From Azorinus chamasolen (taxonomy: Eukaryota > Mollusca > Bivalvia > Cardiida > Solecurtidae), in NCBI GenBank assembly GCA_963576725.1, contig OY755243.1, positions 41,649,243 to 41,713,242 of the forward strand: 64,000 bases of DNA, given 5' to 3'. This document shows positions 1 through 64,000 of this stretch, piece by piece. The notes under the pieces are model-generated. The model searched no databases and was not told the DNA's origin. It was given only the letters and a program-made list of their open reading frames with translations. The translations under genes and the position numbers were made by a program. The first letter of the stretch is position 1, and each line of letters begins with the position of its first letter.

Positions 1-35
1 AAATAATCATGTATTGTTTCCCCAAAATATTTCAG

Positions 36-227
36 GCAGATTTGACATTGCCCCGAGGGCTCGGTGAGAAGCTATTGTTACGACTATGTGCTGTTGAACT
101 TGGGCTACTGAATACAGCCACTCTACCAAAACGGGCCATACAATTTGGATCAAGGATTGCCAAAATGGAAAACTCTAAGGAAAATGCTGCAGACAAATGT
201 GAAAGGCTTACAAACCTGGAGTCTTAG
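36..227 (+). CDS. ASNSD1: ASNSD1 orthologue, last coding exon (partial gene)
   Basis: This is the 3'-terminal coding exon of an asparagine synthetase domain-containing protein 1 orthologue; the rest of the gene lies left of the window. A pyrimidine-rich tract ending TTTCAG at 31-35 is a good acceptor, and the frame stays open for 63 residues to TAG at 225-227. The peptide holds the family's C-terminal signature, [13 protein letters not shown] followed by [14 protein letters not shown] and then a lysine/glutamate-rich tail. In the family this region closes the asparagine-synthetase-like ATP-pyrophosphatase domain. The in-frame ATG at 9 lies in the intron and is not the start. The assignment rests on recognising the C-terminal block. 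The exon's phase cannot be checked without the upstream exon. Confidence 0.75.
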
Positions 228-410
228 CATCCAATTACTAGCAAGTTATGCTGAATAACTAAGTTTGGCACCTTTTTTGATAATTTTAAATTAGACTGAC
301 ATGGTAGCAAATAGTGAAGACCCATTAGGAGAAGTTTAATCTGGGTCTGCACTATTTGCCTACATTTGTCTGTCCGAATATATAGGGTAATGAAGGTACC
401 TTTGCAATTA
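228..410. other. Likely 3' UTR, no other feature seen
   Basis: Ordinary AT-rich sequence between the ASNSD1 stop codon and the first MITE. The reverse-strand ORF over 224-571 is only the translation of a palindrome and is not a gene. Confidence 0.4.
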
Positions 411-614
411 CAGTAAAACCCTTCTATAACGGCCACTAAATTACATAAAATATTTTGTGTTAAAAGCAGGTGGCTACTTAAAGCAAGGTCAAAGTAAAAC
501 AGAACGCTCCTATAGGAGCGTTCTGTTTTACTTTCACATTGCTTTGAGCAGCCACCTGCCCTAAATACCAACTAATTATCACAATTTAGTGGTCGTTATA
601 GAGAGGTTTTACTG
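411..614. mobile_element. Pogo/Tigger-like palindromic MITE, family A
   Basis: Reference copy of family A. It is bounded by TA on both sides with ends CAGTAAAACC and GGTTTTACTG, as expected for Tc1/mariner-superfamily (pogo/Tigger-like) elements. It has no coding capacity: the whole element folds on itself, with arms containing CAGGTGGC, AAGCAAGG and AAAGTAAAACAGAACG, and the centre GCTCCTATAGGAGC. Superfamily assignment rests on end sequence and TA target only. Other copies are at 2459 (interrupted), 8930, 12247 and 48774. Confidence 0.75.
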
Positions 615-1051
615 TACTTCGACTGAGATGCAATTTAAACTGTGATACACAATAACTGGAATAAAGCAGTACAAAGTGTTACAAATTTCATTATTTGTAT
701 TTTTCATAATTAACAATACCGTTATAGTGCACATTAACAATTTGAAAGTTGAATGGAATATTCATCTACAAATTTTACAAATTTGAACAACGTGCTCATA
801 GCAACATCTATCAAGCACAGATTTTACCAAGTATTAGTTTTCATGTCAATTACTGGAAAACAAACAAACATTGGTCTACAAAATATTCATCTCCGTATTT
901 TGTTATTGTATATTATAATTGGTCTCAAAACTACTTACATCCATCTCTATATAAATGCTGATCAAGATGGGGCTCATGAACTCCTGGCCACAAATATGGT
1001 CACATTGGCACAATAGAAGAAATATACATATTAATAAGGTGGCTTTACCAA
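615..1051. other. No feature seen
   Basis: AT-rich sequence between two MITEs. The overlapping ORFs at 749-1016 show no recognisable domain or splice structure. Confidence 0.4.
660..665 (+). promoter_or_regulatory. Candidate poly(A) signal for the ASNSD1 orthologue
   Basis: AATAAA lies 433 bases after the stop codon. If it is used, the MITE at 411-614 sits inside the 3' UTR. No downstream GT-rich element was evaluated. Confidence 0.3.
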
Positions 1052-1302
1052 TTAACCCTTTCCCTATTCTATGTTTATTACAAACTTCAATACCTACTGA
1101 ATATTCATGGACAAAATAGTTAAAATGACATATTGAAGGTGGAACATTGCAGTTATTTTAGAAACTAAAGAAACAAATCTATCAAAATTTCATAAGCAAA
1201 CAGAGCAGACCCTGATCAGACGGCTCCTATAGGAGCCGTCTGATCTGGGTCTACTCTGTTTGCAAATGCGTGAACACACTTTTATATGAGGGAAAGGGTT
1301 AA
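1052..1302. mobile_element. piggyBac-like MITE, family C
   Basis: Reference copy of family C. TTAA flanks both ends (1052-1055 and 1299-1302), and the ends are CCCTTTCCCT and its complement GGGAAAGGG; TTAA targets with CCC ends are characteristic of piggyBac elements. Inside, an asymmetric left arm carrying TGAATATTCATG leads to a 70-bp palindrome starting GCAAACAGAGCAGACC with centre GCTCCTATAGGAGC. It has no ORF, so it would depend on a transposase from elsewhere. Confidence 0.75.
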
Positions 1303-1690
1303 CTTTGTTGGTATGAATTACTGTTAACCGTTAGCACACTTACACATGAATCTGTGACAACATTTACAACTAGTTTGAATCCAGTAGAGACACATGGCGC
1401 ATTATAAGCGTCTCATCAGGATCTGGATTGTTTTGACACTGATTAGTGATTACAGTCTCAATTAGAAGACTTTTCTATAGACAAAATATTTCATCTGCAT
1501 GCTAAAGGTTAAATCTTCAAGTATTTCCATATTAAGATGCTCTCTGAGAAATTGTGTCTTATTGCAATGCAAGCAGTGTAGACCCAGATCAGATGTCACA
1601 TCACTGATGAGGTATCTGATCAAGTGTTATCTTGTATAGACAGATAGAGAACAAATTACTTCAGATGAGTGTCAAACAAGGCAGACCCCA
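1303..1690. other. Decayed hairpin remnants, no gene
   Basis: Contains a degenerate GGATCC-type hairpin around 1370-1440 (GAGACACATGGCGC / GCGTCTCATC), related to family G, and a fragment of the GTAGACCCAGATCAGA core near 1578-1625. Confidence 0.4.
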
Positions 1691-1889
1691 TTAACCCATT
1701 ACCTCATAGGCTATATTTAGATACAACCTCTTTGAATAAATTTACCGAAAAGGAGCATTAACTAGAGAAAAGGAAAAATTTAGAATTTTGTAGTTTGAAA
1801 CCATTGTGATAAATAGAGCATTTGCTATTTATCACAATGGTTTCACAAAGTGACTTTTACAGAGTCGTCAATATGAGGGAACGGGTTAA
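1691..1889. mobile_element. piggyBac-like MITE, family E
   Basis: Reference copy of family E: TTAA at both ends, termini CCCATT and its complement, a conserved spacer with TAGATACAACCTCTTTG, and a palindrome AAACCATTGTGATAAATAGAGCATTTGC repeated inverted. In this copy the centre is shortened; most copies have GCTCCTATAGGAGC there. Other copies start at 5956, 9417, 30715, 34433, 35144, 36826 and 61306. Confidence 0.75.
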
Positions 1890-1972
1890 GATGTGTCCGA
1901 GGCATTAGTTTGGGTGTACACTATTTGAAATGCAATAAGACCCTTTTCACTCAGAGAGCAACTCCAAAATAC

Positions 1973-2183
1973 TTAACCTTTTCCATTTTATTAACACATT
2001 TTTGAGCCTTTGCAAACAGAGTAGATCAAGATCAGACAGCCCCTGAAGGAGTCGCCTGATCAAGATATGCTGTTTGCTAATGATATTATACATTTTCTTT
2101 CAATACCAAAACCTCTGTGTTCATAGCCTTTATAGTCATGCTGTCATTATTTCTTACATGCATATTCAACAGGAAGGGGTTAA
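1973..2183. mobile_element. piggyBac-like MITE, family D (decayed)
   Basis: TTAA flanks both sides. The left part carries a degenerate AACAGAGTAGATCAAGATCAGA hairpin and the right part the family tail with ATTATTTCTTACATGCATATTC before GGAAGGGG. Family D differs from C by this long asymmetric tail, which contains ATTCATGATGTCATT and ATGAATATTCATGG in better copies. Confidence 0.6.
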
Positions 2184-2458
2184 ATTCTCAGTAGTTGTGT
2201 GAATCAATATGTTCCTCAAACCCATCATGTATTGATAGTCATCGATGAACTCTTTCGCTGCCATGTATTATCGTCTGCCATGTATTATCGTCTGCTTCAG
2301 TTTTTGCTTCATTTTTTTTCTTTTTCTCTTCAGAACTTGCAATGCAATTTAAAAACAGTTTTGATCCTGACGAGACACTGATTTACACCGATTCTCATCT
2401 GGATCCAAACAAATTGCCTAGGTCATCTCAGAGTTGCCACAGGCAGTGAAATGTTTAT

Positions 2459-2980
2459 ACAGTAAAACCTCTCTATAACGGTCACTAAATTACATCAAGT
2501 ATTTTGTGTTAAAGAGAGGTGGTTGCTTAAAGCAAGATGAAAGTAAAACAGAACGCTCCTATACAAGTATTTTGTGTTAAAGGCAGGTGGTTGCTTAACC
2601 CTTTACCTGATAGAAGCGGCTTTTAGCGTGTTTGATTTATTCCTCCGCTGAAGAAAATAGTTCAAATTCATACAGTCATGAACATATTGCATAATAAATA
2701 TTTTCAAATATCCTAGTAGATGGTAGCTTAAAGCAGGCTGAAAGTAAAGCAGAATGCGCCTTAAGGCGCATTCTGCTTTACTTTCAACCTGCTTTAAGTG
2801 GTCATATGTCTTCAAAACTAGAAATAGGCTATTGGGTAAAGGGTTAAAGCAAGATGAAAGTAAAACAGAACGCTCCTATAGGAGCGTTCTGTTTTACTTT
2901 CACCTTGCTTTAAGCAGCCACCTGCCCTAAATACCAACTAATTAACACAATTTAGTGGCCGTTATAGAGAGGTTTTACTG
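2459..2980. mobile_element. Family A MITE, internally duplicated and interrupted
   Basis: The outer ends are standard family A (CAGTAAAACC at 2459, TTACTG ending 2980). Inside, the block from CAAGTATTTTG through AACGCTCCTATA occurs twice in tandem, starting about 2497 and 2565. The second copy is split by a piggyBac-like MITE at 2595-2847. The order of events is therefore family A insertion, then tandem duplication, then the TTAA-targeted insertion. Confidence 0.7.
2595..2847. mobile_element. piggyBac-like MITE with a Tigger-type core, nested in family A
   Basis: TTAA at 2595-2598 and 2844-2847, ends CCCTTTACCT and GGTAAAGGG. The internal palindrome is not the usual GCAAACAG core but GCTTAAAGCAGGCTGAAAG plus AAGCAGAATGCGCC, closely related to the core of the Tigger-like families. 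The target TTAA is the one in GCTTAAAGC of the host MITE. Confidence 0.7.
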
Positions 2981-2982
2981 TA

Positions 2983-3344
2983 CAGTGCTCCCTCTCTACA
3001 ACGACACCCTTTGGGATACGAAGATTGTATGTGTTGTTCAGAGGGAGTTGTTATAGGGAGGGAAAATCAAACATAATTAGCTTGTTTGCAAATCCCCAGA
3101 TAAGGTGTATTTCGAGAACTAAACCCGTTATGCCTCCATCAAACCCTATGTTGTGACCACTCTTTAGAATCGTCACAAAGTGACGATTCTAAAGAGTGGT
3201 CACAACATAGGGTTTGATGGAGGCATAAAGAAAATACGATGGAAAAAAGTTGTTTCTGAAGGCTTGTTGTTTCGGAAACAGTGACATGCGTTGTTGTAAG
3301 GAGGGAATCGTTATTGAGAGGGTCGTTGTAGGGAGGGAGCACTG
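2983..3344. mobile_element. Tigger-like element with CAGTGCTCCC ends
   Basis: The ends CAGTGCTCCCTCTCTACAAC and its inverted counterpart GTTGTAGGGAGGGAGCACTG are flanked by TA (2981-2982, 3345-3346). The left TA is also the right TA of the family A element ending at 2980, so the two abut through one dinucleotide. The middle holds the perfect palindrome at 3131-3225. There is no transposase ORF. Confidence 0.65.
3131..3225. repeat. Perfect 95-bp palindrome, family F
   Basis: Two exactly complementary 45-base arms (TGCCTCCATCAAACCC... / ...GGGTTTGATGGAGGCA) surround a 5-base loop CAAAG. Family F occurs in divergent form at 8513, 16606, 33439, 33774 and 35858, with no shared end or target sequence that I can define. 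The loop differs from the GCTCCTATAGGAGC centre of the other families. Confidence 0.8.
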
Positions 3345-3346
3345 TA

Positions 3347-5955
3347 GTATGTTTAATCCTTTTCATTAAAAAGTCTGTGATAAAATGACTTGAGAAATGC
3401 TTACATATCCAGTATTTACAAGGTTAGTAGACTGTGTGATATTCAAATATAATGATTTAGTATGTCAGTTGTTGTGGATTTAACCATATCAGTATGAAAC
3501 ATTAGTTGATTGGTAAGATTGTCTTGTTAATAGGCTGTACATACTAATCATAATCTACTAGTAACAACTGAATTATATGGGTGCATTGAGTGTAATACAA
3601 TAAAATGGAAACCACAAGTAAATAGAATTGTGTCAAATAGATGCAATAAAAATTTAAATGTCATTTAACCCTTTCCCTCTCAAATATTCATGCATGAAAA
3701 AGAGTTTGAACGAAGGAAGGGGTTACAAGAAGTGTTTATTGGGGGGTCTTTAACCCATTCCCTGATAGAAACACCTTTTCACGCCTATGCAAACAGATAA
3801 GACCAAGATCAGGATCCTTTGATCAGGGTCCAATAGGAGCTGTCTGGGTCTGCTATATTGGCTTCCAAACTAATACACATTTGATTCTATACTTTTTGCC
3901 ATGGTCAAAAAAACTGTGTTCATATCCAGCTAATCAATATTCATGATGTCATTATTTCTTACATGAATATTCATCTGGTAAAGTCTGGTGATGACTTATG
4001 TGGGTTGAAAAGTATTGGAGAAATGTACCACCAAGAGCTTTCTGCATGTTCAGCATTAACCCTTTACCTCAGGAAAAGTCATGCTAGAAATAATGTACAG
4101 ACATCTACTCAATATTAACCCTTTCCTCCAGGAATACTCATGAAAGAAATACATGTAATGACTTTATGAATATTAATTAGATTAATTTGTTAAAGTTACA
4201 AATAGGCAAAGGAAGTTTTGGCCATAGCAGAAACTGTAGAATTATATCAACGTTATATCATAAGCAAGCAGAGCAGACCCTGATCAGATGGCTCCTATAG
4301 GAGCCATCTGATCTGGGTCTACTCTGTTTGCCTAGGTGTAGAAAAGCGTATTTATGGATTAAAGGGTTACAATGGCTACATCAACAAGGGGTATTTTTGA
4401 CCATGGTAGAAACTGTAGAATCAGATTTATGTTATTTCATCAGTTGTCTGATCTGGGTTTACACTGTTTGCAAAGGCATCAAAAGGTGTCTCTACCAGGT
4501 AAAGGGTTAAGCAGCCACCTGCTTTAGAAGACTGAGTGGCGTCAAAGGACATTTTCTTCTACATTTTGATGTGTCATATAAACACTGCCAGCTAAGTTAA
4601 ATCTGGAAAACTATTAACCCTTTCCCTATTGCAAACAAAGCAGGTTGTATAACTACTTAAGGAGCCATCTGATCTTGGTCTACGCCGTTTGCAAAGGTGT
4701 GAAGACTTTAATGGAATGGTACTATTTGCAATATGTGTATTTATGTCTCTTTCACTGAATATAAGGCAAGGCTGTCCAATTTGTAACATTACAAAGCTAA
4801 GCATAGTCATAGATATACTGTCTCGCATTATGCATGATACGTTACTACAATTTTTTTTTTACATACTGCTTCTTTTCATTCATCAAGACAAAAGTCATAT
4901 ATGGCTGACACTACATGGAAATTAAACAGATGTCTTCAAAGCTGCAGTGAAAAAATGATATCTTGACAGGTTTTGCAGTGAGGGCGTGCAAAAACAGTGT
5001 AGTGAAAAACAGTGCAAACCCTTAGCAGAGAGAGAGAGGATATCAGAAGTCATTTGCCGATGCAGAAATTGATTGAATGGTCCATCATTGTTAAACTACA
5101 GAGCCCATTCAGTATGAATGTATAATTTGTGAGAGGATTTGAGTGACAAACAATGTAGACCCTGATCTGAAGACAGCCCTCTATCTGGATTTACACTGTT
5201 GGAAAATACACATGGTTTCCCGCTTTCAATGACACAGAGCAAATCATTGTTTTTAAAAATATGTTATCAGAGTCAAACACTTTGGATCCTGATGAATCAC
5301 AAATTTACATGGTGTGATGTCTTATGTAGATCCAACCTGTGTACATACGGCATCACCATACAATGCAATGTCTTATGTAGATCCAATCTGTGTACATGGG
5401 ATATCACCATACAAGGCTATCACCATACACGGGTAACAGCATACAAGCATTTCAATTTAAATGAACACCAGAAATGATTCATACAAGGCCAGTATAAGCA
5501 AGAGCCTTCGTACACTTTTATCATGACATTTTTTAGGTAAAATGAGGATTATTACCAAATTTACGTAAATAAAGCTTCAAAGCAGTACAACACAAACATT
5601 CCTGAAATAAAAATTAAGTTCCAATTCAAGTGATTCCAACATACTGTTCCCAGTCGCCAACTAGTGTGACGGGTGGGGTTACAAGAGATGGACGGAAACT
5701 ACAAACAAAAGGAATAGCAAATCTCTTTGCTGTCGCAAAAACCCTAATATGGGCAGACATTGGAACTAGTGGAATCATGGGTCATGTCACACACTTAAAT
5801 GAATAGTATCTAGTGAAGAGGGAAAGAAATTACAGTAAATCATGCTAATCCAAGCTTTAAGTAAAGAACAATTGAGAACTTTTATAGGCAGGTGACTGCT
5901 ATATGCAAGATAAAAGTCATGCAGAAAACTCCTCTGCATTAACATGCCATATGTC
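3347..5955. other. Intergenic, decayed family C/D MITEs, no gene
   Basis: Recognisable remnants: a 60-bp minimal TTAACCCTTTCCC element at 3667-3725; family D starting at the TTAA of 3750; a reversed family D copy at 4114-4370 whose 4262-4333 hairpin is near-perfect; a fragment at 4615-4700; and GTAGACCCTGATC hairpin fragments near 5155-5205. Around 5320-5430 a short segment (CTTATGTAGATCCAA...TGTGTACA) is repeated twice. No exon candidates were found. Confidence 0.5.
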
Positions 5956-6182
5956 TTAATCCATTCCCCCATAGGCTAATTTTAGACACATCCTCTGAAT
6001 AAATCTACCAAAAAGGAGCATTTACTAGAGAAAAGGAAAAGTTTAGAATTGTGTAGTATTGAAACCATTATGATAAACAGAGCATTTGCTCCTGAGGAGC
6101 AAATGCTCTATTTATCACAATGGTTTCAAAAAATGACTTTTACAGAGGCGTAGAAAGGTGTATTTATGGAGGAAAGGGTTAA
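5956..6182. mobile_element. piggyBac-like MITE, family E
   Basis: TTAA-flanked; the palindrome ATAAACAGAGCATTTGC / GCAAATGCTCTATTTATC has centre GCTCCTGAGGAGC, one change away from the family centre. Confidence 0.75.
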
Positions 6183-6264
6183 AGAGCAAGACTAAAAAAT
6201 ATATTTATTTGAGCATTCAGATAAGCGAGGTTTTACTATACAGAATTGCAATTTGATATAACCC

Positions 6265-6478
6265 ATAACTCTTTGCACGCTAGTGGCGAACCTGTGATTA
6301 CCTATGCAAACAGTTTGGATCCAGATGAGACGCCGCATAATGCGGCGTCTCATCAGGATCCAAACTGTTTGTCATCTTGACCATATTTTTGCAAAAAAAT
6401 GAGAGAAAGTTTATTTTAAGAATTGAAGCAGACGACAATTGTTGCAGACGAAAAATTACTTAGCATGCAAAGAGTTAA
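6265..6478. mobile_element. piggyBac-like MITE, family G
   Basis: The ends CTCTTTGCACGCTA and TAGCATGCAAAGAG are inverted repeats next to ATAA (left, mutated) and TTAA (right). A 66-bp hairpin at 6306-6371 has arms GCAAACAGTTTGGATCC and AGATGAGACGCCGCAT. Its centre, GCCGCATAATGCGGC, differs from families A-E. GGATCC-type hairpin fragments at 1370, 2345, 6735, 9965 and 52455 look like decayed relatives. Confidence 0.65.
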
Positions 6479-7111
6479 TGTGAGGGAACCAAGTATATAA
6501 GACCTTTACCAACAGTGTAGACCCAGATCAAAGGGTTCCTGAGAGGGACATTTTCGTCAGTGTGAACATTTTGATACAAGTTTTAGTACTCCGAATATGC
6601 CTTTTAAAGTATTTGCAAAGCAGTATAGACCCAGATCAGATGACTTTTTACATGAATATTCAAGAAGTAAAGGTATATAGCTGTATATCCCAAGCAAACT
6701 TAACTTTCTTGAAAACAGAAAATCAAAATAATTAGATTCTGATGAGAGACTGGTTTACTGTGCACTCATCTGGATCCAAACAGTGTGTGTGTGTTGTTGT
6801 GAATTGGGAGTTGGTATGCAAAGATTTATCTGATAGCTGTCATGGTTTAATCTTAGAATAGCATTTCTGCATCTGAATTTGAGTGAGAGGATTCTATTAC
6901 AGTCACAAGTTGTCTATCATTTACCTGTAAGAGTTATGAAAATATAGGAACAGACTACATGTATTTTTATCAGTAAATGTGCAGACCTTTAATATTGGTT
7001 TACTAAGTATACCAGTTTTCTTTATCTAATAATAAAACAATTAACAACCAAGCATCAATTTATCAAGCTGAAAAAGCACTTATATGCATAATAATAAATG
7101 ACAACATTATA
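6479..7111. other. Intergenic, hairpin remnants only
   Basis: Contains fragments of the GTAGACCCAGATCAGA core near 6520 and 6625, and a decayed GGATCC-type hairpin at about 6733-6790. Nothing else is recognised. Confidence 0.4.
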
Positions 7112-7315
7112 CAGTATAACCTCTCTTAACCGGAATTCTAGTAGATAATAATTTAGATACTTTTAGGCAGGTGGCTGCTTAATGCAGGGTGAAAGTCATG
7201 CAGAAAGCTCCTCTAGGAGCTTTCTGCATGACTTTCACCCTGCATTAAGCTGCCACCTGTCTCCAAGACCGATATTCATACTAAATTTAACTGCCGGTTA
7301 AGAGAGGTTTTACTG
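7112..7315. mobile_element. Tigger-like MITE, family B
   Basis: Reference copy of family B: TA flanks, ends CAGTATAACCTCTCTTAACC and GGTTAAGAGAGGTTTTACTG. The arms contain GGCAGGTGGCTGCTTAATGC and GAAAGTCATGCAGAAAG, with centre GCTCCTCTAGGAGC. It shares end type and GCAGGTGGC arms with family A but has a different inner stem. Other copies are at 9756, 19026 and 54245, with interrupted ones at 10334 and 16427. Confidence 0.75.
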
Positions 7316-8512
7316 TAGTATGAGTTTTCTTCTTTTAACAACTTTACATTTAGATCAGCTACTAATCAAAGTGATACAGTCCTAATCTCTCGGCTGTAAA
7401 ATTCTTAAATTTGTTACTCACACTTAACGCAGAGAAAAACACTATTCTACTCACCCAAACAAAAAGTTACTTGTCATGCAAGTGGGCGAGTGGAATTTTA
7501 CAGTCCTGTTTAGCCCTTACAGTGAGGGACACAAGACACTATAAATGTCCTTTGCAAACAGTGTAGACCCAGATGAGAGAGTTCCTACAGGAACCCTCTC
7601 ATCTGGGTCTGCACTGTTTGTCATGTTACACCTTTCTTTAGAAAAATCCTTATGTATTTCCCATAAGTTTGACCCATTGGAATTTTGAAATGGTCCATTT
7701 GAAAATTCAGAATTGAAAGGGTTAATTGTTTGACCATTGTGTACTTGTCATCATTTGTCTACACCAGAATGAACAAAATGGGTCTAGGAAACAATATTTC
7801 TGCCAAAAAAGCTGGGGAACAAAAAATGACAGCCAGTTTGACCTTTGATCTGCAAAGCTAAAACCTTGCAGCTTCATCAGCCAACTGTGAATATTCAGTG
7901 TCACTATTTCTGACATCGTGTAACATGAATACTCATAAAACACAGGGTAGATGTTCTGAATACTTGGCTTTCTATCTTTTTAAATACATATAGGTAAAAT
8001 CCAAGAATATGTAACTTTATACTAGCATCATGGCTGGACTTGAAAAAAAAAAGCCCCAACAAACCTGACATTTACAAACGAAACAGGTTCATATCACAGT
8101 ACTTCCATAAACTAACATCTCTATATTTACTATGCTACAATTCTACAGTAACAAAAAAAGGACAAACTGTGCCAAGGATAGGAGACTCACGGGATTTACT
8201 GTATGTAGCTAAGTACAGTCAGAATGTCCTGACAATGAAGTGACTTCCATACCTGCTGTGCAAGATGCAAGTCCCGAGTTATGGCAGTAAACCAGAGGAA
8301 AATGTAGGCCCCAATTGTTCCCTTGTTCCATGTTTTCTTCAAAATAAATGAAATTCTTCTGTACATGTATTCACCATTCCAGCCCTTGACAGTGATGTGT
8401 TATGACTCATTAATGGATGAACAATTTGGTTGTTAAGTTTCCTAAAGATGGAAATATTGATGTATCTTCAGAGCAACAGATAGATACATCAATATTAAAA
8501 TCATCCTTTCTA
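7316..8512. other. Intergenic, one hairpin, no gene
   Basis: A clear hairpin at 7555-7620 (GCAAACAGTGTAGACCC, stem centre GTTCCTACAGGAAC) belongs to the family C/D core group. The ORFs at 7722-7943 and 8040-8243 have no recognisable domain. Confidence 0.45.
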
Positions 8513-8613
8513 CACCAAACCCTATGTTGTGACAACTCGCTAGAATTGTCTCTGAGGTGTACAATATCATATTCTCTTTGAGACAATTCCAAAGGGTGGT
8601 CACAACATAGGGT
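8513..8613. repeat. Family F palindrome with a looped-out middle
   Basis: The outer arms CCAAACCCTATGTTGTGAC and its complement pair as in the 3131 copy, but the centre holds about 30 extra bases (GAGGTGTACAATATC...). Confidence 0.6.
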
Positions 8614-8929
8614 TTGGAGGAGAAAAAAAGAAGTTATTCTTGAAAATTATTTTATTTACGCATCTTATCCGGACCTCTGCATCTTAATACATTGCCCCTA
8701 CTTATAATAAAGTGAACTATCTGGAAAAAACGTTTTCATAAAATCATGGGTCAAGAAAATATTTTTGAAGAACCTTTTCCCTTTGGCATCCCATATTCTG
8801 GACATAGTATTGTCCAGTATGCATTATTTTTTTATCTCAATCAGTCTCCTTCCTCTAACATCAATTCAACAGTACCACAGCTATGCTAACAGCCCTATTA
8901 GTCAATATACACATACAGTATAGGAACTA

Positions 8930-9133
8930 CAGTAAAACCTCTCTATAACGGCCACTAAATTGTGTTAATTAGCTGATACTTAGGGCAGGTGGCAGCTTAA
9001 AGCAAGGTGAAAGTAAAACAGAACGCTCCTATAGGAGCGTTGTGTTTTACTTTCACCTTGCTTTAAGCAGCCACCTGCCTTTAACACAAAATACTTGATG
9101 TAATTAAGTGGCCATTATAGAGAGGTTTTACTG
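8930..9133. mobile_element. Tigger-like MITE, family A
   Basis: Complete copy, TA-flanked, in the opposite orientation to the 411 copy, with centre GCTCCTATAGGAGC intact. Confidence 0.75.
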
Positions 9134-9416
9134 TATGTCATATGGATAAAACAGCATTTGCAAACAGTATAGTACTAGATTACCAACACTATAGGCATGC
9201 GGCATGTGTTCAGCTTTACAAAGATTGTCACAGTAGTGGCTAAAATATTGCTGACTAAGACAAATTGTTTAGACCTAACTCTTTACCTGATGAGTATCAA
9301 TGGCAAAAAGTTTTAACGTACGCATATCAATAAGCTGAATTTTTATACTAGCATATGGACAAGGAAAATTTTTGATTATGGCTGAAAATGACATGTCATA
9401 TATCTATATTATTTTG

Positions 9417-9618
9417 TTAACCCATTCCCTCATAGGCTATTTTTAGATTCAACCTCTTTGAAAAGGAGCGTTAACTAGAGAAAATATTTTTTTTTTTAGA
9501 ATTTTGTAGTTTTGAAACCATTGTGATAAATGGAGCAAATGCTCTATCTATCACAATGGTTTCAAGAAGTGACTATTATAGAGGCATAGAAAGGCGTTTT
9601 TAAAGAGGAAAGGGTTAA
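9417..9618. mobile_element. piggyBac-like MITE, family E
   Basis: TTAA on both sides; the central hairpin is shortened to AAATGGAGCAAATGCTCTAT, so the common centre is lost in this copy. Confidence 0.7.
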
Positions 9619-9755
9619 AAAACAAATTAGACCCAGATAAGACAGCTTCTTTACGAGCCATCTGATCAGTGTCTACACTGTTGCAATTTTGCTAAGGTGT
9701 CAAAATGTATCTCTATCAGGTAAAAGGTTAACTCTCTGTATGCTAGCATCAAGTA

Positions 9756-9958
9756 CAGTAAAACCCCTCTAATGTGACCACCTAAAAGAGGTATAATTCT
9801 GAAAGCTAGATGCAGGTGGTAGCTTAATGCAGACCAAAAGTAATGCAGAAAGCTCCTAGGAGCTTTCTGCATTACTTTTGTCCTGCAATAAGCAACCACC
9901 TGCTTATAAAGACACCCATGTTTATTCATTAAATGATCGCATTAGAGGGGTTTTACGG
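9756..9958. mobile_element. Tigger-like MITE, family B
   Basis: TA-flanked, ends CAGTAAAACCCCTCTAATG and CATTAGAGGGGTTTTACGG. The centre is reduced to GCTCCTAGGAGC. Confidence 0.75.
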
Positions 9959-12246
9959 TACAAACAATTTAGATCCACAGGAAACACTGAATAACTTGGC
10001 ATCCAATCAGGATCCAGTTTGACACTGACAACCAACACATTCAAACTCAGAAATATAACTGAGTCTACACTGTATGCAAATATTCAAGCGACATAATTCC
10101 CAGTGATGCTGGCTATTTCTTTTAATATGACCAGGTCATATCTTTTATAGCACAGATTAGTATTAATTTCAATTTTATATTTGTTATACATGTACACTTA
10201 ACCACCGATTTAGTTTTATAACTTCCACCCAGTTTTATTATTCTAATTCTATATCAATGCTACATTAATGTAGACTGTCCATCATTCATGTCAATCAGCC
10301 AGAAACAATGATTTATTAGGATATAGTGATGTGCAGTAGAACCTACTCAAATTACAAACATAGTGTCTTTAAAAGCTGGTGGCTGCTCAACCCTTTTCCT
10401 AGTGAACATTTATGTGTGAATTGGTCACTTCATGAATATTCATTAAATTATTTTTTATAACGTAAACTTTTCAAAGGATTATTTTGCTGTAGGATCTATA
10501 AAATTCCATAAGCAAACACTGGAGCCATCTGATCTGGGTCTGCTCTGTTTGCAGAGGCACGGAAATGTGTTTTCTGTAGGAGCTTTCTGCACAACTCCAA
10601 TTCTGCATTAAGCTATCGCCTGCTATTAAGACCAAGTACTAGACCTCATTTTGGGGGTCGCTTTAGAGAGGTCTTACTGTAGGTGTATATAGTCATTGTC
10701 ATTTGTAATACAAAATAACTAAAATATTTAGCCAAAGCCAAGAACAGAGAACAGAGATTATTATTAAAGACAAAAATCTGAACAAATGGTAACAAAATAA
10801 GTCATATGATGACCTCAGTAGACTGATATCTGCTCTAAACCTTCACATGATGAAATCAGTAAACCACTGTCTGCTGTAAATCTTCAAATGATGACCTCAG
10901 TAGACCATTGACTGCAATTTAATGCATGATCTGGATCTGAACTGTTTGAACTGCCACTAAAAAGGTGATTAGCTGAATAAGAGTTAAGACGCTATGGATT
11001 GCCATGTTGGTACACTGAGGGGGAACAATACAGATGTATCCTAATTACCCTAAATATTCAGACAAACATAGACCAAGATCAAATGACTTCTTGATCTAAG
11101 GGTCTACACTATTTGCTATTGTGTCAATATAACTTAAAGTTGCCAAACTGAATTAATCAGCTTTAAAAACTGGTGGAGAGAGGTGACAGGGCGTCCAAAT
11201 ATTTAGGATAATTACGGAACGATATACAGACATGTCTAATCCATCCTGATAGCTTGCACCCATGAAAATCTTTAACAATTTCCCTCATATACACCCTTTT
11301 TCACGCCTTGCGAACAGAGCAGACCCAGATCAGGTGGCTCCTGTAGGAGCTGTCTGATCAGGATCTGCTTTGTTTATGGAATTTTAATAGATCTGACTCT
11401 ACAGTTTCTACCAATACTGATAACTCTATTGTATATTTGCAATTATAAAATTTAGCTAATAAATATTTATATGTCATTATTTCTTACACAAATATTCAAC
11501 AGCAAAAAGGTTGTTAACAATCATTGAATATTTCTGGATTAAAATTTTCAAGCACAGTTGTATGTTACATATGAAATATTTAAAAAAGGATCATAGTTAG
11601 GAGTCCAAACCTGCGGTAACAGATTTAGTGAAACACCAATATTCATATACAGCATGTTCTACACAGCTAATTTCTGAGTCTTGGATATTTTCAGGAGTCA
11701 ATAATTGCAGGAAAGTAGCTAAACATTTAGGCATTCAAATCTCAAGATTTGTTATCCCTTTCCCTCATATAAACATGTTTTCACTCATTTGTAAACAGAG
11801 TTGACCCAGATGAGATGGCTCCTATAGGAGCCGTCTGATCAGGGTCTGCTCTGTTTGCTTATGGAATTTGATAGATCTGTTTCTTCACTTTCTAAAATGG
11901 CTACAATGTTCCAACTTCCGTATTTCATTATACCTGTATAACTATTTTGTCCATGAATATTCAGTATGTATTGAACATTTGAACAAACATAAAACAGGGA
12001 AAGGGTAAAAGTGACTAAACATAGAACAGGGAAAGGGTAAAAGTGACTATCAGCCCAAGAGAACATTTCAAAGTTCATGTTCAACCTTTACCATTCTGTG
12101 AAAAATTACTTTTCAAAGTCCGTCACTATCTTTGACCAGTACTTAAACTAAGCCCAGTTCCTCTTTAAGTTTGAGAAAATATTGACCAAGTGTCATAACA
12201 ACAGAAATGTATTGCCTGATATAAACTGCTTGAATACACTACCATA
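9959..12246. other. Intergenic, mixed MITE remnants
   Basis: Holds an interrupted family B copy at about 10334-10680 with family C/D sequence inserted at about 10388-10572; a family D copy at about 11280-11530; and a family C copy at 11752-12009 whose last 40 bases, with AACAGGGAAAGGGTAAAAG, are tandemly duplicated. No exon candidate was seen. Confidence 0.5.
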
Positions 12247-12492
12247 CAGTAAAACCTCTCTATAACGACCACTAAATTACATCAAGTACAGTAAAACCTC
12301 TCTATAGTGACCACTAAATTACATCAAGTATTTTGTGTAAAAGGCAGGTGGATGCTTAAAGCAAGGTGAAAGTAAAACAGAACGCTCCTATAGGAGCATT
12401 CTGTTTTACTTTCACCTTGCTTTAAGCAACCACCTGCCCAAAATACCAACTAATTAACACAATTTAGTGGTCGTTACATAGAGGTTTTACTG
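12247..12492. mobile_element. Tigger-like MITE, family A, with duplicated left end
   Basis: A complete element except that the first 42 bases (CAGTAAAACCTCTCTATA...) occur twice, at 12247 and 12289, so it has two left termini. Confidence 0.75.
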
Positions 12493-12543
12493 TATTTGCC
12501 TAAATACCAAGAACCTCTCCTTTCCACTGGTTAGTAAGCTGAA

Positions 12544-12798
12544 TTAACCCTTTCCCTGTCCTACGTTCATTCCAAATTTCAATACCTACTAAATAATCAT
12601 AGTAAAAATAGTTACAACAAAATATGGAAGGTGGAACATTGTAGCCAGTTTAGAAAATAAAGAAACATATATATCTTTAAAAAATCCACTAGCAAACAGA
12701 GCAGACCTAAATCAGATGGCTCCTCTAGGAGTCTTCTAATCTGGGTCTACTCTGTTTGAGAATGTGTGAAAACATGTTTGTATGGAGAAAAGGGTTAA
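12544..12798. mobile_element. piggyBac-like MITE, family C
   Basis: TTAA both sides, ends CCCTTTCCCTG and AGAAAAGGG; centre GCTCCTCTAGGAG. Confidence 0.7.
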
Positions 12799-13177
12799 TA
12801 CATTCAGCACTGTTTTAATAACTAACAGAGTTTTAAACAGTGTAGACCCCCTGATCAAACTCCTTCAGAAGCAGTTTGATCTGGGTCTAAACTGTTTACC
12901 TAAGTGTGTCTGACCGAATAGTTAGATTAGGCACACACTAGATTTGACTGACAACACTCTAAGTAGCATAGCATGAATTATCGAGATACATTCATATCTA
13001 TCTAATGTTGTAACTGTTACAGTAACTATATCATAGTACGTTTACATAATTATACAGGTAACATCCATCAAGCATCAATGCTACATGGCACTTCTGGGCC
13101 AGCAGGAATAACAAGAGCATATTATGCCAAATACTAACAAGCTAAATAACATGTTTTCCTGTCATACAATACAAGTC

Positions 13178-13426
13178 TTAACCCTTTACTCGATAAATAC
13201 ACCTTTTAATGCCTTTGCAAACAGAGTACACCCAGATCAGACAGCTCCTGTAGGAACCATCTGATCAAGGTCTGCTCTCTTTGCTTATGGCATAATACAG
13301 ATCTGATACTACAGGTTTTGTAAGGGCCAAAAAAATCCCTCTTTAATATTCATATGTTACTATAAAAAAATAAGTTAATTAATATTCATGATTTCTTACA
13401 TAAATATTCATTGAGTAAAGGGTTAA
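13178..13426. mobile_element. piggyBac-like MITE, family D
   Basis: Well-bounded family D copy: TTAA-CCCTTTACTCGATAAATAC at the left, hairpin at about 13220-13285, long tail with ATTCATGATTTCTTACATAA, and GAGTAAAGGG-TTAA at the right. Confidence 0.7.
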
Positions 13427-13573
13427 GTCACATTTCGGAATATCTATTAGAGGCCATCATTATTTGTTGTTGTTGGTCGTACATAATCACCTGCATTTTA
13501 ACCCTTATCATGACCCTATCTGCATTTGCATGCTAAAGAAGTTGCATCTAAAAATAGCCTATGAGGTAATGGG

Positions 13574-13802
13574 TTAACCTGTTACCTGATAGACACACCT
13601 CTTCATGCCTATGCAAACAAAGTAGACCCAAATCAGACAGCTCCAGTAGGAGTCAACTGATCGGGGTCTGCTCTGTTTGCTTATGGGATTATATAGACCA
13701 GATTCTACAGTTTCAGTTCATATGCCATTATAAATATTTTGCTAATAAATATTCATGATGTCATTGATTTCTTACACGAATATTCATGAGGTAAAGAGTT
13801 CA
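13574..13802. mobile_element. piggyBac-like MITE, family D, abutting a family E fragment
   Basis: The left TTAA (13574-13577) is shared with the right end of a family E remnant (AATAGCCTATGAGGTAATGGG, about 13500-13573). The tail ends GAGGTAAAGAG with the right TTAA mutated to TTCA. Confidence 0.6.
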
Positions 13803-14128
13803 AGTCAATCACAATTTCTAGTGTTTGAATGCAAAAAACAAACTTCTGTAACCTAGCTGTGCTGCCAGAATTTTCAATGACTTGTTTGAATAAATATTCT
13901 GATATATGGTGCAAAAATCATAGAAAAATCAAAGGTCTTAGTCTAGTGACAGTCATAAAAGCAATAGTAGGGTTAGTGCAATGTGTTTTACGAGACAATT
14001 TGACTATACAAACTAATACATCTAGATGCACATATTATGGAATGACTGGTAAGGTGTAAACATGAATTGTGCTACATGGTTTTAACAATGATTTGTAACT
14101 ATGAGTGGCATCACAAGCAAAGGTACCT

Positions 14129-14369
14129 CAACCCTTTACTCCATAAATATGCCTTTCTACTCCTTTACAGAGTAGACCCAGATCAGATGACTTCTACATG
14201 AGCCGCCTGATCAGGGTCTGCTGTATGCTTAAGATATAATATAGATATGATTCTACAGTTTCTGCCATGACTTAAACTTTCTGTGTTCATATGTCGTTAT
14301 AAAAAATACATAAATTAATATTCATGCTGTCATTATTTTTTACATAAATCCTCCTGGAGTAAATGATTA
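14129..14369. mobile_element. piggyBac-like MITE, family D (decayed ends)
   Basis: Starts TCAA-CCCTTTACTCCATAAATATG and ends GGAGTAAATGATTAA. The hairpin is weaker than in other copies. Confidence 0.55.
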
Positions 14370-14929
14370 ATAGCGTATCAAAACAGTGTAGATCCAGATA
14401 ATCCAACATATTTTATCAGAGTCCTATGTCTTATCAGGATCTTATAAACTTTTCTCGCAAACAGTCTAGACATTGATCAGATGCTGCATTACTGACACAG
14501 CTGGTTCTGGGTCTACATGTTTTGCAAACCTCCACTGACACATGTTCTAATGGGGTGGTTCATACACAGTACAACTTCTCTACAACAGCAACTAGAAAGA
14601 ATTTACCATTTACCTAGTGAATATTCATGTCAGAAATAATGACTATGAATATTAATTAGTTCATTTTTTTTAATTCTACAATAGCATTATGAAGGGAGTT
14701 TTGGACCATGGCACAATCTGTAGAATCAGATCTATATTATTTCATAAGCAAACGCAGCAGGCCCTGATCAGAAAGCTCCTACAGTTGTCTGATCTAGGTC
14801 TTAACTGTTGGCAAAGGTATCGGAAGGTGCATTTATGATGACATGTAGCTACGTTAATAATGCAGATTGAAAGTAAAGCAGAAATCTCCTATGAGGCACT
14901 GCCTAACTTCTGTTTTGCATTAACCTTTT
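14370..14929. other. Fragments of families B and D
   Basis: Contains a truncated Tigger-like left end (ACAGTACAACTTCTCTAC at about 14566), a reversed family D body with GTGAATATTCATGTCAG at about 14605-14845, and part of a family B core (GATTGAAAGTAAAGCAGAA) near 14867. Confidence 0.45.
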
Positions 14930-15163
14930 ACTCCATGAATATTCATGTAAGAAAACATGACATCATGAATTATAGATTATTATTTATAATGGCATATGAA
15001 CACAAAACATTTTGGTCATGACAGAAACTAGAAATTCAGATCTGTGTAATTCCACAAGCAAACAGAGCAGACCCTGATCAGATGGCTCCTATAGGAGCCA
15101 TCTGATCTGGGTCTACTCTGTTTGCAAATGCATAGAAGCCCACATTATGGAGTAAAGGGTTAA
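14930..15163. mobile_element. piggyBac-like MITE, family D, reverse orientation
   Basis: TTAA both sides; tail first (CTCCATGAATATTCATGTAAG), hairpin at about 15058-15127 with an intact GCTCCTATAGGAGC centre. Confidence 0.7.
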
Positions 15164-16167
15164 GCACCGCCAGGTTCCAAAGATCTCCTCATTCATTTAC
15201 TGTGTGGCCATTGAAGAGAACTTCTACAGTATACTTAATATATTTACAACATGTTGGATACAAAAAAATCATGTTTAACAATCCAGCAATTTTACAGCTA
15301 CACTGGTTCTATGAGAAAGTATTTTTTCTACAATGCCATACCATTTACCATTCAAAATGGGCCAATAATAGCCAATAAACAGCAGGTTTTTATTGTGAAT
15401 TTTGAGGTTCTTACATTCAAAACATTTTAATAGATCATCAAAGGAATTATAAATATCTCTAAATAGTTAAATTCACTCAATTACATGAACTCTGTCTAAC
15501 AAACGATAGAATGCTTGTACATGAATTTCGTAAATTCAAATTTGGACTAATTTGGATTGAAAATATTCAAAAATATATCAAACATACAGACCTTTCTCAA
15601 CAACTTCAGTTTTTAAAATGTATAGAATCTGGAACCAGATTGAAGTTAGAAGTCTTAACAAAATGTTTTATAATAGCTGGATCGAAGAAATAATGTTAAG
15701 TTTTCTCTAAATTCTCCATTGCCCAATTCATGATCATTCTATGCTTACGTCATGTGATAGCATTGCATATATGTTGTTTTAGATGAGACATAGGGTAATT
15801 CAGATACTCATCAGGGGCCTGTCGTGCAACCAAAATTATTGAAAGTCCTAATTTATGACAATACCGCTATTACTCGCATAGCAGAAATTATCACACAGTC
15901 ACATTCTACCATTTAGCCTACTTTGTACGACATTAACAATTTCAACTTCTTACACTGCGACCATCATAATTCAGAACTTCTGATAGCTTCAGTTGTACAA
16001 TCTTTTGTAAGACGGATCCCAAGATCTTAACTGGCACTTTTTGTGACTCTTAAAATTGGATTTTTTTTTTAATTTGAGAAGACACAATTTCTGCACAAAT
16101 TATTTGCTTTGAAGGCTAACATTAGGTTGCCCGAGACATCAGTTCCATAAATTACAAACTAACCAGG
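15164..16167. other. Intergenic, nothing recognised
   Basis: One of the few kilobase stretches without a MITE. The ORF at 15511-15693 has no recognisable domain and no splice context. Confidence 0.45.
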
Positions 16168-16394
16168 TTAACCCTTTCCCCTCATATAAATGCATTTTTA
16201 CCCATTGGCAAACAGAGTAGACCCAGATCAGTCTGCTGGTCTGATCAGAGTCTGCTCTGTTTGCTTATGGAATTAAACAGATCTGATTCTACACTCTCTG
16301 CCACAAACGAAATATCTTTGTTAATAATGCTTTAAAATAGTGTGGCTCATTAATATTCATTCTTTTTTTAAATGTTAAACACGGAAAGGGTCAA
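16168..16394. mobile_element. piggyBac-like MITE, family D
   Basis: TTAA-CCCTTTCCCCTCATATAAATG at the left, ACGGAAAGGG-TCAA at the right; the hairpin centre has collapsed to TCTGCTGGTCTGA. Confidence 0.6.
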
Positions 16395-16426
16395 ATGTCA
16401 GTTTACTTTATCAGTACAGACAGTAA

Positions 16427-17058
16427 AACCACTTGTAAGTGATCACCTATTGAATAAATATGGGGGTTTATAAAAACAGAGAATTGCTTAACCCTTCGCT
16501 CCATGTCTATTAGTGTAAGAATTAATGACATCATGAATATCATTTAGAGGGGTCCAGAAAATATGCATAAATTTAAATATTTTCAAGGATAACTTCTTGA
16601 TTTCTCAACTAAACCCAATACTGTGACCACTTTTTAGAATTGTCACGAAGAGACAATTCTAAAGACTGGTCACAGTATAGGGTTTGGTGGAAAATGACGA
16701 TTTTAGTATTTGGGTATGCACGTTTATCTGTAGCTTTGATTTAGATGCATTTTTATAAGAGCAAATGAACAAAAGACTTGGAAACAATGACAGAAGCTGT
16801 ACAAATTTCTGTAAGATTATTTTTTAAGCAAACAGAGCAGACCCTGATTAGACAGTTCTTACACAGGAGCTTTCTGATCTGGGTCTACTGTTTGCAAATA
16901 TGTTAAAAGATGTATCTATGGAGTAAAGGGTTATTGCAGAACAAAAGAAATGCAGCTCCTACAGGAGCTTTCTGCACAGCTGTGGTCCTGCATCAGCAGT
17001 AATCAGTCTGAAACTCCCAGAGATATCTTTTGATTTGTTGATGTTGAAAGGTTTTACT
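16427..17058. mobile_element. Family B MITE with two further nested elements
   Basis: The outer family B ends are at about 16427 (CAGTAAAACCACTTG) and 17058 (GGTTTTACTG). At its internal GCTTAA a piggyBac-like element enters (CCCTTCGCTCCATG, about 16489) and leaves at about 16932 (AGTAAAGGG-TTAT). Within that, a family F palindrome lies at 16606-16690. The three layers give a relative age order. Confidence 0.55.
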
Positions 17059-17238
17059 GTACAATCATTGCAGACTGAAGATTCAACTTAAATTTCCCAT
17101 TTAATTAATCCCATTTCTGCCAAGCATTTACAACAAAAGTGTAAACTTAAATCAGACAGTTTAAAAAGAAGCCACCTGATTAGAAGCAACACTTTTTGTT
17201 GACCTTAAACACTTTTTCTCAGAATCCTTAAAAAAGTG

Positions 17239-17244
17239 TTTATT
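17239..17244 (-). promoter_or_regulatory. Candidate poly(A) signal for LKB1
   Basis: TTTATT on the plus strand is AATAAA on the minus strand, 352 bases beyond the LKB1 stop codon. Sequence 17059-17595 has no other feature and is the likely 3' UTR. Confidence 0.3.
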
Positions 17245-17595
17245 TCTTATCTCAGTCATTATGGGCTGGTTACAGGCTACAGGCATAAATAGGTTAACCA
17301 GATATCCCACTAGTTTCATGTGTTGATATTCCTGCACTGCAAAGCGATACTGGCATCTCTGACAGTCTGGAGTACAATGGCTTTCAGCTTATGATAAGTC
17401 CAGGGCCAAACTTGGCAGACAATATGTAAAGCCTGCCTAAGGGCACTATTGCTAGTGGGAGGTACGCTAGCACAAGCCTGCTACTTAAACTGAGGAAATC
17501 AAGTCTGGACGACTAGAAAGCCACGGAGACCAGTGCTCCAGGTATAATATCACATGAATTTCAATAAGGTTAAAATTCCTAGCTGGCTGCTTATA

Positions 17596-17705
17596 TCAAG
17601 ACTGAGAGCAGGCGGAGAACCTAAATCTACGGGTGTTCGTCTTTGGCTTCCGTTTCTTGTGCTTAGGATCTGGCACTGGCTCTTCTTCAATTGACTTAGC
17701 TGCAC
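17596..17705 (-). CDS. STK11: LKB1 exon 8, C-terminus and stop (residues 414-449)
   Basis: Preceded by CTTTACAG. Encodes a lysine-rich segment (KHKKRKPK) and the terminal [10 protein letters not shown] followed by TGA. The Ser-Ala-Cys-X-X-X end matches the position of the phosphorylated serine and prenylated cysteine of vertebrate LKB1, which supports it as the true last exon. Confidence 0.85.
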
Positions 17706-20700
17706 CTGTAAAGGACAAAATTAGTACATCAATAGTCAAATAATTATGCTATCTGGGATGTATTTCTTTAACCCTTCTCTTGCTGAATTTTAAAATACAT
17801 TTTTCCTTCTTTACCCATGCCCTGTTGTATAATAACATATATATTCACTGTGCACAAGTATTTCACTGTGCAATCACTGCTGTAGAGTGCACTGGTTGCA
17901 CAATCAATTTGTAAATAGTGCAGACCCTGATGAGACAGCTCCTGCAGGAGCTGTCTCATCTGGGTCTTCACTATTTACAGGTAGGTATATTGACGTGAAT
18001 AGCAAGCGAAGGGTTAAATCTGCAAACAAATGAAATATGGTTTGCTTAGGTTTGGTTTTAATTGGGTTTTATGTTGCTTTAACAGTATTTCAGTCATATC
18101 ACGACATCCAGCTATTTACAGGTGAAGGAAGACCCCAGATGTTCTTCTGTGCATGGAACAAATTGCATTGTTTCGTGCACAAAAGAACATCCAGGTAGAA
18201 CCATCTATCTACCGCAAGTCAGCTGGAAGGAAACAAATATGGAAGTAGTAACAGATACATGTATTACCTAATCTGTATATACATTTGTATACATTTTCAG
18301 GCTACGCTTTATAGTAAGACAAAGTCGCTTGACACAAATTTCACTTCATGCAATATCTTTAAGTCCCAAGTTTTCCCCCTTCTTTTACTATATAAATATA
18401 TGTTTTTAGGATGAGCTCCATCTGACTATTTTTTCGGTAAGTCAAAAGTCATTTTCCAATTAAATTATTATCAGTGTTTGCATTGAAGTCACAATTTGAT
18501 CTTTCAATCAGTACTGATGATGCATGTCACAGTGATAATTATCATGGCACAGGTAAATCTCAGCTTGATGTTACAAATGCTAAAGCAGGCCAATTATGCG
18601 GACGGTTTTTCCCTCATATAACTGCTTTTTTTCACCCAATTGCAAACAGAGAAGTTCCAGATCAGACGGCTCCTATAGGAGCCATCTGATCAGAGTCTGT
18701 TCTGGTTGCTTTTGACATGATATAGATCTGATTTTACGGGTTTTGCAAAAGCAAAAACATTTCCTTGAAAAGTTTACATTATAAATATTCAGCTAATAAA
18801 TATTCATGATGTCAATATTTCTTACATGAATACTGAACATAGAAAGGGACAGCATTCTAACCCAGATTATTGTTATATATGTGTGTGAAATGATTGTTTT
18901 CTTGTCCCTGTTTATGGCTTGTGTGACAGACAGCTCACAATTATCCCTGTTGACCTTGTGTCCTATTTAATGATCATTCAGAATCCAGATTAATCTGAAA
19001 CTTGGGACACAGTCTTATATTGGTACAGTAAAGCCCCTCTAATGCGACCACCAAAAAGGGGCATAATTCACTTTGTCAAATGCAGGTGTTTGCTTAATAC
19101 AGGACGAAAGTTATGCAGAAAGCTCCTATAGGAGCTTTCTGCATAAGTTTCATCCTGCATTAAGCAACCACCTGCTTATGAAGACAGCCATGTTTGTTCA
19201 TTAAGTGGTCGCATTAGCGGGACTTTACATTGGTATATTGTAAGGACAGAGATTTGCTTCTCATCTGAAACTAACATTTTACAAAGACAAGAGTTCTTCA
19301 TTGTAACAATACAAACATTTACATTTTTATACACAAAATGAGTTTTACATCAAGAAACATACTTGAGCAAATACTCAAAATCCTTGAGTCGACTCAAATC
19401 AATTTTTCATATTTACCAACTAAAATTGTTTTAATATTATAAAACTAATTTGTGCCCAAAATATTAATTTTCTAAGATCTAGACTGATATTTAAAGTGTA
19501 AAATGGTAAATATTACTATGTCTAGATGTGACACCTTTGAAATAACAGGCTAAGTTGATTTATTACTTGAATTTTTGGAATAAGGTCCAGATATCATACT
19601 ACTTAAAACATACCACAAATGCAACTGGCTTTCAGCCTGTACTGTGGCAACCTAGACAGTGTGATTATTTCAATTATCCATGTAATGGTTAGCTTCATAA
19701 AGTAGGACTAATAACAAATTTGGTCATGGTATCTTAAGTAAGATGTGCCCAAAGGATTTCAGTATTTGTTCAAATGGACTGGGTATTCAGAGTGTATACA
19801 GTACTAGACACCATGTCTCTGACGTGATGGCCGATATTGGTCTGAAGACTGAAGGTTCATTTTTTAAAATTGACAATTTGTATGTAGATGACATGGCTAA
19901 CATACTAGTACTGTGAGTATTTTGCTGCTGTGTACCATTGCCCTCATGTGGGATCTGTGTGGGCTGAAACATGTGGTCCTCCTCATACTCTTCCTCCTCA
20001 TCACTTGGAATACCTCGGTGCAGATCCTCTATGTACGGAATCACAGTCATACTGCGTAGAGCATCCTGTCCCTCAGCGTGGGATGGAAATGGCACGATTT
20101 CAGAGGTTGGCACAAACTTCTTCTTGTACCAGCTGCAATAAACAAATCAATAGTTATATGTATACATTGAGCAGGACCCTGTGAAAATTGTAACTTTGGG
20201 GGTTTGTAATTAATTGTCATTTAATCTGATTGTGACTGCGATACTAGGAGTACGAAGCCCGCTCGGGGCGAACCATGTTGGTTCGCTTCTCGATTTTTGG
20301 TACCAGTCTGCGACAAAATGTTCGTCTGCCGGATTCACTAGTTGGCTGCGTTTTCTGCGTTTGTTTTGCGTAAAAGGCCCCAAAGAGGTAGTTATATATC
20401 AATTTCAAGTGTGTTATTATATATATACACAATACGAAAAGCATGTTTATTGCCAGATTTATATTTTAAACGTAAACGCCGTGTTTGTTGTGTTGATATT
20501 CATATGCATAGTACTCGGACATCCATGTTTCGGATATGATGATGTAATTTTGTATCATTGTGTAACTATGTAATGTCTGAGATTATGTTATGTAATTGAA
20601 TGGTTATATAGATTCAACCTTTAAATCTATACTCACACTGTGTTTATGTTTATACTTTCAGTTTGACGTGATTTTATCAGAATACAATGATAATCGCAGT

Positions 20701-23700
20701 ACACTCTTGGTCCTTTTGATATTCGTTTATATATACAACTACGAATCCGTCATAGTCAAACTCTATAGGAACTGTGCGGCTTATGTCTAGCAGTAACATC
20801 AACTGGACTTATGAGCAGTAGCAAGCTTCTTAAATACGTTCAGAAGAATTCTGAAATAACTGTGCCAGAATTTAGTTTTACGCCTGTGTGTGTTGCTGAC
20901 AGTAAAGGCAAATATCTCCAACGAACTAAAACTAACTCTGTTCAAGACAGAATTATTTGGTACTGCAAAGCAGGGTTGAAGTCGTCAAAAGCTGAGAAAT
21001 GGCTCACAACAAACATTATTGATTTGCGTAGAAAACATGGTAGCATTCATCTTTACATATGGCTTGGTACATGTGACCTAACATATAAAGAAGGGCGATT
21101 TATTTCGTTATCTGCAAATCCTGAAGAATCCTTTGAAGAATTGAAAGAAAATTACAGAAAAATCAAAACACTTTGTGAAACAAACAATATTAAAGTGACA
21201 TTTCTACAGATCCCTTACTATTCTATTCAGCTGTGGAACAAACATAAAGGACACTCTGACTTTGAAAGATTTAAATCAGATGATTTATCACTGACATCGC
21301 TTGTGGATCGTGCAAATGTGTTTATCAACGATATCAATACCCAGATGTCAATGTGTTCGCCAAAATTTTGCCAGGATATGGTTAGATCAAGAAAGGCAAA
21401 GAACTCTGCGGGACGCTACTCAATCAACTTTAATTTGCTGAGAGACGGTGTTCATCCTGGAGCGCTCCTATCGAAAGTTTGGTGTATATCGATCATCAGG
21501 AGAATATGCCAAGAATGTGCATAGACTTACTGTGTTTTCTCTCCTAGTAGGCTGGGATCGCCAGCCAGACTTCTGCGAACTGCTGTATCCTTTACATGAA
21601 GTTTATGTAGGCTGAGATTGCTCAGTCACTTGTTGGTTTCTTAGATAACATTTAGTAGGCTGAGATTGCTCAGTCACTTGCATATTGTCATTAGTAGACT
21701 GATATTGCTCAGTCACTTGCCTTTTGACTTTAGTAAGCAATACTTGTAGATTAACATTTAGTAGGCTGAGATTGCTCAGTCACTTGCATATTAACAGTTA
21801 GTAGGCTGAGATTGCTCAGTCACTTGCATATTAACATTTAGTAGGCTGAGATTGCTCAGTCACTTGCATATTGACATTAGTAGGCTGATATTGCTCAGTC
21901 TCTTGCATTTTGACATTAGTAGACTGATATTGCTCAGTCACTTGCTTTTTGACTTTAGTAAGCAATACTTGTATATTAACATTTAGTAGGCTGAGATTGC
22001 TCAGTCACTTGCATATTAACATTTAGTAGGCTGAGATTGCTCAGTCACTTGCATATTGACATTAGAAGGCTGAGATTGCTCAGTCACTTGCATTTTGACT
22101 TTAGTAGGCTGAGATTGCTCAGTCACTTGATCCTTGACTCTGATAGGCTGGGATTGCTCAGCCATACAAAATAACATAGACATATTTTCTCATATCAATA
22201 GAAAGGTTTATTAGTATAGATTAGCATGCACTCTTTTGAGACTCTCATTGGGCTTGATTTAAACTTTTAATTTTAATAGTTTATTCCGTACGGCATTCGT
22301 AAATGCAGCTTATCTGAAAGTGGTGTTTGTACATCAGGTCATTTTGTTCTAAATAATGGACTCAACAGATCAGGGTAAGTTTGATACAACTTCAGTCGAT
22401 GGTGCTGATCAGACGATTGTTGAAGGTCCTCGAGAGCGTACACTTACTGATAAGGGAAGAGAATGGCACATGCAGCAGCTGAAGGGTAAGTTCAGATCAT
22501 CTGTGACCAAGTGGCAGAGGTTTGCAAATTCATTCACCATTCTCCTATCAGACTGTAATGATTGTAGTGTCATTAGAGAAGAGAGACAGAAGCTTGACCA
22601 GTATTTTGATGATTTATCAATGATTTTTGATGAGATTTGTCAATTGGATATGGAAACACCACTTTCTGGAAAATATGACACTGTCGCAGAAGAACATAAG
22701 GATCTTATGTTGCGCATTTCAGATGCGATTAGGTTTTTAGAATCTGAGAATAGCTCTGTCAAATCTAGCAAACACTCAACCTTGTCTCGCAGTTCACAGA
22801 AAACAAAATTGTCTGCTGCTGCTGAAGCTGCATCGCTGAAAGCAAAATTAAGGTATGTTGACGTTGAGGCTAAAACAAGAGCAGAACTTGAAAAAATAGA
22901 AATCATGAAAAGGCTTGACATGGCAAATGCTAAGCTTGATGCAATAAAGTCTGAAGAATTACAATCTCCTAGTGTATCAGTGGCTGGAGATCTACCAGAG
23001 GTAGAGGTAGATAAGAATACCCTGGTTAAGAATTTCATTTTATCACAAATTGAAAATGAAACTGTTTCTCCATCTGTGCCTTTAGAGCCCAAGATAAACA
23101 TTAAGAGGGGCAGTCTGAATCCCAATGCAGGTGAGTTTTTACCTACTTATTCCTTTGTTGATAAACCCAAACTTGTACCAGATAATGAATCCACAAAATT
23201 ACAACAGAGTCTCATAGATTTGACCAAATCTCTTGCAGACCAGGTTTCATTAAACCGACTTCCCCCACCAGAGCCTAATAAATTCTATGGTGACCCAATT
23301 CTTTATCCTGCATGGAAGGTGGCTTTTGCAACACTTATTGAACAGAGAAAACTCCCCAATGGCGAGAAGATACACTATTTAAAGAAATATCTTGGTGGCC
23401 CTGTCTTGCAGGTTGTAGAAAACTATTTTCTTCTTTCTAGTGAAGATGCTTTTGAAGAAGCTAAGAAATTGCTAGACGAAAGGTTTGGTGACCCTTTTAT
23501 TATAGCTGGTGCATTTCGTGACAAGCTTGAAACATGGCCTAAGATTAGTGCAAAGGACGCACAAGGTCTTTTGAGGTTTTCAGATTTTTTGAAGCAATGT
23601 CTAGCAGCAATCAACCAGTATTCAAGTCTGGAAATCCTAAATGACAGTAGAGAAAATCGAAAAATTCTTTCGAAGTTGCCTGAATGGTTTGTGTCTCGTT

Positions 23701-26700
23701 GGAATCGAGTAGTTGCTAAGTCAAAGGAAGAAAAGGGAGAATTCCCGAATTTCAAGGTCTTTGTCGATTTTGTTTGCAGAGAAGCCAAAATTGCAAATGA
23801 TCCGGTAACCTCGTTGCAGTCCGTACGAGGGGTAAATGTTACTGAGGAGAACAAAGTAAACAAAGACTGGCGTAGACATCAATTTAAGTCAGACAAATCC
23901 GTTAGTGGTCGTTCATTTTTGTCGGGTACAGAAGAAAGTGCAAACTCAAATTCCACTCAGACTGTTGTTCGCAATACTTGCCATTTCTGCAAAAAGTTTC
24001 ATGATCTGGATGATTGTAAGGCTTTCCTTGGTAAATCTTTAGCTGAGCGGAAGGTTTTTGTTGGCGTCAAAAAACTTTGTTTCGCCTGTCTCAGGTCAAA
24101 CCATATCTCCAAGGACTGTAGGCACAGAAAGAAGTGCAGATTCTGTGGGAAATTTCACCCTTCTTCATTGCATGGTGATATTAAGCCTCATATCCAAACA
24201 GGTAATAGCAACAGTGGCACTGTTCCTGTCAAAACTGAATCTCCCAGCAGTCATAATACCCATTTGTCTCTCACTGGAACAGCATTTCTCAACAGTACTA
24301 GTTCAGTGAGAAAGTGCTCAATGATTCTGCCTGTCTATGTATCACATTGTGATGATCCAACAAATGAAAGGTTGGTGTATGCGCTTTTGGACACCCAGTC
24401 TGATGCAACTTTCATTCTGGAAGATACTTGTAAAGCCCTTGGCATATCTGGTGTGGAAGTGAAACTGTCCCTTTCCACAATGCATGCAGAGAATAAGGTT
24501 GTTGAGAGTCAGAGAATGAAAGGTTTGATGGTTCGTGGCTTTGATTCAGATTTGAAGATTCCACTTCCTCCTGCCTACACTAGGGATATTATGCCAGCTA
24601 ACCGCTCGCATATTCCTGAAACAAATGTTGTCCATTCATGGCCCTATCTGCATTCAGTAGCCAAACAGCTTGTTCCTTTGCAAGAGTGCGAAATTGGCCT
24701 TCTTATCGGATATAACTGTCCCAGAGCTTTGGTTCCGCGAGAAGTTGTTGCTCCTGAGGGAGACGGTCCGTATGGTCAAAGAACAGATCTTGGGTGGGGT
24801 ATCGTTGGAATTGTTGACACTTGGGTCTCTGAGAATGATTCAGTTGGTGTGAGTCACCGAATCGTATCATGCGAAATTCCTTCAGATGTTCTAGTTGACG
24901 ATATTGCGGGTCCAAGTTCTGTTTTCTTTTCATTGCGTACATCTGTAAAAGAGGTTGTTACTACAGATGTTCTCAAACTGTTGGAGCAAGACTTTCATGA
25001 CCGGAGAGCAAACAGCCAGTCTCTTTCTCAGCAAGAGTGTCGTTTCCTAACCTTGTTGGAACAAGGTATTAGTTTTAAGGAAGGTCACTATGAAATGCCC
25101 TTGCCATTTGTCAAGGAAGAACCTGTCCTTCCAAACAACAAAGCTATAGCTTTGAAGAGGTTAAACCAATTGCGGAAGCGGCTGGACAGAGATGAAGCAT
25201 TCCGTAAACATTACCTGGAATTCATGAAAGAGCTTATAGATAACGGCCATGCAGAGAAGGTCCCAGAAACAGATGCAACGGATAAGGAATGTCAGGTTTG
25301 GTACATCCCACATCATGGCGTGTACCATCCCCACAAACCCGACAAAGTTAGGGTTGTTTTTGATTGTAGTGCTTCTTTTCAGGGGGTTTGTTTAAATTCC
25401 TACCTTTTGCAAGGTCCAGACCTTATCAATAGTCTCATAGGGGTAATTTGTAGGTTTAGGAAAGAGCCAATAGCCATCATGTGTGATGTGGAAAAGATGT
25501 TTTACCAGTTTAGGGTATCTACTAAACACAGAGATTATTTGAGATTCTTGTGGTGGGAAAATGGAGACTTCGACAATGACCCTATTGAATACAGAATGAC
25601 TGTTCATTTGTTTGGAGCCAAGTCCTCTCCTGGATGTGCCAATTTCGGCTTAAAAAAGATGGCTGATGACCATGAAGTGGAGTTTGGGTCTGAAGTTGCC
25701 AATTTTGTTCGCCGAGACTTTTATGTCGATGACGGCTTAAAGTCGTTGGCTACAGCAAGCAAAGCACTTGAGTTAATAGAAAATGCCAAGACCATGTGCT
25801 GCAAGGCTGGTCTGAGATTGCACAAATTCGTCTCAAATTCAAAGGAAGTTCTTGGACAGCTTCCTTCAGATGATCTTGCAAAAGACCTGAAGGATATCGA
25901 TATTTCCCACGACTCCTTGCCCGTTGAAAGAGTATTGGGCAATTTGTGGTGTGTAGAATCAGATTCCTTTCAGTTTCGCCTTACGTTGAGTGACAATCCG
26001 CTCACTCGTCGCGGAATTATGTCCACCATTAGCTCAATCTATGACCCTCTTGGTCTTATTTCACCAGTTGTCCTGGTAGGAAAACGTATTCTTCAACAGG
26101 TTTGTGCAGATCGGGCAGACTGGGACGACCCTGTTCCAGAAGATTTGAGGACAATTTGGGAAAAATGGCGTGGTAGCTTGTTTCATTTAGAGAAGTTGAA
26201 AGTACCCAGATGTTTGAAATCGGAAGACTCGAATGAGATCGCACTTGTAGAAATGCATCATTTCTCTGATGCAAGCACAGTAGGGTATGGTCAATGTTCT
26301 TATTTGCGTATATTAAATACGACAGGAAAGGTGCATTGTAGATTTTTGTATGGGAAATCTCGTGTTGCCCCATTGAAACCAATGACAATTCCACGTCTGG
26401 AGCTCACTGCAGCGGTGCTCTCTGTCAGAAGTAGTGCAATGCTTGATCTGGAGTTAGAAATTCCTATGGTGAAACATTTCTATTGGTCTGATAGTCAGGT
26501 AGTACTGGGATATATTTCGAACGAAGCCAGACGGTTTCATGTGTTTGTGGCTAATAGAGTTCAAGAAATTAGAAGCCAGACCAGCATCCAGCAGTGGAAC
26601 TATGTTCCGTCGAATGATAACCCAGCAGATATTGCTTCCAGGGGTTCCTTTGCAAACGAATTCACCAACGATTCGATGTGGTTTCATGGTCCACAATTCC

Positions 26701-29700
26701 TCTGGAAACAGGTTCTTCCAGTCACAGACATGATAGACATTCCTTTGAATCCTAGTGACCCAGAATTGAGGCGTATAGAATGCTTTTCGACTGAGGTTAA
26801 GGAGTCTGATCAGTTTTCTTTGTTGGATAGCATTCAGTTCTTTTCTGATTGGAACCGAGCCAAAAGGGCAATAGCTCTTTGTCTAAGGTTCAAAAGAAGA
26901 CTTCTAAATCGCTCAGTGAAGAAACCAAAACTTCCCTTGTCTAAAGAGGTTGCTTTGGCACAATTTGTTCCTGTGACTGTCGACGAGATGCGCTTAGCAG
27001 AGGTTGAGCTTTTCAAGTTGGTTCAATCAAAGTACTTCCAGTCCGAAATCACCAGTCTTAAAACTCAAGGGATTACTGGTTTTCCATCTGACAGAAAGGA
27101 AATGAGAGCTCGCAAAGAGTTTTTGAAGAAGAGTTCACCATTGTATCGTCTGGATCCTTTCGTAGATTCAGAAGGGGTTTTGCGAGTTGGTAGTAGAGTA
27201 CAGCATTCAGATTTGTCAGAGATCTTGAAATACCCTACATTGTTGCCCAAACTTAGTCATGTGACAAACCTAGTAGTAGCTCATTTTCATGGCAAAGTCC
27301 AGCACCAAGGACGAGGAATGACTACAAATGCCATAAGAGCAAGTGGAATTTGGATCCTAGGTTGTAGTTCAGTAGTGTCTAGTTTCATTTCCAGATGCGT
27401 TGTTTGCAGGCGTATTCGCAGCAAGGTTCAAGGACAAAAGATGTCTGATTTACCCACAGATCGTACGGAACAAGTTCCACCTTTCACATATTGTGCAGTC
27501 GACCTATTTGGACCCTGGTATATCAAAGAGGGTCGTAAGGAACTGAAAAGGTACGGAGTTTTGTTCACTTGCCTTTCTTGTAGAGCAGTTCATGTAGAGT
27601 CTGCAAATTCTTTAGAAACGGACTCTTTCATTAACAGTTTGCGACGATTCATCGCAATACGTGGTCCGATGCGCCAATTGCGTTGTGATCGTGGGACAAA
27701 TTTTGTAGGTGCCGAGAGAGAGATGGATGAAAATCGGGTGAGAAATTTTCTTCTGCAGGAAAATTGTGACTATGTTCCATTCAAAATGAATGTTCCTTCT
27801 GCCAGTCATATGGGTGGTGTTTGGGAGAGGCAGATTAGATCAGTTCGGTGCGTGCTTGACTCCTTATTATTGAAGCATGGATCGCAATTAAATGATGAAG
27901 GTTTGCGAACATTTCTGCATGAAGCGGCAGCCATTGTGAACTGCCGCCCATTGTCTGTTGACAACCTAAATGACCCAATGTCTGTTACTCCTCTGACTCC
28001 CAATCATTTAGTGACATTGAAGTCTTCAGTTGTTCTTCCGCCACCCGGAATTTTTCAAAAACCTGATATCTATTGCAGAAAGCAGTGGCGACGTACTCAG
28101 TACATGGTCAATGAATTTTGGAATAGGTGGCGCAACGAATTTCTGCAAAATTTGCAAGTAAGAAAGAAATGGGAAACCCCCAAGAGAAATATGTGTATTG
28201 GTGATATTGTTCTTCTGAAAGAAGATAATGTCTCCAGAAACCAGTGGCGTCTTGGCCGCGTTGATGAAGTCTGGAAAGATGATGATGGTTTGGTGCGCAA
28301 GGTGGGTATTCTTATTGCTACTTGTAGTTTGGACGCTCAAGGGAAACGAAATCATCCCTTGACCTTTTTAGAGAGACCGGTGCACAAACTTATTTTACTA
28401 CTTGAATCCGAGGAAATCCCCGTCGAGGAGCCATCTTCTAGTCAGTAAGTATTGATAACATATGTATAAACTGTAAGAGTTGTTTTTTGAGTTTATTAAT
28501 GTGAAGTTTGATTTCATCACCAGGTTTTCAATACAACAGTATTAATGTTCATGTTTAATATGTATACAGTGATATTCTTTTACGGTGGCGGCCGTAAAGG
28601 GTCGCCCGTGCTTCATTCTCGGTGTTTCATTTTCTGGTTCTTCGGATGTTTGATTATCTTTATATAATACTCACTTGAACTTGTATATTACTTGATGCGA
28701 GGTCATATTAGTTAATGTCAAATTAGTAAACTAATTTGGAGGAGCCATGTGACTGCGATACTAGGAGTACGAAGCTCGCTCGGGGCGAACCATGTTGGTT
28801 CGCTTCTCGATTTTTGGTACCAGTCTGCGACAAAATGTTCGTCTGCCGGATTCACTAGTTGGCTGCGTTTTCTGCGTTTGTTTTGCGTAAAAGGCCCCAA
28901 AGAGGTAGTTATATATCAATTTCAAGTGTGTTATTATATATATACACAATACGAAAAGCATGTTTATTGCCAGATTTATATTTTAAACGTAAACGCCGTG
29001 TTTGTTGTGTTGATATTCATATGCATAGTACTCGGACATCCATGTTTCGGATATGATGATGTAATTTTGTATCATTGTGTAACTATGTAATGTCTGAGAT
29101 TATGTTATGTAATTGAATGGTTATATAGATTCAACCTTTAAATCTATACTCACACTGTGTTTATGTTTATACTTTCAGTTTGACGTGATTTTATCAGAAT
29201 ACAATGATAATCGCAGTACACTCTTGGTCCTTTTGATATTCGTTTATATATACAACTACGAATCCGTCATACTGATTCTCTACTGTTTGCAATGCCAATA
29301 AATCTCCTTGCTTTCTTTGTTTTAATTCAAAGGATGAAATCAAATATATGCATAATGGGCAAAGTCTTGCATGAATATTCATCAGATACTATTTTTGTTT
29401 TATAAGAACTGCAGAACTGTTTGATGACAGTGTCTATATAATATTATTTCCCCTTACAATGTACTGTGTGGAAGCTTGAATTCAACTGCAGAACCCTTAT
29501 TTATATACATATTCATCACTATACTCTACAACAGACTGTGAACATTGTCTCTTTACCTGACAGACCTGCATTTTAACCCTTTCCCTGTTCTATTATTATT
29601 TCAAATGTCAATACCTACTGAATATTCATAGACAAAATAGTTATAACGAAATATGGAAGGTGGAACATTGTAGCCATTTAAGAAAGTATAGAAACAGATC

Positions 29701-32700
29701 CATCAAATTCCATTAGCAAACAGAGCAGACCCTGATCAGACGGCTCCTCTAGGAGCCGTCTGATCTGGGTCTACTCTGTTTGCAGATGCGTGAAAACATG
29801 TTTATATGAGGGAAAGGGTTAATGCAATTGCAAACAAAGTAGACTCTGATGAGATGACTACTGTAGGTACAATATAGATCTGATGCTACAGGTTCTGCCA
29901 TGGCCAAATATTTCTGTGTTCACATGCAATTATAAACATTTATAAAATTTATATTCATACAGTTATCATTTCTCACATTAATATTTGCCAGGTAAAGGAA
30001 TCATCTAAGAATTGCTGCATAATAAACAACTGGAAATCAAGCAAAGTAGACGTAAAGTAACATGCATCTATTAACCCCTTCCTTCATATAATCGCATTTT
30101 CAGTTTTTTTTCACATATTTGCAAACAGAGTTGACCCAGATAAAATGGCTCCTATACGATTCTACAATTTTTGTCTAAGCAAAAAAAAAAATGCTTGAAA
30201 AGTTTTACAGTACAAAACTTCAGCTAATAAATATTCATGATGTCATTATTTCTTACATGAATACTGAACAGGGAAAGGGTTAAAGCCAAACCACCACATT
30301 ATAACTACTTCTATCGCAAACTTGTGATGACCTTCACATGTAGTTTGGATAAGAAAGAAGATTATACTCATACTTCTACTTTCCTCCTTTGCAAACAGAT
30401 TACCTCCTAATCAGGAAGCTCCTGTAGGAACTTGGTGGTTGCTTATATGTTATATATCTGATTCTGTATGGCCATGGCAGTATAACATTAAATCAATATA
30501 GACTTCAACAATATTTCATTCAAAAACAACAATATTTCATTCAATAAAGAAAAGGGTTAGACAAAAGGCGTAGCTTATGTTAGTCCTATTCATAATAGGC
30601 AGTGTCTTGCTTTAATTTCATGAAGTGAAGGGTCAAGAAGATGATAAATTTTAAAGTATGCCTACTGTAAAGAATGAGTCATAGCAGTAGAAATATGTTA
30701 CTATTAAGAATCTCTTAACCCTTTCCTCCATAACCATTGTGATAAATAGAGCATTTGCTCCTATAGGAGCAAATGCTCTTATTTATAAATCACAATGGTT
30801 TCAAACTACAAAATCTAAAAGAATTCCTTTTCTATGCTCCTTTTTGGTAGATTTAATCAAAGTGGTTGGATCTAAAAATAGCATATGCGGGAATGGGTTA
30901 AACCCCCCCCCCCCCCCCCCAAACAAATGCTTCTTCACACTTTTGAAAATAGAGTAGACCCAGATTAGGAGCCATCTGATCAGACTCTGCTTGGTTTGCT
31001 TATAAATGAAATTACAACCCATACCAGAAAATCTTGTGTACATATGCCATTATCATAATTGAGCTAATAAATATTCACAATGTCATTGATTCTTACATGA
31101 ATATTCAACAGGGAATTGGTTGATGTTCCAAACAATTATGTAGTGTACAATAGCAAGAAAAGGCTATGAACAAACTAGCATCAAAGGCTATGAACACAAA
31201 GTCACATTTCATGTACTCCTTAGCAAAAAGTAATGGAAAACAAACACTTACTCGTGTTGTTTTATCATCTGGATGGAAATACGATCCTCTGCCTTATACT
31301 GTAACATGCCTGTAACATACAAACATCAAAATTGTAGAAAATTCAAGATAAGTAACCCTTCTGATGTTTAGTTTTAAGACAAATAATGGTCAATCATTGT
31401 TTAACCTTTTAACCGATGGAAATGCCTTTTCAAACAGTGTAGACTAAAATCAGATGGCTCCTGAAGGAGCCATCTGATCAGGGTCTGATCTTTTGCATAT
31501 GGAATATAGTGGGGCCTCCATGGCCGACAGGTTGTAGTCTTTGACTGACAATCACTTAGTCCCTCATGCTGTGGTTCAAATCCCGGGTTGGGCATTTGGA
31601 TTTACAGTCAAACCTGTGTAAGACAGCCACCTTTGGGACCAAGAGAAACTGGCTGTTATATACAGGTGGCTGTCTTATAAAGGTTTCATTAGGGAAGAAG
31701 ATATCCTGCTAAGTATTGCCCGTAAACTGTTGACAAAAATTTCATGTATGTTGATATAGTTTTAATTATTTAAAAATACAATATTACATGCAGATGAATA
31801 TGTGGAAGTATGAATTAAAATCAAAACAACGAAAAAAACATGTAAGGTTTCTTTTGTACACATGTTCTATTCGCATCTCATTCTATGTTATGAAAACAGG
31901 TCAACCATATTCCCCATGCATTCCGAACATCATTTACATCTATAAATCTTTACATTATGAAAAATGAAGATCACTTTTTGAAGGGATACTATAGCTGTGC
32001 AGTCAGCGTCGTTCGCTCATGTCACGATATATGAAGCCAGGATGCCCTCTATACAAAGGCAGTTTTAGGGAGTTTCTTACTCGTTATGGGCTTGTTTGGT
32101 CAGTGCATTGCAAAATATTCGTCTTAAACATTTCTAGCATGCTACGATAATGCGAAAATATCCAACAATTTTAATGTATTTGTCCCTGAAAGCAGAGGAA
32201 GAAATTGTCGAAAGAAACTTTTCCTTCGTGAATCGGCGAGAAACTGCGAGATTTTGTTCGCTACCTCCTTTTCAAAGAGTATTTTAGACAAAGGGAAATA
32301 ATCGATAACTTCCGCATAGGTAATACGCGGCCTCGCACGCCGAATATCGGCGTTTTTATACAGGTAAAAAATGCTTTTGGGACCGATTATATGCGGCCGC
32401 TGGCCGCGTTTAACAGGTGGCCGTCTTATACAGTAAGTTTATATAGTGAATTTGCACGGGACTGTTTGAATGTGGCGCTCATATACAGGTGGCGCTCTTA
32501 TAAAGGTGGCCGTTAGACCAGGTTTGACTGTATCTTGTGATGAAGCCTTCCAGCTGGCTTGGGGTAGGTCAGTGGTTCTATCAGGATGTTGTCAGTAATT
32601 CATGAAATGAAAGTTATAAAGAATTTGTTTGTTTGTTTGTTTTGTGCACGAAACAATGCAATTTGTTCCATACACAAAAAACCTCTGGGGTCTTCATCTG

Positions 32701-35700
32701 CCTGTAATTTGGACGTTGTGATGTGATTAAAACACTGTTAAAAAGCACTGTAAAACCCAGATACAACAAGATGTGTTTGTGAAACACTATGGCTCCGATT
32801 ATCGCCAATATAAATTTGACCTTTGACTTTGATATATGACCTTGGCCTTAACAAGTCACCCCTTAACACAGGCATGCATAACAAATGTGCAATGGCTACA
32901 AAATTATCACCACCGTTTAAGTTGGGAACATACCAACCAACCAACAGACAGGTAAAAAATAATATGCACCCCCTCTCCTTTGAATTTTTTTTTTTTTTTT
33001 GGGGGGGGGGGGGGGGACCATAAAAAACTATTCACCCTTTACTGAGATACTAGATAATTCAAAACTGATCCTTAAGTCATACCTCTTATAAGAGTCTGTT
33101 ACAGATTATGCACATCTTACCTCGTATAAGAGTCTGTAACACATTATCTACGGAGTCTGGTATACTGTATTCTCCTTTACCTATATTTTCAAATAATTTA
33201 TAAATATTCTCTCCCTCAAATGGGTATAGGCCAGTGGTCATATTATAGCTGCAAATAGAAATGAAAAGTACATGTAGTTACTAGGGATGGAGAATCGGAC
33301 CAAAATCATAATCGATTATCGAATTGAATCGAACATTTATTATCGATTAAAAATCGATAATTAATCGAATACTTTCAGAGATTCTATGCATGTAAAGCTT
33401 GATGTAACAAGCTAATACCTAACTAAGCTTTTGTGTCAACCAAACAGTATGCTGTGACCATTCATTAGAATCATCTCGAAGAGACGATTTTAATGAATGG
33501 TCACAGAATACAGCTTGGTAGAGGCTTATTATAAAGGTAAACTACTTCATACAGTTGTATTCCCATTAAAACGCCTACAAAAATTACTGATGCTGCTGTA
33601 CAGATTATACAGTCAGTAATCGATTATGGCAAAATTACTATTGATAGTAAATCGAAAATACTTTTTCGATCAATCATCGATTATAACCGATTATCGGAAC
33701 AACACTAGTAGTTACATAAACAGAACCATAGATAACTTGATAAGGGGGTACATTCAAACATTGTACTAAAGTCTCCACTAAACCCTATGTTGTAACCACA
33801 CTTTAAATTATCTCTTTAAGAAGATTCTAAGGAGTAGTCACATTAACCCTTTACTCCATAAATACCTCTTTCTATGCCTTTGCAAACAGAGCAGACCCCA
33901 GTTAGATGGCTCCTATAGGAGCCGTCTGATCAGTGTGTGCTCTGATAACATAGATATGATTATACAGATCTCGCCATGACCCAAAATTTCTGTACTAATA
34001 TGCCATTTGAAAAGTGCATATACAATGTAATAAGTATTCATGGTATCATTACCTATTTCATGAATATTCATGGAGTAACAGGTTGAAGGATTTGGTGGAG
34101 AAATATTAAAATAAATTTAATATAGTCTTGTGTTGGGTATTCTCATGGTAGATTTTAAAATGTTTACTGGTTAAATTACATGTTGGATGGTTGAGGTGTT
34201 TGGAATCAGTTACACAATTGAAATTATATTTTGGCCTTTGATAGACATACAACCACTGAAAATGAAAATGACACTTTCACGTGGACTATCAGCCATATTT
34301 GATTCATTACATCATCCAGTATTCTCACGATATAGAGGTCTAACACAATTATAAAGATCTCTTCAAAAGCAGTACTATCAGGGAAGATAGCCATCCCATC
34401 AGGATTGAAAAAGTTTGACACTCGCACCATACTTAACCCATTCCCTCATATTGACGACTCTGTAAAAGTCACTTTGTGAAACCATTGTGATAAATAGAGC
34501 ATTTGCTCCTATAGGAGCAAATGCTCTATTTATCACAATGGTTTCAAACTACAAAATCCTAAAATTTTCATTTTCTCTAGTTAATGCTCTTTTTCGGTAA
34601 ATTCATTCAAAGAGGTTGTATCTAAAATAGCCTATGAGGTAATGGGTTAAACAATAGAAGAAACACATTTGTTACCTGCCTGCAGAAGTGTGATGTAAAA
34701 AGCATACCAGACGGACAGACAACGGAAGTGATCCCTGAGTGTCATCCTGCTAAAGCAGGTGACACAAAAATTAACACTTTCCCAGAGTAGACCCTGATCA
34801 GATGGCTTCCACAGGAGAGGTCCGATCTGGGTCTACTCTATTTGCAAAGGCATAGAAAGGCGTATTTAAGGAGTAAAAGGTTAAGCAGACAGCACATAAT
34901 ACAGATGATACTCTGCAGGCTAATATTTGAGGCTGAAATAGAGTTTGAACAAATGTACACATGTATAGCTGAATAAATATTTATACTATGTATAAATGCC
35001 CACCTTACTGAAGAGAAAACTAACCCTTTAGCTCCATGAATATTCATTAGGAAATTATGAATGTATGAAGTATCTGCATTTATATAATGGCATTATGCCA
35101 TTATAATAATACAGTCAATAAATATTCATGACATCATTAATTCTTAACCCTTTCCTCCATAGGCTATTTTTAGATCCAACCACTTTGAATAAATCTACCG
35201 AAAAGGAGCATTAACTAGAGAAAAGGATTTTTTTTAGAATTTTGTAGTTTGAAACCATTGTGATAAATAGAGCATTTGCTCCTACAGGAGCAAATGCTCT
35301 ATTTATCACAATGGTTTCAGAAAGTGACTTTTACAGAGGCTTAGAAAGGCGTATTAATAGAGGAAAGGGTTAAATGAATATTCAACATGGAGCGGGTTAA
35401 CTGTTGGTGCTCTATCTTATGCCACTATAATAATACAGCCAATAAATATTCATGATATCATTATTTTTTACATGAATATTCAACATGGAAAGTGTTTACT
35501 GTTTGTAAATTTCATCGAACGTTTCAGTTTCCTACAACCCATTTGTACACAGTTTCATGCAGAAGCAATCACTCACAGGGTTACACCGGATGACCACACA
35601 TCTACTTTGAAGCCCTTGAAGGTTTCTAGACCATTGGCTATTTCGGGAGGCTGAAATGCCGGAGAACCTTGACTGGTTCTACATGTGTCATCCACAGCAA

Positions 35701-38700
35701 ACATTGGCAAATCCTGTATGTGAAAAATTAAATTCAGATTTATGAATAATTATTTCATTAAATTAGGGTTACAGATAAGGTTTTGTATTAATTGGGTATT
35801 TACTGCTTACTTTTTCAAGGAATTGGGTAATCAGAATTTCAATTGAGTATCAAGAAAAGTGTGCTGTGACTACTTTTTAGAATCATCTTGAAGATACGAT
35901 TCTAAAAAGTAGTCATAGCATAGGGTTTGTTGGTGAAACAAGGGTTTCAGTATTTTAAACAAATCCCTTTACAACATGTATTTTTAACTCTGTAATTGCA
36001 ACAGCCTTGAACGAAGCCCTTAAAATTTCTGGCACACAATTCCAATTTTTTATCACATAACTTTGCTTGTCTCCAGGTTAATATAGTTACCTCTGATACT
36101 CCAAGATCTGTAATCTTCAGTGTTTGGTCAGTTGTGACTAACAGGTTACCTGGTTTTATATCTTTGTGGACAACCCGCTTACCATGTAGATATTCTAGAC
36201 CATTAATAAGCTGTACGAAGTACCTGTAAAATAAATCCCGTTATACGAGTTGTGGCCTAGGAAACAGGGCATCAGTAGTGTAGGTACTAGGCCGTGATCA
36301 TAACTCCATTGGAAAATGTATCTGATCTGGATTCAAACAGTGTAGACCCAGATCAGAAGGTCCCTGTATGAGCTGTCTGATCAGGGTCTGCTGTTTGCTC
36401 ATGGAATCATACAAATTTATCTCAATCTACAGTTTTAGTCAGGGTAAACAAATTCTCTTATTCATAATACCCTTATAAAAATTAAGCAACTTAATATTCA
36501 TAAAGTCTGATATGAATATTCATCATGAATATTCACATCAGACTTCATGAATATTAATTTATTTAATTAAGTAAAAGGTTAAGGGGTGTACACAGTAGTC
36601 TTCGAACATTTTAAAATTTTAATACCGATAAGATTAAATATCTTTATCCATCAAGATCCTCAATAATAGCATCTGGAAAATCTTAATCTTCGGATGTCAG
36701 AAACAAGTGTACTGACAATTGCAAGCAGTGTAGACCCAGATCAGAGGGCTTCTCCTATCATGGTTTCCACTGTTTGCTATGTAAATAGCGCAAATTATAT
36801 CTTCTATACTGAATGGACTCTGCTGTTAACCCATTATCTCATAGGCTATTTTTAGATCCAACCTCTTTGAATAAATCTACCAAAAAGGAGCATTTACTAG
36901 AGAAAAGGAATTTTTTTAGAGCTGTGTAGTCTTGAAACCATTGTGATAAATAGAGCATGCTCTATTTATCACAATGGTTTCAAAACGTGACTTTTACAGA
37001 GGCGTCAAAATGCGGGAATGGGTTAAATAATGATGGACCACTCCAATTTGAATATTCAGCATTTTAAGGGTTAAGACTTAATCCTCTTTACAACAATTTT
37101 TTAAAGATGTACTTAATTGATATCTACATGTTTTTAAATCTGTTCTTTCTTTTATAAACCAGTGAAAAGGTTTAATCCTTTACTTGACAGAGACACTTTT
37201 TGATACCTTTGCAAACATAGTAGACCCATTTCAGATGGCTCTTGTTGGCTTGTATGTTACTGATTATTCACTCTTTGCCATCATGGCAAAAGATTTACTT
37301 ATGTTAAAAAAAATTTATACAAAAATCAAATTACTGAATATTTATACAAAATACGAGCCATTACGCTATGACATTTTTTTGTTTCATGACAATGTTAATT
37401 CAAACATACTATCTGAGCAAAGGATGGAATCTCTCAGCAATAAAACATCAACTGTGATCTGTGAAAAGCATGTACTAGTATATGTAAACTGTACTTACAA
37501 ATGTGACTGCCAGACTGGAAACTTCTTCTCTGGGGCATTTTCTAACATGCTCTGCAGCTCATCCACGCAATACTCCATGATCATGTACATTTTCTGCTTT
37601 TCAGCATTGTACAGAACTTCTATGAGGCCAATAATATTTTTGTGATGCAGTCTCTTCAATAGCTGGATCTCTCTGCAGACAGATATACATCATTACATGT
37701 AAATCTAACCATATGATACAATATAATGAAACATAACAAACTAAATGTTGTTTGGGCAAACTGCAACATTAACCAACCCTTTACTCTATAAATATGCTTT
37801 TTTATGCCTTTGCAAACAGAGTAGACCCAGATCAGACATCTCTTATAGGAGCCGTCTGATCAGGGTTTGCTCTGTTTGCTTGTGCTTAATATTCATGATG
37901 TCATTATTTCTTACATGAATATTCATGGAGTAAAGGATTGATTTCAATAGTCTATACATTAACCCTTTGAATATATATCGGACAGAAGTGTACTAGCATA
38001 AATGTGTGACCTACATCAGAGGGCTCCTCTAGGAAGCCCTCTGATCTGGGTCTGCATTGTGTGTCATTTCAAAATCCTCTAGAAAGTTATACCCTTTCAC
38101 ACTAAAAAATCTCCCTCTAGTATGAAACAATGGTGGACGATTCTTATTTGAATATTAGATATTTAAAAGGGTTAAAATTCCTATCATTTAATTCTTTACA
38201 CCATTGATAATTTGATATATGAATTTGCAAACAGAGAATACCCAAATCAAATGGCTCCTGCAGGAGCTGTTGTTTAGGGTCTGCTGGGTTTTCAACAGGT
38301 AAAGGACTAATAATTTTTGAAGATAAATATAAACACAATCCATTCATGAAGTGCCTTCTTCACATGTTAAGTTTTACCAATGGACCCTATGCAAATTGGC
38401 AATTTCACAATTCCATGGGTGGACCTGTATTTAAGACATGTAGATCTAACATTGTGGTTGGCTGTACTATCCTGTTATAGTGTAGATTGTGGTACTAACC
38501 TGATGACTATACATGTAAGAATTTTCAAATGATAATAATGTAATAAACCTGATACCCGTACAAGTAGAATTTTTTTTGCCACTGCGTGCCTTTTTCTGGG
38601 ACAATTTTTGGAAAAATGCATAAATTTCAATAATTGGGAATTTTTTAGCATGTAAAATTCAAAAGACTTGGAAAGCATTTTTATTCCCATTTTAACTTAA

Positions 38701-41018
38701 ATTGCATTTTATGTTTTGTTAGCATTGGAATCAAAACTGGGGACAAATGTAAAGATATGAGACACCTTATTTATAGTTGGGACCATGGGTGTAACTGTTA
38801 CATCTGTACATCTATTTTGCATTGGGAATGGGTCCTTTTAAAATTTAAGTTTTAACGGACCCATTTAGACACCAAAAAAAAGGTTTGCATTGATGGAATA
38901 TTACACCCAAATCTGCAGAAAAATAAAATAAAAATCTTGGTAAATTATACAATATTTGTTGTACTCTTATTTAAACCATATCAAAATATCTATCTATCTA
39001 TTCATTCTGCAGCACCACCTCACGGAGATTATGTGCAGCTGCTCGTCTGTGCTAGAATTAGTGAAAAGTAATAAAGCATGATAGAAGAGAAAGAGTGATA
39101 ACAGAGAAGATATAGAGTGAGATAGTGTTAAAGATACTAGATAGTGATGAGAATCGGCTGGATTTTCATAATCGATAATCGGTTCACGTAACCGACTAAG
39201 CTTCGATTATAATCGAAATCTGTTAAACTTACTGTATAACAAGTGTAGAATCTACTATATGTAATACAGTAACATTTTGAATGGAAGTGTTTGAAGATTA
39301 ATTACTTGTCTTGTTCTAATGTTATTCAAATGTTTCACATGCTGTTTTTATGTATAGTTGTGTTTGTGGAAGTTGCAAATAAAATGAATTTTATAAAACT
39401 GTTACCGGCTGTTTCTACCTGAATTAAAGATTTTCGGTAAGCCTGCAGATGGCTTCGTATATCAAGGCTAAATATATTTATTAAATGGTGATCTATTTTT
39501 GTTTCTCCATCATCTGTTGATTTTCTTTCAGTTTTAAAGTCTTGGTTTGGTTTTACAAAACAAATCACTTGTTTGTTTTGACATTGTTGTGTCTGGTTTC
39601 CATCAGCTAAAATGGTCGCATACAGTTGATATAAGTAATACTGGTACCCTGACTGTTTTGATATGCTACTTATGACATATACTCAATGTAAACCTGGCTA
39701 AAGTAATGGGGCGCGTGCGCCGTGCAGCTTCACCAGGGTTTTCCCCACACGCATACTATAAATAGTAACGGTACTAAGGATGGAGAAAAAGAAATGGACA
39801 ATTCGGATATTTAAGGAATATATACGGCAGTTTCTATTGGTAACTGATTGACACAATTACTGTTTACGATATAAATCTTTAGATTTCAATAACATCATAT
39901 TTTAATGTTCGAAAAAGCACTCGCATTCTTTTTCCAGTGCTTGAAATTTTAACTCTCAATTTTCATTTTCTACTGGCATTTCGCAAGGAAGCGAGCGCTA
40001 AACACGAACCCTGGTTGTTCATTTAATAGCAAATAAAGGAATTGTGATATAGTTCCACGAAAATATGATTATGAACATGCCGCGCAATGCATAAGATTAC
40101 AAATAACTTTGGTTATTTCTGAGATAATTCGTATTCCGATTAATCGGAAACGGCCAAGTCGCGCTCGAGCGCTTGGTTAGTTGCTGAGCTCAACTGATTT
40201 TCGATTATTATCGATTATCGGGACACCACTAGTTAAAGAGGTTTCAGTGAAGTTAAAAACAGGATAAAAACAATGTTGTAATTTATGGCATTTTGTGCTC
40301 CAGGGTCTGGACAGCTGTCTAGAACATTTGCAGGCAGCATGACCACACTCTGCAGCAACCTGTTCCACTGGACTGCTGCCAGTGGAAAGAAAGAGTATTT
40401 GTAGCAGTTCACTCTGGAATGGATCTGACAGTAGGCGAGAGGATGGCTATGCCAGGTCATTCAATAAACAAAACTATTGATTTATTGTCTTTCAGAATCA
40501 ATGACCTATCAGATTCAGAACCACATCTACAAACTTTGGAATTGACGGAGAATCTATCTCCAACATAATCAAAATGACACTGTCAACCCAGAAAATAAAT
40601 AATATATGAATATGATTATGAAATAGCCACAAAACCTTTTAACATTTTGCTCTCCGTTAGGGATCCTTCTCAGTCTTTTCTTTTTCAAGATTTTCACTGC
40701 CCTCCTGCACAAATTTTCGGTGTCCAAAATTTCTTTAACTTTCCCATACGAACCTTCCCCGAGCAAATCTCCCATTAGATATTTTTCTATCAATTTAGCC
40801 CTCTTCCTGCCTTGGTATATAACCTCAGCTGAGTCCACTTTGTGGAAAAAGTTCAAGTCCATATCCATGTTTTCATCATCATTGATGAAAACCATTTGAT
40901 CAACATTTCCAGGAATTGCATGACTGAATGCATCCTCGTCGAAATCATTGAACTGTTGAATCATGTAATTATTTGCCATTGCCAATGGTGCAAACTCTTG
41001 ATTTTCACCTAAAATCAT
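17596..41018 (-). CDS. STK11: STK11/LKB1 serine-threonine kinase orthologue, eight coding exons
   Basis: Liver kinase B1 orthologue: with STRAD and MO25 it phosphorylates the activation loop of AMPK-family kinases. Exons, in gene order: 40636-41018, 37499-37672, 36091-36223, 35577-35713, 33121-33248, 31252-31309, 19906-20132, 17596-17705 (1350 nt, 449 residues). Every junction is GT-AG and in phase. Seen: basic NLS-like RKRAK at 71-75, the family's [16 protein letters not shown] at 80-94, ATP lysine K109, αC glutamate E129, HKDIKPGN with catalytic D207 and N212, DLG at 225-227 (LKB1 has DLG where most kinases have DFG), [12 protein letters not shown] at 247-258, the [13 protein letters not shown] block at 365-377, an acidic stretch, and the C-terminus FSACSQS. 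That end keeps the serine two residues before a CaaX-like cysteine seen in vertebrate LKB1. Weakest point: the exon 1 donor, GTTTTG. Confidence 0.92.
18045..18240. repeat. Dispersed repeat, copy 1
   Basis: Contains an internal hairpin around TGTGCATGGAACAAATTGCA / TGTTTCGTGCACA. A second, inverted copy is at about 32530-32760 (GTGCACGAAACAATGCAATT), so this is an interspersed repeat with copies in two LKB1 introns. I cannot place it in a family. Confidence 0.55.
19026..19229. mobile_element. Tigger-like MITE, family B
   Basis: Starts TA-CAGTAAAGCCCCTCTAATG; the right end is damaged (GGGACTTTACATTG). The centre GCTCCTATAGGAGC is intact. Confidence 0.7.
19906..20132 (-). CDS. STK11: LKB1 exon 7 (residues 338-414)
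   Basis: Preceded by TTTATTGCAG; the donor is GTATGT at 19905-19900. Encodes [19 protein letters not shown] and an acidic EEEEYEED stretch. Without splicing the frame runs on to a stop near 19787, so a shorter isoform with another tail is possible. The BEL element lies 94 bases upstream of its acceptor. Confidence 0.88.
20226..20230. repeat. Left target-site duplication of the BEL element
   Basis: CTGAT, identical to 29272-29276 after the 3' LTR. Five bases is usual for BEL/Pao. Confidence 0.9.
20231..20754 (+). repeat. BEL 5' LTR (524 bp)
   Basis: Runs from TGTGACTGCGATAC to ATCCGTCATA. A TATATATATA stretch at about 20418-20429 could serve as a TATA element. The only difference from the 3' LTR that I see is GAAGCCCGC here against GAAGCTCGC there. 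No primer-binding site starting TGG is obvious right after it, so the primer tRNA is not assigned. Confidence 0.93.
20783..20821 (+). CDS. Short upstream ORF before the SGNH ORF
   Basis: A 12-codon ORF starting 28 bases upstream of the SGNH start codon and ending 11 bases inside it in another frame. It begins MSSSN, echoing the MSSSK start of the main ORF. It may be a translational control element or chance. Confidence 0.3.
   Translation: MSSSNINWTYEQ
20811..21524 (+). CDS. SGNH/GDSL hydrolase-like protein of the BEL element
   Basis: Complete 237-residue ORF between the 5' LTR and gag, in the same frame as gag-pol but 831 bases away. It carries the SGNH blocks in order: block I as ADSKGKYL with nucleophile candidate S31, a block II glycine candidate in KAGLKS (G55), block III as LGTCD (G86-D89, cysteine where the canonical GxND asparagine would be), and block V as RDGVHPG with D212 and H215. 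Family members are esterases, lipases and deacetylases; some non-LTR retrotransposon ORF1 proteins (CR1/L2) carry an esterase of this fold. There is no signal peptide or membrane segment. Activity and substrate cannot be inferred; the missing block III asparagine could weaken catalysis. Fold assignment is from motifs alone. Confidence 0.75.
   Translation: MSSSKLLKYVQKNSEITVPEFSFTPVCVADSKGKYLQRTKTNSVQDRIIWYCKAGLKSSKAEKWLTTNIIDLRRKHGSIHLYIWLGTCDLTYKEGRFISLSANPEESFEELKENYRKIKTLCETNNIKVTFLQIPYYSIQLWNKHKGHSDFERFKSDDLSLTSLVDRANVFINDINTQMSMCSPKFCQDMVRSRKAKNSAGRYSINFNLLRDGVHPGALLSKVWCISIIRRICQECA
21546..22165 (+). repeat. Array of about 16 hairpin-forming ~40-bp repeats
   Basis: Units of the form AGTAGGCTGAGATTGCTCAG followed by TCACTTGCATATTAACATTT, 14 near full length and two shortened (AGTAAGCAATACTTGTA). 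Each full unit has a short inverted repeat, e.g. GCTGAGATTGCTCAGT, and stem changes are compensated between units: GGCTGG/CCAGCC in the first, GACTGA/TCAGTC in others. A larger block of several units, including the short one, is itself duplicated. It sits between the two ORFs of the BEL transcript and may be a structured RNA element. Confidence 0.85.
22166..22355 (+). other. BEL leader immediately before gag-pol
   Basis: Unstructured AT-rich stretch between the repeat array and the gag-pol ATG. No splice acceptor or frameshift signal is clear. Confidence 0.4.
22356..28448 (+). CDS. gag-pol: BEL/Pao gag-pol polyprotein, intact
   Basis: A single uninterrupted 2030-codon frame. In order: a charged, coiled-coil-prone N-terminus; DUF1759-type gag domain from about residue 300 ([12 protein letters not shown]); zinc knuckles with CX2CX4HX4C at 575-588 and a further CRFCGKFH; a DUF1758-type aspartic protease with DTQSD at 679-683; reverse transcriptase with [21 protein letters not shown] and YVDD at 1123-1126; a Pao/RNase H region with FSDAS (D1305); an HHCC integrase zinc finger at about 1640-1690; an integrase core with D1716, D1778 and E1824; and a C-terminal DUF5641-like domain (GDIVLLKED). 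All catalytic residues are present. The protease motif is DTQ rather than DTG. Length and order are typical of BEL/Pao elements without env. Confidence 0.96.
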   Translation: MDSTDQGKFDTTSVDGADQTIVEGPRERTLTDKGREWHMQQLKGKFRSSVTKWQRFANSFTILLSDCNDCSVIREERQKLDQYFDDLSMIFDEICQLDMETPLSGKYDTVAEEHKDLMLRISDAIRFLESENSSVKSSKHSTLSRSSQKTKLSAAAEAASLKAKLRYVDVEAKTRAELEKIEIMKRLDMANAKLDAIKSEELQSPSVSVAGDLPEVEVDKNTLVKNFILSQIENETVSPSVPLEPKINIKRGSLNPNAGEFLPTYSFVDKPKLVPDNESTKLQQSLIDLTKSLADQVSLNRLPPPEPNKFYGDPILYPAWKVAFATLIEQRKLPNGEKIHYLKKYLGGPVLQVVENYFLLSSEDAFEEAKKLLDERFGDPFIIAGAFRDKLETWPKISAKDAQGLLRFSDFLKQCLAAINQYSSLEILNDSRENRKILSKLPEWFVSRWNRVVAKSKEEKGEFPNFKVFVDFVCREAKIANDPVTSLQSVRGVNVTEENKVNKDWRRHQFKSDKSVSGRSFLSGTEESANSNSTQTVVRNTCHFCKKFHDLDDCKAFLGKSLAERKVFVGVKKLCFACLRSNHISKDCRHRKKCRFCGKFHPSSLHGDIKPHIQTGNSNSGTVPVKTESPSSHNTHLSLTGTAFLNSTSSVRKCSMILPVYVSHCDDPTNERLVYALLDTQSDATFILEDTCKALGISGVEVKLSLSTMHAENKVVESQRMKGLMVRGFDSDLKIPLPPAYTRDIMPANRSHIPETNVVHSWPYLHSVAKQLVPLQECEIGLLIGYNCPRALVPREVVAPEGDGPYGQRTDLGWGIVGIVDTWVSENDSVGVSHRIVSCEIPSDVLVDDIAGPSSVFFSLRTSVKEVVTTDVLKLLEQDFHDRRANSQSLSQQECRFLTLLEQGISFKEGHYEMPLPFVKEEPVLPNNKAIALKRLNQLRKRLDRDEAFRKHYLEFMKELIDNGHAEKVPETDATDKECQVWYIPHHGVYHPHKPDKVRVVFDCSASFQGVCLNSYLLQGPDLINSLIGVICRFRKEPIAIMCDVEKMFYQFRVSTKHRDYLRFLWWENGDFDNDPIEYRMTVHLFGAKSSPGCANFGLKKMADDHEVEFGSEVANFVRRDFYVDDGLKSLATASKALELIENAKTMCCKAGLRLHKFVSNSKEVLGQLPSDDLAKDLKDIDISHDSLPVERVLGNLWCVESDSFQFRLTLSDNPLTRRGIMSTISSIYDPLGLISPVVLVGKRILQQVCADRADWDDPVPEDLRTIWEKWRGSLFHLEKLKVPRCLKSEDSNEIALVEMHHFSDASTVGYGQCSYLRILNTTGKVHCRFLYGKSRVAPLKPMTIPRLELTAAVLSVRSSAMLDLELEIPMVKHFYWSDSQVVLGYISNEARRFHVFVANRVQEIRSQTSIQQWNYVPSNDNPADIASRGSFANEFTNDSMWFHGPQFLWKQVLPVTDMIDIPLNPSDPELRRIECFSTEVKESDQFSLLDSIQFFSDWNRAKRAIALCLRFKRRLLNRSVKKPKLPLSKEVALAQFVPVTVDEMRLAEVELFKLVQSKYFQSEITSLKTQGITGFPSDRKEMRARKEFLKKSSPLYRLDPFVDSEGVLRVGSRVQHSDLSEILKYPTLLPKLSHVTNLVVAHFHGKVQHQGRGMTTNAIRASGIWILGCSSVVSSFISRCVVCRRIRSKVQGQKMSDLPTDRTEQVPPFTYCAVDLFGPWYIKEGRKELKRYGVLFTCLSCRAVHVESANSLETDSFINSLRRFIAIRGPMRQLRCDRGTNFVGAEREMDENRVRNFLLQENCDYVPFKMNVPSASHMGGVWERQIRSVRCVLDSLLLKHGSQLNDEGLRTFLHEAAAIVNCRPLSVDNLNDPMSVTPLTPNHLVTLKSSVVLPPPGIFQKPDIYCRKQWRRTQYMVNEFWNRWRNEFLQNLQVRKKWETPKRNMCIGDIVLLKEDNVSRNQWRLGRVDEVWKDDDGLVRKVGILIATCSLDAQGKRNHPLTFLERPVHKLILLLESEEIPVEEPSSSQ
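28449..28747 (+). other. BEL 3' untranslated stretch with putative purine tract
   Basis: No ORF. GGAGGAG at 28739-28744, three bases before the 3' LTR, is the best polypurine-tract candidate. A GC-rich segment near 28584-28612 (GGTGGCGGCCGTAAAGGG) stands out from the AT-rich surroundings. Confidence 0.45.
28748..29271 (+). repeat. BEL 3' LTR (524 bp)
   Basis: Same length and ends as the 5' LTR, with a single base difference seen by eye. Confidence 0.93.
29272..29276. repeat. Right target-site duplication of the BEL element
   Basis: CTGAT, matching 20226-20230. Confidence 0.9.
29573..29822. mobile_element. piggyBac-like MITE, family C
   Basis: A clean copy: TTAA both sides, CCCTTTCCCTG and GAGGGAAAGGG ends, and a near-perfect hairpin with centre GCTCCTCTAGGAGC. 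Confidence 0.78.
30071..30283. mobile_element. piggyBac-like MITE, family D, hairpin half deleted
   Basis: TTAA-CCCCTTCCTTCATATAATCG left and GGGAAAGGG-TTAA right. Only the left arm of the palindrome remains (GCAAACAGAGTTGACCC), ending at GGCTCCTATA, exactly at the middle of the centre. Confidence 0.65.
30715..30901. mobile_element. piggyBac-like MITE, family E, followed by a poly-C tract
   Basis: TTAA both sides; palindrome with intact GCTCCTATAGGAGC centre at about 30735-30798. It is directly followed by about 19 cytosines (30902-30920) and then a family D body without its usual CCCTTT end, suggesting that the CCC of an abutting element expanded. Confidence 0.65.
30921..31251. other. Family D remnant in LKB1 intron 6
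   Basis: AATAGAGTAGACCC...GGAGCCATCTGATC half-hairpin and a tail with AATAAATATTCACAATGTCATT up to about 31115; the rest is unassigned down to the exon 6 donor. Confidence 0.5.
31252..31309 (-). CDS. STK11: LKB1 exon 6 (residues 319-338)
   Basis: A 58-base exon, preceded by TGTTACAG and followed by GTAAGT. Encodes [18 protein letters not shown], the end of the kinase domain. It is too short to appear as an ORF. Confidence 0.88.
31405..31500. repeat. Partial family D hairpin
   Basis: Starts AACCGATGGAAATGCC and contains a hairpin with centre GCTCCTGAAGGAGC; the tail is missing. Confidence 0.5.
31510..31600 (+). repeat. tRNA-derived SINE head
   Basis: GGGGCCTCCATGGCCGACAG resembles a Pol III A box region (TGGCCGACAGGTTG), and GGTTCAAATCC, about 55 bases on, a B box. 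The arrangement is like molluscan SINEs with class II tRNA-like heads. It is cut short by the TA-flanked element starting at 31605. Confidence 0.5.
31605..32530. mobile_element. Tigger-like 926-bp non-autonomous element
   Basis: The inverted ends CAGTCAAACCTG and CAGGTTTGACTG are flanked by TA. Subterminal GGTGGCTGTCTTATA-type repeats occur at both sides. The interior has no transposase ORF and is GC-richer near 32320-32410 (GCGGCCGCTGGCCGCG). It is longer than the MITEs and not palindromic throughout. Confidence 0.65.
32531..32760. repeat. Dispersed repeat, copy 2 (inverted relative to 18045)
   Basis: Shares GTGCACGAAACAATGCAATT and the flanking CCAGCTGGCTTG block with the complement of the 18045 copy; a short GTTT microsatellite interrupts it near 32622-32642. 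Confidence 0.5.
33080..33115 (-). pseudogene. Duplicated end of LKB1 exon 5
   Basis: The block ACCTCTTATAAGAGTCTGT closely repeats ACCTCGTATAAGAGTCTGT at the exon 5 boundary (from 33119). On the minus strand this is a second copy of the exon end with its own possible donor (GAGGTATGA). Reading into it from the true exon meets a stop codon. Confidence 0.6.
33121..33248 (-). CDS. STK11: LKB1 exon 5 (residues 276-319)
   Basis: Preceded by ATTTGCAG, followed by GTAAGA. Encodes [20 protein letters not shown] of the C-lobe. The last ~30 bases and donor are partly duplicated just downstream (33080-33110), and a hAT-like insertion lies about 25 bases upstream of the acceptor. Confidence 0.92.
33282..33707. 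mobile_element. hAT-like non-autonomous element beside LKB1 exon 5
   Basis: Flanked by identical 8-bp duplications GTAGTTAC (33274-33281, 33708-33715). Ends TAGGGATGG and AACACTA; TAGNG-type ends with 8-bp targets fit hAT. The interior is rich in repeated ATCGATTA/ATAATCGA and contains a nested family F palindrome at about 33439-33519. A longer relative is at 39135-40231. Confidence 0.75.
33774..34098. repeat. Family F palindrome split by a family D MITE
   Basis: The left arm ACTAAACCCTATGTTGTAAC is at 33778 and the far right arm GGATTTGGTGG at about 34088. Between them sits the family D element 33843-34086 with TTAA and TTGA flanks. Confidence 0.6.
33843..34086. mobile_element. piggyBac-like MITE, family D
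   Basis: TTAA-CCCTTTACTCCATAAATAC left, GGAGTAACAGG-TTGA right; the hairpin has an intact GCTCCTATAGGAGC. Confidence 0.65.
34433..34650. mobile_element. piggyBac-like MITE, family E, in LKB1 intron 4
   Basis: TTAA both sides; a perfect-looking palindrome AAACCATTGTGATAAATAGA to its complement with centre GCTCCTATAGGAGC at about 34478-34547. Confidence 0.78.
35031..35399. mobile_element. Family D tail region interrupted by family E
   Basis: Starts CCCTTTAGCTCCATGAATATTC at about 35023-35044, and resumes after 35373 with ATGAATATTCAACATGGAGC. A family E element (35144-35373) sits at a TTAA inside the tail. Confidence 0.5.
35144..35373. mobile_element. piggyBac-like MITE, family E, nested
   Basis: TTAA at 35144-35147 and 35370-35373; centre GCTCCTACAGGAGC. 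Inserted into the ATTCTTA...ATGAATATTC portion of the family D tail. Confidence 0.75.
35577..35713 (-). CDS. STK11: LKB1 exon 4 (residues 231-276)
   Basis: Preceded by CATACAG, followed by GTGAGT. Encodes the activation segment and P+1 loop ([15 protein letters not shown]). Confidence 0.93.
35858..35932. repeat. Family F palindrome in LKB1 intron 3
   Basis: Arms GTGACTACTTTTTAGAATC and its complement around the loop TTGAAGAT; the left outer arm is diverged. Confidence 0.6.
36091..36223 (-). CDS. STK11: LKB1 exon 3 (residues 186-230)
   Basis: Preceded by TTTACAG, followed by GTAAC. Contains the catalytic loop HKDIKPGN and the DLG metal-binding motif. Confidence 0.93.
36340..36585. mobile_element. 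Family D remnant in LKB1 intron 2
   Basis: Hairpin GTAGACCCAGATCAGAAGG...; the tail holds an extra inverted repeat: ATGAATATTCATCATGAATATT with TCATGAATATTAATTTA. No clean left end. Confidence 0.45.
36826..37026. mobile_element. piggyBac-like MITE, family E
   Basis: TTAA both sides; the palindrome centre is shortened to AGAGCATGCTCT. Confidence 0.72.
37499..37672 (-). CDS. STK11: LKB1 exon 2 (residues 128-186)
   Basis: Preceded by CTGCAG and followed by GTAAGT. Encodes [12 protein letters not shown], the αC helix, and [13 protein letters not shown], the hinge. The plus-strand ORF over 37184-37645 is its antisense shadow. Confidence 0.92.
37777..37941. mobile_element. Family D MITE with internal deletion, LKB1 intron 1
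   Basis: CCCTTTACTCTATAAATATG left, hairpin with centre GCTCC-like TCTTATAGGAGC, then directly TTAATATTCATGATGTCATT and GGAGTAAAGG. The middle tail segment is missing. Confidence 0.6.
37942..39134. other. LKB1 intron 1, nothing definite
   Basis: Contains two weak hairpins of the GACCTACATCAGAGGGCTCC type (about 37985-38060 and 38220-38290). The remainder is unassigned AT-rich sequence. Confidence 0.4.
39135..40231. mobile_element. hAT-like 1.1-kb non-autonomous element in LKB1 intron 1
   Basis: 8-bp duplications GTTAAAGA at 39127-39134 and 40232-40239. The left end has TAGTGATGAGAATCGG, the right end CGGGACACCACTA. Like the 33282 copy, both sides carry repeated ATCGATTAT motifs. No transposase domain is recognisable; the 77-residue reverse ORF at 39335-39568 is unassigned. 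Confidence 0.65.
40636..41018 (-). CDS. STK11: LKB1 exon 1 (residues 1-128)
   Basis: Holds the start codon, the N-terminal extension, the glycine-rich loop and the ATP-binding lysine. Ends AAAAG before a weak donor GTTTTG; exon 2 restores an arginine codon across the junction. The N-terminal 60 residues are acidic and longer than in the human protein. Confidence 0.85.
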
Positions 41019-41051
41019 AATTTATTTGAAATTTATTCGGTCTATGCCTGC

Positions 41052-41110
41052 AAATCGCGGCCATCTTTATTGCAGTGTCAGAAAGAGGCTTGATTGATCA
41101 TGTGACCAAT
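41052..41110 (-). promoter_or_regulatory. Candidate LKB1 core promoter elements
   Basis: Within 35-92 bases upstream of the LKB1 ATG lie CGCGGCCATCTTT (YY1-like, AAGATGG in gene orientation), TCATGTGA at 41098-41105 (M-box/E-box type, as bound by MiT/TFE factors) and CCAAT at 41106-41110. No TATA element. The transcription start is not determined. Confidence 0.4.
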
Positions 41111-41364
41111 GAAGGGAAGTAATAGATACTAAGACAACTCTTACAATATAAATTATTTAAGATTCAAAAGGTTATTCCCCTTAAATAAAGTAATGCTGGT
41201 TGCACAATTTAAAATTCCGAGCATGATGCGAGAACCTAGGTTCTCGGCGGAAAGGTAATATCTCAGTCGAGATCATAAGTTGCTTTGAGATTTTCGGTGG
41301 CCATTTGCATTATAGTTCCCAAAACCTGTGATTTCAAACGAGGACTGTGGAATTATTGTCATTA

Positions 41365-41422
41365 AAAACAAACGCGCGCGCACGCACGCACACGCACGCA
41401 CGCACATGACACACGCACGCAC
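41365..41422. repeat. CG/CACG microsatellite
   Basis: Alternating purine-pyrimidine tract of CGCG, CACG and CACA units, a potential Z-DNA former, about 350 bases upstream of LKB1. Confidence 0.8.
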
Positions 41423-41565
41423 CAACAATTTACAGTAGGTTCCCGAATGATACACATGCCGGTTCACAAATCGTAATGATAATCCTCGGATCAGGAATAT
41501 TGTTAATATTTAAGTTATGAAATATAAATACATAGACCTACATATATGTTCTGCGTATTAATATG

Positions 41566-41720
41566 GGCAATTCTAGAATTGCCCTGCGCTTTTTAGGAAT
41601 TCCAATAATGGCGGACAGTATTGGAATTCCTAAAACGCGCAGGGCGATTCTAGAATAGGATAGTCCGTGCGCGTTTTAGGAATAGTGGACAACGTTGGAA
41701 TTCTCCATTTACATGCATTT
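41566..41720. repeat. TCTAGA-containing inverted repeat, copy 1
   Basis: GCAATTCTAGAATTGCCCTG, GCGCTTTTTAGGAATTCCAA and their complements are arranged as an inverted repeat around ATAATGGCGGACAG. A related block is at 42095-42190. No target duplication was defined. Confidence 0.55.
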
Positions 41721-42094
41721 ATAGATTATCAATCAAAGTCTATTTTACTCACCATCTATATATGAATTGTACGACTCTCATATAGATTCCAGTAGAATAT
41801 TACAATTTCATAATAACCCACTACACCATGAATATCCATTTAAGAAATAAAGACGTTGATGAATATTAAAAATAGTTTTATTATCAAACAAAGCAGACCG
41901 TTATCAGACGGCTCCTACAGAAGCAGTCTGATCTGGATCTACTCTGTTTGAAAGGGCAACAATTTATCATAAATAGTAAGGTAATTAATGACCACAAAAC
42001 AAACCTACTTTAGAAAATCAAAGACTTGAGCGTACCCGTATTAAACTCTTTTTCTTGCCGAACAACAATGCCAATCACAGATCGTAATGTATTT

Positions 42095-42190
42095 TTGCCT
42101 TGTGCGATTCTAGAATCGCGCAGGGCAATTCTAGAATAGTCCGCTATTAATGGAATTCCTAAAACGCAGAGAGCAATTCTAGAATTGTGT
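42095..42190. repeat. TCTAGA-containing inverted repeat, copy 2
   Basis: Contains GATTCTAGAATCGCGCAGGG, GGAATTCCTAAAACGCAGAG and AATTCTAGAATTG: the same modules in a different order from copy 1. Confidence 0.5.
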
Positions 42191-42420
42191 ATATTTCAAT
42201 AATGCATATAACATATATAGTATCTTCTCTTTTGTGTAAGAATAATTTTCAGATAAAATAGGCTATTATAATGAATAAAGGAACAGGTCTATGTTTTCAG
42301 GTGAGAATTCAGGTTCTCGGAATTACGGTGAACACGGCGTGTTATAGTGTATGACCACCGGCGCTTGCGTAACTAATCCAAACTAATACAAAATGCTAAA
42401 AACTTGGCCCAGAAATAAAG

Positions 42421-42543
42421 TAGAACCTGTCTAATAATTCTTTATTATATGGTCGTTATATAATATAACGACCATATAATAAAGAAGCATGGGGTCTATA
42501 AGACAAAGAAGGTGGTTGCTTCACGCAGGACGAAAGTAATGAA
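42421..42543. repeat. Truncated Tigger-like family B end with its own hairpin
   Basis: Starts GTAGAACCTGTCTAATAATT and contains the palindrome TTATTATATGGTCGTTATAT / ATATAACGACCATATAATAA, then GGTGGTTGCTTCACGCAGG, cut off where a family C element begins at 42544. Confidence 0.5.
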
Positions 42544-42793
42544 ATAACCCTTTCCCTGTTCTATGTTTATTTCAAATTTCAATACCTAATGAATATTCAT
42601 TAACAAAATAGTTATAAACAAATATGCACGGTGGAACATTGTAGATATTTTAGAAAGCAAATAAACAGATATATCAAATTCTATTAGCAAACAGAGTAGA
42701 CCCTGATCAGATGTCTCCCCTAGGAAACGTCTGATCTGGGTCTATTCTGTTTGCAAACGCGTGAAAACACGTTTATATGAGGGAAAGGGATAA
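42544..42793. mobile_element. piggyBac-like MITE, family C
   Basis: Ends CCCTTTCCCTG and GAGGGAAAGGG with mutated flanks (ATAA, ATAA). Centre CTCCCCTAGGAAACG, diverged. Confidence 0.65.
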
Positions 42794-43474
42794 GATCATA
42801 GAAGAGCAACCACCAGTCTGCAAGAATTAGTTGTTGGCATTTTTGTATCAATTTGGATACCGTTGTATAAAGTAAATAAATTATTATGACAAATGACCGG
42901 ATACATATTTTTAATCTTCTCTATGTTAATATTCCTTATATATTGTGTATGTTTGTCCCTGAGACGTAATAAAGATATGTTCTGTTCTGTTCAGTCATAT
43001 GCACAGCACATCTTAGTCTTTAACATGCTACCTACGGGCGAATATATTATAACCTATGCATATAGTTAGGATCCCGATAATTATACCATGTTACTCAGCG
43101 TCTCATCATGATCCAAACTGTTCTACGCCACAGTCGTGGTTATGAGGGGAATATTATAAACTGGAGTTTTCTTCCAACGGCTTGTTGGTATGTAGACTAA
43201 ATGTGAACTAACCACACGAGACTATACTGAAACACATTACAGAACACAAGACATATTTATAACATATTACTTAAATTATCATAGTCACCATCACCAACAA
43301 CAACGACGACGACCACCACCACCACAACGACGATACGAAACTCAATTAATATTCATGATTGCATTATTTCTTGCATAAATATACATGGAATAAAGGGATA
43401 GCATAACCAACACTCGTCTTTATCACGTTGTTTGTAGACACCAATCAAACATGTCCGTGACATTCCCGTGCGCT

Positions 43475-43725
43475 TTAACCCTTTCCCTGTTCTATGTTTA
43501 TTCAAAATTTCAATACCTACTGAATATTCATGGCCAAAATAGTTATAATGAAATATGAATGGTAGAACATTGCAGCCATTTTAGATACTAAAGAGACATA
43601 TTATTCAAATTCCACTAGCAAACAGAGCAGACCCTGATCAGATGGCTCTCATAGGGGCCGTCTGATCTGGGTTTACTCTGTTTGCAAATGCGTGGAAACA
43701 CGTTTATATGACGGAAAGGATTTAA
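43475..43725. mobile_element. piggyBac-like MITE, family C
   Basis: TTAA flanks (43475-43478, 43722-43725), CCCTTTCCCTG left end; hairpin centre GCTCTCATAGGGGC. Confidence 0.68.
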
Positions 43726-43997
43726 AACTTAACCATGTACAGACATATATTGTATAGTGAACAAAAAATAAAAACATATTTACCCCTTTTCCTGTAAACT
43801 AAATTAACAGAACAGATCATATTTTTATTTCTCAAGAAACAAACATACATGTATACAACATGCCAGGTTTTATTTTACATAGTGTGTAAATAAATTTATC
43901 GAGTCAAATTTTCATACAAATTTTGGGCAAAAATACATATTAGTGATTTTTGGGAAACATTTATGTTATATTCTTCGGATTTAGCGGGTACTTCTTG

Positions 43998-44098
43998 GAA
44001 TCACAGGGGTCTGGACCGCTTCATGGGGGTCTACATGTACTATATAATTATATAGTACATATAGACCCCAAATGAAGCGGTCCAGGCCCCTATGCTTG
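43998..44098. repeat. Imperfect inverted repeat between LKB1 and the ZGLP1-like gene
   Basis: Arms of about 45 bases (CAGGGGTCTGGACCGCTTCA / TGAAGCGGTCCAGGCCCCTA) around ACTATATAATTATATAGT. The arm sequence is not shared with the MITE families above. Confidence 0.65.
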
Positions 44099-44702
44099 GA
44101 ATATTGTAATTTAATGCACTTTTTATCGCGCTGTCCTTGGGTCATTCACATAGTGTTAGCCATTGCAGGTGTGAATGGATTTTTTTTTTTGCATTGCAGA
44201 CAGACACACAAACAGAGTCTTTCAGACATACAGACAGACACTGCGGACAAATGGTACTCGTTTAGAGAACAGGGAATGACAGTGAAAAGACGTTGACCAG
44301 TACCAAAAGGACTTCTACTGTACGTTGTCTAGAGATAGGGTCAAGGTAGCAAATCGACCCCACACATTTGTCATATATGTATACGAAATATAAAGCGTCC
44401 AAAAATATTGGATAAGACGAAACGTAGTGACAATAACATGTAGACGAATCATGCTTGTTTCCGCCCTGTATTGTCATCGTAAAGGCTACAACTTGCTTTG
44501 CACGTGCAGTCACGTGGACAGTCAACCAACCACAGATTGTTTACACATGCCCGCACACGAAATCGACAATTGCCGATACATTGTACATGAGACTTGCGGC
44601 AGACGAGACATAATATAACGGAGACATACAAGATTTTACAGAAATTTCGTTGATCAGAGGCTGTTTCATTTGCAAAATGAACAATCAATGATAAGATTAA
44701 GC

Positions 44703-44746
44703 ATGCCTACTGTACATTGCCAGAAGCATTCTTTCGACCGTGACAG
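44703..44746 (+). CDS. ZGLP1: ZGLP1-like exon 1 (residues 1-15), inferred
   Basis: ATG followed by 14 codons and AG, then donor GTATGT. The two-base overhang matches the acceptor at 47054 and makes a serine codon. It is the only upstream frame I found with start, donor and phase all fitting. Starting instead at the ATG of 47011, inside the intron, would need no exon 1 and is less likely. Confidence 0.6.
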
Positions 44747-47700
44747 GTATGTGCATTTTGCGTGAATCGTGCCTATTTGTCAAATCATTGATTTGTTACA
44801 TAAATCGCGACCATCTTGCTTAACTATACGTGTTTTAAAGATGCAGATTAATGTTAAATCTTCATCAAGTTTCTATTATTTTTTTTCCATTAGTCGGGGA
44901 AATAATTACTGATTTTTTCAGACAATTACTGATTTTTTCAGACAGACGAGCATTGTTTTCAACAGATGCTGCCTGTGTATATCAAGGAAATTGACATAGC
45001 CTACTTTTTGTAGAAGGTCAATGAGTCCACACAAAATTTGCTTATTTTTCGTTGTGGGTTGATTTCTTCTTCTCTTCTTTTATAAAGTACATTGTTTTGG
45101 AAAGTCTTGAACGAAAATAACAATAAAAAATGTTTATTTGAAGTTTTGCGTGAAAAAATGCGAATATTTTTTTCAGATTTAATGCATCCGTGTTTCTAAG
45201 TATATGGCCATACGTTTCAGGTGATGTTGATGTCAGTCCTGTCGGAAAAATTAAATAGTGTCTGATTACTTAATCTTTAAAGGACAGATTCGGCAGAAAA
45301 TCTTTAAAGGACAGATTCGGCAGAAACACAACAACAAAATGGAGATTAAACAAACACATTCGTTCTATCAAGAGTACAGTTCAATTAGGTTGTGTGAATT
45401 GTTGCATCTAAATTTTCGAAAGAATTAGGATTCTTATGAATGTTCTATAAAATCAGTGAGTTGAGAATTAGGATTCTTATCAATATATAACATCTTTTAT
45501 CTTCGGATGTAACATATCTGTGGGAGCATGGACCTAGACAAGTCAGATGCATTTGCCAATTTTTGTTTTGTGTTTATGGCCTTGCAAGCATGTTGACTCT
45601 GGAAATGTAGGAAATAAGTGTACAGACATTTGCAAACAATGTAGATCCAGATCAGAGCACAGGCGTTCGGCTCATGAAATATGTCTAAAATAAGTTAAAA
45701 TGTCGCTAAATTGACGTTTTGTAACATTTGGACCCGAAAAAATAAAGTTTGGGGCGTTTTGAGACAAAGCTGAAATTTCGTATATTCTATATAAGAGAAT
45801 ATAGAATATACGAAATTTCAGCTTTGTCTTAAAACGCCCCAAACTTTTAAATTTTCGGCTCCAATTGTTACAAAACGTCAATTTAGAGACATTTTAACTT
45901 ATTTTAGACATATTTCATGAGCTGAACGCCTGTGGATCAGAGGGCTCCTTTAGGAATCTTCTGATCTTGGTCTACATTTTTTGCAAATGCCAGTACACAT
46001 ACACTGGTCAGGGTCTGTATTGTTTGTCTTTTAAAATCCCTTACAAGTTAAAAGTATTTCATACTGAATGGATTGTATGTACATTTATCACATAATCTGC
46101 TGTGTGGAAGTGTCGAAATAGAGTGCCATAAATCGCGGAAATGTACTAGTGCATTTTTTAATGCAAATGAGCAGTTTGAAATAGTGACCAAAACAGCCAT
46201 CAGATATAGTCTGTTTCACTTTCTATGGCATTTTTAACGGGTTATTATTATGTGATAAAAAATATCTTACATGAGTGTTCATTACAAATTGTTTTATGAG
46301 ACAAATTTTACTATAATGATATGACTCATCATATTCAATTTAGTAAACTTGTTTCATAAAAACAATAATTAACACTCATGTAAGATCCTCTATATATGTA
46401 TATATATATGTATATAGTTAAACACTGATTGGCTATTTCACTTTGAATATTCATCATTCAAAGGGGTAAATGGGCTAATAGCAAGTTCTCAAAACAGTAT
46501 GTGATGGCTTTACCCTTTCCCTGTTCAATATAGCTGTATTCTGATGATGTAAAATTTTCAAGGAATTTTTTTGCTTTGACAAAAACTGTAGAATCATGTC
46601 AAAAGCAAACTGAGTATACTCTAATCAGACGGCTCCTATAGGAGCCATGTGATCTCTTTTCACGAATGCGTGAAAGTGCATTTACATGAAGAAAAGGGTT
46701 AAGTAACAGCTTCATAAGATACTAGATTGAAGACGAAGATTTCTAATTTCTTATATTTGAATTTAGTTTATTCTATACATCCAAGAAGACTAGATATTAT
46801 ACAGTTTTTAGCACACGACTGTCAGGTAAAAACATTAGCCCTTTGAATGTGGGAAGTACAAGCACATGCAAACAGTATATACCCAGATCAGAGGGCTTCT
46901 AGATGTCTGACCAGAGTCTGCACTGTTTGTCATTTAAAACCTAGAGCAAGTTATGTGTGGTTTTGTACTGTGTGGACACTATCAGTATACATTGATGGAA
47001 CCATTCCACATTGACAGTCAAAGAGTTAACAGGGAAATGTTTTGTTTGTTTCAGTGTTTCAAGTACAACTGATGCTAATGATAGTGGATTCAGCGAGATA
47101 TATCATGCTTGTGAAGGTGAAGAAGGGGTTTCTGTATCTTCCCAAGCTGCCAGCAACAGACTTGTATCAGAAACAGTATTTAATAATGTCTCAATTAAGT
47201 GTTCAACACCAAACAGGTCATCAGTCGAATACCTCTGCCAGGCGATTCCAGTATCAAGTGGTATATCAGAATATACAGCAAATCAAATGGCTCCACATGC
47301 AGCTGAATGTGGTCAAATGAAGACTGCTCCTAGTTTTACAGAATCTGTGTCCTCAAACATAATAAAAACCCAGCCTCAATTTGATAGTATCCAATGGATG
47401 AATGCCCAGCCTAGAGCACAGTCTCCACTTTATCAGCACCAACCCGAATGGCCAACATCCCATTATGATAGCTTCCAAAATGGTCATTTTGGTGTAGCAT
47501 TCAAGCAGACAGCAAAGGAGAACTGTTTTTCTAAGGATTTTCAGGAAGATCTCATAAATAAAAGATTTGTTAGCAGCACACCTTCAAATAATCTGAAAAG
47601 AAATCCAGCGAAAATAAAAATAGACATATTAGATAACATCATGCCAAATATTCCCAATACTCCAGCTGATAGTAAAGTCCAAGAAGGAGATATCACACCA

Positions 47701-50700
47701 TATACCAACTCATCTAAAGTCCAAGAAGGAGATATCACACCATATACCAACTCATCTAAGCTTACTGACTTATTGTTTAAAAATGATCCCGTCCAACCTA
47801 CAACAATGCCAATGTTAGACGTAAGAAACCAAAATCTGCCAACATTTGGGCAATTTCTTAAAATACCATCTTCCATCAGACCAGTTGCTTTAACTGTTCC
47901 AATAAGGAAGTCTATTCCAAACGCAACATTGCCATCATACACAGCACAAACTCTAGATCTCTCAAGTTTTCCAGCTGTGTCCACTTCAGTTGCTATGGTA
48001 TCAGATTTTTCAAGCAATAAGGCAGGCAACTCGGCTGTATTTGGATCAGGATTGGCATTGAATAGTTACAGTGGACCATTGCAGTATGTTACATCTCATC
48101 CAAACAGCGACATCTCCATTAAGCCTTACAAACTTGATAATATTCCAAAAGCGTCACACTTTACTAATGAATTTGCAGTTGAATACAACATTTGTAAAGA
48201 TCGGGCTGGTCTTGCTATTGAGCCAGCATATATTGCTGCAAGTAGAGAAAATGACAATGCCCAAATGATACATTCATCAAAAGTGTCCAACCTACCATCA
48301 TTTGATTTACCAAAAGAACCATGTTGTGGAAAAACATTTCCTCAGTCAAGTCTTTCAAATACAGAGGATGCATTCTCGTTCTGCAGTTCTCAGAAATGTT
48401 TCTCTAGGCCTTCATTCAGGGACTTTAGTGATGAGGAATCCCAGATAGCCAAAGTAGACCTTAACAACAATACTGATGAGTTTGCATTACAGTATAGTGA
48501 CATAAGCACTGAGGACTCCAACACAGATTCTCCAGTTACATCCGAGAGCTCCTGTGATGAGGCTGCTAGGGATACTCCTGTGTTTGTCACACGTAAGAAT
48601 AAGAAGTTCAAGAGGAAATCTCAAACACCCAGAAAAAGCCCAGACAAGAGAGACCCACGCTTCAAGGGAGTTACAATATGGTTACAGACAGAATTTAATA
48701 ATGGAAAGAGTCAGCTGCGCTTATCTGCATTTTACAGGTATATTGGGGCTTATTATGAAAGACTGAATGTAGTACAGTTAAACCGGTCTATAACGGCCAC
48801 TAAATTACATCAAGTATTTTGCGTTAAAGGCTGGTGGCTGCTTAAAGCAAGGTGAAAGTAAAACAGAATGCTCCTATAGGAGCATTCTGTTTTACTTTCA
48901 CCTGGCTTTAAGCGGCCATCTGCCCTAAATACCAAATAATTAACACAAATTAGTGTCCGTAATAGAGAGGTTTTACTGTAGTTGGTACATGTACTGGTAT
49001 TTTGAAGATGAAACACTATTGAAAAGTAAAGCTTGCACAAGAAGGAAGAGAGACAACTTGTTTAAATCTGAGTTTTCTCCCTTGAATATTATTCCTAGTT
49101 GGCCATTTGTGATGTGACATATACATATCTATGTATATATCTCTGTTGATATTGGCTCATATAAATTTGTATATATATAATAGTATATGTATAAAATATA
49201 TATTTAAAAAACCCCAGCTATCTATCAATCAATAAATGAGTCATAAAAAGAAATATTTTATATTATAATAACCTATCCAAGCAATTTTATATTAACCCCT
49301 TTACTTCATGAATAATTGCAAGACTCCACACATTATGAATATTTCTTACTTTATCTCTTGATAAAAAGAGCATCTGTAACATATATAAGCAAACATAGTA
49401 GATCCTAATCAGACAGCTCCTACAGGATTCATCATTCTGATCTGGGACTTCTCTGTTTGCAGAAACATAAAAAGGTTATGGAATGAATGGTTAAGAGCAT
49501 GGAATAAAGCATATCTTATAACTTTATGTATATATTTCAGCAATGTTAAGGCCAAGGTAACTAAACCAGGTTACAGCCTGTGTAGGAACCCGAGTGTTCC
49601 CAGAGACTCCCAGAGCTGCTCTGAAGCTGAGGCTTACTCCCCGCTGACACCAGTGAGAGAAACATATGGGACTGGTACGTCAATATATACCATCCCTTTT
49701 GGAAACTTTTTTCAAAATGCTGATTTTAACAATTACTTAACCCCTTACTCCATAACTACGATTTTCTATGACTTTGCAAACAGGGTAGACCCAGATAGAT
49801 GTCTGCTGTAGAAGCTATCTGGTCAGGGAGGGTTTGCTCCAATTGCTTTTGAAGTACATGTAGTAATTACAGATATGATTCTAGAGTTTTGGCCAAAAGT
49901 TTCTGTTTTCATGTGTCATAGAACTAATTAATATTTTGATGTCCATATTTCTTACATTAATATCCATAGGTTAAGTAAAAATAATCTGATAAAGTGAAAC
50001 ACTGTAGGTTACAGTTAACTCTGTGATTGCTGAACAGTTTGGATGCATCTTGTATCATCTCATTTAGAATTGTAGCAGACACCAATTGCAGCATGGTAAG
50101 ATTTAAGAGCCACATTTATAAATACATCTATTGTCAGACAGGCTTACTGAGAGAAGTGAAGCACTCACACTGAGAAACACTCAGAAACATATCTGGTAGG
50201 CTATGACTTTTAACCTTTTCTTTCATATACATTGTATGTGAACACATTTTTACATCTTTGCAAACAGAGTAGACCCAGATCAGGCAGCTCCTTTAGGGGT
50301 TGTCTCATCAGGGTCTGCCCTGTTTGCTTATGAAATTATGATACTGATATGTCTCTACAGTTTCTACCAATACCAAAATATTCTGTGTACAAATGCCATT
50401 ATAAAAATTTAGCTAATAAATATTCATGATGTCATCATTTCTTACATGAGTATTGGTTAGTGAAAGGGTTAATTTCAAAAATGCCTTTGTAAACAGATTA
50501 AACCCAGATAAGATTTATAGCTCCTGTTGAGAGTTTATGAACCATTGTAAATTTTCAGATACCCCTAATTACCCGGTAGTATGAATTTATGATGTCATCA
50601 TGTCTTACATGAATATTCATGAAGTAAAGGTTTTAATGAATATCACTCATGGCTTTGATTGTTGATTTGCATAGAGATTGAATATTATACAAAGCAAATC

Positions 50701-50995
50701 ACATTTTATGACACTCAAAATCACAGTTTATGATACTCAGGTATTCTGAATATATATAATGAATTTTGTATTGTTTATTTGCTAGCCAAGACATGTGCAT
50801 CATGTCGAACCAGAAGAACCCCTCTGTGGCGTGATGCTGAGGATGGCACTCCACTATGCAATGCCTGTGGCATCAGGTATTAATACACAAGCCTTGCTTA
50901 TATGACTGTATGTTATTCAATTATGTCATAGGAATTGCTGGTCACATAATCACAGTCAGTGCCATAATTGTTTTGCATCATCATCATTATCATTA

Positions 50996-51026
<31 letters not shown>

Positions 51027-51641
51027 GCATCATCATCATCATCATCCGTGTTTAGATTATACAGGCTTGAAATAATCCTCTCCTGAGAGTGGGTCCTCTC
51101 TGACTTGTCTTCCATGAAAATTACGTCTCCACTCAGAGTGGTTCTGAAGGTCTGTAGAATCCAGATTCAGCTTGAAAGTCAGTAGTTCTTGACCACTTCC
51201 TCCCATGTCTTCTGTTGGGTCTCTTCTGCACAACCACCTCAAGCTTGTGTGCTCATGGAGGTGGTGCTAAATTGTACCTGTAAGATGAGATGTAATAAAA
51301 GTGGATTAATTATAATAAATCCTGCTTGACAATTGAAATTACTGAATAATCAGGGACTCAGGCTGCCTAGTTATCTCAAATATCCTGAATGGAAATCAAT
51401 TTAAAGCTACTAAATCTCCCAAGTATGCTCAGTTGCTCTCAACTTTCACTTCTTTTATATTTTTGAAGCCTCACTTGTCATTTCCTTGTCTCAATTTTGA
51501 AACTTTTCTTTCAGATACAAGAAATACAGACTACGGTGCAGTCGCTGTTGGTTCATCCCAAAGAAAGACATCAAAACCTATCCAAACTGTCCAGCTTGTG
51601 GCTCTGCCCTTCGTTATTCATTCCACCGAAAAGCCTGGTAA
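44703..51641 (+). CDS. ZGLP1: ZGLP1-like GATA zinc-finger protein, five coding exons
   Basis: Putative GATA-like transcription factor; in mammals ZGLP1 acts in germ cells. Exons: 44703-44746, 47055-48737, 49541-49674, 50786-50876, 51515-51641 (2079 nt, 692 residues), all GT-AG and all in phase. The N-terminal 600 residues are serine/asparagine-rich with no domain I recognise; residues before the finger are basic. A GATA finger CX2CX17CX2C occupies 624-648 ([20 protein letters not shown]), followed at once by a second four-cysteine cluster, CX2CX13CX2C at 659-679 ([11 protein letters not shown]), instead of the usual basic tail; that pairing points to ZGLP1 rather than classical two-finger GATA1-6. 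The protein ends 13 residues later. Exon 2 contains an exact in-frame 42-bp tandem duplication. Exon 1 is inferred from an ATG frame with a strong donor and matching phase. Confidence 0.82.
44747..45657. other. ZGLP1-like intron 1, left part
   Basis: Contains short tandem duplications: a 20-bp unit with TTACTGATTTTTTCAGACA at about 44909-44945 and a 27-bp unit AATCTTTAAAGGACAGATTC at about 45271-45325. AAATCGCGACCATCTT at 44802-44817 matches a motif upstream of LKB1. Nothing else is seen. Confidence 0.45.
45658..45934. mobile_element. 277-bp palindromic element with 8-bp target duplications
   Basis: Flanked by GATCAGAG on both sides (45650-45657, 45935-45942). Almost the whole element is an inverted repeat with arms of about 136 bases and few mismatches, starting CACAGGCGTTCGGCTCATG. 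The 8-bp target suggests hAT or a related superfamily. It is inserted in the stem of a family C/D-type hairpin (CAGATCAGAGGGCTCC). Confidence 0.8.
46264..46384. repeat. Inverted repeat, ~120 bp
   Basis: CTTACATGAGTGTT at one end and AACACTCATGTAAG at the other, with further complementarity (AAATTGTTTTATGA, TCATAAAAACAAT). No target duplication defined. Confidence 0.55.
46512..47030. other. Family C/D remnants in ZGLP1-like intron 1
   Basis: A copy at about 46512-46703 (CCCTTTCCCTGTTC to GAAAAGGG-TTAA; centre GCTCCTATAGGAGC) and a decayed hairpin at about 46865-46930. Confidence 0.55.
47055..48737 (+). CDS. ZGLP1: ZGLP1-like exon 2 (residues 15-576)
   Basis: Acceptor TTTGTTTCAG, donor GTATAT after TTTTACAG. 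One long exon encoding the low-complexity region, with a basic run [15 protein letters not shown] near its end that may be a nuclear localisation signal. Confidence 0.85.
47674..47757 (+). repeat. In-frame exact 42-bp tandem duplication
   Basis: Two identical 14-codon units, each encoding [14 protein letters not shown], back to back inside exon 2. Confidence 0.95.
48774..48978. mobile_element. Tigger-like MITE, family A, 36 bases into ZGLP1-like intron 2
   Basis: TA flanks, CAGTTAAACCGGTC left and GGTTTTACTG right; centre GCTCCTATAGGAGC. It closely follows the donor at 48738, so its hairpin would form early in the pre-mRNA. Confidence 0.75.
49294..49494. mobile_element. Family D-like MITE in ZGLP1-like intron 2
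   Basis: TTAA-CCCCTTTACTTCATGAATAA left and GGAATGAATGG-TTAA right; a degenerate hairpin. Confidence 0.5.
49541..49674 (+). CDS. ZGLP1: ZGLP1-like exon 3
   Basis: Acceptor TATATTTCAG, donor GTACGT. Encodes [20 protein letters not shown] and a short acidic stretch. Supported by phase on both sides only. Confidence 0.75.
49737..49977. mobile_element. Family D MITE in ZGLP1-like intron 3
   Basis: TTAA-CCCCTTACTCCATAACTAC left; tail ends ATATCCATAGG-TTAA. Hairpin degraded. Confidence 0.5.
50209..50472. mobile_element. Family D MITE in ZGLP1-like intron 3
   Basis: TTAA both sides; hairpin GCAAACAGAGTAGACCC with centre GCTCCTTTAGGGGT; tail AATAAATATTCATGATGTCA. Confidence 0.65.
50786..50876 (+). 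CDS. ZGLP1: ZGLP1-like exon 4, GATA zinc finger
   Basis: Acceptor TTTGCTAG, donor GTATTA. Contains all four cysteines of the GATA finger. Confidence 0.93.
50976..51047. repeat. CAT trinucleotide microsatellite
   Basis: Mostly (CAT)n with CAG interruptions. On the minus strand it reads (ATG)n directly after the LINE-like ORF end at 51057. Confidence 0.9.
51057..51242 (-). pseudogene. Possible 5'-truncated RTE-type LINE fragment
   Basis: The minus-strand ORF includes [14 protein letters not shown] and [12 protein letters not shown], resembling the extreme C-terminus of endonuclease/reverse-transcriptase LINEs (a ...DRxxWRR pattern just before the stop), and it is followed by an (ATG)n tail as in RTE elements. 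It lies antisense in ZGLP1-like intron 4. Confidence 0.4.
51515..51641 (+). CDS. ZGLP1: ZGLP1-like exon 5, second cysteine cluster and stop
   Basis: Acceptor CTTTCTTTCAG. Encodes [18 protein letters not shown], then NCPACGS and a basic end, stop TAA. Overlapping plus-strand ORFs here are in the wrong frame. Confidence 0.9.
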
Positions 51642-52167
51642 ACGATAACATTCATGACATTGCAATAATACATGTTTTTCTTGCATACATGTGCTGTAAG
51701 TGATGTTGAATTTGCTCGTTTGAAATAGAACTTGGTATAATACATGTTCACAAAGAATTGTTTTATTGTGAGAGAGCTACATTTACCCTTTAATTGTTCA
51801 TATCTCTTTAAAAATGTGGAAACTTTTGCAGATTCAGCACTTTATCCATGAAGTTTTAGATTATTTTATGGGTTTTTTTGCGAGATCTTCGCCATTTTAT
51901 GATGGAGATAGATTTGTGTGGGAGATGTTTTACTGGAGATTAGAACAGTACAAAGTTAAAGATTTTTCACAAAGTTTTGTCAGTCTGTACATATTGGGTA
52001 TTTAAACTACTGGGTTTTGTTCCTGATTGTATTTATCATTTGTTTAATGTGTTGCATGCAGTTACAGAGAGCAGCGCTCTTATTTAGGTTTATAAGGCAA
52101 ACTATACTAACCAACCTTTCAGGTGACATATAGTGCAAGAAATATATACATGTTAAATCAAGAGTTC
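51642..52167 (+). other. Probable 3' UTR and flank of the ZGLP1-like gene
   Basis: No repeat recognised and no strong AATAAA seen close to the stop codon. Confidence 0.35.
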
Positions 52168-52404
52168 TTAACCCTTTACTTCATAAATACACCTTTCTAT
52201 GCCTTTGTAAACACTAAACAGTGTAGACCAAGATTAGATGGCTCCTGTAGGAGCTGTTTATGATATAATATAGATATGATTCTGTAATTTCTTCCATGAC
52301 CAAAAGTCCCTATGTCCATGTGCTATAAAAAAAAGTATAACAATAAATCTAACTAATACTCATTATGTTATTATTACATGAATATTCATGGAGCAATGGG
52401 TTAA
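52168..52404. mobile_element. piggyBac-like MITE, family D
   Basis: TTAA both sides; CCCTTTACTTCATAAATACA left. The right half of the hairpin is deleted at GCTCCTGTAGGAGC. Confidence 0.65.
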
Positions 52405-52579
52405 TGTATTATTACCCTTCTCCTGTTAACCTTCTAGCTCAACCTGACTGACATTTGCAAACAGTTTGGATCCAGATGAGACACCAAGTAACTCAATATC
52501 TCATCCTAATTGGCTCAGTCAATAGTTTCTCTAAAGCTTGATTGAATCAGACAAAAGTAAAAACTGCAACAGATTGGAG

Positions 52580-52800
52580 TTAAACCTGTTACTCCATAAA
52601 TATGCCTTTCTACGCCTTTGTAAAGAGAGTAGACCCTGATCAGATATGGCTCCTATAAGAGCCGTCTGATAAGGGTCTGCACTGTTTGCTTATGATATAA
52701 TATAGATATGATTCTATAGTGTTTGCCATGGTCAACAACTCCCGTGTCCATGTAATATTACAACAAATTAATCTAATTAATATTCATGACATCATTTTTA
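52580..52800. mobile_element. Family D MITE cut by another repeat
   Basis: Left end TTAA-ACCTGTTACTCCATAAATA; hairpin TCCTATAAGAGCC; the tail stops after ATTCATGACATCATTTTTAT where a TATACCTCC / GGGGTTATACTGGAGTCACC repeat with GTCTGTCC units begins (52806-52895). Confidence 0.55.
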
Positions 52801-52902
52801 TTATTATACCTCCACAAATGAAGTTTGGGGGGGTTATACTGGAGTCACCATGTCTGTCCGTCCATTCGTTCGTCTGTCTGTCCGTCCAGCTTGTCCAGAT
52901 GT

Positions 52903-53150
52903 TTAATCCTTTCCTTCATATAGATGACCTGGCCACCTTTGCAAACAGGGTAGACCCAGATCAGATGGCTTTTGTAGGAGCCGTATGATCAGGGTCTGCT
53001 CTGTTTGCTTATGATTTAATGTATATATGATTCTACAGTTTCTGCCACAGCCAAAAATTACTGTTGCCATATCCTATCACAAAAATCAATATTATTATTC
53101 TTTACAGTGCCATTATTTATGACATGAATATTCATGGAGTAAAGGGTTAA
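52903..53150. mobile_element. piggyBac-like MITE, family D
   Basis: TTAA both sides; left TCCTTTCCTTCATATAGATG, right GGAGTAAAGGG. Confidence 0.68.
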
Positions 53151-54244
53151 TGTAGAATGAAAATAAAGCAGAATGCTAGCTCCTATAGGAGCTATCTATG
53201 CGAATGTTCAGGGTTGCAATGCATCAGGGAAATTGAATCTTTTCATGGTCAGAGAATTGTTAGGGAATTTTGAAAACTGTGTAGGAAATTTGAAAATGTC
53301 AGTGAAATAGAGAATTTTGCTGCAACCCTGATGTTGTCCTGCATTAAGATACCATCTGTCTTTAAGACTTAGACTGTATTTTTGAAGACAGTTTTTACTG
53401 CAGATGCTGATCAGATGCCACTTCTTTTACAATTGTTGCAAATGGTCTTGTCTATGTACATACACAGTAATATACCCTTTGAATTCGAACACATGCATTT
53501 GCAAGCAGTGTAGACCCAAATCAGAGGGTTTCATGAATATTTATGTAAGAAATGATGACATCATGAATATTAATCAGATTTTAAAATGCCATAACACATG
53601 ATTATTTTCTCAATGTAGAAACTATAGAATCAGAGATATATTATGTCATTTACAAATAGAGCAGACCCTGATCAGACGGCTCCTATAGGAGCTGTCTGAT
53701 CTGGGTCTACTCTGTTTGCAAAGGTGTAGAAAGGCATATTTATGGATGAAAGGGCTAATGAGATCTCTGATTAGGATCAGCACTGTTTGCCATTCATTAT
53801 CCTCTAGCCAGTGAAAGCCTTTCATAATGAATGGACTTTATAGTTACACACTGATGAGCCATTCCAATTTGACTATTCAGCAGTCAAATCGTTAAGAGAC
53901 ACCTTTTTCCCCCCAGTGGTGTTATATATAATAAGCACATGCCATGCGAAGTATTCGGACAAACTTAGGCAAATAATGCAGACCCAAATCTGAGCCATTT
54001 GATCAGGGTCTTCACTTAAAGTTGCAAAGCTGGTCCCCAACAGACTGGAAGATAGTGTATGTCAAGGGAAATCTCTTGTAACCAGATCTATAACTGCCTT
54101 ACTATTCAATACATAGTCAAGTAATTTGTTATTCATATGAGGCATATTTTAGATTATCGTTTGTGATATGTTCAGAAGGAAAGAGTAAATTGTGTGTAGA
54201 ACAATGATTATTCACAAAGTCCTTGATTTGTATATTTTCATATA
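53151..54244. other. Fragments of families B and D
   Basis: Half of a family B element abuts the preceding MITE (AAAGCAGAATGCTAGCTCC, about 53155-53205; the other half at 53335-53402 ends TTTTTACTGCAG). A reversed family D copy lies at about 53528-53757 with an intact GCTCCTATAGGAGC centre. Only scattered hairpin fragments follow. Confidence 0.45.
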
Positions 54245-54449
54245 CAGTAAAACCTATCTAACTTGGACATTCAAATTTAGTATAGTTAAAGGCCATTGAG
54301 ACAGGTGGCAGCTTAATACACGGTAAAAGTAATGCAGAAAGCCCCTCTAGAAGCTTCCTGCATGACTTTAACCTTGCATTAAGCAGTCACCTGCCTAAAA
54401 GTGTCTAAATTCTTCTCTACTATAATTCTGGTTTAGAGAGATTTTACTG
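54245..54449. mobile_element. Tigger-like MITE, family B
   Basis: TA flanks, CAGTAAAACCTATCTAACTT left; arms GACAGGTGGCAGCTTAATAC; centre GCCCCTCTAGAAGC. Confidence 0.7.
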
Positions 54450-54543
54450 TATGATATATATATATAACATTAACATTATTACTGTATGAAATTTATTATT
54501 TTATTACACTACTATGGAAGCATTTTATTACACTACTATGGAA

Positions 54544-54900
54544 GCCCTTTCCCTCATATAGATGCTTTTTCATGCCTTTGCAAGCAGAGTAGACCCGGAT
54601 CAGATGGCTCCTGTAGGAGCTGTCTGTTCAGGATCTGCTCTGTTTGCTTATGAAATTTTAATAGATCTGACTCTAAAGTTTCTACCAAGACCAAAATCTC
54701 CTGTGTACATGTACATATGCTATTATAAAAAATCAGTTAACCCTTTCCTTCATATAGATGCATTTTCACGCATTTGCAAACAGAGTAGACCCAGATCAGA
54801 TGACTCCTGGAGGAGCCATCTGATGATTCTGATCAGGGTCTGCTCTGTTTGTTGATATAGTTTGATAGATTTGGATTTTTAGTTTTTAAAAGGGCTACAA
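54544..54900. mobile_element. Two overlapping family D/C MITEs
   Basis: One copy starts CCCTTTCCCTCATATAGATG at 54545. A second enters its tail at the TTAA of 54737-54740 (CCCTTTCCTTCATATAGATG). Both hairpins are recognisable, the second with a small insertion (TGATTC) in its right arm. Confidence 0.55.
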
Positions 54901-55149
54901 TTTCCACCTTCCATTTTTATTAGCTGGCATGTTTGTAGAACAGCAGAGCTTATGCTATACCCTCGGCGTGAGCGTGGCCAGGGTAAAAGTTTTTTGGATG
55001 GGTGCTAGGATTCTTAAATTTTGTATAGAAGTTTTTGGTCAAATATTGCTGTTATGAAGTTAAACATTGAAAATATTTTTCAATTGTATTCAATTTTTTA
55101 CATGATTTGGTTCTTTTGGCCACAAATCACCAGGTTAAACGTTTTTTAA

Positions 55150-55596
55150 ACGAGTTGTTATACCCCTGCCAACTTGTTTGAGGGGGTATACTGGAATCAC
55201 CCTGTCCAGAGGTCGGTTGGTTGGTCCGTCCGTCTGTTGATACATCTGTTGATCCCATTTGAACATGGGTAGTTGGTGTTGCAAACTCCTCCTTCAGTTA
55301 ATGAATTATGTCTCCCCCATTTATGGGGAGATATATTGTTTTTGCCAGAGTTGTCTGTCTGTCCGTCCGTCTGTCTTGTCTGTCCGTCTGTCTGTCTGTC
55401 TGTCCGTCACAAACTTGTGTCGCGCGTATCTCTGAAACCAGTTGGGCTAGAGTCACCAAACTTCACAGAAATGTTCACCAGCATGAGTTGTTGTGCACCT
55501 GGGGTTTTTGAATTGTCTCCCCCTGATAAATTGGGAGTTATTGCCCCTGATGACTTAAAATTAGAAAAACTTTGTGTCGCGCGTATCTCTGAAACC
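55150..55596 (+). repeat. Pearl/Helentron-like repeat, left part
   Basis: TATACCCCTGCCAACTTG and GGGGGTATACTGGAATCACC are followed by a CTCCCCCATTTATGGGGAGA inverted repeat, a GTCTGTCC tetranucleotide microsatellite (about 55348-55408) and core units beginning TTGTGTCGCGCGTATCTCTG that repeat about every 150 bases. A microsatellite next to ~150-bp core repeats resembles bivalve pearl elements (Helentron-type). Superfamily is inferred. Confidence 0.5.
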
Positions 55597-55796
55597 NNNN
55601 NNNNNNNNNNNNNNNNNNNNNNNNNNNNNNNNNNNNNNNNNNNNNNNNNNNNNNNNNNNNNNNNNNNNNNNNNNNNNNNNNNNNNNNNNNNNNNNNNNNN
55701 NNNNNNNNNNNNNNNNNNNNNNNNNNNNNNNNNNNNNNNNNNNNNNNNNNNNNNNNNNNNNNNNNNNNNNNNNNNNNNNNNNNNNNNNNNNNNNNN
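55597..55796. other. Assembly gap (200 N)
   Basis: Exactly 200 unknown bases within the tandem core-repeat region, so its true length is probably unresolved. ORFs reading through it are artefacts. Confidence 0.99.
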
Positions 55797-56110
55797 CAGG
55801 GTACAATTACTTTGTCACAAATTTCGTGTCCGGTCTGTAACATCTTTATCTATCAATGGATTTCAATATAACTTGGCACAGATGTTCACCAGACGAAGAC
55901 GATGTGTCACGTTCAGCTCCCTGGTCCATATGTCAAAGGTCAAGGTCACAGGGTACAATTACTTGTTTATCTGTGAATGGATTTCAAAGGAACCTGACAC
56001 AAATGTTCACCACACAAAGACGATGTGTCAACTCCCTGGTCCATGGGTCAAAGGTCAAGGTCACAGGGTACAATTTTGGGGGGCATTTGTCACGTGACTG
56101 TGACATCTCT
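55797..56110 (+). repeat. Pearl/Helentron-like repeat, right part
   Basis: Two or three core units, each with CACAGGGTACAATTA, ATGGATTTCAA and GTCAAAGGTCAAGGTCACAG, then a terminal GGGGGCATTTGTCACGTGAC. The repeated AAGGTCAAGGTCA contains extended nuclear-receptor half-sites. Confidence 0.5.
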
Positions 56111-56600
56111 TGTTTTAAAAAAATTATTCAATTTTTGACATGTTTTGGTCACAAATCACCAGGTTAAAGTTTTTAGGATGGGTTGGTATAAAGCTTAATG
56201 TTTTTGCTACGATGCTGAAATTTGGTGAGAAGGTTCATATTGTCGAGATCTTTCCGAACATGCCAACATTTTTGCCCTTCTGATGTTTACCTTGACCTAC
56301 TTTTGCTAAAATCTTTAAATGCCTATATTATTGGAACCAATAGGCCTAGGGCTTCCATACTTGGTATGACCATGCCAGCATTTTTGCCCTTCTGACCTTG
56401 ACCTTTGACCTGCTTTTGAAAAAAATCTTTAAATGCCTATAACATTTGAAGAGATTGGCCTAGGGCTTCCATACTTGGTATGCAACTTTCTTGTCCTAAG
56501 ACTTTTCCAACCATATCATTGTTTTACCATGTAACTTTGACCTTTGACCTACTTTTGCACTATACATTTCATGTCACCCACTTTAGTAGGGTGACACTAA
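56111..56600. repeat. Degenerate tandem repeat with TGACCTTTGACCT motifs
   Basis: Units of about 125 bases share ATTTTTGCCCTTCTGA, TCTTTAAATGCCTATA and CTAGGGCTTCCATACTTGGT. Two clear copies and one partial. Confidence 0.6.
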
Positions 56601-56970
56601 AGGGTCACTTCTCTATCAGCTGTCTATCAATCTGTCAAATTCTTCTTCATCTTTGTTTCATCACACTTCTTCCAAATGTGATGAAAATTTAAACACTCTT
56701 GTTGTAAGAGAGATTTTATATATTTATTCTAGTGAGTTAATTGTTAAATAGAAAAATGTTTATTCTGTTGCATTTATTTGTTATATATACTATATATGTT
56801 ATGTCAATCTCAAAATTTATGTTAGTGTTACAAGTTTTCTTCTGTATGGATAAATATTTCTTACAATGATTGAACAGATATTGGTTTTATTTTTGCTCTC
56901 AGTAGCAAAATTCCTTTCAACTACTCAGCATTTTCTGCTCATCTTAGCATGAAATAATTTTTCCATTTTC
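56601..56970. other. Unassigned AT-rich sequence
   Basis: No repeat or exon recognised. Confidence 0.35.
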
Positions 56971-57211
56971 TCCATAAGTATACCCTTTAATGCCTTTGCA
57001 AACAGAGCAGACCCAGATCAGTCTGTTCCTGTAGGAGTCGTCTGATCTCGGTCTGCTCTGATTGCTTATGGTATAACATTATATTAATCATACATGTAGA
57101 TATGAGCCATAGACAAAACATTTTATGTTCATATACCATTACAAAAATTCATGTACTTAAAAGTTCCGATGCCATTATATCTTGTATGAATATTCGTTGA
57201 ATAAAGGGTTA
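56971..57211. mobile_element. Family D MITE (decayed left end)
   Basis: TTCTCCATAAGTATACCC left, hairpin GCAAACAGAGCAGACCCAGA with centre TTCCTGTAGGAG, right GAATAAAGGG-TTAT. Confidence 0.6.
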
Positions 57212-57948
57212 TGGTGACCTTTTAGTGTTGTAAGTTCCATCATCTGTCCATACCGAATGGTCAGTTTGTTGTTCATCTACTCACAGTTACACTTGTGAAA
57301 CTATAATTCGAGTAAAATTAATTAATTTAGATATAGATATGTACCAGAAGTTGGGAGTCATGAATATTTTTAAAAGAAGGTGGATGGCTTGCCACAACCG
57401 TACCACGGAAAATCCAAAGATTTTAAGGTAGCGTCAGACCCTCAGCACAGGCCATTGGAAACTCATATTTAATACTTAACCTAGTTACTTACGTATATTA
57501 ACTCATTTGATTTTTCCCCAAAATATTGACAGTACGTCCTATCAAAACTGACATTTAAAATCAATTTGAATGAGTTTGAAAAAATTTAAACAGCAATTAC
57601 TTAGTCATCTTTCACACTAAAGTTATTGCACTAGGCCAATGTGTATATTCTTAGCATGTCACAGAATTTTGATAAAACTTGTGCAACATTTTAGTATTAA
57701 CCCTTTCTCTATTGAAAATATTCATGGAAGAAATCTTGACACCATGAATATCTATTAGATGAATTTGTACATGGAGTTTTGGTATTGGTAGAAACCATAG
57801 TCAGATATATTGTAATTTCATAAACAAACAGAACAATCTTAGATCAGACTGTTCTCACAAGAGCTATCTTTTCTTCGTTTCTTTATAGCTGTATGTCGCA
57901 ATATGACTGTTGTCAAAGTGACACAGGGGCATAGCCAGCGATAAACAC
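57212..57948. other. Mostly unassigned; one family D/C fragment
   Basis: A MITE fragment at about 57694-57870 (CCCTTTCTCTATTG; AACAAACAGAACAATC). The rest is unassigned. Confidence 0.4.
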
Positions 57949-58230
57949 GTGCGTAACATCAATCTGAAAGGTGACGACATTATTATGTCCAAAATGGAAC
58001 ACAAATCAAAGGCTAAGGGGGTAGCAACTTATTCGCCTGGTCTAAATCCTTGTGACATTTTCCTCTTCACAAGGCTGAAAAAGATGCTACACTTGGGAGT
58101 GGTAATTTTCAATTGCTTAAGACTATACCAAGGGGAGACTACTCTACTGTGTTCACCTCTTGGATATTTCGGCTACGGAAGTGCGTGGAAGTAAAGAGAG
58201 ATAGACTAAACTTGAAATCTGAACAAATGC
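57949..58230 (+). pseudogene. Mariner-type transposase C-terminal fossil, frameshifted
   Basis: One frame gives YSPGLNPCDIFLFTRLKKML, matching the mariner YSPDLxPCDxxLFPxLK block with its catalytic-region aspartate. The continuation lies in another frame (IPRGDYSTVFTSWIFRLRKC), matching the following C-terminal block. At least one frameshift separates them, near 58100-58130. The N-terminal two thirds are missing. Confidence 0.7.
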
Positions 58231-58360
58231 TTTATTCCAAATTCAGGCATAATTGTCATTATTTTAGAACAGTCCTCGTACTAGCAACTAACATGTATAT
58301 GGTACATTAGAATTCCATTCCTGATTCTCCTAGTGTAACAGGACTGGTGAAAAACATGCA

Positions 58361-58436
58361 GTCAGACTGGGGTTCGAACCCGGGACCCTCACTTACAGGG
58401 CGAGTGCTCTACCAACTGAGCAGCTATCTGAACCGC
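58361..58436 (-). other. tRNA-like sequence in LTR (Thr-TGT-like)
   Basis: Minus strand: A-box region TAGCTGCTCAGTTGG (three extra bases), anticodon arm CTCGC-CCTGTAA-GTGAG giving anticodon TGT, B box GGTTCGAACC, and TTTTT at 58354-58350 downstream. C33 instead of U and the D-arm insertion argue against a working tRNA. Confidence 0.6.
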
Positions 58437-58594
58437 TTACTGTTATTCACCCATTTCCCGTAGATTTCTACCTGACCTGTTAGACCCCCCCCCCCCCCGG
58501 GGGGGGGGACACGTCGTCACTCACGAGAAATCATGGGCATGCACAGGGTCCGATTTTCAAGTTGGGCGCCAACTGTAACAGGACTGGTGAAAAA

Positions 58595-58665
58595 GACCGT
58601 GACTCGAACCCCGGGACCTCTCACTTACAGGGCGAGTACTCTACCAACTGAGCTATCGAAACCGC
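58595..58665 (-). other. tRNA-like sequence in LTR (Thr-TGT-like)
   Basis: Same module as the previous one, with an intact A box TAGCTCAGTTGG (58655-58644), B box GGTTCGAGTC (58610-58601) and TTTTT terminator at 58594-58590. The acceptor stem does not pair. Confidence 0.6.
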
Positions 58666-58705
58666 TTACTGTTCTTCTCCCAGTACCAGTACCCGGCCTG
58701 TTACA

Positions 58706-59150
58706 CTATGCCATTGTGGTCGTAACCTCTCCTAGGACTGATCGACTCCGATTGCAATCACAGATGCCTGGCGCGTGACCATTTCATAAATACTACTAAT
58801 AAGTTTACATCTTCAACTACGTTTAGACATCATACTTTGACAGTTAAAAATGAACGTGCCTGGCACCTGTGATTGTAATATAGTCTAGGAAAATCGAGGA
58901 TTCTACTAGGACAGACTCCGGTCGTAATATATCCTAGGATAACCGACCATTCTAGAACTATCGGCGATTGTACTATTACAGATTCCGATCGTAATCTATC
59001 CTATGGCAACCGGCTATTCTACTAGTACAGAATACTATCCTATTTGTTTTAACGATATTGTTTTAAACAATATCTTACAAACCAGGTCATTAGTCAGAAT
59101 TATTCAAATACAAATTCAGCAAGACACACGATACAAAGAACATATTCATA
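58706..59150. repeat. Degenerate short repeats between the two TRIM-like elements
   Basis: Recurring TATCCTAGGATAACCG, ATTCCGATCGTAATC and CTATTCTACTAGTACAG motifs, spaced about 60-65 bases. GCAATCACAGATGCCTGGC recurs inverted as GCCTGGCACCTGTGATTG. Confidence 0.5.
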
Positions 59151-59170
59151 TAACATGGTGAAAAAGTTGT

Positions 59171-59243
59171 GACTCGGTTGAGACTAGACCCAGGGCCTCT
59201 GGCTAACCATGCCAACACCCTACCGACTGAGCTACCAAGCCAC
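59171..59243 (-). other. tRNA-like sequence in LTR (Thr-GGT-like)
   Basis: Acceptor GGCTTGG/CCGAGTC pairs over 7 positions with wobbles; D arm GCTC/GGGT; anticodon arm TTGGC-ATGGTTA-GCCAG, anticodon GGT; T arm decayed. TTTTT at 59165-59161 follows. Confidence 0.6.
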
Positions 59244-59435
59244 ACATAAAGTCTATCAACTGATTCACCACAATCTCTACCCGGCTACACGCACCCTCTC
59301 TATACAAGAATTCGTCCCAAATTCTTACTGAAAAAAAACACACTCCACGAGTTTCTTATTATTACAAATTAATTTCATATATATCACCCTGTGGGTTATT
59401 TACTTTTGGCGCCAAATTTAATATGGTGAAAAAGT

Positions 59436-59508
59436 TGACTCGACTGGGACTCGAATCCAGGGCATCTGGCTTACCATGCCAGCACTACCGACTGAGCTAC
59501 CAAGCCAC
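59436..59508 (-). other. tRNA-like sequence in LTR (Thr-GGT-like)
   Basis: Acceptor GGCTTGG/TCGAGTC, A box TAGCTCAGTCGG, perfect anticodon stem CTGGC-ATGGTAA-GCCAG (anticodon GGT), B box GGATTCGAGT, TTTTT at 59433-59429. About two bases are missing between the D and anticodon arms. Confidence 0.6.
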
Positions 59509-59561
59509 ACAGTAAAGCCTATCAACTGAATCACCACAATCTCTACCCGGCTATATTCACA

Positions 59562-61305
59562 GAACATATAGGGATTTTTTGTCTGTACAACAAACAAATG
59601 AGACTAAAGCATCTGGCTCTATGCTGTTTATAAGGGTCAATCAAGCCGAATTCATTGGCAAGTGAATTAAAAAAAATGCAAAAGCTAATACATGTAGTTA
59701 ATTACTTCATTAGTTATATTCACATATGAACCCATTCCATGATAGGCATTTATGAAATTGTAAATATTCACTAATAGAAAGAGTAGAATCAATACTACAT
59801 GTAATTAATTCAATGAGGATACAGAGCAGATCCTGGTCCTGTACGAATGAACTGTCAGATATGGGTCTACTCTGTCTGCAAAGCGGCAAAGAGCATCAAT
59901 ACAAGGGGGTGGGTAAACAAAGATATTCTCAATACTATTTAAGTCTGTAGGAAAACAGCTGACCCTCATCCTGTATGGGCTGCCTGGCCTGAGACAGACT
60001 CGTTACAACATAATTATATGACAACAATCATGCAATTTACTCCATTTCCGCTGATAATCCATCAGGGTCATATCTTTTTCTCAAGTTACTGACGTTATCA
60101 AAGTGCCCACCTAAAGACTTCAAAAGAATCGCTTAATGTAGGACAAATGTAAGGTTCTTGCCTTATTGATGTTTTATTTTCGTTCTGTGACACCCTTCTT
60201 TTATGTCTTTGAAAGCATTACACTTGATTGTGTATTGTTTGAATGTTGACCCTTGATTATAATGAAGACACCCCTCTTTGAAATCATTCACACTTGATTA
60301 GTTGTTGTTCGATTTCTTGTCCTTTGATTATAATTACACCGGTCTTTGAAATCTATCTGTTGAATATATTTTTGATCTTAGACATATGACCTGCAAGTGT
60401 CACATAATGTGCTGTATTTTGTAAAATAATTAATATTTTTTCAATATACATGTATACATGTACTATTCACTCAATAGTAAATTGGCAATATAATGTTTCG
60501 CATTCAACTGCACTATCATATTGATCAATATTTTGTTCATTTCTGCTTCGACCATCACTGACAATTATATGACAATCACTGACAATTGTTATATGGGTAT
60601 TATATGCAGCCTCTTTCTTCACACGGTTGCTGTAATCATCGCATTTCACTTTGCAGAGAACAGGATGCGCTCAGTAAAACTCAATGCATTCTAGTAGAAA
60701 TTTCCATTCATCACCCTTGGTGTTGATTTTGCCATATTGATGGTACGGTGTTTTCAACAAGAATGAAATATTGACCAATACAATTGATGAGGCAAAAACA
60801 CACATCAATATTATTGACAGTGCCTCAATAAATATTAGAGCTCTCTGATATGTTCCAAAATATTGATCAAGTCTTCAATACCGCCCATTCACGATCAATA
60901 AGATTGTCAACATAAATTATTGACTATTATATTGACAATTATATTGATCGTGGATGGGCCGCTTTACTAATAGTCTATAATATAGACCGTTGCAGTACAT
61001 ACTTTGCACGGGGAGCACAAGCGACAAGTTGCATAATAGCCTGTCGTCGGTTTGAGGATTGTTCATGCGCTTAAATGTCGTGTAAATATTAATATAGGGT
61101 GCAATTTTATATGTGTGAAAGATTATTTTCTTCACTCGTGGTGTAAAATGTGTAACTCTAAACTTTGTAATTAAAAAGTTATGCCCAATATAAAGGGTAC
61201 ACTTTCTTTTGTCTGTCAGTATAGCAAAACTAAGGTTGTAAATTTACAAGCATATCACAGCAAATTCTTGAGAAGGTACATAAAATGATATATCACATTT
61301 ACCAT
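59562..61305. other. Unassigned, with weak repeats
   Basis: A decayed family D/C copy at about 59727-59915; a degenerate tandem pair at 60190-60350 (ACACTTGATTgtg... / CTTTGAAATCATT...); an inverted repeat at about 60887-60960 (GCCCATTCACGATCAAT / ATTGATCGTGGATGGGC). No gene was found. Confidence 0.4.
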
Positions 61306-61533
61306 TTACCATTTCCTCCATAAATACGTCTTTCTATGCCTCTGTAAAAGTCCCTTTATGAAGCCATTGTGATAAATAGAGCATTTGCTCTTATATGAGC
61401 AAATGCTCTATTTATCACAATGGTTTCAAACTACAAAATTCTAAAATTTTCCTTTTCTCTAGTTAACGCTCCTTTTCGGTAGATTTATTCAAAGAGGTTG
61501 GATCTAAAAATAGCATATGGAGGAAAGGGGTAA
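61306..61533. mobile_element. piggyBac-like MITE, family E
   Basis: Flanks mutated (TTAC, GTAA). The palindrome ATAAATAGAGCATTTGC is intact, with centre GCTCTTATATGAGC. Confidence 0.7.
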
Positions 61534-61984
61534 ACTCCAATTTTAAATAAAAACAAACTTATATGAAAGAGCTAGGTAATTCCATGGAGACAAAGCAATT
61601 AAATGCATATGGGGTATTAGGGGTCAATGCCATTTACTAAAGGTAGAGCAACACATACTTTGACCTAATTTGGTGTACATGTTAGCCATTAGATCTGACA
61701 TGTCGTTTTTTATTTATAGATGACCCGTAGATTTGGATAATACCACTATTGTATTAGGCGAGCTCAGCATTTTACCGTCCATTTCAACTTATACTATTTA
61801 ATTTAATCACTACAATGTACATGTATAGGTAATCGGACTTCGAGACTAACCAACTGCACGAGCTTTACGAGAAATTCGCTCGTCAATTTAAGCAAAACCC
61901 TTTTGTATAGAATGGAATAGTTTGGAACTAACCTCTAATTAAGGGTCTCCTTGTCAAACTTGGCATCAATGGCAAATATGGAAT
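61534..61984. other. No feature seen
   Basis: Unassigned sequence between a MITE and the LINE fossil. Confidence 0.35.
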
Positions 61985-62530
61985 TAGGTCAAGGATTTCT
62001 TGGAAGAAAGGGAGGCTGTCTGCGGCATTGAAACCTTCACAAGTGTATCATTCTCCGTCAAATTCGCTGGTATCTGGAAGTCAGACACTTGTGCCAAAAG
62101 CCTAGAATCAAGCTTTCAAAAACTTATTTACTCAATCACATCAGGGACCAGACAATGGAGAATGAAACTGAATGCAGACAAGACTGAATATTGCCTTTTT
62201 TGCAAAGAAAATCTAGATGACATCTCATTGTAACTCGAATACAAGCAAATAAAGAGAGTAAAGGAACCCAAATTGCTGGGCATGGTTCTGGATGAAAAGC
62301 TAATCTTCGGACCACACATTCAGAAAACGGTCGCAAATTAAAGGCAGCATTAGGACAGCTTGCCAAGGGGGGGGGGGGGGCTGAAGATCTCGGCAGAATT
62401 AATGATGAAGCTATACAAAAGCTTTTAAAAGTGTTCCCCATCTTGAGTATGCAGCTGCTGTGTGGCATTCAAGTCAAAGAATTGCCAAATACAAGGACTA
62501 TGCATTTGCTTAAAAGTAAAAATATGAGTA
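61985..62530 (+). pseudogene. LINE reverse-transcriptase fossil (C-terminal half)
   Basis: Includes SDTCAKSLESSFQKLI...WRMKLNADKTEYCLF, the segment after the RT active site in non-LTR elements, then across a stop LGMVLDEKLIFGPHIQK, and across a poly-G tract (62369-62382) HLEYAAAVWHSSQ, the thumb-region signature. It has several frame breaks. The clade is not resolved. Confidence 0.65.
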
Positions 62531-62930
62531 ATGAAGGAAACACCACATACAGAACAAACAGCCGCGCGAACAGCAGCACAAGAAAACACAGCAAATGTAC
62601 ATTACTATCAAAACATAAAGAGATCTCGAAGCACAAAGACAAAACAAACATACAATTGGAAAGATGGAAGTACCGCCTTGGAACGATCAGTGACAAAAGT
62701 CACTGGCCGGTTTAGGGGCGCCCAATCTCACGCTTATTTCATCCCCACCCTAAAAGACAAACAGTGTCAATCGTAACTACTCGCCATATTCCGTCAGAGT
62801 TCGGAATATAGTTCTTATTTCGATACAAATAGCCGAGGTGTTCCGAGTGAAACAGTGTAAATAAACGCATCCCCTCTCCGACTAATCTACAACAGCCGCG
62901 ATGGCAATTGTATTCTACTCATAAATTTGG
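62531..62930. other. Unassigned; probable continuation of the LINE fossil
   Basis: The ORFs are short and rich in serine, lysine and threonine. Possibly the degenerate LINE 3' end. Confidence 0.3.
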
Positions 62931-62934
62931 AATT

Positions 62935-63640
62935 ATTGCCTCTGATGACTTAAAATTAGACAAACTTTACTTTGTATAGCGCGTATCTCTGAAACCGCTA
63001 GGGCTCCAGTCACCAAACTTCACAAGAATGTTGACTAGCATGATTTGTTGTGCACCTGGTTTTTTTTAATTGTCTTCCCCTAATAAGTGTTGAGTTATAG
63101 TCCATGATGGCTTAATATAGAATTATACAAACTGTGTGCCACGTGTATCTATGGCTAGAGTCACCAAACTTCACAGGAATGTTGTCCAGCATACGTTGTT
63201 GTGCATCTGGGTTTTTTTTAAATTATATCCCCATGGTAATTGTTGAATTATTGTCCCTTATATGGTAACTTAACATTAGAGAAACGTTGTGTCAAGCGTA
63301 TCTCTGAAACCAGTAGGGCTAGAGTCACGTACCAAACCTCAAAGGAATGTTGACCAGCACGAGTTGTTGTGCACCTGCCATTTTTGAATTGTCTCCCCCG
63401 GATAACTTTGGACAAACTTTGTGTTGCGCGTATCTCTAAAACCGCTAGGGCTAGATGTCACAAAACTTCACAGGAATGTTGACCAGCATGAGATGCTGTG
63501 TACCTGTTTTGTTTTGTTGTAGTTGTATCCCCCTGATAATGTTGTAGTTACTGAAATTACAGACATTACACTTTTGTATTGGAATGAGGATGAATGGGGG
63601 AGACATCTGTTTTTGTGACAAAAATAAACCTCTAGTTACT
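62935..63640. repeat. Pearl/Helentron-like tandem core repeats
   Basis: Four to five units of about 140-150 bases, each with GCGTATCTCTGAAACC (variants), GGGCTAGAGTCACCAAACTT, TGTTGACCAGCATGA and TTGTCTCCCCCTGATAA, ending ATGGGGGAGACATCTGTTTTTG near 63593. They match the core units at 55410-55596, so two copies of one element type lie 7 kb apart. Confidence 0.6.
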
Positions 63641-64000
63641 TAAGCACATGCACAATATCAAATTGTTAAAGGTATGCATGCATAAGCCGGTCATTAATAA
63701 TATATAGCAAAATAGTTTAAAAGCTACTCTTACCCGTATATAAGCTTGTATTTATAACTCACATTACTACTGTGATATTTTATGAATTGTGATTTTCATG
63801 TGTTTGTATATATGCTGATTGTCCTAATTGTCAATAAATAAATATTTAAATAAATAAGTATGCACATGCGTATTTTTATTGCATTTTGGGAGGGGGCGTG
63901 TGTTGTGGTTCACTGTTGCTGTTTTTTGTTTTTTTAAAAAAAGATTTTATATAATAGCGAGCACAGCTCGCAAGAATGGCCGAATTCTTGCGAACGAAGT
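63641..64000. other. No feature seen
   Basis: AT-rich end of the window with short runs (AATAAATAAATATTTAAA); GCGAGCACAGCTCGC near 63957 is a small perfect inverted repeat. Confidence 0.35.

What the first reader, a model, noticed from the sequence alone, without database searches (positions are those of the whole stretch)
20811..21524. A BEL/Pao retrotransposon carries its own SGNH-hydrolase-like ORF upstream of gag
Seen: an intact 237-codon ORF between the 5' LTR and gag with block I ADSKGKYL (S31), block III LGTCD and block V DGVHPG (D212, H215). Known: esterase domains of the SGNH type occur in ORF1 of some CR1/L2 LINEs; I know of no standard BEL/Pao architecture with one before gag. Inference: the protein serves the element, for example in membrane or particle interactions. 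It is retained intact in an element with near-identical LTRs, which suggests recent selection. The block III asparagine is replaced by cysteine, so binding rather than catalysis is possible.
Basis: partly seen in the sequence, partly recalled or inferred. Interest (0 to 1): 0.88.

Follow-up and report, generated by a model that had tools for sequence, protein, structure and literature searches.

The report
Esterase-like gene shared by three retroelements
A gene for an esterase-like protein sits in front of the capsid gene of a young BEL/Pao retrotransposon, and relatives of the same gene ride in LINE and Gypsy retrotransposons of the same genome, so unlike kinds of jumping gene appear to share one accessory gene.

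The parts
20226..20230 (.). target site duplication CTGAT, left
20231..20754 (+). 5' LTR
   Evidence: 523/524 identical to the 3' LTR
20811..21524 (+). SGNH-like ORF, 237 aa; S31, G55, C88, D212, H215
20796..22254 (+). stretch of the window element that corresponds to the swapped cassette of the C4 mosaic element (SGNH ORF plus spacer repeats)
   Evidence: 93.8% nt match to L005 over 20796-21600 and 85% over 21757-22254; the L005 flanks belong to another subfamily
21652..22161 (+). tandem array of a 39-nt unit whose core GGCTGAGATTGCTCAGTC can fold as a hairpin; non-coding spacer between SGNH ORF and gag
22356..28448 (+). gag-pol ORF, 2030 aa (DUF1759, Peptidase_A17, DUF5641; RT and integrase zinc domain weak in Pfam)
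28748..29271 (+). 3' LTR
29272..29276 (.). target site duplication CTGAT, right

Best explanation
The ORF is an accessory gene of a BEL/Pao retrotransposon: a stand-alone, probably cytosolic SGNH-fold protein, probably a slow esterase, of a retroelement-borne family (here called the W-x-GTCD family). In this genome the family's largest seen diversity is in front of the ORFs of LINE (EN-RT) elements; one BEL/Pao clade acquired it, most likely once and from a LINE, and kept it in front of gag; a Ty3/Gypsy family carries another member in front of its gag. The gene behaves as an exchangeable cassette, since one BEL element has leader and gag of one subfamily and the SGNH cassette of another. Most likely function, inferred by analogy with the ZfL2-1 ORF1 esterase: it acts on or binds lipids so that the element's RNP or particle assembles at, or leaves, a membrane. 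Shown: position, predicted fold, residue conservation, presence in three element types, the mosaic element. Inferred: LINE-to-BEL direction, template switching as the exchange mechanism, catalysis, membrane role.
Against: No activity or lipid data. Pfam GDSL cut-offs not reached. dN/dS of BEL copies is not decisive: 0.26 from 3 synonymous and 3 other changes (L003), 0.40 and 0.59 in broken copies (L006, L005), undefined in the other six comparisons; gag in broken copies L006 and L066 gives 0.43, so SGNH shows no stronger constraint than gag there. The BEL branch of the SGNH tree has modest support (59/86.7; 75/85.7) and the tree is unrooted. The BEL-branch proteins from outside this genome have no known genomic context.
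Confidence: 0.72

Rival explanations
1. It is a catalytically dead SGNH-fold binder (lipid or RNA) rather than an enzyme, as the first reader suggested from block III Asn to Cys.
For: Block III Asn is Cys in 65 of 65 rows; SGNH proteins without activity exist, such as Oskar (PMC3905857, Discussion read), and Oskar structures are among the Foldseek matches of the Gypsy-borne member (ranks 41 and 47).
Against: Ser, Gly, Asp and His are near-invariant over very divergent members in three element types; binding alone would not ask for the triad. The ZfL2-1 esterase has both lipid binding and slow activity.
Confidence: 0.25
2. The ORF stands in for an envelope and helps particles leave or enter cells.
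For: An accessory protein of possible membrane action in an LTR element; Rodriguez et al. raise this for GDSL ORF3, then argue against it (PMC5408684 passages).
Against: No signal-like or membrane-spanning stretch is evident in the 237 aa by eye (no predictor was run); it precedes gag rather than following pol; the same gene family sits in LINEs, which are not known to make virus-like particles (recalled).
Confidence: 0.1
3. A passive hitchhiker: a chance capture with no benefit.
For: dN/dS between BEL copies is uninformative; 11 of 11 checked upstream stretches of other BEL copies showed no SGNH, so BELs can do without it; two copies close to the window family (L056, L057) have lost it.
Against: Same position in BEL subfamilies with RT identity down to 54%; active-site residues kept; 15 BEL-branch proteins of 232-249 aa at 39-74% identity are open in other data; 6 of 11 LINE pairs have dN/dS 0.07-0.11.
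Confidence: 0.08
4. Direction BEL to LINE instead of LINE to BEL.
For: The tree is unrooted and one change suffices either way.
Against: The midpoint root and the depth lie among LINE rows; 132 of 143 BEL RT places have no SGNH match of the capped nearby.
Confidence: 0.15

Closest known systems
GDSL/SGNH ORF3 of Vesta LTR retrotransposons and Athena Penelope-like elements, bdelloid rotifers (PMC5408684; outline and passages seen)
   Same: SGNH-type gene carried by LTR retrotransposons and shared with a different retroelement class.
   Different: There it is an ORF3 type of the Vesta LTR clade; here it precedes gag, in BEL/Pao and in a Gypsy family, and the other partner is a LINE. The paper calls the invariant catalytic residues intact in its ORFs; here block III has Cys.
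Esterase ORF1 (type IV) of CR1, L2 and RTEX elements, e.g. zebrafish ZfL2-1 (PMC3905857 passages and Discussion; PMC4120745 passages)
   Same: SGNH fold; first ORF of a retroelement, before the EN-RT ORF.
   Different: ZfL2-1 keeps the Asn (N195) and self-associates by a coiled coil; PMC4120745 found esterase ORF1 in the Jockey superfamily only in two vertebrate groups, while PMC3905857 also names cnidarians and sponges. No ZfL2-1 entry was among the 4 PDB sequence matches of the family profile or the 50 rows shown; kinship is not excluded.
Hydro-SGNH ORF of Ngaro (DIRS order) elements in amphibians (PMC9210276, passages)
   Same: SGNH gene as accessory of a retroelement.
   Different: Placed after the tyrosine recombinase; a different element order.
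SGNH hydrolases such as PAF acetylhydrolase and Bacteroides acylhydrolases
   Same: Fold.
   Different: Low identity (13-18% in the rows named); the oxyanion Asn of classical enzymes (PMC3905857 passages) is Cys here.

Membership tests
BEL/Pao LTR retrotransposon | Pao-type peptidase A17 in the polyprotein | tested here: met
   PF05380 E 8.3e-48
BEL/Pao LTR retrotransposon | LTRs and short target duplication | tested here: met
   524-bp LTRs, CTGAT 5 bp
BEL/Pao LTR retrotransposon | RT and integrase in the polyprotein | tested here: inconclusive
   RVT_1 E 0.2 and Integrase_H2C2 E 0.002, both under cut-off; the RT piece has 143 matches in the genome
SGNH hydrolase superfamily | SGNH/flavodoxin-like fold | tested here: met
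   predicted model
SGNH hydrolase superfamily | block I Ser, block V Asp-x-x-His | tested here: met
   S31 62/63, D212 66/67, H215 67/67
SGNH hydrolase superfamily | block II Gly | tested here: met
   G55 62/62; that G55 is block II is by motif order, not by superposition
SGNH hydrolase superfamily | block III Asn | tested here: not met
   Cys in 65/65; hence called SGNH-like here
SGNH hydrolase superfamily | esterase activity | not testable with these tools
   needs purified protein
LINE type IV (esterase) ORF1 | esterase ORF upstream of EN-RT in a non-LTR element | tested here: not met
   the window copy is in an LTR element; LINE-borne relatives do have this position
Vesta-type GDSL ORF3 | gene located as ORF3, after gag and pol | tested here: not met
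   ORF precedes gag
Vesta-type GDSL ORF3 | common descent of the protein | not tested
   rotifer sequences were not fetched

The most novel reading that the evidence does not exclude
Bivalve genomes hold a shared pool of one SGNH-like gene that LINE, BEL/Pao and Ty3/Gypsy elements pass among themselves as a cassette placed in front of their RNA-packaging ORF, and that supplies all three with the same membrane or lipid step, using an unusual Cys in the oxyanion site: LINE and LTR life cycles served by literally the same gene.
Probability: 0.3. Interest if true: 0.85.

Novelty: new variant of a known kind. Interest (0 to 1): 0.66.

Why it matters
Esterase genes have turned up in several retroelement groups; the papers seen treat the LINE and rotifer-LTR ones as separate captures. 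Here one homologous gene is found in three unlike retroelement types in one animal genome, in front of the packaging gene, together with a BEL copy in which the cassette alone has been swapped. That makes two open questions testable: what a lipid-acting protein does in retrotransposition, and how often retroelements of different classes exchange genes. It also offers an unusual SGNH active site (invariant Cys in block III) for enzymology.

Tried and rejected
Pfam and PDB sequence searches alone were uninformative for the window protein. Scans of viral contigs with A1, P0039 and P0056 and of genome contigs with A1 and P0043 found no encoding locus, so the genomic context of relatives outside this genome stays unknown. 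Rfam over 20231-22800 gave one sub-threshold CRISPR-repeat match on the other strand inside the ORF, taken as chance. A crude perfect-hairpin count over spacers was no use, as it found only 3 in the window's own array; it was replaced by TRF and a core search. The idea that the hairpin array is general to SGNH-bearing BELs was dropped: it is in 7 of 7 spacers of the window cassette (4 to 13 cores) and in 0 of 8 others, though 4 of those 8 (L015, L007, L027, L057) hold one or two core-like matches. A genome search with the Gypsy RT piece did not complete, so whether Gypsy relatives lack the gene is open. dN/dS between BEL subfamilies was saturated. ZfL2-1 was not among the rows shown; no conclusion drawn. 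Papers opened without use for the question: PMC8220671 and PMC3286476 (passages), PMC2774666 (passages; its 'upstream of gag' is a caulimovirus integrase).

Full report
WHAT IS THERE. The window holds one complete BEL/Pao element, 20231-29271 (+). Its LTRs (20231-20754, 28748-29271) differ at 1 of 524 positions and it is flanked by the 5-bp duplication CTGAT. The 237-codon ORF (20811-21524) begins 56 nt after the 5' LTR. A spacer of 831 nt follows, holding a tandem array of a 39-nt unit (21652-22161), and then the gag-pol ORF 22356-28448 with DUF1759, Peptidase_A17 and DUF5641.

BEL COPIES. The genome (1.72 Gb, 137 contigs) shows 151 matches to the protein, a lower bound. Four near-identical copies (L001-L004, L001 being the window's own) have the ORF without a stop, and in the other three homology runs from the LTR through the ORF into gag. 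Of 143 BEL RT places found with the window's RT, 11 (10 elements) have an SGNH match between 2 kb past and 12 kb upstream, 11 of 11 on the same strand, against about 0.18 expected (the 150 SGNH places printed were used). Those BELs have RT identities of 54-100% to the window. The other 132 places have none, with the caveat that one search is capped. In an RT tree of 20 rows (loci L067 and L087 gave no RT row) the five SGNH-bearing rows form one branch, 83/75, in 81% of bootstrap trees. Of its 15 SGNH-lacking rows, 11 were checked by reading the DNA before gag (L058-L061, L088-L094), 4 only. That DNA was searched with the intact own-genome members and all proteins then held: 15 weak alignments at E 0.1 or better, the ten printed at E 0.019-0.094, none convincing; L093 is partly masked. 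Two copies near the window family lack a usable gene: L056, whose gag start is missing too and whose one weak match falls on the lead of a query ahead of its SGNH start, and L057, which keeps only a 20-residue remnant.

NOT ONLY IN BEL. I read the surroundings of 55 SGNH-matching loci: the 30 best (L001-L030), 20 chosen by me to cover other subfamilies (L036-L055) and 5 near BEL gag matches (L062-L066); this is not a random sample. 14 lie before a BEL gag: 12 by tblastn, and L007 and L027 by coordinates, L007 with a LINE-like RT in between. 37 lie before LINE-type ORFs by tblastn with ORFs taken from L008, L019, L021, L024, L030 and their continuations. Some of these matches are short or reach only the first LINE ORF: L014, L040, L047 and L051, and L044, which is weak (E 2e-5) but has a PHD finger. 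1 lies before a Ty3/Gypsy gag (L052), and 3 are unassigned (L039, L048, L055; L048's SGNH is close to L044's). Where I read further, EEP endonuclease and/or RVT_1 domains follow (L019/L031, L032, L033, L034); beyond L021 no frame of 120 aa was found (L035). In 7 of 7 pairs of LINE copies the match runs on from the SGNH ORF into the next ORF, so the gene is part of those elements.

GYPSY. In L052 the SGNH ORF overlaps the start of an ORF with Retrotrans_gag, CCHC knuckle and aspartyl protease, followed by RT, RNase H and integrase in Gypsy order. Four open near-identical copies of this SGNH gene exist (97-100%, one matched from residue 18 on); gag follows in the two others that I read. Its model (pLDDT 90.4) also matches SGNH esterases.

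TREES. The SGNH tree has 69 rows; 11 near-identical copies, five partial external proteins, L066, and L025 and L028 (no intact frame with the motifs) were left out. All 10 BEL rows and 15 external rows lie on one side of a branch, support 59/86.7, or 75/85.7 without four rows around a long-branch join. With three LINE rows (L008, L011, L021) added the branch is 98/91 and 81/84.5. Among rows with known context one BEL/LINE change is enough (where L044 and L048 were counted as LINE). The other own-genome rows are LINE, Gypsy or unassigned. The tree is unrooted; LINE to BEL is favoured by depth and by the rarity of the gene among BELs, not proved. L052 sits on a long branch and cannot be placed.

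CASSETTE SWAP. L005 (C4) has LTRs of its own (291 bp aligned, 99.0% alike) that do not match the window's LTR. Its leader (1323-1493) and gag start (2954-3566) are 97.7 and 97.9% identical to L057 (C8), but the stretch between has no blastn match to L057 and instead matches the window subfamily, 93.8% over the ORF and 85% over spacer repeats. In it SGNH differs from the window's at dS 0.10, while gag and RT are saturated. The simplest reading is recombination, probably by template switching, that moved the cassette between BEL subfamilies.

SELECTION. Of 11 LINE pairs, 6 gave dN/dS 0.07-0.11 (two of these at dS near 2, one being L044/L048), 4 with few changes gave 0.27-0.45, and 1 was saturated. 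Of 9 BEL comparisons with the window, L003 gave 0.26 (3+3 changes), the broken L006 and L005 0.40 and 0.59, two had no synonymous change and four were saturated; gag in the broken L006 and L066 gave 0.43. Selection on BEL-borne copies therefore rests mainly on conserved residues and open length across divergent members.

MECHANISM. The nearest studied case is the ZfL2-1 ORF1 esterase, which has low esterase activity, binds acidic phospholipids and is proposed to target RNPs to membranes; its ORF1p was dispensable in HeLa cells (PMC3905857; passages and Discussion read). By analogy I think that this protein helps the element's RNP or particle assemble on, or be released from, a membrane. This step is inference. 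How gag is translated behind an upstream ORF is unknown. The spacer folds better than shuffles (z -3.0 against 20 shuffles; three units z -2.4 to -2.8). The array is confined to the window cassette (7 of 7 loci against 0 of 8), but 4 of those 8 other spacers hold one or two matches to the 18-nt core with up to 3 mismatches, which by my own arithmetic (even base use) is expected about 3 times in 10,000 per kb; so a single older hairpin may have been multiplied in this subfamily. That was not followed further.

WHAT IS KNOWN. GDSL ORF3 in rotifer LTR elements, shared with Penelope-like elements (PMC5408684, outline and passages); esterase ORF1 in CR1/L2/RTEX elements (PMC3905857, PMC4120745 passages); Hydro-SGNH in Ngaro elements (PMC9210276 passages). 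I found no report of an SGNH gene in BEL/Pao or before gag in searches of the held library, which lacks most subscription journals; of their listings I opened only the papers named here and in Tried and rejected. Novelty: a known kind of accessory gene in a new element family, a new position, with a variant active site and direct evidence of sharing and swapping.

Noticed in passing
21652-22161: About 13 tandem 39-nt units whose core can fold as a short hairpin, in the spacer before gag; in 7 of 7 spacers of the window cassette; single core-like matches in 4 of 8 other BEL spacers.
   Followed up: partly
L052, L099, L100, L101 (C4:90869844, C30:7818, C11:78187434): A Ty3/Gypsy family with an SGNH-like ORF overlapping the start of gag.
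   Followed up: partly
15063-15164, 16833-16934, 17916-18017, 18647-18748, 29721-29822, 34783-34884: Interspersed copies of a 100-nt repeat with a palindromic centre such as GGCTCCTATAGGAGCC, possibly a small inverted-repeat transposon.
   Followed up: no
L019, L008, L030, L044: In these LINEs a PHD-like zinc finger (by eye; Pfam supports it in L044 and a C1-like match in L030) lies in the ORF after SGNH: in front of the endonuclease in L019-type, in a separate ORF in L008- and L044-type elements.
   Followed up: partly
47011-48855: A 614-codon frame (TTG start) that by eye does not look like a transposon ORF; perhaps a host exon.
   Followed up: no
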